From a virus, in IMG/VR virus record IMGVR_UViG_3300025671_000216, positions 1-35,650 of that record: a DNA stretch of 35,650 nucleotides; one strand, written 5' to 3'. The stretch's first letter is position 1, and each line of letters opens with the position of its first letter. The notes below the pieces were generated by a model. The model did no database searches and was not told the origin of the DNA. It saw only the letters and a list, made by a program, of their open reading frames with translations. A program made the position numbers and the translations under genes. Positions 1 to 35,650 of the stretch are shown one piece after another.

Positions 1-129
1 GGTGAAGCTGATGCAAAAACACCACTTCCAAAACTTGATTTAGAAGTATCTGATGCTGTTAAAGGATTGGCTGGAGAATATAAGCGTATTGCTGATATGG
101 GACTTTCTCCTGAAGAAGAAGCTAAATGA
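1..129 (+). CDS. C-terminal fragment of an upstream phage gene
   Basis: An open frame enters from the left edge and ends at TGA (127-129), giving the last 42 residues of a protein whose start lies outside the window. The fragment is acidic and helical, with the ending GLSPEEEAK. Its stop overlaps the next start as ATGA, so the two genes are translationally coupled and belong to the same rightward block as the RNA polymerase gene. No family can be named from so short a piece; a virion protein is the likely context. Confidence 0.7.
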   Translation, partial: GEADAKTPLPKLDLEVSDAVKGLAGEYKRIADMGLSPEEEAK

Positions 130-869
130 AAGACAATATTAGCACTGTCTATGATATGGGCCTTAGACAGCTTACAAGAGCTTCAGGAGGAAATCGAAAT
201 CTTGTTTTAGGAAATATTGATAGTTTAAACACAAATGCGCAACGTGGTTTGACGGAAATGGCTCGTTTAGATACCGTTCAAAAAATGCAAGCATTAGACA
301 AATATGCACAAGCAGTTCAGTATATTGACCAAGTTAACAGACAAAAAAAAGCTGTAAATCACAGTATTGATTTGCAAGAAGCACAGCAAAAACGACAAGC
401 AGGTGCACAACTTGCTGGTGCTGCTTGGCAAAATATGATGGAAGAATTTGAATATCGTAAAAAACATGGGCCGGGGAGTGCCAATCATCGTTTTAACGAA
501 ACAATGATGTTTAAATTAACCGGTATTGACCCTACGATTGAAGATGATAAATCCGGGAACATTAAAAATACGGCAAGTTATATTGAAAAAAGAAATCAAG
601 AATTGATTAAAAAGAACCAAGATCAACTTGACAGATACCAACGAGTTCAGGATTTAAACAGATCATGGGGAGCAATGACGCCAGAGCAACAAGCTGACGA
701 AGTTAAAAAATATGGAACTAAAGAAGCTGCAATACAAGCTTGGGGAGAGCGAGCAGGTATTTTATCAAAGCCAATGGCTCCACCAACAATACAAGAAACA
801 CCTACATCAAATTACCAATATGATGCAGAATGGTATAAAGACGCAACGAATTTTAATTATACAAGATAA
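126..869 (+). CDS. Helical virion-associated protein, crAss-like context (247 aa)
   Basis: Function unknown. The sequence is rich in Q, K, A and N and is predicted mostly helical: residues 1-60 carry a segment with YDMGLRQLTRASGGN and LVLGNIDSLN, and residues 45-110 look like a coiled coil with AQ and QQKRQAGAQLAG runs. There is no signal peptide and no enzyme motif. It starts in an ATGA overlap with the preceding gene and ends three bases before the 665-aa gene, which is followed by the giant RNA polymerase gene. In crAss-like phages, genes just upstream of the RNA polymerase encode virion or capsid-cargo proteins, so that role is inferred from position. It could also be a tail or portal-associated protein. 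Confidence 0.6.
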   Translation: MKDNISTVYDMGLRQLTRASGGNRNLVLGNIDSLNTNAQRGLTEMARLDTVQKMQALDKYAQAVQYIDQVNRQKKAVNHSIDLQEAQQKRQAGAQLAGAAWQNMMEEFEYRKKHGPGSANHRFNETMMFKLTGIDPTIEDDKSGNIKNTASYIEKRNQELIKKNQDQLDRYQRVQDLNRSWGAMTPEQQADEVKKYGTKEAAIQAWGERAGILSKPMAPPTIQETPTSNYQYDAEWYKDATNFNYTR

Positions 870-872
870 ATC

Positions 873-2870
873 ATGGCAAGAGGTTTAGTATCAGCGGGCA
901 GAATTGGATTAGCTGCTAATTTGAATAAAAGAGAATCTGCAAGACAAGACATGGATACTTTATCACGTCTTGTCCAAATGAAAGAGCAAGATGAACAAGC
1001 TGAAATGCAAGCTGCTTTAGCAGAGCAACAGTATTATGAACGTATTCGACAAGAAACTGATAAAATGCTTGAAGGAGATCGTATGCAGATTAATAAAAAA
1101 GCAAAAGCTATTCAACGTCAAATATCAGATAACATTAAACTGTTTGGGGGCTCCAGAAAAAAGTTTCTTGCAAGTGGAGGTCTTGGTATGTTGAATGATT
1201 ACAGTAATACATTGTTAGACTCCGAAGAAGTTCAAACATATAAAGCCAATAAAGTAAATCTTGAAAAGATTTTAGACCTGAAAGAAAAAGGAATGAGCGA
1301 TTTAATCTTGCCAAGAGATATGCAAGCCTTAGAAGATTATCAAAGAAATGGAAGAGGTACCATTACTTATGGAGGTGTTATGAATCAAATTGAAATGCCG
1401 CCAAACGCTGCGTTTACATTTGGTGAAAATGCAGAAACCATGGATATTGTTATGTATAAGAATAATAAAACAAAACTTCTTGGAAATATGATGATGGAAA
1501 ATCCTGATAAAGATTATTCAAAATTAACCCAAGAACAATTGGATAATGAAATCATGGCTTATGCATCTGCTAAAGGTTATTCTGTACCGGGTACTACAAA
1601 AGATACGACACGAATGGGTGGTGCTACTTCTGGTGTAACTTCTCCAAGAACAAGTGGTTCATCAAAACCGGCAGAAGTAGCTGAAACTATTAGTGGAAAT
1701 CTTGCTTACATCTTTGCAAAAGATCCTGGTAAAACAACTTCTTTCGAAGATATGTCAAAAGGAATCACTCATGAAAGTAACAATCCGTTGCTTGGTACTA
1801 TGATAGGTCATCAAAAATTTGATGTCATTACTAAAGTTGAGCCTTCTCTTTTAGAGCGATTTGGTGAAGCGGTCCATGATAAAATTCCAGGAATGGATAT
1901 TGCTAAAAAATATTTCGGAGTTGAATACGATTTAGAAAACCGTTACATGGTTCGTGGAGGTGTTTCATTTGATGGGCAAATGGCAAAAGCTGCGGCAGAG
2001 CATGTATTTGGACAAATGACCCCGGACGATGAAGGATACATGAATATTCAAATTAACGGAGGTAAAGGAGAGTATTTTGGAAACGGAGTTTTAATTGAAA
2101 ATGCTGAAGCATTTAAAAATTCACGTTGGAAAGTTGAAGGAATGGTAGGTGGATATAAAGCTAACATTCAAAATAAAGACGCTATGATTATGGATGCTAT
2201 CGACGAACATGGTAACATTGCGGAAGACAGGCAAGAAACCATGTATGATAGCTATAACAAAGAAGCGCAAGTTGGAGGACGTGAAGCAATGTTCTTATTG
2301 TTAAAAGACCAAGACGGAAATATGATCTATAAAGAGGTTCCATACGAAGGTTATATCTCTCAAAATAATTTCGGTCAATCTGTTGAAAAACATGTTGGTT
2401 CAAACGATCTTAGCGACGAGTTTAAAGAAAACTATAGTAAAACACAAAGACGTATTGAAGAAGCAAATAAAGTTAAAATTGAAAGAGGTTCAAGACCAAA
2501 AATTAAAGTCGAACAACCAATCTTTCAAAGTCCGTTATTTGAACAACAAATTCGTCAAAACTTTAATTTTGGAACCAATGGTTCACGTCGCATGAACTTA
2601 GCAAAAGCATTTTATCTTGCAATGGCACAACAAGGTAAAAGCGATATTGAACAAATGGTAACAAAAGACTACTTCTCTACATTTGTAGGAGAAATCTTTG
2701 GATTTGAAAAAGAATTAAAAAGTAAGCAAATTACAGACAGCCAATTACTCAATGGTTTAGAACAACAGATATATGCTCCACAGCATAGTGAAACAGCAGA
2801 CCAATTATTGAAGAATAGGATTTTAATTCAGACAATGAGAAATTATTTGAATAATCTTAGAACTCAATAA
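873..2870 (+). CDS. Probable internal virion protein upstream of RNA polymerase (665 aa)
   Basis: Not recognised by motif. Residues 1-110 form a long charged helix or coiled coil, including MKEQDEQAEMQAALAEQQ. The middle (about 110-270) contains a low-complexity linker rich in T, G and S, and the C-terminal half looks globular. There is no transmembrane segment and no catalytic motif. The ATG at 873 follows the previous stop with three bases between. The next gene, the 4050-aa polymerase, starts 28 bases after this stop. By analogy with crAss-like phages, where large proteins before the RNA polymerase are packaged with it, this is probably ejected cargo or a capsid-internal protein. That role is inference. 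Confidence 0.6.
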   Translation: MARGLVSAGRIGLAANLNKRESARQDMDTLSRLVQMKEQDEQAEMQAALAEQQYYERIRQETDKMLEGDRMQINKKAKAIQRQISDNIKLFGGSRKKFLASGGLGMLNDYSNTLLDSEEVQTYKANKVNLEKILDLKEKGMSDLILPRDMQALEDYQRNGRGTITYGGVMNQIEMPPNAAFTFGENAETMDIVMYKNNKTKLLGNMMMENPDKDYSKLTQEQLDNEIMAYASAKGYSVPGTTKDTTRMGGATSGVTSPRTSGSSKPAEVAETISGNLAYIFAKDPGKTTSFEDMSKGITHESNNPLLGTMIGHQKFDVITKVEPSLLERFGEAVHDKIPGMDIAKKYFGVEYDLENRYMVRGGVSFDGQMAKAAAEHVFGQMTPDDEGYMNIQINGGKGEYFGNGVLIENAEAFKNSRWKVEGMVGGYKANIQNKDAMIMDAIDEHGNIAEDRQETMYDSYNKEAQVGGREAMFLLLKDQDGNMIYKEVPYEGYISQNNFGQSVEKHVGSNDLSDEFKENYSKTQRRIEEANKVKIERGSRPKIKVEQPIFQSPLFEQQIRQNFNFGTNGSRRMNLAKAFYLAMAQQGKSDIEQMVTKDYFSTFVGEIFGFEKELKSKQITDSQLLNGLEQQIYAPQHSETADQLLKNRILIQTMRNYLNNLRTQ

Positions 2871-2898
2871 ATTACTACCTTTATAAAAAAACAGCATT

Positions 2899-5800
2899 AT
2901 GCCAGATTACAGTAAACTATTTAGTCAACAAGCAGAAAAAGACCAAGCTGTAAATCGTCAAAATCCAAACCCTGTTAAAGTACACATGACAGAGGAGGAT
3001 ATGATTAATATGCAAAATGGCACTCCTGAAGAAAATATTGTTGCTAATCAAACAGGCGCACCACAAACACAACCTACTCAGGAACAACTTCAAGCGCAAG
3101 AACAAAAACGTCAAGATTCTTTAACTCCTGAGCAATTAGCAGATGAACGTATTTTACAAAATGAATATCCTATTCATAATGAAAGAAATATTCTTCCAAA
3201 CAATCCGTATACATGGACTCCAGATTATACGGAAAGAGGTTATTTAGAAGAAATAGGAACATCGTTCGTGCGTGGTTTTGGAAAACACGTTGTTGGTAGT
3301 ACTGGACAAATGTTGGCGCTGTTTAATGGTTTGGTTCCTGGATGGGATATCAAAGAAGGAAATATGGCTTCTCGATGGCTACAAGAGGCTGGAGAACAAC
3401 TTGCTGAACAAAATCAAGTTTATATGCCGGAAGAATTACGGGATTTAAAATTTGATATAAAAACACTTGCAAACCCTGATTTATGGTCTAAACAGTTAGC
3501 TGAATACATCCCGCAAGTCGTAGAATTTATTTTACTTTCTAAAGGAGCTGGTGCAGCTACAAAAATGGGAGCTCGTGGATTAGTGCGAAATTACACTAAA
3601 AAATTAGGTAAAGATTTCGTTGAGAAAACTGGGAAAAAAGTAGTTAAAAACACGGGTGATCAAGTAGCAAGAGGCGCTAAAGAAGTTGCTTCAGCTATTG
3701 GTGGACAAGGTGAAAGAAGCCTTATCTATGATTCTATGGGGGAGGCTACCAAACTTACTCTTAATGCATCTGAAATTACTGGTGGTGCTTTAAGTATGAA
3801 CTTGCTTGCAGGGATTCAAAATGGAGCGCATTTAGTTAATGAAATGGCTAAACAAGTTGATAAAGACGGGAATCCTAAATACAATGACAGGCAGCTTATG
3901 GAAATGGCTGCCGGTACCGTTGCTCATAACTTGTATTGGTTGCCAGTAGATGCGCTTTCTTATGGTCTTGTATATGCAAAAAGTTCCGGAATGTGGAAAG
4001 ACTTGTTCAAACCGATGCGAAAAAACATTGGTAAAGCTGCTGTAAGAGAAACTGTTTTTGATGCTCAACAGCAATTAAAAGTAATGTCCAATTCTTTTGC
4101 AAAACAAGCATCTCCATTATTAAAATTTGAAGATAAAGCACTTAGAACAGCACAGTATTTAGGAAAACCTGTTTTTGAAGGTCTTGAAGAAACATTGCAA
4201 GAAACATGGGAAGATTGGTCTGTTAAAAAAGCATTACAATCAACTACCGGTAAAAAGATCAAGTATGAAAATTACATGGATTTTTACTTCTCAAAAGAGA
4301 ATGAAGCAACACGCGTAATTTCTTTTGGATTAGGTGGTTTTATGGGAGGTGGTTCAGCAGTTATTGATGCTTTAAATCAAAAAGCAGAAGATCAATACAA
4401 GTTGTATTCAAAAACACAGCTTTTAAAAGAACGTGCAATTGACGGTCATAGAGATCAGCAAACAGCACAAGTGCAAGTAATTTACGATCAATTAATAGAC
4501 AACCAACATGACGGCAATGTAGATCAAGAAGCATTCATTGAAGACTTAACTAATAGAGGTGTTATTTTAGAAGATGAAAAACAACAATGGCTTGATATTG
4601 CTGAAAAAATTGCAATTGAAGATCAACAAGCAAAAGATTTGAATGTTGCTGGTCGTGATGCATTAATGCGTAATCGTGCAGATTTAGCAATTAATGAGTA
4701 CAGTTTAAAATTTCATGGCGAAAGATTTAACAATGCAATGACGGCTCTTGAAAAAGAGAAAGGGAATATGACCCGTTCTCAATACAAGAAAAAATTACAA
4801 GAGCGAAAAGAAGAATATGAGTTTTTAAAATCCGCACTTGAAGTTCAGCAAATGCGATTAAAACAAAGTATTGGAAATATTTTATCAGGAGAAGAAGGAA
4901 ACATAAACAATATTAAAACTGTTGAAATTGATGGAAAAACAGTTCCAATTGGTTTGACGCCTGAAATGTATAAGAAATACTATCAAATGTCTGATGAAGC
5001 TGTTATTGAATTAGCACGTTCACAGCAAAATAATAAAGGTGGAAATTTCTTTCAAAAAATGGCTGATTCTGTTCGAAACCTTTTTAATAAAGGAAAAGAA
5101 GAAATGCCTACTAAAGAGGAAGTTGGTAAAAAAGTTAGCAAAGCTGAACAAGCAATTAAAGACAGCAAACTTTATAAAAATCTTTTTCCAGATGAAGAAA
5201 CTAATGAAGAAACAGACGAAGGTTTTGATGGTAAGGTAATTGAATTTGAAACTAAAGTACCAGAGCCAGATGTTCCTACAGCACAAGGAGCTACTTGGGG
5301 AAGTTATCCAATTCCTGAATTACAAGATATGTCAGCTAACATTCAGGAAAAAATTGATGCTACAGAAGATGTTGATGGTAAGAAAAAACTTCAAGATTTA
5401 AAAGAAAAAGTAGACCAATACATTGTAGACAGAACTAAAGAATACAATGCAGAGGTTCAAAAAAGAAAAGCGGAAAAACAATCTAAAACAGAACCTAAAG
5501 AAAAGCCGGGAAGAGCTGCAAGATTTGCAGAAGATGAAAATCAAATTGAAGATATCGTTTCCGAAACAGTTGGTGATGTTCCGGGTAAAGAACGATTAGC
5601 TAAACAAGGAGTTGCAGCTGTTGATAAAGCCCTTAACGGTATAAAAGCAACTACTGAAGAAGATGCAAAAGAAGCTATTAAAAAATTAATAGCAGAAGAC
5701 AAAGGCTTTATTGAGCAGATATTAAAAAAAGGTACGCCAGAATACGTTCTCGAAGAATCGTTATTGAATCGTTTAAAAAAATTAAAAAAGATTGACGAAG

Positions 5801-8800
5801 AAATCAAAGGCGATACTAAAGGAAAAAAAGAACAAAAAAATAGAGCGCGTACACGCGTCAAAAACAGAAAAAAGAAAAAAATTCCATTAACCGAACAACA
5901 GCGCTTAGAACAAAAAGCAGCAGATCGCGTAAACAATCAAAGTTTACGCATGAAGGAAGCTTGGGAAAATAAAGAAGTTAGAGATAAAATAATTAATATA
6001 GCTAAAGACGATCCTAAGAAAGCTAAATCAGCTCAAAACTCATACGAACGTTACTTAGCCTCTACAACGAAAATTAGTAAAGCTGGAAGAAGAACGCTTC
6101 ATCAGCAAATTACTATAAACTATCACTTAAACAGAATGTTCCCTAATAGCAAACCACAAGTGTATGCTATGGACAATTTGTATGAAGCTGTAGGTGAAAG
6201 AGCGTTGGGTTATACTATAATGGGCGCCGTACTTATTGATGAAAAAGTATGGAATCAAGATCCATTATTTATGCATGAATTTGGACATATTTATTACCAG
6301 CTTACACCTAATGAAAAAGAAACAATAGAAATACTTAAACAAGCTGTAAAAAACACAAAGCTTTTAGAAAAGCTTTGGAAAATGTATGAGAAAGAAGCTT
6401 TATGGGCTTATGAAGGATACGATTATCATCGAACAAAAAGAAAAACAATAAGTCCTTACGGACAAATTAAAGTTCCTGATATCGAGCAGCAAAAACAGCA
6501 AAAACATAAAAATGGAAGACCTGTAGCATATCGTTTACCTATTGAAAAACAACCTTTAATTCTTGAAGAATTATTCGTTGAAACATTGCAAGGCCCATTA
6601 AGCAGAAGATTTAATAAATTCTTTGATCCGGTTAAAGAGCCTCAACGACAAGAGGCTGTAAAAGGATGGTTCCGTTTTATTAAAAAGTCAGTAAATAATG
6701 AAAAAGACTCACATCAAAATATTATAGAAGCAATTGATGGAGAGAATTTTGTAGACAATGATTTGATCACACACATAGCTCAAAACTTTGTAAAAGAACT
6801 TGATGGTGTAGATGTTACTACAAAAGGACGTGCGTCTTTATTTTTTGAAAATGACCAAGCAATTTTTGAAAGCGAAGACCAGGTTTTAAATGAACTTATA
6901 GCAGAAACAAGAAGATCTGAACAATCATCTTTAAGAAAGTACTTATCTGAAATCAAACCTGAAAAGATAGGAACTGTAAAAAAAGACTACAGCGTTTATT
7001 ACCAACGTCAAGAAGAAGAAGATTTTTACGGAAATGAAAATGACCATTTTGATTTTGATTTTGACGAGCAATTGAGTGAAGTAAACGACCATAATGAAAA
7101 AGATGAATTTGCATATTGGGATAAATCATTTGAAAGAGCTAATGACAAAATGAACAAAGTCATTAATGGTTTTGTTAATCGTTGGAATAAAGAAGCTAAT
7201 CTACGTCAAAATCAATTATTAGAAGCTCAAGAAAGAGGAGAAGTTGATGAAACAGTCTCTGCTTTATACACAGAGCGTATTACGCAAGAAGAAATTACAG
7301 AAAGCTTACAAGATCTTGCAAGAGAATATTATGCAGCACCTTCTTTTATTCGCGCTTTACAAGAAGAAAGCGGAGTTATGGAAGAATTTTACAATTACAT
7401 TACACAAACGTATGATGATGCATTGCAGCGTCTTCGTTCAGCACACTGGGTATATGCCAATAGTGAAGTAGTAATGGCTATAGCGCATCATATTAGTTCA
7501 GAAGGAAATTATGATTTAAAAGTCAAAAGCTCAAAATTAGATACTTGGAAGGCAAATTTTATTGCTTCCCAAATGGATAAAAATTCCAGTTTAAAAGCAA
7601 ATGTAATAAGCGCACTACAATCAAACAGTGTTACTGAAAAAAATCAAGCAATTAAAGATCTTATTATTGCTGCGGCTCCTAATTATAAAATAGCTAAAAA
7701 AATATTAGAACATGGCCATTTAGAAATCGAAGGACGTATTATTCCAATTCAAGAATCATTAAAAGAGCTTTTTGAATTAGAGGAAAGAGAAGTATCCAAA
7801 GCGGACAGATTTATGAATCCGGATGTAACAACAGCAACAAGAGTAAAAAATTCGTTTTTAAAATTTGCGGAAGCTGTTATTAGTACAGGTAAAAAATTCG
7901 GTCCTACTTCTGTAGTAGTCGCACCTAAAGGGCAGAACACATCTATTCGAATGTTTAGCAATCATTTGATTAAAACAATGCACAATGTTCGTAAAGATTT
8001 AGCATTGTCAGATAATGCACAAGACAAATTAGAATTGCAATTACTTAAAAATAGATTTATAAGTAAATACAGTAACAAAGAAAACATTGACAGCAAAACA
8101 AGAGCACGTCTAAGAATACCTACTGAAATTCTCCCTAATCCAATGATTGAATCTTGGTGGGATAAGTATCAGGAAAAAGGTATTATGCCTTCTATCGCTT
8201 TAGATTTAGGTACTGAAAATGACATGCTAAATAAAAATAGAAACTATAAAGAATCAACCGCAGAACAGCAATTGATAAACGAAACACTACAGTTTTTATT
8301 AAAAGATCAAAATGGAGAACAAGAATACTTAGGCTCCATGGATATTTTTGGTGACTCCTCAAGAAGATTTTTAACAACATTGCCTGTTCTTAAAGAAAGC
8401 AAAGCGCATTTAGCGCAAATGTATCAACTTTACGCAGCGCAATCTTACGATAAAAATCAACCAGCTGAAAAGCAAGATCAATTAATGAGCTTTAATGAAT
8501 TTAAAGAAGCTTTAAATAATGATGTACAAGACTGGATTCAGTACTTTAAAGATAATGGATCGTCGCTTTCAAAAATAAATAATTTACAACCGTTTTATGT
8601 AGGAGACACTTTAACAAAAAATGGAGAGTCATTCATTCGTCGCTTTGTATTTAACAGAATTGCTAATGGTTTCTACATGCATAATATAGTAAATCCAGGC
8701 GTTCCATTAAATTCTTTAGTAAAACGTCATAAAGGAAATATTGCACCAGTAATCGCTTTAGATCCAAATTTAAAAGTAGAAATGATTATGATGGGAAATC

Positions 8801-11800
8801 AGTACGATATTCCTTTCGATGAAAAAACTACTGAAGAAAAAAATGCAATGACTGAAGAAGAATTGCGTGAATACAATATCAAGCATAATGAATGGAAAAA
8901 GAACCGCGTCATTATGAATGATGGTATGCAATACATTCTTGAAGAAGATGCAGAACAAATTCAAGCAATTGGTCAAGGGTCTGTAAATTTAGGACGTGGA
9001 TATAAATTATTTTCGCATTCTATTGAACGTGACAATCCTTTATTTAGAGGTCAAACAGCACAAATGAAAGGCTATACGATGGTGCTTAGTAAAGAAATGG
9101 TAACTACCGGCAAGCATCAACACTTAAAACCTATTTACGATCTTTTAAAAAGAAGACGTGAGAAATTTATCAAATGGTATGAAAATAAATATGCAACATA
9201 CGATTATGCTACAGGTACAAGTGTTCCTAAAAAATACAATCCAGCATATCGTATTGACCGAAATGAAGCATCAGACAACATAAAATACATACCAATCGTA
9301 ACTCCTGTAAGTGCAGAAAAAGCAAGTTTGTTTACAAACAAAGAACTTGAAAAATTTCAAAAATATGCAACCTTAGAATCATTGAGAAATGAAAAAAACA
9401 TGGAAGCATATGAAGAAATGCTCGATAAAATGTTTTGGGTAAACGGAGATTTTGTAGGACTTGACGGTTCTAACTTTGGACCACAACAAGTAATGGATAA
9501 ACAATACGATCAAGCTACATTTTCAATCCAAGCACTTAGTTCTATTCTTGCGCATCAAAGAGGAAAAGAAAAATTTGAAGCAGCGAAAAAAATACAAGAT
9601 CTTATTGTAGATCAAAAATTAAAATTTCTTAAAGAGCGTGTTTTAAATGAAATAGATGTTGAGTATTGGGGAGATAAAAAATACACAGACTTTATTTTAA
9701 AGAAAGTAAATAAACGAGATGCAGATCCATACACAATTATGGCATTGTTAGATGGAGCTTTAGCTTATTCACCACACTTGTCAGAATTTGCAAATAATCA
9801 AATAAAAAGACAATTCATTGATAATGGAAACAATCTTGCAGTTCATGGAACTTATGGGCAAGTAGTTTCGGATATGGGATATGCTTTTAGCGTTTTAGAA
9901 GAAGGAGAAGTTGTTCGTCAAGGATATATCAATGGTTCAAATACATTAAATCCATATAGGAGAGGAGCTAATTCCACACAAGAAATGGAAATTATTCTTC
10001 CAAGAAACAAACAAACTTCTGATAAAACATATACCAGAGAACGAAAATCATATATTGGTAATGATGCTAAGAAAAAAGTATTTGATAGCTTAAATAAAAG
10101 TGAAGCTTTAAAAAAAGAATTTAAGTTAAACAGTAAAGGTGATATAGATGCCTTTATGGAAAAGCATCAAATTTATGCAGATAAGTTTTCTACACAATCT
10201 ATAGGATATTACATTCCTGGTGAAGTTGTGATGTTTACAAGAATACCACACAACGGTCCGGCTTTTATGGGTGTAGGTGAAGTTGTAGGTTTCAATGAAA
10301 GCGATTCAAATAATATTATTGTGCCTTCTGAATATGCACATATTGTTGGTTCAGATAATGATGGTGACGCGTTATTTGTCTATCAACGAGCAAAATCAAA
10401 AGATAAAAATGGCAAAGTTCGAGACAATGAAGAATACGTACATTGGAATGAAGCATTTGAATTAATGAAGCAGCAATGGCTATCTCCAGATATGTATGAA
10501 ATGCTTACTACGCCATTAGAATTTGAAGATGATGTAAATGTTGTTATTGATAAAATAAATAACAAAACAGGACAAAATACTGCAAATAAAAAAATGATGC
10601 CTTTTTCACCAAGACATTACAAAAAGCAGTACAACAACTCAGTAATTGCAAAACAAACTATTGGTATTGCTTTCGATACAGGAAGAACGTTAAATACATT
10701 AGCAGCTTATAATACGTTTTTAACTAATGGAACTGATGAAAACAACGAAAATCGTTTAACTGATATTATCATTAACAATAAAAGAAGAAATCGTTTTGCT
10801 GATTTTGGTTCTGGTAAAAATTCAAGAATACACCAATCAACAGTTTTAGCAAACATTGTACTTGATAGTACTAAAAATGGACATGCAGATGCATTAAACT
10901 TGAATATCAATAGTATTAGTAGTGCTGTAATTTTAGTTAATCTTGGGTTCAATCTTGAAGAAGTAGGAATGCTTTTAAATCACCCTGCTGCAAAAGAATA
11001 TCTTGAATTAAACAAACTTGTAAGCAACGATTATATTGATGGAATGACAGAGGGTGTTTTAAAATATATGATGCATAAAAAATATCCAAAAGCAAATATT
11101 TACAACTTAAATCAAACAACATTTAGAGTAAATGTAAATCCTGATACATCCGGATACAATTCAGATAATAATTCTGCTGAAATTATAAAATTGATGTATT
11201 ACTTATCAAATGTTTCTTCTGATATAAGGACTATTTCAAAGATGCTTTCAGGACATAAAAAAATTGAAGCAAATCCACACGCTTTAAACAAGCAAGTAGA
11301 TGAATTTAAAAAACTCATTAAAAACGATAAAAGAGATCCGCAAACACGTAAGAAAAATTCAACATTACTTTTTGCAAATCAAATACAAAATGCTCCTGAA
11401 TTTAGAAATTATTTAGCAGTAGCAGAAGCTTACGCACCTCATCAGCAAAAGCTAAGTATGGTGTTTAATAAGAGTATTGAAGATATCTTAAAACAAATAT
11501 CTGATAAAATTGTACTATCCGATCTAACAGATGCACAGCTTCGACATTTTTCTAATAAAATGAAACCATTTATTTACAGTCGTTTATTAGGCGTAAATAA
11601 TATTCCTTTTGAAGAAATTGAACAATTATTCATGGTAGTAAATCCTGAAATGACTGTTGAACCAACAGAAGAATCAGGAAATGTATTGACAGAAGAACAA
11701 GTTCAATCTTCTCCTATTCAAATAGTTTATGACTTAGAACAATATATAAGAACGCTTCAAACAGGCGATAATTTGTATCAAGAGAATTTAGTTAATTCAG

Positions 11801-14800
11801 AACTAAATGACACCGCTTATTCACGTTCTCGTTTATTTGGGCAAGGGTTAATTTGGGATAGTACTGGAATTTGGTTAAATCCAGATCTTTTAGCTAAATG
11901 GACAACTAAAGATGATATAGACACTTTAAGAGATGAATTTGCTCAACTTCCTCAGCAATTACAGCAAAACTTAATTGTATATGATTTGGTAGCGCATGGA
12001 TGGGAAACTAAAAAATCAATGTATCCAATCTTCCCTGAAGAAATCACAAATACAATTCGAAGAAGAGCTATGGAATTTCAAAATCAAGCTCAAACTAAAA
12101 AACTTGATAATGCAATTCTTAAAAAAGCATATCAAACCATTGAAGATTTAGAAATTATTAACCCAAATTATAATAATTTCCCAACGATTTTTAGTAATGA
12201 AGAGATTGATTTTAAAAACCAAGAAAACAATAAAAAATTAATTAAATCGATTTTAAATAAAGATGAAATATTAGAACAAGTAAATAAAGGAGTTCCTTTA
12301 ACTGTTCAGGTAATTAATTTAGATACGAAAGAAAAAACAAATTTAAGAGTAAATGCACTTCCTCGTAATTTAGATGATGAAGTAGCAAGATATTTCCAAC
12401 GACGTAAAAATGAATTTGCTAAAAATACTTCCGGGTATAAACAATTATTTGCTGAAAAAATATTAGAGAAAATTCAAACTAATAATTTAAGATTTTTTGA
12501 AAAAGCAAGACCAATAGTGCTTCCAAAAACACTTCAAGGTATGCCTGAAAATCTTTTCTTGGTAAGTATTCCAGACCCAACAGTTTCAGAACCATTTACG
12601 CTGTTAAAACCAGCTTTAGAAAGAGGTGACCTATTAATTATTCCAAAAGAGGATATTGAATCATATCCTATGCGTGTTGTCAAAGAAAACACCGAAAAAA
12701 AAAAGAATAAACGGATAGGAAGAGCGTATAAAACTGACTTTTATAGATACACTTCGGATGAAATAATGAGCGAAGAAGACTTTTTCGCTGCTTATGAATC
12801 TCCTTATCAAATAGATCAGGTTCAAAAAGCTGTACTTTATGAAAAATATGTCAAAGATAAAGAAGAAGCCAATGAAATTGCTAAGGACTATCCTCCTGAA
12901 GTAATTGCTACAATGGATGAGAAAGAGCTTATAGAAGTGTATAATAAATACGCTGCTAAAGACGTATACGCTTATTCTATCATAACAACACCAGTCACTC
13001 TTGAACTAATTAGCAGAGCTTCAGCAGAACAATCAGCGCTTACAAAAGTTAGTGAAGGCAATGATGATATTGGTGTGCTTCAAAGTTATTTACAAACCAA
13101 CAATATTACTGCAACGCATCCAGCAACACAAGCTATGCAGCGAGAATTGGAAGTTGAGTTTAAAGGCTTTCTAAACGAGCGCCGTAAATACATGAGAAAA
13201 ATTAATGAAGTTTCTGAAGCGTTGTATGAAGAAAAGTTCAATTATAGAGGCACAAGATCACCATTGCTTAATAGACTTATTATGGCTGTAAAAATTCTAT
13301 TTAAAAATAGAGCTAAAATTTACGAGCAATTATATGGCAATATTGTAGAAATAGAAACAAGTATAAACGATAATGGAATCAAACAAAAAAGAATACGTTT
13401 GCTTCCTGAATTTCAATTAAAAAGCAAATTAAAAAGCGGAGAGATATCTCAAGCTGAATATAATTTTGCAGAAGTTTTTAGAGAAATTACTACAGAGTTA
13501 CATCCAAGCGCTAATGACCCGAACTTTAAAAAAGGATTTGTTCCGGCAATCGCTATGGGCCGTTTAGAATCTTTTGGAAGTAAAGGTTTGTTAGGATTGT
13601 TTGTAAATAGTCAGCATTCTGATACAGCTATATACAATGTGTATATGAAATTCAATGATGAAACTGTAAGTTTTAAAGAAATTGAAGATTACTTCAAAGT
13701 TCAGAATAATAACAATTTACAAAACGTTCAAGAATACATTAAGCTTCGAAACAAAGCTAAAAAATTAATGAAGCAACGTATTAATGAAGATGGCTCTCCA
13801 CTTATTGTTACAAAAGTTTCTAATGTAACACTTGCCGGACATGGTATGGTCAACCAATTTGCAAACCAAGGATGGGTAGATTTTGAAGATATGATCTCTA
13901 TGGACTTAAATAAAGCTTTAGCAGATTTTACACACGCTTCTTTATTTGTTACAGGAAATAAAAATTTCCAAGGGTTTATGAAACTCCAGGCAAAAGTAGA
14001 TGGATTGTTATTGCATAACCAAATGAAAGGATTTAATAATCAAAACCGATTTGCACAAAAAATTCTAAAAGAATACTCTTTAAAAGGATTTCGACAAGAT
14101 AAAAAACGGTTCCTTGATAAAGTTCTTGATGTTGGAATTAAAGGAAATTTACTTTACATCATGGGATGGAAGCTCTTTGCTCTTGGAAAAGGAGCTTACG
14201 CCATTGGAAATATTGCAATAGGTAAATACCATAATATTAAAAATCAAGGTGGTGCCGCATGGCTAAGAGGAGAAAAAAGATTTTGGGGGCTTACAAGGGA
14301 TGGAAAAATTGGAACTAAAAAAGCATTAGGTGTTTTGAACACTTTAAACTTTATGAATGTCAATATGTACGATGAAGTGAATTTATCTTCATCTTCCGGA
14401 TTGGATAAAATATTTACAGACTTAGCACTCTTACCAATGATTACTTCTGAAAAATGGATTCAAGGATCGCATATGCTTGGACTGCTTACAGAAGAACAAT
14501 GGAATAGATTTGACGACAACGGAAATTACAAGCCAGGAGAAACAGAAATTACCAATCAAGAAATCGTAAAACTTGAAAACGAAGTTAAAAACGCACATGG
14601 TAAAGGATATACGCCTACAGATCAACGCGTAATACAGCGTTATTCTTTAGGACGTATGATGTTACAATTCAGCCGTTTTATTCCTACAATGTTTTATGAT
14701 CGATTCTCTAAAGAGGACATTAATATTTACGGTCAAAAACATGTTGGAAGTTTACGAGCTGTAGCCACACCTATTTGGAAAGTAATGACCGGGGAAATAA

Positions 14801-15051
14801 CTCCAGAACAATTTGCTAAATACCGTTCTTCATTAGATCCGTTAACAAAGCAACGTTTTGATTCAGGGTTAAGAGGTCTTGCAATGGTTACATTAGCGCT
14901 ATTTGCTGCGGAAAATTTTAATAGTGGTATAGCAAAAGGAATTGCTAATGACGCTAATTATTTAGTCAACTCAGAGAAGCTTGAATACAAAGCTATGCCG
15001 TCTTTAATTCGGACCATTCACGAATTATTGCGACCATTAATGCCTATGTAA
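2899..15051 (+). CDS. Giant crAss-like virion RNA polymerase with zincin protease motif (4050 aa)
   Basis: Predicted DNA-dependent RNA polymerase carried in the virion and ejected to transcribe early genes. The catalytic signature is GSDNDGDALF, with Asp2486, Asp2488 and Asp2490 placed as the metal-binding DxDGD of double-psi beta-barrel polymerases. It is preceded by RIPHNGPAFMGVGEVVGF and IIVPSEYAHI, which resemble the region before NADFDGD in bacterial beta-prime subunits. About 1350 residues earlier, MHEFGH (His1126, Glu1127, His1130) is a zincin metalloprotease motif, with a downstream EELFVET that could give the third ligand. Residues about 475-492 and 3750-3776 are glycine-rich or hydrophobic and could contact membrane during ejection, and residues 3995-4007 form another apolar stretch. 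Residues 760-1050 are highly charged linkers or coiled coils. At 4050 aa it is far longer than a minimal polymerase, so self-cleavage by the zincin is plausible but inferred. Confidence 0.85.
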   Translation: MPDYSKLFSQQAEKDQAVNRQNPNPVKVHMTEEDMINMQNGTPEENIVANQTGAPQTQPTQEQLQAQEQKRQDSLTPEQLADERILQNEYPIHNERNILPNNPYTWTPDYTERGYLEEIGTSFVRGFGKHVVGSTGQMLALFNGLVPGWDIKEGNMASRWLQEAGEQLAEQNQVYMPEELRDLKFDIKTLANPDLWSKQLAEYIPQVVEFILLSKGAGAATKMGARGLVRNYTKKLGKDFVEKTGKKVVKNTGDQVARGAKEVASAIGGQGERSLIYDSMGEATKLTLNASEITGGALSMNLLAGIQNGAHLVNEMAKQVDKDGNPKYNDRQLMEMAAGTVAHNLYWLPVDALSYGLVYAKSSGMWKDLFKPMRKNIGKAAVRETVFDAQQQLKVMSNSFAKQASPLLKFEDKALRTAQYLGKPVFEGLEETLQETWEDWSVKKALQSTTGKKIKYENYMDFYFSKENEATRVISFGLGGFMGGGSAVIDALNQKAEDQYKLYSKTQLLKERAIDGHRDQQTAQVQVIYDQLIDNQHDGNVDQEAFIEDLTNRGVILEDEKQQWLDIAEKIAIEDQQAKDLNVAGRDALMRNRADLAINEYSLKFHGERFNNAMTALEKEKGNMTRSQYKKKLQERKEEYEFLKSALEVQQMRLKQSIGNILSGEEGNINNIKTVEIDGKTVPIGLTPEMYKKYYQMSDEAVIELARSQQNNKGGNFFQKMADSVRNLFNKGKEEMPTKEEVGKKVSKAEQAIKDSKLYKNLFPDEETNEETDEGFDGKVIEFETKVPEPDVPTAQGATWGSYPIPELQDMSANIQEKIDATEDVDGKKKLQDLKEKVDQYIVDRTKEYNAEVQKRKAEKQSKTEPKEKPGRAARFAEDENQIEDIVSETVGDVPGKERLAKQGVAAVDKALNGIKATTEEDAKEAIKKLIAEDKGFIEQILKKGTPEYVLEESLLNRLKKLKKIDEEIKGDTKGKKEQKNRARTRVKNRKKKKIPLTEQQRLEQKAADRVNNQSLRMKEAWENKEVRDKIINIAKDDPKKAKSAQNSYERYLASTTKISKAGRRTLHQQITINYHLNRMFPNSKPQVYAMDNLYEAVGERALGYTIMGAVLIDEKVWNQDPLFMHEFGHIYYQLTPNEKETIEILKQAVKNTKLLEKLWKMYEKEALWAYEGYDYHRTKRKTISPYGQIKVPDIEQQKQQKHKNGRPVAYRLPIEKQPLILEELFVETLQGPLSRRFNKFFDPVKEPQRQEAVKGWFRFIKKSVNNEKDSHQNIIEAIDGENFVDNDLITHIAQNFVKELDGVDVTTKGRASLFFENDQAIFESEDQVLNELIAETRRSEQSSLRKYLSEIKPEKIGTVKKDYSVYYQRQEEEDFYGNENDHFDFDFDEQLSEVNDHNEKDEFAYWDKSFERANDKMNKVINGFVNRWNKEANLRQNQLLEAQERGEVDETVSALYTERITQEEITESLQDLAREYYAAPSFIRALQEESGVMEEFYNYITQTYDDALQRLRSAHWVYANSEVVMAIAHHISSEGNYDLKVKSSKLDTWKANFIASQMDKNSSLKANVISALQSNSVTEKNQAIKDLIIAAAPNYKIAKKILEHGHLEIEGRIIPIQESLKELFELEEREVSKADRFMNPDVTTATRVKNSFLKFAEAVISTGKKFGPTSVVVAPKGQNTSIRMFSNHLIKTMHNVRKDLALSDNAQDKLELQLLKNRFISKYSNKENIDSKTRARLRIPTEILPNPMIESWWDKYQEKGIMPSIALDLGTENDMLNKNRNYKESTAEQQLINETLQFLLKDQNGEQEYLGSMDIFGDSSRRFLTTLPVLKESKAHLAQMYQLYAAQSYDKNQPAEKQDQLMSFNEFKEALNNDVQDWIQYFKDNGSSLSKINNLQPFYVGDTLTKNGESFIRRFVFNRIANGFYMHNIVNPGVPLNSLVKRHKGNIAPVIALDPNLKVEMIMMGNQYDIPFDEKTTEEKNAMTEEELREYNIKHNEWKKNRVIMNDGMQYILEEDAEQIQAIGQGSVNLGRGYKLFSHSIERDNPLFRGQTAQMKGYTMVLSKEMVTTGKHQHLKPIYDLLKRRREKFIKWYENKYATYDYATGTSVPKKYNPAYRIDRNEASDNIKYIPIVTPVSAEKASLFTNKELEKFQKYATLESLRNEKNMEAYEEMLDKMFWVNGDFVGLDGSNFGPQQVMDKQYDQATFSIQALSSILAHQRGKEKFEAAKKIQDLIVDQKLKFLKERVLNEIDVEYWGDKKYTDFILKKVNKRDADPYTIMALLDGALAYSPHLSEFANNQIKRQFIDNGNNLAVHGTYGQVVSDMGYAFSVLEEGEVVRQGYINGSNTLNPYRRGANSTQEMEIILPRNKQTSDKTYTRERKSYIGNDAKKKVFDSLNKSEALKKEFKLNSKGDIDAFMEKHQIYADKFSTQSIGYYIPGEVVMFTRIPHNGPAFMGVGEVVGFNESDSNNIIVPSEYAHIVGSDNDGDALFVYQRAKSKDKNGKVRDNEEYVHWNEAFELMKQQWLSPDMYEMLTTPLEFEDDVNVVIDKINNKTGQNTANKKMMPFSPRHYKKQYNNSVIAKQTIGIAFDTGRTLNTLAAYNTFLTNGTDENNENRLTDIIINNKRRNRFADFGSGKNSRIHQSTVLANIVLDSTKNGHADALNLNINSISSAVILVNLGFNLEEVGMLLNHPAAKEYLELNKLVSNDYIDGMTEGVLKYMMHKKYPKANIYNLNQTTFRVNVNPDTSGYNSDNNSAEIIKLMYYLSNVSSDIRTISKMLSGHKKIEANPHALNKQVDEFKKLIKNDKRDPQTRKKNSTLLFANQIQNAPEFRNYLAVAEAYAPHQQKLSMVFNKSIEDILKQISDKIVLSDLTDAQLRHFSNKMKPFIYSRLLGVNNIPFEEIEQLFMVVNPEMTVEPTEESGNVLTEEQVQSSPIQIVYDLEQYIRTLQTGDNLYQENLVNSELNDTAYSRSRLFGQGLIWDSTGIWLNPDLLAKWTTKDDIDTLRDEFAQLPQQLQQNLIVYDLVAHGWETKKSMYPIFPEEITNTIRRRAMEFQNQAQTKKLDNAILKKAYQTIEDLEIINPNYNNFPTIFSNEEIDFKNQENNKKLIKSILNKDEILEQVNKGVPLTVQVINLDTKEKTNLRVNALPRNLDDEVARYFQRRKNEFAKNTSGYKQLFAEKILEKIQTNNLRFFEKARPIVLPKTLQGMPENLFLVSIPDPTVSEPFTLLKPALERGDLLIIPKEDIESYPMRVVKENTEKKKNKRIGRAYKTDFYRYTSDEIMSEEDFFAAYESPYQIDQVQKAVLYEKYVKDKEEANEIAKDYPPEVIATMDEKELIEVYNKYAAKDVYAYSIITTPVTLELISRASAEQSALTKVSEGNDDIGVLQSYLQTNNITATHPATQAMQRELEVEFKGFLNERRKYMRKINEVSEALYEEKFNYRGTRSPLLNRLIMAVKILFKNRAKIYEQLYGNIVEIETSINDNGIKQKRIRLLPEFQLKSKLKSGEISQAEYNFAEVFREITTELHPSANDPNFKKGFVPAIAMGRLESFGSKGLLGLFVNSQHSDTAIYNVYMKFNDETVSFKEIEDYFKVQNNNNLQNVQEYIKLRNKAKKLMKQRINEDGSPLIVTKVSNVTLAGHGMVNQFANQGWVDFEDMISMDLNKALADFTHASLFVTGNKNFQGFMKLQAKVDGLLLHNQMKGFNNQNRFAQKILKEYSLKGFRQDKKRFLDKVLDVGIKGNLLYIMGWKLFALGKGAYAIGNIAIGKYHNIKNQGGAAWLRGEKRFWGLTRDGKIGTKKALGVLNTLNFMNVNMYDEVNLSSSSGLDKIFTDLALLPMITSEKWIQGSHMLGLLTEEQWNRFDDNGNYKPGETEITNQEIVKLENEVKNAHGKGYTPTDQRVIQRYSLGRMMLQFSRFIPTMFYDRFSKEDINIYGQKHVGSLRAVATPIWKVMTGEITPEQFAKYRSSLDPLTKQRFDSGLRGLAMVTLALFAAENFNSGIAKGIANDANYLVNSEKLEYKAMPSLIRTIHELLRPLMPM

Positions 15052-15136
15052 AAACTGATCTTGCATATAAATAAACAAGATGAAATTCATAAACAATAAG
15101 CATTACGATTACTAAAGTTAAAATTGCTTTAATCAT
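15044..15136 (-). CDS. Candidate 30-aa membrane peptide (uncertain)
   Basis: A 30-codon frame starting with ATG in the AATTATG context seen at many leftward genes here. It begins MIKAILTLVIVMLIVYEF, a single hydrophobic helix, followed by a short tail ending RSVFT. It lies beyond the terminator at 15164-15190 relative to leftward transcription and overlaps the last 8 bases of the RNA polymerase gene on the other strand, so expression would need read-through or its own promoter. It may be chance in AT-rich DNA. Confidence 0.25.
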   Translation of the reverse strand: MIKAILTLVIVMLIVYEFHLVYLYARSVFT

Positions 15137-15163
15137 AATTAATTGTTTTACATAAAGTTATAA

Positions 15164-15190
15164 AAAACCCTCTCAAAACGAGAGGGTTTT
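15164..15190. terminator. Bidirectional terminator between convergent blocks
   Basis: Perfect 11-bp stem (AAAACCCTCTC with GAGAGGGTTTT) around a 5-base loop. It lies between the end of the rightward RNA polymerase gene and the end of the leftward operon. Read leftward, the stem is followed by a run of six T; read rightward, the stem ends in four T. This is a Rho-independent terminator shape that can serve both directions, and probably works best for the leftward operon. Confidence 0.9.
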
Positions 15191-15227
15191 AAAAAGAATA
15201 ATAAATAAAGTTCTTAATCAAATAATC

Positions 15228-15473
15228 TTACTCTTTTTTAAAGTTTAAATCATAGAACTTACCGTACCAACGATGTATCATATAGCCTAAGTATTTTTGA
15301 TCAAATGGTTTTTTGACTAACGTATGTTTCTTACCGTTTATTGTAGCAACCAAACAAACTTTCGGCCAATGCTTTGCATATTGTGGAGCCTCCGGATAAA
15401 TAACAATACCATTACGCATGCATTCTACTTGCTTAAGGACTTCTTCTTCGGAAGCCATGTAATGTATGTTCAT
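15228..15473 (-). CDS. Small phage protein of unknown function (81 aa)
   Basis: Not recognised. The protein is mixed alpha/beta, with IVIYPEAPQYAKHWPKVC and a KHTLVKKPFDQKYLGYMIH segment, and no zinc or membrane motif. The open frame extends upstream to a TTG at 15485, but the ATG at 15473 gives the natural start MNIHYMASEEEV; an ATG at 15458 (MASEEE) is a third option. It is the last leftward gene before the terminator, 13 bases after the stop of its neighbour, so it is the distal gene of the leftward transcription unit. Confidence 0.65.
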   Translation of the reverse strand: MNIHYMASEEEVLKQVECMRNGIVIYPEAPQYAKHWPKVCLVATINGKKHTLVKKPFDQKYLGYMIHRWYGKFYDLNFKKE

Positions 15474-15486
15474 ATCCTTTTTCAAT

Positions 15487-15705
15487 TTATTTTATAAAGT
15501 TAAACGTTTCTTTTAATGTTTTTTCATTAAACACAGCATCTACTCCTTCAACTAAAATACCAAGTCTATGAATTGCTTCTATGGTATAAATCTGTTCTTT
15601 TTTGATTTTACCATTTACATCTTTTTTGGCGAACAATCTATCGCCTACTCGCGGTGTTCTGTTAACACCAAATGCTGTTCCAGACATCATTGCTTTTTTA
15701 CTCAT
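15487..15705 (-). CDS. Small phage protein, possible SH3-like fold (72 aa)
   Basis: Not recognised. After a polar N terminus (MSKKAMMSGTAFGVNRTP) the pattern RVGDRLFAKKD, EQIYTIEAIHRLGILVEG and DAVFNEKTLKETF suggests a small beta-barrel such as SH3-like or KOW-type, but this is only a pattern reading. The ATG sits in the AAAATTATG context shared by many genes of this operon. It is followed by the 81-aa gene and preceded by a 99-bp non-coding stretch. Confidence 0.6.
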   Translation of the reverse strand: MSKKAMMSGTAFGVNRTPRVGDRLFAKKDVNGKIKKEQIYTIEAIHRLGILVEGVDAVFNEKTLKETFNFIK

Positions 15706-15804
15706 AATTTTTGTTTTAAATTTTAATATTTACCACTTTTATACCGGTTTCAATTCGGGAAATAATCATAAATACTACTCATAAAAGTAGTTATACACAA
15801 GTGG

Positions 15805-16065
15805 CTACTTTCGTAATCCTAATGAATCTATAAGCCTTTCGCCTAAAGACTCCGCGCTTTTTACAATATTTTCTGCAATTAAATCAATGTATGGCTGAGC
15901 TTGGTCTGGTCTTATCTTAAATGTAAAACTTTCCCAATCACCATTTTGAAATCTAATTTTACCAGCATACTTGCCTTTGTGTTCGCCATACGATTGAAAT
16001 TCTAATTCTAACTTATCTAATCTCCAATCGTCTTTAGGCTCTTTTGTATTTTGTTTTTCTAACAT
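15805..16065 (-). CDS. Conserved-looking small phage protein (86 aa)
   Basis: Function unknown. The N-terminal half is beta-rich (LDKLELEFQSYGEHKGKYAG, then KIRFQNGDWESFTFKIRP). The C-terminal half is one amphipathic helix (AQPYIDLIAENIVKSAESLG). It resembles small proteins common in Bacteroidota phages that keep the pattern GKIRFQNGDxESFxFKI, but no role is known to me. The start has the AATTATG context, and the stop is TAG, showing that TAG is used as a terminator in this phage. It lies 10 bases downstream of the CAP-domain gene. Confidence 0.65.
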   Translation of the reverse strand: MLEKQNTKEPKDDWRLDKLELEFQSYGEHKGKYAGKIRFQNGDWESFTFKIRPDQAQPYIDLIAENIVKSAESLGERLIDSLGLRK

Positions 16066-16075
16066 AATTTTCGTG

Positions 16076-16591
16076 TTAGTATGTATTAATCATTAATAAA
16101 ACATCGATCCAACGCTCTTGGCTTTCATCATAACGACAATGAACAGCCATTGCGTTATATTTCCAACTCACTAAATAGTGATGATGCTTTTCACTTTGTA
16201 TCCAACCTTTTAAAACGCCTTCAGGTGTTCCAAAATTTCCTGCAAGTAGCTCAGCGCTGTTTTTAGCGCCTTTATTTTTTAAGAGGACAAATTCATCAAC
16301 AACGCCATAATGTGCTATCTCGTTTGAGCTATCAAGCTCCTCAGCACGTCTTTCAGCAAGTTTATCTAAATACTCGTCAATAACAAGTTCAGGAATACCT
16401 AAAGTAAACCTATAATCGCTAATTAACGACGCCAGGATCCCTCTTCTTGACTCTTCCGGATATTTGATAGCGATAATCTTGTAGTACGCTCTAATAGTCT
16501 TTGATTTTATTTTATCAGACCATTTTGGCAGATAATAAAAGAATACAATCAGTAATGCGATTGTAAGTACTATAATTTGAATTGTTTTCAT
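16076..16591 (-). CDS. Membrane-anchored CAP (SCP/YkwD-like) domain protein (171 aa)
   Basis: Residues 4-21 are a hydrophobic N-terminal helix (IQIIVLTIALLIVFFYYL), a signal anchor that would place the rest in the periplasm or outside the inner membrane. Residues about 60-170 match the CAP pattern of the CRISP/antigen 5/PR-1 and YkwD families: a helix LAERRAEELDS, then IAHYG with His94, SAELLAGNFGTPEGVLKGW with Glu114 and Trp130, IQSEKHHHYL with His136-138, and a final beta strand. His94, Glu114 and a late His form the usual CAP cavity. It overlaps the upstream 85-aa gene by four bases. Bacterial CAP proteins are mostly of unknown activity, so host-envelope modification or lysis is only a guess. 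Confidence 0.6.
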   Translation of the reverse strand: MKTIQIIVLTIALLIVFFYYLPKWSDKIKSKTIRAYYKIIAIKYPEESRRGILASLISDYRFTLGIPELVIDEYLDKLAERRAEELDSSNEIAHYGVVDEFVLLKNKGAKNSAELLAGNFGTPEGVLKGWIQSEKHHHYLVSWKYNAMAVHCRYDESQERWIDVLLMINTY

Positions 16592-16845
16592 AATTTCTCT
16601 ATTTCTTGTTTAACTTCTTCGTAATATTTACCTAATTCAGTAATTCTACTACCAACTACTTTATTGGAATGTTCATCATAATCACTCGGATGTGTTTGTG
16701 ATTTTATCATCTCATTTACATGTATCAAAGCACATTGTTTTGCTAAAGATATTCTTATACCATCTACAAGGTCATTTACTTGTGATAAGTTTATGCTGAC
16801 ATATTTGCTTACTAATTCTTTCGCTTTTTCTTTTGCTTCTATCAT
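16588..16845 (-). CDS. Small conserved phage protein (85 aa)
   Basis: Helical protein with AKELVSKYVSI near the start, AKQCALIHVNEMIKS in the middle and YYEEVKQEIEKL at the end. The pattern KAKELV, AKQCALI and EVKQEIEKL recurs in many small Bacteroidota phage proteins that have no assigned role. There are no membrane or metal motifs. The ATG is in the AATTATG context. It overlaps the start of the CAP-domain gene by four bases and lies nine bases downstream of the glycine-zipper peptide. Confidence 0.7.
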   Translation of the reverse strand: MIEAKEKAKELVSKYVSINLSQVNDLVDGIRISLAKQCALIHVNEMIKSQTHPSDYDEHSNKVVGSRITELGKYYEEVKQEIEKL

Positions 16846-16854
16846 AATTTATAA

Positions 16855-16941
16855 TTAATAGCCTCTGAGATATTTACCTATTAAATATCCGATCATGATT
16901 CCTATGATGATACCAATCATTAATGTTTGTAACCAATTCAT
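16855..16941 (-). CDS. 28-aa glycine-zipper membrane peptide
   Basis: A short frame filling the gap between the NinB-like gene and the 85-aa gene. The peptide MNWLQTLMIG continues as a hydrophobic helix in which glycines 10, 14, 18 and 22 fall exactly four residues apart, then ends KYLRGY. This GxxxGxxxGxxxG pattern with flanking Trp and Lys/Arg is typical of packed membrane helices such as holin-like, toxin-like or pore-forming peptides. An overlapping 30-codon frame starting at 16966 shares the region but has no protein-like pattern. The exact role is unknown. Confidence 0.5.
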   Translation of the reverse strand: MNWLQTLMIGIIIGIMIGYLIGKYLRGY

Positions 16942-16962
16942 ATTGACATTCTTTTGTTTCTT

Positions 16963-17397
16963 TCATAATTCTATTTCTATTTGCTCATTAGGCAATGGAA
17001 TTTCACAATTAAATATCTCCATAGCTAACCTACGAGCTCTTTCATGAAATTCTTCCTGATCTACAGTAGTGTTTTCTTTCGTGCTTTTAGACACTCTTAA
17101 AATCTCTCCAGTTTCTTCTACAATTTTTTCTTCATAATTGCAGTTGTACTTTAAAAATTCATGTGTGTCTTTAGCATTGTAAAATTCACCCCATTCATCT
17201 TGGATCAGTCTTGCCCATATCGGTATAATAACTCCCCAATAATATCGGTTCTGTTGTATACTACGCTCTTTCCTATGAACTTTAAAAGTCAAAGTAAGTG
17301 TCTTACCCTCTAAAGCGCGTATAACCTCTCTAATACGATTAGAATTGCGTTTAAAGCTACCATTAAGAACAGTAGTTACAATTTCAAATTGCTTCAT
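16963..17397 (-). CDS. NinB/Orf-like recombination protein (144 aa)
   Basis: Resembles the lambda NinB (Orf) family of recombination mediators, which bind single-stranded DNA. The key part is RSIQQNRYYWGVIIPIWARL (about 46-65), followed by a helix with THEFLKYNCNYEE and a late segment with STKENTTVDQEEFHERARR and a C-terminal CEIPLPNEQ. The length fits the family (about 140-150 aa). It overlaps the PD-(D/E)XK nuclease gene start by four bases, and the surrounding set of exonuclease, SSB and coiled-coil recombination protein supports a recombination role. Assignment is by pattern only. Confidence 0.55.
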   Translation of the reverse strand: MKQFEIVTTVLNGSFKRNSNRIREVIRALEGKTLTLTFKVHRKERSIQQNRYYWGVIIPIWARLIQDEWGEFYNAKDTHEFLKYNCNYEEKIVEETGEILRVSKSTKENTTVDQEEFHERARRLAMEIFNCEIPLPNEQIEIEL

Positions 17398-18068
17398 TTT
17401 GTGTTTCGCATTAAATTGTTCATGTATCCTACACGTTCATTAATGTAGTTTTGCATCAACTTGTAGGACCATTTGATCTTACGCTGTTGCTTACCGCCAT
17501 CGGTAGTCAAATACCTGACAGGTACAAAACTTTGAGTAAACAATGCTGAATTAAATCCGGTACCTGACATTGGAATTGGTACACACTTATTAATAAAAAT
17601 ACCATGATGCTCCCATAACATACGCGCTTTTAAAGGAAAAGTATGACTTGTAGACGCTTTAGCACCTTGTCTCACAGCGCTTGTTGTAGGTTTGACATCT
17701 ACATAAGAGATAGTATCATACACGCCATTTTCAGGACTTACAACATCATGTGCAACAAATAATGGTTTGCCAAACAGAAATGTAAAACCATGATCGACCT
17801 TTTCATAAAAAATATATTCTCCTTCTTTAGTCCAGGTAATCTTATAATCACACGTATAATCAATCTTTGGAAACAGATTAAATTCTTCACGTTCTTTTAG
17901 CTTGGTTTTAAATCGTTTGTAACGACCATAAGGGGCCGTAGGAAGTACGGAAAACTTTTCAGGTTCCCGTACATATTCCTTAACATATCCCGCAGCCTTT
18001 AAATCATTAAGCCACCATTCGAAATACAATTCAATTTGATTGCGTTCTGATTTAGTTTTGCGTTTCAT
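17394..18068 (-). CDS. PD-(D/E)XK family nuclease (224 aa)
   Basis: Candidate phage nuclease, possibly resolvase-like. The core reads CDYKITW with Asp74, a long beta hairpin, then SYVDVKPTTS with Asp124 and Lys126, giving the D...DxK arrangement of PD-(D/E)XK enzymes; an N-terminal helix with Glu13 could supply the acidic residue before the core. TFPLKARMLWEHHGIFI then resembles the helix and strand after the core in phage DUF1064-type resolvases. The start overlaps the end of the coiled-coil gene by 17 bases. In crAss-like and related phages such a nuclease lies beside SSB and a Gp157-like coiled-coil protein, as here. Confidence 0.55.
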   Translation of the reverse strand: MKRKTKSERNQIELYFEWWLNDLKAAGYVKEYVREPEKFSVLPTAPYGRYKRFKTKLKEREEFNLFPKIDYTCDYKITWTKEGEYIFYEKVDHGFTFLFGKPLFVAHDVVSPENGVYDTISYVDVKPTTSAVRQGAKASTSHTFPLKARMLWEHHGIFINKCVPIPMSGTGFNSALFTQSFVPVRYLTTDGGKQQRKIKWSYKLMQNYINERVGYMNNLMRNTK

Positions 18069-19056
18069 CGAGCTCTAACCAACTTTTAATTTTACCTTGA
18101 TAATTCTCAATACCCGCAATTACACTTTTCTTAGTCTTGCGTTCTTTATCATTGGAAGGATTGATCACTTTAACTGTTGCGATAAACGCATTGAAAGCTT
18201 CCATCATTTTATTTTTAAAATAATCAGGATTGGTCTGTTGTAAAGAAGGAGCAATAATTTCTTCTTCTTTTTCTTCCGGTTTCTTTAAAGTCAATTCAAC
18301 TTCATGTTCTCGTTCTTTAATTGCGTTTTGCAGCAATGAAATACACGTTTCTTTCATTTTGTTAAAACGAAGTGTTAACGCTTCAACAACATCTTCAGAT
18401 AAGATTTCAATATCTTCTTCTAAGAGATCTAAAGACGTTTTATTAAGTGTATCAATTTCAATTAACAAAGCAACGTATGAATAGGTTTCTGCTTGTTTCA
18501 ATGTTTTATTCATTGTTTCTTCAATAAACTTATCATACTTTAATTTCGTTTGCATGCGCTTGATGATAAGCTCGTTCTGATCCATTTTTTCTTCCAGCTC
18601 TTTTTGTTTTTCCAAAAGCTCTGCATTTTTACGATCTTCAGCTTCTTTACGCTTGCGTGCTTTTTCCAATTCAAACTCTTTAAACTCCTCTACAAGTGTT
18701 TGCTTGGCATTTTTAGCACCGTTTAAAAATAGTTTTTCAATTGCATCCAGTTTACGACCTACTTCCAAGTAAGGTTTTTTCAGTTCAGCTTTGGTATTTT
18801 TAGTCTTTTGATTAAAAGCACCAATAAACTTAATAGCCTCTTTGTATTGGTCAATCGTTTCAGGTTTTTCAGGATCATATTTGATTGTTGTAAACTCCTG
18901 AATTTTCAACATTTCAGCAATGATAGGATTGAACTTTACAATATCTTTTGCGTTCAATTCATTATTGAGTGCGACCAATACTTCTTGCGCTTCTTGAGGT
19001 AACGACTGTAATTCTTCTTCAGGAATTACCTCAACTTCTTTAATTTGTTTTGACAT
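18052..19056 (-). CDS. Coiled-coil phage protein, DUF1351/Gp157-like (334 aa)
   Basis: Long helical protein with a charged coiled coil across about residues 85-180 (many E and K, e.g. KARKRKEAEDRKNAELLEKQ). The N-terminal third has the pattern of DUF1351-type phage proteins, with IKFIGAFNQKTKNTKAELKKPYLE. The C-terminal residues 290-334 form a small charged domain. Proteins of this kind accompany phage single-strand annealing and nuclease genes and are thought to help recombination or replication. It overlaps the PD-(D/E)XK gene and lies two bases after the 87-aa gene's stop. Confidence 0.5.
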   Translation of the reverse strand: MSKQIKEVEVIPEEELQSLPQEAQEVLVALNNELNAKDIVKFNPIIAEMLKIQEFTTIKYDPEKPETIDQYKEAIKFIGAFNQKTKNTKAELKKPYLEVGRKLDAIEKLFLNGAKNAKQTLVEEFKEFELEKARKRKEAEDRKNAELLEKQKELEEKMDQNELIIKRMQTKLKYDKFIEETMNKTLKQAETYSYVALLIEIDTLNKTSLDLLEEDIEILSEDVVEALTLRFNKMKETCISLLQNAIKEREHEVELTLKKPEEKEEEIIAPSLQQTNPDYFKNKMMEAFNAFIATVKVINPSNDKERKTKKSVIAGIENYQGKIKSWLELDETQN

Positions 19057-19058
19057 AC

Positions 19059-19322
19059 CTATTTGATTAGATTAGTAATGTTATTTGAAATAGCATTATA
19101 TTGTTCAATGTATTGTTTTAAAGAGATTGTTTTCTCTTGGTTGTGCATAATTACCTTTTGCATAGCAATGTACCTTAAAGCAGAAGGCATATTAGAATAA
19201 TGTCCATGTTGTTTTGAAACAGTCTTTGACTTGTCTTTTGCCAATTTGGTTTCGAAAACAGTGTGATTGTAATTGTCCACTTCAATATAAAATGGAGCAA
19301 TAGAAAAATCTTCAATTATCAT
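19059..19322 (-). CDS. Small phage protein (87 aa)
   Basis: Not assigned. It has a beta-rich N terminus (FSIAPFYIEVDNYNHTVFET) and a helical C-terminal part (SALRYIAMQKVIMHNQ, then LKQYIEQYNAISNNITNLI). This pattern is common in small proteins next to phage exonuclease and recombination genes, with no known role. It starts four bases inside the end of the exonuclease gene (ATGA overlap), so it is translationally coupled to it. Confidence 0.6.
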   Translation of the reverse strand: MIIEDFSIAPFYIEVDNYNHTVFETKLAKDKSKTVSKQHGHYSNMPSALRYIAMQKVIMHNQEKTISLKQYIEQYNAISNNITNLIK

Positions 19323-20131
19323 TTTCTCTGTTTTTTTAAAAGTGTTAATAATTCAAAGGCACCTTGATATTTCTTCTGAAAATGCGGGCCTCTATTCATT
19401 CTCAGTTTTACTAAATTCCATGTTTCTACAAAGCAATCAATACCCGCAACAATACCATGTTTTTGTATATATGCTTGAAACACAACATATTGTAATCTAT
19501 TTGAATCTGTTTTTGTTAATAACTCACTGCAAGTCACTGGGCCACAGCCACTTAAACCTGTTATGTTATCAACAGTATCACCAATAAGCATTTGCTCCAT
19601 AAGGTTCTTAAATGCCTGTTCCTTAGTAATTTCAATCAGTACATCATTTAAAATATCATAATGTGTACCCGGTACTTGCTTTAAGTCTTTATCTTCTGAA
19701 TAGATAAAAGTATCTTCATCTTGAAGCATGCAGATCAAATCATCTGCTTCCAATTCCGGATAAATGACACAAGGATAATTCTCTTTTAAATAATTCTCAA
19801 TTTTGATTCGGTCTGAAAACTCTCTCGGATAAGCTTGTGCTTTTTGTGGTCGATTCCCTTTATACTGCTTTTCATAAGATACTGCATGTCTGAAATTCAA
19901 ATGACGACTTCCGGAAAAACAAAGCAGTAAAGCCGGCGCATCAATATGCGCCGTTACTTTACTTAATGCTTTATCTACTTCCGTAGGAATGTAGTTCATT
20001 TCTAAGTATGAAGGTGTTTTTTCATGCTGTTTTACAACAGATGATGTCACGATAAATCGCACAAAATCCGCATCAATCAAACCAATCTTATCGGTTTTAA
20101 TTTTCTCTTTTGCTTTAATGAAAAAGTCCAT
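19319..20131 (-). CDS. 5'-3' exonuclease / flap endonuclease (PolA N-terminal type, 270 aa)
   Basis: Phage FEN-like nuclease that removes RNA primers and flaps during replication. Visible motifs run in the family order: GLIDAD (Asp20, Asp22), YEKQYKGNRP (basic loop, 87-95), ELEADDL (Glu126, Glu128, Asp130, Asp131), YSEDKDL (Asp147, Asp149), and LIGDTVDNITGLSGCGP with Asp185 and Asp188 leading into the helix-three-turn-helix DNA-binding motif. All metal-binding acids appear present. The length of 270 aa matches stand-alone phage FENs. It lies between the SSB side of the replication module and the recombination genes. Confidence 0.9.
   Translation of the reverse strand: MDFFIKAKEKIKTDKIGLIDADFVRFIVTSSVVKQHEKTPSYLEMNYIPTEVDKALSKVTAHIDAPALLLCFSGSRHLNFRHAVSYEKQYKGNRPQKAQAYPREFSDRIKIENYLKENYPCVIYPELEADDLICMLQDEDTFIYSEDKDLKQVPGTHYDILNDVLIEITKEQAFKNLMEQMLIGDTVDNITGLSGCGPVTCSELLTKTDSNRLQYVVFQAYIQKHGIVAGIDCFVETWNLVKLRMNRGPHFQKKYQGAFELLTLLKKQRK
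19934..19953. repeat. Perfect hairpin in the exonuclease gene
   Basis: CGGCGCAT and ATGCGCCG around a 4-base loop, with GTAA and TTAC extending the stem past a 3-base bulge. GC-rich in an AT-rich gene. Confidence 0.7.
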
Positions 20132-20333
20132 AAATAAAATTCACGATAAAAACTATTAAAAATATTGTTAGTGTTACAGGCCACAAGAATAAATCAAGTA
20201 ATAAGACTTGGTGTCTTTTTTGATAATAATAGAGGTATTGTAAACTCCCAATTTTTGGTTCGGTAAACTTGTGAAACACATATCCAATAAAGAAATATGT
20301 AATCACTACAAATGCTATAGATATAAAACTCAT
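20115..20333 (-). CDS. Small membrane protein, two transmembrane helices (72 aa)
   Basis: Two hydrophobic helices at about residues 2-22 (FISIAFVVITYFFIGYVF) and 44-70 (LLLDLFLWPVTLTIFLIVFI) are joined by a polar loop containing YLYYYQKRHQ. No signal cleavage site or enzymatic motif is evident. It overlaps the exonuclease start by 17 bases. Small two-helix membrane proteins in phages can be holins, superinfection exclusion factors or host-envelope modifiers; nothing here decides between them. Confidence 0.6.
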   Translation of the reverse strand: MSFISIAFVVITYFFIGYVFHKFTEPKIGSLQYLYYYQKRHQVLLLDLFLWPVTLTIFLIVFIVNFIYGLFH

Positions 20334-20337
20334 GTTT

Positions 20338-20595
20338 TTATTTTTTAGGAAGCCAACTCCTGTTAAATTCAGGCACTTTTTCAGTTTCGTTTTTCATTTC
20401 TATTTCAGTAATATCAATAGTGATATCTTCAGGTCTTACAACCGTATAAGATCCTCTTGAACGTCTTTCAAGATTTTCCATTAATTGATAATAAGCAAGT
20501 ACTGAAACTGATTGAAATACTCTACGGACAAAATGATTTTTAGCCCATATTCTGCCTAAATTCCCTGCAAGAATAAAGCCTCTTAGTATTGACAT
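20338..20595 (-). CDS. Unknown small protein (85 aa)
   Basis: Not recognised. The N-terminal half (MSILRGFILAGNLGRIWAK) is basic and partly apolar, with an amphipathic helix to about residue 45; the C-terminal half is polar, with EDITIDITEIEMKNE. It follows the SSB gene after a hairpin (20621-20642) and precedes the two-helix membrane protein by four bases, so it may begin a transcript that escapes the hairpin. Confidence 0.5.
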   Translation of the reverse strand: MSILRGFILAGNLGRIWAKNHFVRRVFQSVSVLAYYQLMENLERRSRGSYTVVRPEDITIDITEIEMKNETEKVPEFNRSWLPKK

Positions 20596-20620
20596 AATAT
20601 GTATTTAGAAGGTTAAAATT

Positions 20621-20642
20621 GGGGAGCCAGAAACGGCTCCCC
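20621..20642 (-). terminator. Hairpin terminator or attenuator after SSB
   Basis: Perfect 8-bp GC-rich stem (GGGGAGCC with GGCTCCCC) and a 6-base loop, ten bases beyond the SSB stop in the leftward direction. It is followed on the minus strand by AATTTT, a short T-rich tail. This is a terminator or attenuator that could lower expression of the following small genes relative to SSB. Confidence 0.75.
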
Positions 20643-20651
20643 TTTCTGATT

Positions 20652-21626
20652 TTAAAACGGCATATCATCATCCGAGATATCCGGCATTTTTATTTCAGGC
20701 ATTGTATCCTGTGGTTCAATTACTTCTTGAACAGGTGGTAGAGGTGGCGCAGCAGGAGCTTCTTTTCCAATCCGCTTAGCTTTGCCATTAGCAACAAGTT
20801 GTTCCTCTGTCCAGCCACTTGCAATGTATTGCTCATACGTATAGTCTGTAGCAATCATTTGAACATTTCCTGTTGTAGGAATAGGAGCAGGTGCCGGAGC
20901 TGATGGAATAGTAGGCTTTTGTACAGATGGCTCACGTTTTACCGGAGCCTCACTGTTTTCATTGCTTTTATCCCAAATCATACCGCCACGTTGTAAATGT
21001 GCTTGTGCTTCATCACAACGTTTGATTTGCTCTCTGATTTTTGGTGGTACTTTTTTCCATGCTTCAGAGTTCCAACACGTTCCAGCATCATCAATAAGGA
21101 ATGCATTAGGCTCATTGAACTTAACTACTTTTTCCCAATCAAAAGAATACGATTGACGAATATGTTCAGAAGCAGGTCTAATCATCCCAATATTGTTGTA
21201 AACAATTGCAGGATCCTTCTTGCTTGGCTTGTTGAAAATATCAACAATAAACACCTTGCCAATGTACTTGCCTAAATTGTACCCATAACGGTATTCGCTT
21301 TCAAGTATAACACGTTCTTCAGCAACGTCAATAAACTTTTTCAAGTTTGAATTTTCAGCCAGTATAAAGTTAAATTCTTTGTTGCGTGCTGTTGGACGCA
21401 GCTCAGTATCAGTTTCGTAAAATAACTGTTTAAACAACGGAAATTCAAACATAAATTTGATTAATCGTTGTGATTTGTCAAAGTACTTATTGTACTGTGT
21501 ACCCATATCAATAATAGAGTATAAAATTGCGGGATGTGGTCCTGCGGGTAGGTTCTTCACATCGTTTCTTTTGTTACTACTTGAACTTGAAGCAACAGTG
21601 AAATCTAAGGGCGTCTTATCGCTCAT
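20652..21626 (-). CDS. Single-stranded DNA-binding protein with acidic tail (324 aa)
   Basis: Predicted ssDNA-binding protein of the phage replication module. The N-terminal half has the OB-fold type start LPAGPHPAILYSIIDMGTQ and FMFEFPLFKQ seen in phage SSB-like proteins. A proline- and alanine-rich linker follows residue 225, then a segment YEQYIASGWTEEQLVANG, and the protein ends with the acidic tip DISDDDMPF. That tip is the SSB C-terminal peptide type that recruits replication partners. The start overlaps the preceding gene's stop by four bases (ATGA). The length is greater than bacterial SSB because of the linker and extra segment. Confidence 0.75.
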   Translation of the reverse strand: MSDKTPLDFTVASSSSSNKRNDVKNLPAGPHPAILYSIIDMGTQYNKYFDKSQRLIKFMFEFPLFKQLFYETDTELRPTARNKEFNFILAENSNLKKFIDVAEERVILESEYRYGYNLGKYIGKVFIVDIFNKPSKKDPAIVYNNIGMIRPASEHIRQSYSFDWEKVVKFNEPNAFLIDDAGTCWNSEAWKKVPPKIREQIKRCDEAQAHLQRGGMIWDKSNENSEAPVKREPSVQKPTIPSAPAPAPIPTTGNVQMIATDYTYEQYIASGWTEEQLVANGKAKRIGKEAPAAPPLPPVQEVIEPQDTMPEIKMPDISDDDMPF

Positions 21627-21976
21627 AATAATTTGTGTTTTAAAAATTGTTTTAGAAATAATCGTCTTGACTTAAAGCTTAACATAAAACCTGTTGCGCA
21701 GGAAAAGAAACCTTTAAACATAAATCTTCTTTTTTTCCGTTTGTGAATAATTGTTTTGTCTATTTCATATAAATAATCGGTTAAATAATTAGTAATTAAA
21801 TCATAAGCTAATAAATAGCTTACATGATTTTCTTTTGCACTGTCTGACACATGTTGTACAAATTCAGCTTTGTTAAATACATCGCTTTTTAAGTAATCGT
21901 AAGCGTCTTTTCGGGAAGTAAAAGTTCTCTGATTTTTACTTTCAATTATGCGTTTAATATTACTGCTTTTTGGCAT
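21623..21976 (-). CDS. Basic helical protein paired with the HU-like gene (117 aa)
   Basis: Function unknown. The N-terminal part is basic (SSNIKRIIESKNQRTFTSRKD), followed by helices with AKENHVSYLLAYDLITNYL; the C terminus is very basic with KKRRFMFKGFF and RRLFLKQFLKHK. The open frame extends one codon to a TTG at 21979, but ATG at 21976 is the sensible start, three bases after the HU-like stop. The HVSYLLAYDLITNYLTDYL helix resembles the dimerising N terminus of HU/IHF proteins, so a divergent IHF-type partner is possible. crAss-like phages often encode IHF-like subunits in tandem. Confidence 0.55.
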   Translation of the reverse strand: MPKSSNIKRIIESKNQRTFTSRKDAYDYLKSDVFNKAEFVQHVSDSAKENHVSYLLAYDLITNYLTDYLYEIDKTIIHKRKKRRFMFKGFFSCATGFMLSFKSRRLFLKQFLKHKLL

Positions 21977-21979
21977 CAA

Positions 21980-22267
21980 TTAGTAAACTGTTTTTTTCCG
22001 TAATAATTTTTTAAATGTTTGACTTACTTTAATATCGAGCACGTATTGTTTTGGCATATAATCAGTTTTGCCAGTTTGTAAATTGTGATAGTTATAGCCT
22101 TTACGCGCTCTTAAAAACAACGTACCTACTTTGTGAATGTAAAAAGATTCACCAAATGAAATACGTTTAAATATTTTCCGTTGTATGTACAAAAGCAAAC
22201 GTTTTGCTTCTTTTTGTGTCAAGCCAAATTCTTTGGCTACGTCTTTATCAAAATCGGATAATTTCAT
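21980..22267 (-). CDS. HU/IHF-like DNA-binding protein (95 aa)
   Basis: Histone-like DNA-bending protein. The N-terminal helices (DKDVAKEFGLTQKEAKRLL) are followed by the beta arm region: FYIHKVGTLFLRARKGY, then NLQTGKTDYMPKQYVLDIKV. This matches the GxGxFxxRxRxGxNxxTGxxxxIP layout of HU and IHF. The length of 95 aa is usual for the family. A longer frame to a TTG at 22285 exists, but the ATG at 22267 gives the correct length and follows a TATATTTG promoter-like element. It likely organises phage DNA or helps replication and packaging complexes. Confidence 0.75.
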   Translation of the reverse strand: MKLSDFDKDVAKEFGLTQKEAKRLLLYIQRKIFKRISFGESFYIHKVGTLFLRARKGYNYHNLQTGKTDYMPKQYVLDIKVSQTFKKLLRKKTVY

Positions 22268-22282
22268 ACTAATTATTTTATT

Positions 22283-22290
22283 CAAATATA
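22283..22290 (-). promoter_or_regulatory. Bacteroidota-type -7 element before HU-like gene
   Basis: On the minus strand TATATTTG matches the Bacteroidota -7 consensus TAnnTTTG. It lies in the 60-bp gap after the helicase gene, with the HU-like ATG about 16 bases downstream of it. No clear -33 TTTG is visible at the expected distance, so this is a partial match. Confidence 0.35.
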
Positions 22291-22327
22291 AATAAAAAGA
22301 TTTAATATCGTCCTATATCCTACGAAA

Positions 22328-23695
22328 TTAATCATTATAAATTCCCATAACATTGTAGTTGTGGATTTTCATAGAAATGGGATTCATAAAGATTTTGATA
22401 GGTTTGGTTCCTACATCACGTCCTTTGGCAATAATGAAATCAGTTTCAAACAATTCATTGTGAGGTACGATTTCACCCATTTGCTCTCTGTAATACCCGT
22501 CGCGATAAAAGAATGCTACAACGTCTGCATCTTCTTCAATCGAGCTTGATTCTTTTAGATCCGATAAACGTGGTCTTTTATTAGGTCGTTCTTCTACTTT
22601 TCTTGAAAGCTGTGATAAACCAACCCAACACGCATTGTTAACGCGTGCAAAGTTTTTAAACTCTCTTGTTATCGTAGTAACAGTAACACGCAGTTCTGAA
22701 GGCTTACGCAAGCTCATACGCTGTATGTGGTCAACAAAGAATAATCGCACACCATGTTGTGCGTGCAATTCTTGTGCTTTTTCCATAATTTCTTCCAAAT
22801 TGGAATACGCATCATAGATGTACAAATTTGATTCATCTATTGTTTTACCAGCTGAAATGACTTCTCGTAATTCCTTATCAGTTAGATCACCTGATTTGAT
22901 TTTTGCATAATCAATCTTAGTGATCTTACTTGCTATTTTATTTTTCAATTGCCACTTGGACATTTCAAGTGAGAAAATAGCAACTTTATTTCCAAGCGCT
23001 GAGGTTTCCCATGCGGAAATAACCATAAAGGTTGATTTCCCCATACCAGGTCTTCCTGCAAGTACGAAAAATTCACCGGGAGAATATCCAGCAGTAAAAC
23101 TATCTATCGCACTCACTGTTGTAGGAATACCTGTAGTCTGACCTTCTCTGTTTTTAGTCACGTTCTCAATCATACGTTGTTCGTAATCTACAGCTTCTTC
23201 AGTCAATCCTTGCGTCAATCTTTTATACAGACGCGAATAATCATCTAAAAGCAAGTCTCCGCTAACAATTACGTCGCGACCATTCCAATTGCCGAATAAC
23301 ATATCTCTTGATTTGTTATTCCAAAAATCAAATAATATGTGCTCTTTGAGCAACATAATATTGTAATCAAGCAATGTATCAGTCGCTAACGCTTTTTGCG
23401 TTAGCGTTACACACGCTACGTCAAATTGAGCTGAATTATTGTGTCGATACTTTTCAGGACGACGATCGCAAACTGATGTTAGAACAGGGTTAATTCCCTT
23501 TTCATAACATTGCATGATTGACCAAAACACTTCTTGGTGAATTTCTTGAAGGAAATCACCAGGAAGTAAGTTGTGTTTCAATACAATTTTTCGAACATTA
23601 GGACTGTAGCCTAATAAGATAATTGTACCTAAAATATCTTGTTCTACTTTCTCTCGAAAATAAACATCATAATTCTTCTCTACGGTTTGTTCCAT
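22328..23695 (-). CDS. dnaB: Replicative DNA helicase, DnaB type (455 aa)
   Basis: Hexameric replicative helicase that unwinds the phage fork. The N-terminal domain (EKVEQDILGTIILLGYSPNV, then GDFLQEIHQEVFWSI) matches DnaB-N. The RecA-like C-terminal domain has Walker A AGRPGMGKST at 213-222, then GNKVAIFSLEMSKWQL, Walker B with RLFFVDHIQRM, GLSQLSRKVEERPNKRPRL and LKESSSIEEDADVVAFFYRD, all DnaB hallmarks. The length of 455 aa is normal. No separate primase is visible in the window. It sits between the PRTRC genes and the HU-like gene. Confidence 0.95.
   Translation of the reverse strand: MEQTVEKNYDVYFREKVEQDILGTIILLGYSPNVRKIVLKHNLLPGDFLQEIHQEVFWSIMQCYEKGINPVLTSVCDRRPEKYRHNNSAQFDVACVTLTQKALATDTLLDYNIMLLKEHILFDFWNNKSRDMLFGNWNGRDVIVSGDLLLDDYSRLYKRLTQGLTEEAVDYEQRMIENVTKNREGQTTGIPTTVSAIDSFTAGYSPGEFFVLAGRPGMGKSTFMVISAWETSALGNKVAIFSLEMSKWQLKNKIASKITKIDYAKIKSGDLTDKELREVISAGKTIDESNLYIYDAYSNLEEIMEKAQELHAQHGVRLFFVDHIQRMSLRKPSELRVTVTTITREFKNFARVNNACWVGLSQLSRKVEERPNKRPRLSDLKESSSIEEDADVVAFFYRDGYYREQMGEIVPHNELFETDFIIAKGRDVGTKPIKIFMNPISMKIHNYNVMGIYND
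23384..23406. repeat. Perfect 9-bp hairpin in the helicase gene
   Basis: CGCTAACGC and GCGTTAGCG around TTTTT, in codons for the N-terminal domain of the helicase. Confidence 0.8.
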
Positions 23696-23697
23696 AT

Positions 23698-23943
23698 TTA
23701 ATTAAAATAAAATTTACCATTACATTCCATATACCACTTTGGTGGTTCTATCTCCATAGAAACGCATGCAGAAATCTTTACAAGATTTTGCATTTCGTCT
23801 TCTCTTAAGGGATCTAAAGCAACGACAAGAAAATTTCGTTCATTTTCCATTGCTGTTTTCGGTAGTCGATGGAAGTCAATCATTACTTGATCTAAACCTC
23901 CTCTAAAAGTGTAAATACACTGTAGTTTAATTTCTTTTGCCAT
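23698..23943 (-). CDS. Unknown small protein next to PRTRC genes (81 aa)
   Basis: Not recognised. The pattern is a compact alpha/beta protein: EIKLQCIYTFRGGLDQVMIDF, then NFLVVALDPLREDEMQNLVK with a helix, then VSMEIEPPKWYMECNGKFYF. Two cysteines are present but no zinc pair. It shares one base with the stop of the following 83-aa gene and ends two bases before the helicase start, so it is part of one continuous unit from the PRTRC ThiF gene to the helicase. Confidence 0.5.
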   Translation of the reverse strand: MAKEIKLQCIYTFRGGLDQVMIDFHRLPKTAMENERNFLVVALDPLREDEMQNLVKISACVSMEIEPPKWYMECNGKFYFN

Positions 23944-24194
23944 TATTCAAATATTAGTTCAACGTGTTTTCCTATTTTAGTTCCTAAAGGATCTGCATCT
24001 AAATCTTTTCCATGTATAGAAAGACGTTCCGGATATTTTTTGAAAAACGCTATAATTTGAGTTTCTTCATGCAATCCGTAATCACCAGCCAAAATATCTA
24101 CACTCGAAAGGTAAATAGGCTCTTCAAGTTCTGTTGTAACGAAAATTGGTCTTGACCAAAAATCTATACTGTGAAATTTTACTTTTAGTTTCAT
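23943..24194 (-). CDS. Small conserved-looking protein coupled to PRTRC ThiF (83 aa)
   Basis: Function unknown. It reads KFHSIDFWSRPIFVTTE, then IYLSSVDILAGDYGLHEET, a polar helix, then SIHGKDLDADPLGTKIG. The pattern HSIDxWxRPxF... SVD... G...PLGT occurs in small proteins of phages and mobile elements that I cannot name. Its start overlaps the ThiF stop by four bases (ATGA), so it is translated with the E1-like enzyme and is a candidate accessory partner. That link rests only on position. Confidence 0.5.
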   Translation of the reverse strand: MKLKVKFHSIDFWSRPIFVTTELEEPIYLSSVDILAGDYGLHEETQIIAFFKKYPERLSIHGKDLDADPLGTKIGKHVELIFE

Positions 24195-24913
24195 ATCGTA
24201 TTGGTTTTAACATTAGGTGGCGTTAAATTAAAATACACCTGAGAATATCCGATATTCATGTCAATGAGTAACGCCGACAGCATTTCCATAACGTATATTC
24301 CGGTAAGTTTATTAATCATAAAGCTTTGTTCATTGAGTGAAGCTCTCATTGAACAGCTTGGTTCTTCAGGTTTGTCTTCCATTTCAGGATATAAATCAAT
24401 AATGGAAGGCAATTGTTCTTTCTTTTTACGACTGTAAGACGCTAACACAATTTGTCCGTAATCTCTTGAATTACCCGCATCAATCCAATAATAGGTTTGT
24501 TTATAGCTATTGCCTTTTGGTTTTGTTGGCAAATGTTTGGCTAATTTACGTCGCAATTTGACATTATCAACACACGTAATGATGATGTTATCATCATTAA
24601 GGTCTTGTAGTAAAAATTCTTTATTAAAGAATTGTACATTACTGCCATAGGCGCGATTCACACGCGTTGTAAGGACTTCTGCTTTGTATTTGCCTATATC
24701 GGGTGGAAAGAATTTTTGACGTCCTATATTGTGCTGTTCTACAATATCAGGGTCAAATACTTTAATGTTCAAAGGTCGTTTATCCAATTGCTTTAAAGAT
24801 TCAGATAATGCGACCAGTTCAGGAAGTATAAAACTTCCGGTTCCCCCAACACCTATCAAGGTAACATTGATATTATGTGTCGGATTGGCTAAGTAATTAT
24901 GAAGGCAAAACAT
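24191..24913 (-). CDS. PRTRC system ThiF family protein, E1-like adenylating enzyme (240 aa)
   Basis: E1/ThiF/MoeB-type enzyme expected to adenylate the C terminus of a ubiquitin-like protein with ATP and possibly pass it to a cysteine. The Rossmann ATP loop GVGGTGS spans residues 21-27. The next strand ends in FDPDIVEQHNIGRQKFF with Asp54, Asp56, Asn62, Arg65 and Gln66. ITCVDN (113-117) is the second nucleotide-contact strand. Cys187 in EPSCSMRASLNEQSFMIN stands where PRTRC ThiF proteins carry their conserved cysteine. There are no zinc-binding cysteine pairs. The start overlaps PRTRC B by 17 bases, the usual B-ThiF gene order of plasmid PRTRC cassettes. Confidence 0.85.
   Translation of the reverse strand: MFCLHNYLANPTHNINVTLIGVGGTGSFILPELVALSESLKQLDKRPLNIKVFDPDIVEQHNIGRQKFFPPDIGKYKAEVLTTRVNRAYGSNVQFFNKEFLLQDLNDDNIIITCVDNVKLRRKLAKHLPTKPKGNSYKQTYYWIDAGNSRDYGQIVLASYSRKKKEQLPSIIDLYPEMEDKPEEPSCSMRASLNEQSFMINKLTGIYVMEMLSALLIDMNIGYSQVYFNLTPPNVKTNTI
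24577..24599. repeat. Perfect 10-bp hairpin in PRTRC ThiF
   Basis: TAATGATGAT and ATCATCATTA around a 3-base loop. The codons are for a DDNIII run, so some of this symmetry comes from repetitive amino acids. Confidence 0.7.
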
Positions 24914-25577
24914 GTTTCAGTTTTTTAAATGGTTTCAGCATTTTCTTAGGAAAAGGTTTCTTTTGATTGAATAATCCTGCATGAAACTTTTTATCGTTTC
25001 TCATAAGTTCTGTTGTGAACTGAGAAGAAAAGAACACATTCTCCAAGTTTCGCATAATTGTATTAATGCTTTCGCTATACACACGTTCTCGTTTGATATT
25101 TCCCCAACACAAGTTATTGTCTTGATAGATGTTAGGAAATGGCAATCTGTAAAGCATCGTATCAGGAGTAACGTTTGTAGTTTTCAAAGCGTATAAATAC
25201 AACTGATTTTCTTTCATGAAAAACAGTATGTTAGGATAATACAACATACGCTCTTTTTTACCTTTTTGATAATAAGGTTTGTAGTCACCTTTAACGACCC
25301 AAGCAACTTCCGGATACATACCATAAACGGAATAATACACAACATTTTGAGGAATGAAATTGTGGTCAAAATGTGCAAACGCACCTTTTGTTTCGTTTTG
25401 TTGCTGTAAGTCTTTTAACAAGCCTTGTATGGCTTTATAAGAGATTGGTTTGTATACAGGGTTAGTATCTAAATCAACGCTATACTCCGCATAAATCTCA
25501 TTTTCAGATTTAAAAAAGATAATGTCAAAATAAGGTGTTAATTCTTTTCTTGACAATTCTGATATTAATTCGTTCAT
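24897..25577 (-). CDS. PRTRC system protein B, E2-like (226 aa)
   Basis: PRTRC B belongs to the prokaryotic E2 family D, predicted to have the ubiquitin-conjugating fold. Residues 75-100 give VVYYSVYGMYPEVAWVVKG. YYPNILFF (113-120) resembles the HPN-type strand of E2 enzymes with Tyr in place of His. RLPFPNIYQDNNLCWGN (144-160) carries Cys157, the candidate thioester cysteine. The C-terminal tail is very basic (KKPFPKKMLKPFKKLK). The gene lies 11 bases downstream of the PRTRC F candidate and overlaps ThiF. It would take the ubiquitin-like protein C from ThiF; that reaction is predicted, not shown. Confidence 0.75.
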   Translation of the reverse strand: MNELISELSRKELTPYFDIIFFKSENEIYAEYSVDLDTNPVYKPISYKAIQGLLKDLQQQNETKGAFAHFDHNFIPQNVVYYSVYGMYPEVAWVVKGDYKPYYQKGKKERMLYYPNILFFMKENQLYLYALKTTNVTPDTMLYRLPFPNIYQDNNLCWGNIKRERVYSESINTIMRNLENVFFSSQFTTELMRNDKKFHAGLFNQKKPFPKKMLKPFKKLKHVLPS

Positions 25578-25588
25578 AATTTTAAGTA

Positions 25589-26551
25589 TTAATAGTAACA
25601 GTCTAAGTTTTCAAAGATTTGAAAGAATTTCTTAAAGGCATCCGCTTTTTTAGCATGTTGCTCAGAAGTTTCATTTTCAAAATCCCAAACACAGAAAGGT
25701 GTGGGATAATAAGATTCTCTTAAATTCATTTCAATCGTTGAATGCAGTTCGTAATCAACATCACTTTCTGATAAAAAATCCCAGCTTATTGATAAAATAT
25801 CATCTATAAATGAATATTGATCATCATCATCATCAATATGAATACTTTCTAATGATGAAAGCGAATATTGATGTTGAATAAAATCTGTTGAAAGTGTTAT
25901 AAAATCCTTGTATTCCGGATATTTCTTAACCCAATGATTGATTGTTTTGGAATAATGCTTTATGATGTAAGGTCCTTCAGGAACTACAAAAGGAAGTAAT
26001 TTATTAGTGATAACATCAAAAGCATGCTTATCTTGCTCATAAGCTTCTTCTTCATATCCCAGATCACGACCGTATTGTTCGTAATCATCAATACGATTTT
26101 CCAAAACATCTTTTGCATAATCTCCGGAACCAGAATGATAAGAACTCAATCCAAGTGTAACAAGACTTTGTAAAATTTCCTGAAGAAATTTTCGAAAGTT
26201 TTTGTCCGGATGTTCATACATCTTTTTGACAGGAAGTGTATTGATATCCCATGGAGTTTCAATAGCGGTTCCTATTCTTATTCCATTTGGATCAAACGCT
26301 ATTTCTACATTAAATTTTGAATGAATAGTTGTAGCAATAAAAAAGACAGCACCATCAAGAGTGCTGTCTTCTTCTATAAGTGTATTTTCAAAATCAGGAA
26401 TGTGTTGACAAGCAATTTCATACAAACGTGTAAGCACACGTTTAAAATATTCCTGGTTTTTTTCCGTTTCATAAAACGGTTTCTGTAAGTAAGCTATCCT
26501 GTAAAAAGGAATTACAGTAGGTCGATACTCTTTGAATTTAAAGTCATGCAT
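25589..26551 (-). CDS. Probable PRTRC system protein F (320 aa)
   Basis: Assigned mainly by position directly before PRTRC B, its length, and its composition. It is a soluble, acidic protein with a beta-rich N-terminal half (FNVEIAFDPNGIRIGTAIE), helices around 110-210 including FRKFLQEILQSLVTLGLSSY, an acidic run SIHIDDDDDQYSFIDD near 240-255, and a C-terminal helix ending KFFQIFENLDCYY. Its biochemical role is unknown in the family. It is separated from the upstream ArdC-like gene by 66 bases and from PRTRC B by 11. If not PRTRC F, it is an unnamed protein linked to the cassette. Confidence 0.5.
   Translation of the reverse strand: MHDFKFKEYRPTVIPFYRIAYLQKPFYETEKNQEYFKRVLTRLYEIACQHIPDFENTLIEEDSTLDGAVFFIATTIHSKFNVEIAFDPNGIRIGTAIETPWDINTLPVKKMYEHPDKNFRKFLQEILQSLVTLGLSSYHSGSGDYAKDVLENRIDDYEQYGRDLGYEEEAYEQDKHAFDVITNKLLPFVVPEGPYIIKHYSKTINHWVKKYPEYKDFITLSTDFIQHQYSLSSLESIHIDDDDDQYSFIDDILSISWDFLSESDVDYELHSTIEMNLRESYYPTPFCVWDFENETSEQHAKKADAFKKFFQIFENLDCYY
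26343..26370. repeat. Perfect 10-bp hairpin in PRTRC F candidate
   Basis: AAGACAGCAC and GTGCTGTCTT around an 8-base loop, inside coding sequence. Confidence 0.85.
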
Positions 26552-26617
26552 TTGTAACGCTCGTTATTTTTTAAAACAGCAACTACAGATGGAAATTTTG
26601 TTCTTGAAGGAGTATTG

Positions 26618-27529
26618 TTAAGCTTCTTCTGATCCAGATTCTGCATGTACTGTTTCAAGGTTATTTTCTTCATGCTCAATAAGATTTAAGTATTCCAATA
26701 CTTTAAATGCATCACGCATTGCGTCATAAACAATACGTTCATCTTTTTGCAATACACCTAACCAATGTTGGATGTATGCAGAAGCATTGTCAATGGTATC
26801 ATTGACAATAGATACGGTTTCACATAAGAAACACGATACCAATTCAGCTACAAGTTCTTCGCGTGCATATTCGGGAGATCCTTTCGGATGTCTTCCCATA
26901 ATGCCATCGCGATTCAATCGGCTTGTATGTCCGGTTGAATGTCCAAACTCATGAAAGAGTGTGGCATAGTACGCTTCTTCATATTCAAAGCGACGTTTAT
27001 CAGGCATCATTACCGTATCAGTGCTTGGTCGATAATACGCATTCTCAATTAAGGAATGCGTATAAGGAGCTACTTTAGGTTGAATTTGCTCAATAAACAA
27101 TTCAATATTGGTAATGTCCGCAAATTCCCGACCTTCAAGTATTTCTTGCATTTCAGTTTCAAACGGATTGGTTAGATTCGTTTGTTCTAAATTGAAAAGA
27201 TTGTACTTTTTAGCAATCGGATATTTGATTTGCTCATCACCATCTACTTTGATAATCATTTTCCAAAACACAACAGGCGTTGATTTCTCGCCTTTGTTCA
27301 CTTTACCACCTAATTGTTTGACTTGTTTAAACGTCAACCAATAAGGTGTTGCTCTGTTTTCAAAAAGTAAGTTCCAAAAGTTTACTCCTGAATAAGCACG
27401 CTTGGAAAGAAAATTCTTTGGCATACCAATGCTCAAAGATTTCCATTCGCGTTTCCAAGGGATTTCCCCTTGTTTCAATTTTGCAATAACTCGATCAGTT
27501 AATTGCTTGTAAATGCTGATTTTGCTCAT
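26618..27529 (-). CDS. ardC: ArdC-like antirestriction protein with zincin domain (303 aa)
   Basis: ArdC-type protein. The N-terminal ssDNA-binding domain (1-110) shows IYKQLTDRVIAKLKQGEIPW, then SKRAYSGVNFWNLL and WLTFKQVKQLGGKVNKGEKS. The C-terminal metallopeptidase domain has ATLFHEFGHSTGHTSRL with His193, Glu194 and His197, and a following YAREELVAELVSCFLCE that can give the third zinc ligand. ArdC protects incoming single-stranded plasmid or phage DNA from restriction in the recipient cell. It overlaps the upstream zinc-finger gene by 35 bases. Three long hairpin-forming repeats or arms lie in or near this gene. Its place inside the PRTRC-framed block fits plasmid-like takeover functions. 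Confidence 0.85.
   Translation of the reverse strand: MSKISIYKQLTDRVIAKLKQGEIPWKREWKSLSIGMPKNFLSKRAYSGVNFWNLLFENRATPYWLTFKQVKQLGGKVNKGEKSTPVVFWKMIIKVDGDEQIKYPIAKKYNLFNLEQTNLTNPFETEMQEILEGREFADITNIELFIEQIQPKVAPYTHSLIENAYYRPSTDTVMMPDKRRFEYEEAYYATLFHEFGHSTGHTSRLNRDGIMGRHPKGSPEYAREELVAELVSCFLCETVSIVNDTIDNASAYIQHWLGVLQKDERIVYDAMRDAFKVLEYLNLIEHEENNLETVHAESGSEEA
26786..26809. repeat. Perfect 10-bp hairpin in ArdC-like gene
   Basis: ATTGTCAATG and CATTGACAAT around a 4-base loop, in codons for SIVNDTIDNA. Confidence 0.85.
27035..27063. repeat. Second perfect 10-bp hairpin in ArdC-like gene
   Basis: ATACGCATTC and GAATGCGTAT around a 9-base loop, in codons for SLIENAYYR. Confidence 0.85.
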
Positions 27530-27995
27530 TGATTTGTGATTTAGCTTCTCGATTAATTTTTATTATAAGACGTTTCGCTTTAATAAGTTCTTCTGATATT
27601 TCTCCTTGAATATTCTTTTCTCTTAAGAGTTTTTTAATGTATCTATCAGATAATTCTTTATGTTGTTTCCGACTTAAGAGCTTATTATATTCCTGCCATT
27701 TTTTTCTGATTTCCGGATTTTGATCTTTTCTGTTTTGAATACGCTTATTAATTTTTTCGCGATTTCTTTTCGAATAATTACTCATTTCTTTGAGTTTTTT
27801 TTCACGTCTTCTCCAATAAGCTTCTCTTTCTTGTTTACGCTTTTTTTCAAGTTGTTCTGGCGTAAAATTTTTCCGTCGTAAATTCGTTTTCTTATTTATA
27901 CAAGGTTTGCATTGTCTGCCTTTATACGAAAACTCATGCAAGTACTTTTCTTCATTGCAGCACGAACAAGTTTTTTTTATTTTTTCAATTCGCAT
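27495..27995 (-). CDS. Basic protein with N-terminal zinc finger (166 aa)
   Basis: Residues 9-36 read CSCCNEEKYLHEF then RQCKPCINKK, a CxxC...CxxC zinc site of the kind found before HNH or homing-type nuclease domains in phages. The rest is very basic and helical, with REAYWRRREKKLKEM and YNKLLSRKQHKELSDRYIKK, and no HNH motif is seen. It is probably a nucleic-acid-binding protein, or a homing-endonuclease relative that has lost or never had its catalytic part. It overlaps the preceding 75-aa gene by 19 bases and ArdC by 35. Confidence 0.6.
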   Translation of the reverse strand: MRIEKIKKTCSCCNEEKYLHEFSYKGRQCKPCINKKTNLRRKNFTPEQLEKKRKQEREAYWRRREKKLKEMSNYSKRNREKINKRIQNRKDQNPEIRKKWQEYNKLLSRKQHKELSDRYIKKLLREKNIQGEISEELIKAKRLIIKINREAKSQINEQNQHLQAIN

Positions 27996-28204
27996 TTCTT
28001 GTCTTTTTGAGGCACAGTAGCCAAGAAAGGTATAGGGCTATTGTTTTCTAAATAACGGTTATAATTTCCTTCAGCAATAGCTGATCTAACCATAGAATTA
28101 CTAATAGAAACAAAGCTTCTCGCTTCATCAGTGTTAATTTTTCTATTTCTAAGGTCTTCAAATACCTTAGTTAATTCGGTTCTTAATTCAGTTGTATTTT
28201 TCAT
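27977..28204 (-). CDS. Small conserved phage protein (75 aa)
   Basis: Function unknown. A helical protein with ELRTELTKVFEDLRNRKIN, then EARSFVSISNSMVRSAIAEG and YLENNSPIPFL. The layout (short helix, ..A..xxxNxxxxxIxSAxxE.., then a Pro-containing tail) is seen in many small phage proteins of unknown function. The start overlaps the previous stop by four bases and the C terminus overlaps the zinc-finger gene by 19. Confidence 0.6.
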   Translation of the reverse strand: MKNTTELRTELTKVFEDLRNRKINTDEARSFVSISNSMVRSAIAEGNYNRYLENNSPIPFLATVPQKDKKCELKK

Positions 28205-28518
28205 AATAGTACTTTTTTAAATTTCTCTAATGATTGTTCAAAATTCCCAATATACGTTCCTTCAGCAATTACATATTCAGGCGTATGTTTTCTTCCTGAA
28301 TCTCTAATTTGCCACTTATTATCTTTTGTAATAACAGCTAATGAGTAGCCGTCTACAAATTCCATGTCTGATGCAATTCCGTGTTCTACTTCTTGAAAAA
28401 TATCTGAGATACCATTGAAGATAAAACACAAAGAATTGTTGTATAAAATAGCGAACGCACCGTCTTCGGTGCGTTCCATATCTTTTACTTTATAAATTCC
28501 TGCAAATACTTTTCTCAT
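28201..28518 (-). CDS. Unknown protein with internal hairpin (105 aa)
   Basis: Not recognised. It is mostly beta strands: KVFAGIYKVKDMERTEDGAF, then SLCFIFNGISDIFQEVEH, MEFVDGYSLAVITKDNKW and TYIGNFEQSLEKFKKVLL. Codons for residues 14-22 form a perfect 10-bp inverted repeat (28453-28476) with far more G and C than the surroundings. It overlaps the zinc-binding 71-aa gene by four bases and the 75-aa gene by four. Confidence 0.5.
   Translation of the reverse strand: MRKVFAGIYKVKDMERTEDGAFAILYNNSLCFIFNGISDIFQEVEHGIASDMEFVDGYSLAVITKDNKWQIRDSGRKHTPEYVIAEGTYIGNFEQSLEKFKKVLL
28453..28476. repeat. Perfect 10-bp GC-rich hairpin
   Basis: GAACGCACCG and CGGTGCGTTC around a 4-base loop, in the 105-aa gene codons for ERTEDGAF. 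It is one of the most stable-looking hairpins in the window. Confidence 0.85.
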
Positions 28519-28730
28519 AACATCAAACAGCTTTTCATTGATTTGGTTTTACAATGGTCGCAATGACCTCTTGTTTGATCCGGTTCCATATATTCAGTAT
28601 GGTCACAACTCTCATTCATGCAAATGCATGGCACAATGCTTTCAAGCATATAATCTCTAAGAAAGTTATCAATTGAATGATACCCTTCGCTCTGCGCTAA
28701 TTGAATTAGCTTGTCGTTAGTTTTACTCAT
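28515..28730 (-). CDS. Small zinc-ribbon protein (71 aa)
   Basis: Residues 35-60 hold CICMNESCDHTEYMEP and GHCDHCKTK, with cysteines and histidines spaced as a zinc ribbon: CxC, then C-D-H, then CDHC. A short helical segment precedes it (DKLIQLAQSEGYHSIDNFLR). This small zinc-ribbon type, ending in KSCLML, is common in phages and plasmids with unknown role. It overlaps the stop of the previous gene by one base (TAATG). Confidence 0.65.
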   Translation of the reverse strand: MSKTNDKLIQLAQSEGYHSIDNFLRDYMLESIVPCICMNESCDHTEYMEPDQTRGHCDHCKTKSMKSCLML

Positions 28731-29362
28731 TATTTTTCAATTTTATGCTCGGCTTCATAAGCCTTTTTATTAGTTTCAAGTTCAATCCATTTATCTCTGA
28801 ATTGCTGAATTTCAGTTTCATCAGTTACAAATGGAAATTCTTCGATAAATGCATCGACATCATCGTAACAGTCCAAAATACTCCAATCGCACATGTACTC
28901 ATTGAGTAATGAATGCATACCTTCACAGTTACGATATAAATGTTCAGCATAAGAGTAGTCTTCATCACTTACAAGTCCATCTTCTACTTGAAGAATACCT
29001 CCAAAATTCATTCCTGGTTCTGAATATTCATGAAATACATCTACGTTGTATTCCAACGCAATCATTTTGATTAATGTATCAGGCGGACCCCAAGCACTAT
29101 CACCTTGAATAGTGATGCTGTATTCTTTGTTTTGAATTTGAACATCATCGAGTTCTATCTCGTCAGTATCTATTTCCATATCCCACCATTTGGTGCCATA
29201 GAAATAGTAATCTTTGTCTTTTTCAGGCTCTTTAAAGAAAGAGTCACCAAAATCAACAAACGTATTGAATGATCCGTAATTTTTGAACTTTGAAACAAGC
29301 TCTTGTAATACGCTCAGTTTTTCCGAGCGTATTTGTACATAATTCCAACAGTTATTTGCCAT
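28730..29362 (-). CDS. Api92-like / DUF1281-type ferredoxin-fold phage protein (210 aa)
   Basis: The N terminus MANNCWNYVQIRSE resembles the MANxCxNxxxVxG start of DUF1281/Api92-like phage and plasmid proteins. The C-terminal signature is SAWGPPDTLIKMIALEYNVD followed by YSEPGMNFGGILQVEDG, fitting the same ferredoxin-like fold. The remaining 60 residues are acidic. The family is common on mobile elements and its role is unknown. The start context is AATTATG. Confidence 0.65.
   Translation of the reverse strand: MANNCWNYVQIRSEKLSVLQELVSKFKNYGSFNTFVDFGDSFFKEPEKDKDYYFYGTKWWDMEIDTDEIELDDVQIQNKEYSITIQGDSAWGPPDTLIKMIALEYNVDVFHEYSEPGMNFGGILQVEDGLVSDEDYSYAEHLYRNCEGMHSLLNEYMCDWSILDCYDDVDAFIEEFPFVTDETEIQQFRDKWIELETNKKAYEAEHKIEK
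29307..29333. repeat. Perfect 9-bp hairpin in the Api92-like gene
   Basis: AATACGCTC and GAGCGTATT around a 9-base loop, near the start of the coding sequence. Confidence 0.8.
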
Positions 29363-29374
29363 AATTATTTGTAT

Positions 29375-29752
29375 CTAAAAATTCATTTTTATTTGTTTCG
29401 GATCCCATCCATGTTGCATTCTCCATTTCTTAGCATATTCACCATCTGGCAATGGTACTCTATTAAACCATGTCGTAGGACAGTTATAATATGCCGGCCC
29501 CATAGACTCTGAAATAAGCTTAATGAATGCTTCACCATTTCTTAATTCTATCAATGCAACACCAATAGCTTCACCACCCGGTGTGTCTGCAATAAAATAA
29601 AGTTCATTATACTGACCTTTCTGAGTTGCTTTTACCAATTTATGTGCTAAAATGTCCACTGATAAATCTTGTCTTAAAATATCTAAAGCAGATGCTTCAG
29701 ATAACGTTGTATTTGTATCGGTAGTACGATACGTAAAACTTGTCCATCCCAT
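29375..29752 (-). CDS. Small protein beginning MGWTSF (125 aa)
   Basis: An upstream ATG at 29812 would add 20 residues but would overlap the preceding gene; the ATG at 29752 lies 13 bases after that stop in the AATTATG context and gives MGWTSFTYRTTDTN. That start resembles the MGWTSYHA-type proteins (DUF6927-like) found in phages and mobile elements. The body has LYFIADTPGGEAIGVALIEL and ends near WFNRVPLPDGEYAKKW and W...WDP. The role is unknown. Confidence 0.6.
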   Translation of the reverse strand: MGWTSFTYRTTDTNTTLSEASALDILRQDLSVDILAHKLVKATQKGQYNELYFIADTPGGEAIGVALIELRNGEAFIKLISESMGPAYYNCPTTWFNRVPLPDGEYAKKWRMQHGWDPKQIKMNF

Positions 29753-29765
29753 AATTAATTGTTTT

Positions 29766-29978
29766 CTATTCAATTTTAATTTTACGTTTTCTTGCGACTT
29801 TGCGCATATCATTCAATTTTCCAAATATGGTATTGGGATAATTGTAGTTCATCACGTAATAATACGTGTCTTCATTTTTTACTCTCAACTCATCAATAAT
29901 TTGTTGAGGTAAACCAGGGTCTATATTCTGAAGTTCTTCTTCATCATACAGACGTTTCATTAATTGTCCTTTGTTCAT
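29766..29978 (-). CDS. Small basic phage protein (70 aa)
   Basis: Not recognised. It is helical at the start (GQLMKRLYDEEELQNIDPG), has a middle segment YYVMNYNYPNTIFG and a very basic end (MRKVARKRKIKIE). It is two bases downstream of the 181-aa gene and its own start is in the AATTATG context. A DNA- or RNA-binding role is possible from charge alone. Confidence 0.55.
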   Translation of the reverse strand: MNKGQLMKRLYDEEELQNIDPGLPQQIIDELRVKNEDTYYYVMNYNYPNTIFGKLNDMRKVARKRKIKIE

Positions 29979-29980
29979 AA

Positions 29981-30526
29981 TTATTTTGTTTCTTTATTTA
30001 ATTCGGGAAATACGTTTTCATCGATTAGAAAATCAAAAAGTCTTTTTTCTAATGCTACTAAATCATTACCATTTGTTTCTTCTTGACCAAGTATTAAACA
30101 ATACAAGCCATTATTTTGTATTCCAATAAATCCAGAACCATCAGCATAAGACCAACAATATCGAATATCAAGGTCATTTTGACCATATAATCCGTCATAG
30201 ATAATATTACCATCACTTTCATATAATGGCTCTATTTCTTTTGTTTTTCTAAAATGTTCAAAAATCGCTTGCTCTTGCACATCATAAGCAAGCTGTTCTA
30301 TCTTATTTAAGAGATCTGTTGTCCAAGAATTGACTTCTGCTGTCAATTCATTATGACACTGACTTAATGGATATCCTTCGTTTAATAAGTCCTGAATAAT
30401 CGGATCATCTAAATCAGACCATAGTGCATTTAGATGATTGAAACCATGAGCAAATTTTGAAATTGATATCTTTAGATCGCTCAATCTTTTAATTGTTTTT
30501 TCTTGTTTTAAACTTAAATGTTTCAT
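29981..30526 (-). CDS. Unknown helical protein (181 aa)
   Basis: Not recognised. Residues 1-105 are helical (LSLKQEKTIKRLSDLKIS, NSWTTDLLNKIEQLAYDV) and residues 110-181 look beta-rich with IRYCWSYADGSGFIGIQNNG and LFDFLIDENVFPEL. The single aromatic-rich segment (CWSYADGSGF) could bind a ligand or fold back on the helical part, but this is not established. The start overlaps the preceding gene by four bases. Confidence 0.5.
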   Translation of the reverse strand: MKHLSLKQEKTIKRLSDLKISISKFAHGFNHLNALWSDLDDPIIQDLLNEGYPLSQCHNELTAEVNSWTTDLLNKIEQLAYDVQEQAIFEHFRKTKEIEPLYESDGNIIYDGLYGQNDLDIRYCWSYADGSGFIGIQNNGLYCLILGQEETNGNDLVALEKRLFDFLIDENVFPELNKETK

Positions 30527-31050
30527 AATAATCGTAATTGCCCCTTGCTATCACAAGGGTAATTTTCTTCTAATACTTCACATAACGCTCTAACGCGCAC
30601 ATCACTCGGGTCAAACAACTGACCGAGTTCTAAAAAGTTTTTAAACTTCTTAGGTTTCTCTCGATCGACAAACATTGTTGTCCGCATCGATTCATCAGCT
30701 TGGATAGCCGCTACAATTTCCTTAAAGCCTTTGTGCTTGTTCTTGGTTTGATACAAACCAAAAGCACTCGCATTCCAAACAAGCTGTGTCATCACATTAA
30801 AATGATTTTGATACATGATGCTCTCATGTTTGGATTGTCGTAGCTTGCCGGCTTTAGGCCGGTAAATAATAAGTACTAAAGGAAAGTGTGCTTTCACCCA
30901 ATCAGGATGATCTATCCCTAAATCAAAAGGACAATCTTTAAGATTGTCCCATGTTAGTTTTTCCGGATAAATAGTATCGATTTCTGCTCTTAAACGTTCA
31001 AAGTAATTGAGTAGTCTGTTTAAATCAATTACTTCTGTAGTTTTCGCCAT
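30523..31050 (-). CDS. Unknown protein (175 aa)
   Basis: Not recognised. It contains LKDCPFDLGIDHPDWVKAHF, VLIIYRPKAGKLRQSKH, MTQLVWNASAFGLYQTKNK and a C-terminal segment VRALCEVLEENYPCDSKG. It has no zinc, Walker or membrane motif. The gene is unusually full of inverted repeats: 30929-30949 is a perfect 9-bp hairpin, and 30733-30767 is a 14-bp stem with a 4-base bulge. Its last codons lie in another short hairpin near 30542-30559. Confidence 0.5.
   Translation of the reverse strand: MAKTTEVIDLNRLLNYFERLRAEIDTIYPEKLTWDNLKDCPFDLGIDHPDWVKAHFPLVLIIYRPKAGKLRQSKHESIMYQNHFNVMTQLVWNASAFGLYQTKNKHKGFKEIVAAIQADESMRTTMFVDREKPKKFKNFLELGQLFDPSDVRVRALCEVLEENYPCDSKGQLRLL
30733..30767. repeat. Bulged 14-bp hairpin in the 175-aa gene
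   Basis: GTGCTT plus TTGGTTTG face CAAACCAA plus AAGCAC around a 3-base loop, with a 4-base bulge in one arm. Confidence 0.8.
30929..30949. repeat. Perfect 9-bp hairpin in the 175-aa gene
   Basis: GGACAATCT and AGATTGTCC around a 3-base loop. Confidence 0.85.
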
Positions 31051-31441
31051 AACGTTCTTTTCTTATTTGAATTTTAGCTTCTGCATAAGAATAGCCCATT
31101 GCTTTTTGGCAATGGCGTTCTACTTTGTGTATGATCGCTTTATAATTGCGATTATTCATATAGCGACCAGGTGTTTTGTAGTAATAGGCATACCTGTTGA
31201 CTAAATTATTTGACACCATAACACACAAGTCCATATCTGTCAATTTGTAAGAAACAGTTCCTTCAGACCATGCTTTCATATACTCCATGTATGCTTTTTT
31301 CCCTTTTTTTCGTAAAGAAAATCCAGCAACTTTGACAGCGTGTTCAAATATGTATTTGGCTAAATCAGTAAGAGTATGTACCTCATCAAGCAGTACATAC
31401 TCATTATTACTGTAAACTCTGTAATACTTGTCTTTAATCAT
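31025..31441 (-). CDS. Unknown basic helical protein (138 aa)
   Basis: Not recognised. A beta hairpin at the start (MIKDKYYRVYSNNEYVLLDE) is followed by helices with TDLAKYIFEHAVKVAGFSL, and a tyrosine- and arginine-rich C-terminal half (RYAYYYKTPGRYMNNRNY, then CQKAMGYSYAEAKIQIRKER). The frame opens at a TTG at 31471, but ATG at 31441 or 31447 is more likely; both overlap the nucleotidyltransferase stop. It may act with that upstream gene because they are coupled. Confidence 0.5.
   Translation of the reverse strand: MIKDKYYRVYSNNEYVLLDEVHTLTDLAKYIFEHAVKVAGFSLRKKGKKAYMEYMKAWSEGTVSYKLTDMDLCVMVSNNLVNRYAYYYKTPGRYMNNRNYKAIIHKVERHCQKAMGYSYAEAKIQIRKERYGENYRSN
31372..31402. repeat. Perfect 10-bp hairpin in the 138-aa gene
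   Basis: GAGTATGTAC and GTACATACTC around an 11-base loop. CAGTA and TACTG flank the arms and could lengthen the stem. Confidence 0.8.
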
Positions 31442-32396
31442 CACCATCGTATTTACTAAATACTCTGTCAATAATCTTGTTCATGTATGAAGGATTCAGC
31501 TTTGTAGGATTCGTCTTGCGAATAGCTTCGATTAACGCACTAAAGTATGCGATATCAACTCCAATAAGCTGTTCTTCTAAAACGATAGGATTGCGTAAAT
31601 CCAAATCAGCACATTGGAAAAGCATCTTTAGTACTTCTCCAGCGTTCATTGTCCATTTACGCGCTATGAATTTCTTCATGCGAATAACAGATGTCAATGG
31701 ATACAATGAACCTTGATAACGCAGTTCTTTAGTCATTAAAGATTCTAATGCATCAGTATTGGTTACCAATCCTTTTTTGAATGTGAAATAATTCGTCGCA
31801 TGAATAAAATCAAACGACTTATGTATTTCTTCAATAGTTCCTGAAAATCGTGTTACGATTTGAATATCATTCGATAATGATATTGCATTCTGAGAAAAGA
31901 ACAAAGGTATGTATACATTATCAGGGATTTCCTTGAAATTGTTATATGTTACAGATGATTTTTTATCCCCTTGTAACACATTTGTTTTTTCATGAATTAA
32001 ATCAGGAGCATAACCCCCACCGTCAATATCGATTTTTATTTGTCCAGGGTGTAAAGATTTAATTCTTACAGCACGTTCTGAAACATTCTCGCCATATTCA
32101 GTGTTTTCATACATTTCATCACCAGCTAATCGATCAAGATATTGCTGTTTTAAATTACCGTCCAATACTTTAATACTATGAAAGTCGCAATAGTATTGCG
32201 TTAAACGTTTCAAAACATTAATGTCTTGAATGTAAACATCATAATCATTGACAGGTTCTTGCAAGAGTAAACTTGCAATAGATCCACCTGAAACAACGAC
32301 GTTATCTCTAACGTCGTCTTGTAGGTGTGTAGGAAGCGTGCTAATCCACGCATTCAATTTCTGTGAGATTACTCTCTTAATAGTTTTAATCTTCAT
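31434..32396 (-). CDS. Nucleotidyltransferase-fold protein (320 aa)
   Basis: Pol-beta-type nucleotidyltransferase signature: VVVSGGSIASLLL (GGS at 37-39) followed by NDYDVYIQD, giving Asp51 and Asp53, and KIDIDGGGYAPDLI with Asp123 or Asp125 as the likely third acid. The remaining half is helical (FIARKWTMNAGEVLKMLF, then a C-terminal region ending KYDGDD). Such proteins transfer a nucleoside phosphate to RNA, protein or a small molecule; substrate cannot be told. Stand-alone proteins of this fold occur in phages and in toxin-antitoxin or defence loci. Two hairpins (31863, 32296) lie within it. Confidence 0.65.
   Translation of the reverse strand: MKIKTIKRVISQKLNAWISTLPTHLQDDVRDNVVVSGGSIASLLLQEPVNDYDVYIQDINVLKRLTQYYCDFHSIKVLDGNLKQQYLDRLAGDEMYENTEYGENVSERAVRIKSLHPGQIKIDIDGGGYAPDLIHEKTNVLQGDKKSSVTYNNFKEIPDNVYIPLFFSQNAISLSNDIQIVTRFSGTIEEIHKSFDFIHATNYFTFKKGLVTNTDALESLMTKELRYQGSLYPLTSVIRMKKFIARKWTMNAGEVLKMLFQCADLDLRNPIVLEEQLIGVDIAYFSALIEAIRKTNPTKLNPSYMNKIIDRVFSKYDGDD
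31863..31884. repeat. Perfect 9-bp hairpin in the nucleotidyltransferase gene
   Basis: AATATCATT and AATGATATT around a 4-base loop. A 7-bp hairpin (31845-31861) lies directly beside it. Confidence 0.8.
32296..32317. repeat. Perfect 9-bp hairpin near the nucleotidyltransferase active site codons
   Basis: ACGACGTTA and TAACGTCGT around a 4-base loop that reads GAGA on the transcribed sense strand, in codons just before VVVSGGS. Confidence 0.85.
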
Positions 32397-32568
32397 CTTC
32401 TGTACCGGTATTAGTTGCTACTTTTTCGTCTTTTTGTTTTTCCAATTCATCAATCCACCAAGATCGGTATTGGTCAGCGCTACTTTGTAATTCTTCAACT
32501 CGCTGTGTCAGTTTAACAATGTTCATAGCTTGTGCTACAATTACATCTTTTAATTCTTGTTCTGTCAT
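32386..32568 (-). CDS. Small coiled-coil protein (60 aa)
   Basis: The upstream ATG at 32628 lies inside the hairpin at 32589-32625, so the start at 32568 (MTEQELKDVIVAQAMN) is preferred; it has the AATTATG context. The body has heptad-like LTQRVEELQSSADQYRSWW and an acidic C terminus (GTEDED). It overlaps the start of the nucleotidyltransferase gene by 11 bases. A small coiled-coil partner is suggested, with no known family. Confidence 0.55.
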   Translation of the reverse strand: MTEQELKDVIVAQAMNIVKLTQRVEELQSSADQYRSWWIDELEKQKDEKVATNTGTEDED

Positions 32569-32588
32569 AATTCTGATTTTTAAATGTA

Positions 32589-32625
32589 CCCCGTATACCC
32601 CATTATATATGTGGTGTATACAGGG
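32589..32625 (-). promoter_or_regulatory. Intergenic hairpin with ATATATAA in its loop
   Basis: On the plus strand CCCCGTATACCCC (32589-32601) faces GGTGTATACAGGG (32613-32625), a 13-base stem with one wobble and one mismatch. The 11-base loop holds ATATATAA on the minus strand (32603-32610), 35 bases upstream of the MTEQELKDV start. It can be a promoter with the TATA box exposed in a loop, or a terminator. A similar arrangement lies at 33485-33530. Confidence 0.45.
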
Positions 32626-32643
32626 CAATGTTGTTTTTAAAAT

Positions 32644-32901
32644 TTATTCGTTTACAAATACTTTAAAAATATGATTGCTCTTGGAAAAAGTATATTCCAT
32701 AGCGTCAAGATTTTTATGTTCTCTCTGTTCTTTTAGGAAAGCATGTTTTTTAATACTTTCTAAATCTACATTGCGCTTCCAGCCATTAAATGTAATTGCC
32801 GGTGATGTTTCCACATATACACGATTTAAGGATATATGGAAAAACTGATCCATATCAATAAGCTTACGAAGCTTATTGAAAAATTCTACTGATTCTTTCA
32901 T
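32644..32901 (-). CDS. Small unknown protein (85 aa)
   Basis: Not recognised. It begins with a helix (ESVEFFNKLRKLIDMDQFF), then strands with VYVETSPAITFNGWKRNV, a basic helix and a C-terminal strand NHIFKVFVNE. Codons 5-13 form the longest perfect repeat of the region (TCAATAAGCTT and its complement, 32865-32889, loop of three). It overlaps the preceding gene's stop by four bases (ATGA). Confidence 0.5.
   Translation of the reverse strand: MKESVEFFNKLRKLIDMDQFFHISLNRVYVETSPAITFNGWKRNVDLESIKKHAFLKEQREHKNLDAMEYTFSKSNHIFKVFVNE
32865..32889. repeat. Perfect 11-bp hairpin in the 85-aa gene
   Basis: TCAATAAGCTT and AAGCTTATTGA around a 3-base loop, near the start of the gene. Confidence 0.85.
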
Positions 32902-33221
32902 GATTTTTGATTTTTAATCTTTTCAACTGTCCATAAAAGGTCGCACACAAGCGCATAGGTATGTCTTAAAGGCACTTTACGTTTAATTGGGCCTATGATA
33001 CCAGATTTTAATAAAGCTTCGTACATACCTTCGTTTTCGCTATAATCTTTAATGATTATTTCGTCGTCAGCGAGTTTCACATAATCAATGTTCAATGTCG
33101 CTGTTGCTACTGCGTCTCCGGTAGCTTCTTCTATTAAGGTGATTGCGGTTCTTTTATTGGCATAATTACCATATACCAGAACGCAATCCCATTCTTTGAA
33201 TTTTACAAGATTTTTTCCCAT
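32898..33221 (-). CDS. Conserved-looking DUF4313-like protein (107 aa)
   Basis: Sequence pattern: VLVYGNYANKRTAITLIEEA, then ATATLNIDYVKLADDEIIIK followed by DYSENEGMYEALLKSGII. The DYSENEGM block and the preceding strand recur in phage and plasmid proteins annotated as DUF4313-like. No role is known. The start is 25 bases downstream of the ATATATAA element at 33246-33253. The pattern assignment is from memory of the family and should be tested. Confidence 0.5.
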   Translation of the reverse strand: MGKNLVKFKEWDCVLVYGNYANKRTAITLIEEATGDAVATATLNIDYVKLADDEIIIKDYSENEGMYEALLKSGIIGPIKRKVPLRHTYALVCDLLWTVEKIKNQKS

Positions 33222-33245
33222 AAATAAAAGTCACTGTTTAACGTA

Positions 33246-33253
33246 TTATATAT
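33246..33253 (-). promoter_or_regulatory. ATATATAA element before the 107-aa gene
   Basis: On the minus strand GCTAACACTATATATAATACG contains ATATATAA and a TATAAT-like -10. It lies 25 bases upstream of the ATG at 33221, and its upstream side is one arm of a 22-bp inverted repeat. It shares the core with the sites at 32603-32610 and 33504-33511. Confidence 0.4.
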
Positions 33254-33366
33254 AGTGTTAGCAAACATTTACAAAGTAAAGTGTAAAATCACCAACCCAA
33301 GCGTTAAGCCAACTAAAACACCTACAAAAAAGTTAGGTAAATTAAAACGTTTGCTAACACTGTATA
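33249..33366. repeat. 22-bp inverted repeat spanning the end of a small membrane gene
   Basis: Arms at 33249-33270 and 33345-33366 match at 20 of 22 positions, with a perfect 13-bp core GTTTGCTAACACT at 33349-33361 and its complement at 33254-33266. The 74-bp spacer encodes the transmembrane end of the 59-aa protein. One arm is in the coding sequence (YSVSKRF) and the other covers its stop and the promoter-like element. It could be a regulatory RNA stem, a terminator, or recombination sites for inversion. Confidence 0.75.
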
Positions 33367-33448
33367 AACTCAATAATTTATCAGTGAGTTCATTATCTGT
33401 TTGCTCCATATCCGCAACTAATTCTAATATTTTTTCTCTTGTTGTCAT
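33269..33448 (-). CDS. Small C-terminal transmembrane protein (59 aa)
   Basis: ATG at 33448 to TAA at 33269-33271. The first 36 residues are polar (MTTREKILELVADMEQTDNE, then LTDKLLSLYSVSKRFN). Residues 37-59 are a hydrophobic helix rich in Gly, Leu and Val (FFVGVLVGLTLGLVILHFTL), so the protein is tail-anchored. It is preceded by a hairpin with ATATATAA in its loop, and a 22-bp inverted repeat spans its 3' half. The opposite-strand frame in this stretch is a shadow. Function unknown. Confidence 0.6.
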   Translation of the reverse strand: MTTREKILELVADMEQTDNELTDKLLSLYSVSKRFNLPNFFVGVLVGLTLGLVILHFTL

Positions 33449-33484
33449 ATTTATTAAATTACTAAGTTTATACTATTACGTTAA

Positions 33485-33530
33485 AAGGTGACTAATTAAC
33501 CATTTATATATACTGTTAATTGGTCACCTT
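33485..33530 (-). promoter_or_regulatory. Large intergenic hairpin with ATATATAA loop
   Basis: A 16-bp stem (33485-33500 with 33515-33530), with one T-G wobble, closes a 14-base loop that contains TTTATATATA on the plus strand and ATATATAA on the minus strand (33504-33511). It lies between the 155-aa gene and the small membrane gene, whose ATG is 56 bases past the element. After the stem on the minus strand comes TTTT, which also suits a terminator. It is either a terminator with an AT-rich loop or a structured promoter. Confidence 0.6.
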
Positions 33531-33547
33531 ATTAGTGCCTGCTCTTA

Positions 33548-34015
33548 TTACCACCAAGATGAGTAATAGTATTTGTCTCCTTCTTCGTGTGCGTCTATAA
33601 TAGCTTCTAAAGGCTTTAAGATGCTTTCTAAGGACTTTAAATACCATTTGGTATAGTTGGTACTACCGAAGAAAAAACCGCCTTGTGTTGGCAGTATTTC
33701 ATTTAATTTTTCTTCTGTTTCATAATCAGGTACTTCAAAAGGTTCTTTTTCTTCAAAACGTTTGCCGTCTTTCCAGCCAGAAGATGTTACAAGCATTTCA
33801 GTTCGTGTACCTCCTTCTTTGTACGTTTTAACGGCTTCTTTACACGTTTCAAGAAATTCTTTTAGTGTGTCTAAAGGAACTTCTCCCTGATCATTATCTC
33901 CGCCTACGCGTTCTACAAACCACGCATGAATGTGGTTTTCTTTTCTCCAGTAGAAAACTTCAAAGTTTTCACCGGTTCTTTCGTCATGTTTGTGTAACCA
34001 TGCATCTAATCCCAT
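33548..34015 (-). CDS. Conserved phage protein of the MGLDxxL type (155 aa)
   Basis: Starts MGLDAWLHKHDERTG, followed by VFYWRKENHIHAWFVERVGG, the DNDQGEVPLDTLKEFLETCK segment, and a C-terminal GGFFFGSTNYTKWYLKSLES. This order (MGLDxxL, YWRK.NxIHxWF, LP...GFFFGStxYdxWY) is widespread in phage and bacterial proteins of unknown function. The conserved His and Asp residues might bind metal, but no catalysis has been described to my knowledge. Start context AATTATG. Confidence 0.65.
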   Translation of the reverse strand: MGLDAWLHKHDERTGENFEVFYWRKENHIHAWFVERVGGDNDQGEVPLDTLKEFLETCKEAVKTYKEGGTRTEMLVTSSGWKDGKRFEEKEPFEVPDYETEEKLNEILPTQGGFFFGSTNYTKWYLKSLESILKPLEAIIDAHEEGDKYYYSSWW

Positions 34016-34026
34016 AATTTCTGATT

Positions 34027-34299
34027 TTATTCGATTATTGTATTGTTTAATTTGTCCATTAATTCACGTACACCATGTTGATTCAGCATAGGTACACTAC
34101 GCTTTCCTTTAATTGGGTCATGAATAATTACCTCATAAGGATATGGCGTGTTGGTATGCGCCATATCCCCTGTTACTACACGAATATAAATACCATTGCC
34201 AAAGGTATAATCCGCGTATTTATTCAATTCAGTAATGTATTCTCTACCATCGATTTTGGTAAAGCGTACAAACTTCAGTTTTGAAAACCACTGTTTCAT
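34027..34299 (-). CDS. Unknown small protein (90 aa)
   Basis: Not recognised. A mainly beta protein with FTKIDGREYITELNKYADY, NGIYIRVVTGDMAH and a helix at the C terminus (LNQHGVRELMDKLNNT). It directly follows the PRTRC C gene with a four-base overlap (ATGA). A perfect 10-bp inverted repeat (34139-34168) lies in its coding sequence. Adjacent position makes a PRTRC-related accessory role possible, not shown. Confidence 0.5.
   Translation of the reverse strand: MKQWFSKLKFVRFTKIDGREYITELNKYADYTFGNGIYIRVVTGDMAHTNTPYPYEVIIHDPIKGKRSVPMLNQHGVRELMDKLNNTIIE
34139..34168. repeat. Perfect 10-bp hairpin in the 90-aa gene
   Basis: GGATATGGCG and CGCCATATCC around a 10-base loop. Confidence 0.85.
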
Positions 34300-34502
34300 C
34301 CTTTAGTACCTAAATTGGCTGTAAAGGTGTAAACAGCTTTACCATCTTCAATGATTGGTCCTTCTACTGTAGCGTTGGCTAAAGCAGGATGTTTGTCGCT
34401 ATAATATTTAGCGATTTGAAGCTCTGTCATGCTCCCTGAAACATCAGGTAACACTTCGTCTTTATATTTAAAGACGCGTTCTAATTGTCTACTTGTTCCC
34501 AT
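34296..34502 (-). CDS. PRTRC system protein C, ubiquitin-like (68 aa)
   Basis: PRTRC C is a small beta-grasp (ubiquitin-like) protein. The signature is RVFKYKDEVLPDVSGSM, then ELQIAKYYSDKHPALANATV, then a last strand ending YTFTANLGTKG. The chain ends in Gly68, so a free C-terminal glycine is available for E1 adenylation without any processing. The length of 68 aa is usual. It overlaps the stop of PRTRC E by one base. A perfect 8-bp inverted repeat with a 4-base loop is in the first third (34457-34476). The E1 and E2 partners are 8 kb further in the same direction. Confidence 0.85.
   Translation of the reverse strand: MGTSRQLERVFKYKDEVLPDVSGSMTELQIAKYYSDKHPALANATVEGPIIEDGKAVYTFTANLGTKG
34457..34476. 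repeat. Perfect 8-bp hairpin in PRTRC C
   Basis: CGTCTTTA and TAAAGACG around a 4-base loop, in codons for RVFKYKDE. Confidence 0.75.
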
Positions 34503-35413
34503 TATTTTCCGTAATTATCAATTAATTTAAATAGTTTGTGTATGCTTTCCACTGTTTGTTCGTCTTTGTTGATGCCAGTCAGTGTAAGCCCTTGTTTCTT
34601 AGCTTTCTCTCGAAGTTTTACCCACTCTGTTTCCACTGTAAGCTCTTTTGTAGCGTTGGCTAAATCAGCTAAACTTACTTGTGGTTGTGGGTATACTGAA
34701 CCACCAGGCACCGGAATTGGAGCTGTTTTTGCACGCTCTTTAATACGCTCTCTGATAGTTGGTAATTCTGCAATTTCCTCAGGAGTTTTCGGAGGAGGAG
34801 GTGCTGTCATAGGTTCAAAAACGTCATCAGGATCCATTAAAGGTAATTCGTCAGGAGAAGCGTATGCTTCTTCCAACAATTCCTGTTCTTCTTCAGTAAG
34901 TATTAACGTACCTTGTGTTGTCGTTTTACTTTCTGATTTAGCTTCAATCGGTTTGGTTTCAACCTTTTCCTCTACAGGAGGAGGTTTAGGTTCCGATTTC
35001 TTTTCAGGCTTTTCGGGTTCTGTTGCTTGTGCAAACAGGTCCGGTTTGCTTTCTGATTTTGCTTCAGATTTGCCTTCTACTTTCGCAGTTGTTTTCTTTG
35101 CAGTAGTTTTCTTTGTAGCTTCTTTAGCTTTCGCAGTCAAATCTTTTTCAGCGTCCTCTAATGCCTTTGCTAAAGAATTGATACGTTCTACATTAGTTTG
35201 ATGCGTATTTAAGAACTGTTGTAAGTCTTGTTGCATCATTTGTTCGATTTCTTCAGGTGTACCTTCAAATTCTAAAGGTGACACATTAAAGTCTGTTTTA
35301 CTTGTTCGTAAGTTGAACTGTAAGAACATGTGAAGTTCACCAGCATTCTTAGATGGTGAAATTTTGAGTGTCACATCTAAGTGCGACACTACAGGTAATA
35401 GTGTTTGTAACAT
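34502..35413 (-). CDS. PRTRC system protein E (303 aa)
   Basis: The N-terminal domain (1-90) fits PRTRC E: LQTLLPVVSHLDVTLKISPS, then LHMFLQFNLRT, then SPLEFEGTPEEIEQMMQQDL. The middle (about 110-180) is low-complexity and rich in Lys, Ala, Glu, Ser and Pro (KKTTAKKTTAKVEGKSEAKS), so it is disordered and could be a target for modification. The C-terminal part has proline-rich PPPPKTPEEIAELPTI and an ending with KKQGLTLTGINKDEQT. It sits just before C, the normal E-C order. The opposite-strand frame of 221 aa is a shadow of its biased composition. Confidence 0.75.
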   Translation of the reverse strand: MLQTLLPVVSHLDVTLKISPSKNAGELHMFLQFNLRTSKTDFNVSPLEFEGTPEEIEQMMQQDLQQFLNTHQTNVERINSLAKALEDAEKDLTAKAKEATKKTTAKKTTAKVEGKSEAKSESKPDLFAQATEPEKPEKKSEPKPPPVEEKVETKPIEAKSESKTTTQGTLILTEEEQELLEEAYASPDELPLMDPDDVFEPMTAPPPPKTPEEIAELPTIRERIKERAKTAPIPVPGGSVYPQPQVSLADLANATKELTVETEWVKLREKAKKQGLTLTGINKDEQTVESIHKLFKLIDNYGK

Positions 35414-35418
35414 AATAA

Positions 35419-35650
35419 TTAAGTATTTAATAATTGATATTCTAAAGCATCGTAGGTCAAGGTCATTGATTCTATACGTGCCATTAAACTTTCCAAATAT
35501 TCTTTAAATTTTACATCATCATTACAAATGTAGTATCCTTTAGATGATGATGCGAGTCTTGGTACCAGTCCATGTACACGAATGTACTGAACTATTTTTC
35601 TCAGTTTTGGTGGTTTGGTATTAAACACAGCTGTTCGAGGAAAGTTGTTT
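35419..35650 (-). CDS. Small protein, 5' end cut by the window edge
   Basis: The frame is open to the right edge, so the start is outside or is the weak GTG at 35628. The visible part has PPKLRKIVQYIRVHGLVP, then LASSSKGYYICNDDVKFKEY and LESLMARIESMTLTYDAL. The order (helix-turn-helix-like N terminus, then SxGYYxxxDxxxxxxYxxSLxxRI) resembles small winged-helix phage proteins. It ends five bases before PRTRC E, so it may be the first gene of that unit and a regulator, but this is inference. Confidence 0.45.
   Translation of the reverse strand, partial: NNFPRTAVFNTKPPKLRKIVQYIRVHGLVPRLASSSKGYYICNDDVKFKEYLESLMARIESMTLTYDALEYQLLNT

Follow-up and report, generated by a model that had tools for sequence, protein, structure and literature searches.

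The giant gene and its surroundings

The window analyzed here, i.e., the whole stretch of 35,650 bases, is an entire virus record classed as linear and, therefore, probably a fragment. Its plus strand carries an open reading frame of 4,050 codons, which starts with ATG and has no internal stops, bearing out the single unbroken 12-kb frame reported in a preliminary description of this DNA. Two likely cargo genes precede it, and the motifs and regions of the encoded giant protein are collected in Table 1. On the minus strand (16963-35413) lie genes for a NinB/Orf-like mediator (16963-17397), an exonuclease (19319-20131), a DnaB-like helicase (22328-23695) and an anti-restriction protein (phrog_7245, 26618-27529), the remaining block being mostly without assigned function.

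Table 1. Coordinates of genes, regions and motifs on the plus strand of the window
Feature	Position	Strand	Description
Upstream gene	126-869	+	247 aa, cysteine-free; likely cargo
Upstream gene	873-2870	+	665 aa, cysteine-free; in relatives, a homologue precedes the giant gene; likely cargo
Giant virion RNA polymerase gene	2899-15051	+	4,050 aa, single unbroken frame, zero in-frame cysteine codons
N-terminal region	3136-4698	+	residues 80-600; family-conserved, mildly glycine-rich
Borderline hydrophobic segment VISFGLGGFMGGGSAVIDA	4315-4371	+	residues 473-491; relatives hydrophobic at the equivalent position
Poorly conserved linker	4699-6030	+	residues 601-1044
Zincin-like region	6031-6798	+	residues 1045-1300; from conservation; structure model of low confidence
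HEFGH	6274-6288	+	residues 1126-1130; all three motif residues (H, E, H) invariant in 7/7 members
E1224	6568-6570	+	invariant; candidate third zinc ligand in a (D/E)E-x-F helix
RNA polymerase core, crAss type	7846-11598	+	residues 1650-2900
SDNDGD catalytic motif	10351-10368	+	residues 2485-2490; metal-binding triad of a beta-prime-type barrel
VLDSTKNGHADALNLN...NHP block	10843-11052	+	aligns with VDxxK...N...QP, a block conserved in Crassvirales polymerases
C-terminal domain	12796-15048	+	residues 3300-4050; homologous to a separate Crassvirales RNAP subunit (phi14:2 gp76, crAss001 gp49)
Borderline hydrophobic segment LAMVTLALFAAENFNSGIA	14878-14934	+	residues 3994-4012

In two relatives with records of 77-79 kb (G005 and G002), genes for TerL, portal, MCP-like, tail and cargo proteins share one orientation and replication genes have the opposite one, the giant gene being the last in a cysteine-free cargo block that follows the TerL, portal, head and tail genes. 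The cargo block of G005 includes a cysteine-free gene of 433 aa (L009:18364-19665; 439 aa in G001) between a 738-aa gene and the giant gene; such a gene is absent from the window, where the 665-aa gene directly adjoins the giant gene. The homologue of this 665-aa gene in G002 (76,921 bp) is split across the record ends (end of L014, start of L003), as would be seen in a nearly complete genome that is circularly permuted; the junction frames are off by one base, and sequence may be missing.

Glycine-rich and hydrophobic segments at both ends of the protein had been proposed to act in membrane passage. Hydrophobic segments are indeed present near both ends, with Kyte-Doolittle maxima of 1.31 and 1.27 (about 1.1-1.8 in relatives), i.e., borderline for membrane helices, and the glycine enrichment is mild (8% in residues 80-600 and 7% in residues 3300-4050). 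For the N-terminal region, which yielded no detectable relative outside the family, we infer a possible role at the membrane or in ejection. Charged residues make up 43% of the stretch 730-1045.

A family of cysteine-free giant proteins

An HExxH motif arises in 5.8% of shuffled proteins of the same composition and, thus, a single copy carries little weight by itself. A whole-protein pattern search of viral contigs gave zero matches; a 50-residue query around DNDGD recovered six viral contigs, and C-terminal queries recovered three more distant ones. The full-length members are the window protein (4,050 aa), L002 (4,112), L005/L006 (4,163), L003 (3,965), G007 (3,756), G008 (3,901) and G009 (3,965); L005 and L006 have identical gene lengths throughout and count as one, giving a family total of seven, all from viral contigs, with pairwise identity down to 28%. 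No relatives were found in GTDB genome contigs, and tblastn with the first 3,000 residues of either the giant protein or its relative L006 gave no match among 50,697 phage records; scanned against Pfam and PHROG, the giant protein gave sub-threshold matches only.

The joint presence of HEFGH and SDNDGD in one chain, as originally noticed, extends to the entire family: all seven full-length members carry HExxH (HEFGH, HEFAH, HEMTH, HELSH or HEMAH, at about 1060-1128) followed in the same chain by DxDGD (at about 2310-2531), and neither motif is lost in any of them. Residues H1126, E1127, H1130, E1224, D2486, D2488, G2489 and D2490 (window numbering) are invariant, while merely 20 of the 256 positions of the zincin-like region are so. 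E1224 lies 94 residues past HExxH, at the position expected of a third zinc ligand. Since the record is linear-ended and comes from a metagenome, an assembly artefact fusing separate genes might be considered; its probability is negligible, and it is refuted by contigs from different samples, in which the parts follow the same order within one full-length frame (3,756-4,163 aa).

Not a single cysteine is found among the 27,912 residues of the seven chains. This exclusion extends to the neighboring cargo genes: in the window, plus-strand genes have 0/4,962 cysteines vs. 60/6,092 for minus-strand genes (p = 3e-16); in G005, five cargo proteins have 0/6,392 vs. 68/8,837 for head and tail proteins (p = 9e-17); and in G002, the respective counts are 0/5,063 and 54/8,394 (p = 1e-11). 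Base composition does not account for this absence, since the giant gene, when read in its two remaining frames, has 82 and 181 cysteine codons. In G005 (L008, L009, L006) and G002 (L013, L014, L003) the exclusion begins at a sharp gene boundary; the G005 genes just before the giant gene (265, 793, 738 and 433 aa) are all cysteine-free, whereas the adjoining upstream tail and head genes are not. Most of the examined Crassvirales cargo proteins have few cysteines and some have zero, and in the literature searched we found no publication that addresses cysteine in the cargo of crAss-like phages. N4-type virion RNA polymerases (vRNAPs) also lack cysteine, which has been linked to tail passage (PMC3915230). 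Zero cysteine is fitting for ejection as an unfolded thread, and such strict exclusion is a candidate sequence-only marker of injected proteins.

Polymerase homology and phage lineage

The context of DNDGD (TRIPHNGPAFMGVGEVVGFNESDSNNIIVPSEYAHIVGSDNDGDALFVY) aligns with YRIPNQGQSSNDPLQIVGILPEAMGDTIVAYTEIPTKTGSDFDIDKMYVML of phi14:2. When 90-residue segments tiled along the chain were compared with the Crassvirales motif, the two on-site segments reached P of about 96% (96.2%, at 2425-2431), the two partly overlapping the site about 20%, and the rest about 1% or less. A core profile built from the seven members matched that of seven Crassvirales cores with P 97.9% and E 4e-13 over 371 columns; starting from phi14:2 gp77 as single sequences, no match emerged until both sides were enlarged. 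The AlphaFold model of residues 1700-2890 is weak (pLDDT 50.9), with the DNDGD stretch under 50 and the barrel expected to hold it, one of the two double-psi beta-barrels of 6VR4-type chains, poorly modelled; nevertheless, a Foldseek search with this low-confidence model among 350,542 solved chains placed 6VR4, the virion RNAP of phi14:2, alone under E 0.001 (E 4.2e-4, prob 1.00). VIA-align gave a Z of 10.9 over 518 residues for the same pair (4.6 for the next chain), with an rmsd of 14.0 that makes the domain arrangement of the model unreliable. A sequence search of PDB chains with the zincin region and with the core found nothing. Altogether, the alignment to crAss-like polymerases and the 6VR4 match support the originally suggested identity, and the DNDGD region is, as judged by sequence, a genuine RNA polymerase site of crAss type.

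With P 97.5% and E 8e-12, the C-terminal domain matched the tails of Intestiviridae giant proteins as well as the C-terminal parts of phi14:2 gp76 and crAss001 gp49; a control comparison with catalytic cores gave 0.2%. Taken with the core homology, this means that two or more units made as separate proteins in phi14:2 and crAss001 are combined in a single chain. An assignment to the N4 type was rejected, as the core is of the 6VR4 type and gave zero matches to T7-type RNAP families.

Comparison with individual phages refines the earlier statement that crAss-like phages divide these functions among several proteins. In phi14:2 (gp076, gp077 and gp078; polymerase gp077 of KC821624, alike in its core by profile and fold) and crAss001 (gp50, gp49 and gp47), an HExxH protein occupies the same cargo block as the polymerase, as in the window phage; however, these are three separate proteins in each phage rather than one chain, with HExxH and polymerase in gp76 vs. 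gp77 of phi14:2 and in gp47 vs. gp50 of crAss001. Their polymerases also have DFDID/DFDVD in place of DNDGD, and the counterparts contain one to three cysteines each. Intestiviridae giants of LMMB, crAss002 and R. jaberico (4,070-4,245 aa) fuse the RNAP core to the C-terminal subunit, as in the window, but their zincin is fused to an RNAP-associated protein, which leaves zincin and polymerase on two proteins. The statement does not extend to two single-chain cases, neither of them cysteine-free: gp70 of cr55_1 (Suoliviridae, 4,551 aa) combines HEAFH at 2001 with ADFDVD at 3444, while the C-terminal subunit stays on a second protein (gp71), and gp33 of Flavobacterium phage Fpv1 (4,401 aa) combines DYDID at 3222 with HEVIH at 4179, thus placing HExxH after the polymerase, unlike in the window. 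Fusion of HExxH and RNAP as such is, therefore, not unprecedented; what is new is the complete one-chain form. The DNDGD variant of the motif is also seen in gp17 of Azobacteroides phage ProJPt-Bp1 (L038:20709-31154), which has GDDNDGDKLFF at about 2373 and no HExxH.

The window itself has neither TerL nor portal, and the affinity of the phage was judged from G005 and G002, whose TerL matches are nearly all Crassvirales or Fpv1-like and whose profiles match those of Crassvirales for portal (P 97.7%) and TerL (P 95.2%). The MCP, tail tubular, stabilization/muzzle and IHF signature genes were undetected in these two relatives by hhalign with two-sequence profiles, and tblastn with MCP gave no match. 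In the TerL tree, the branch (length 2.61) joins another long branch, and the deep forks are weak. Filing the phage as Crassvirales was dropped, with a TerL branch too long to place and structural signature genes unmatched; the lineage, a group of uncultured viruses of bacteria, is crAss-related. Among the TerL sequences compared, that of cr272_1 (L062:208-2265) is interrupted in frame by four stops when read with table 11, which agrees with reports of reassigned stop codons in some crAss-like phages.

Proposed working and the predicted zincin

Overall, the giant protein is most probably (with a probability of roughly 0.85) a virion-packaged, DNA-dependent RNA polymerase of crAss type, which unites the polymerase core with an N-terminal region, a zincin-like metallopeptidase and a C-terminal subunit domain. 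Virions of crAss001 contain equivalent proteins and have tail constrictions too narrow to let them through in folded form (PMC10172136). For packaging, ejection and transcription, as well as for the activity and target of the protease, we infer the following course. The giant protein, plausibly packaged as one chain as the preliminary description had it, would be packed inside the capsid and threaded, partly or wholly unfolded, through the portal and tail ahead of the DNA, its lack of cysteine keeping the thread free of disulphides. Once in the host, the polymerase would refold and transcribe early genes, its early targets probably being the opposite-strand replication block (15-35 kb), and the zincin would probably act after delivery, on its own chain or on a host protein.

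The zincin assignment is probable and is drawn from conserved residues. All seven members combine HExxH with a conserved downstream glutamate ligand, in the same layout as that of phage polyvalent-protein zincins, where an HExxH helix is followed by a second helix bearing Glu (PMC5512222). The AlphaFold model of the region is poor (pLDDT 43.7, no PDB match), and its profile comparison with known crAss or N4 zincins gave no match (P 2.5%). These two results, along with the chance frequency of HExxH given above, would suit a merely structural or metal-binding motif without proteolysis, or a region that is not a zincin; we consider this improbable in view of the fitting helix layout and of four candidate active-site residues that all stay invariant down to 28% identity in a region where so few positions do.

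Provided that the predicted zincin is active, self-processing and host-directed cutting are about equally open. An injected effector that is delivered aboard the polymerase and cuts host proteins (e.g., of defence or transcription) is a serious possibility, if short of an even chance: in Crassvirales and their relatives the zincin shifts between N-terminal, C-terminal and separate positions yet stays in the cargo, much like a passenger, and the idea has been suggested for polyvalent proteins generally (PMC5512222), although the sequence does not hint at a specificity. Autoprocessing of the chain, either before or during packaging or after ejection, would free the polymerase, the N-terminal region and the C-terminal domain from one another and leave a working enzyme that resembles the multi-protein crAss system. 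This reading is tentative. The phages with separate parts show that the parts are able to function apart, long, charged and unconserved linkers flank the zincin on both sides, and Iyer et al. propose zincin processing as a theme of polyvalent proteins, P1 DdrB being cut before packaging (PMC5512222). However, the zincin-bearing N4 vRNAP is packaged unprocessed (PMC5512222), which disfavours cutting before packaging, and crAss001, LMMB and others retain the zincin despite a separate polymerase, which shows that its general task cannot be to part the two.

The closest parallel in design to this crAss-type polymerase is offered by the vRNAPs of N4 type (Schitoviridae), single chains of about 3,500 aa with an N-terminal region, a zincin and a large C-terminal domain, which are described as always fused to the zincin domain (PMC5512222) and are ejected through the tail (PMC12633501). 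In N4 gp50, HExxH lies in domain C1 of the C-terminal region, which dampens transcription (PMC12633501). Being one giant chain that lacks cysteine and bears a zincin-type motif, the window protein would work like an N4 vRNAP but is not one: the N4-type polymerase is a T7-like single-subunit enzyme, unrelated to the core described here, and its zincin comes after the polymerase. Given a tblastn match between the two kinds (detailed below for phage Presley), crAss-type and N4-type cargo may have zincins of common origin or may have exchanged them.

Relatives of the window phage mostly distribute polymerase, zincin and flanking domains over two or three proteins, and phage N4, which is unrelated, arrived at a similar design. 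The T7-like enzyme of N4 and the cellular-type enzyme of this family both exist as one giant chain that lacks cysteine and includes a zincin (predicted in the latter), and this parallel between two unrelated polymerases suggests that enzymes sent through a phage tail obey common physical rules. A bolder version, speculative and rather unlikely as a whole, is that a deep, undescribed lineage next to Crassvirales merged its whole early-transcription cargo into one strictly cysteine-free chain, an N4 design with an unrelated polymerase, and that the zincin cuts this polymer of >4,000 residues into a working complex only after delivery. The one-chain form also offers a single protein on which the timing of any cleavage relative to ejection can be studied. 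Among N4-type enzymes, the vRNAP of Acinetobacter phage Presley (L034:10326-20804) is cysteine-free like the window protein (0/3,492) and has HEIMH at 2212, in a region that tblastn with phi14:2 gp76 aligns at 35.8% identity over the motif.
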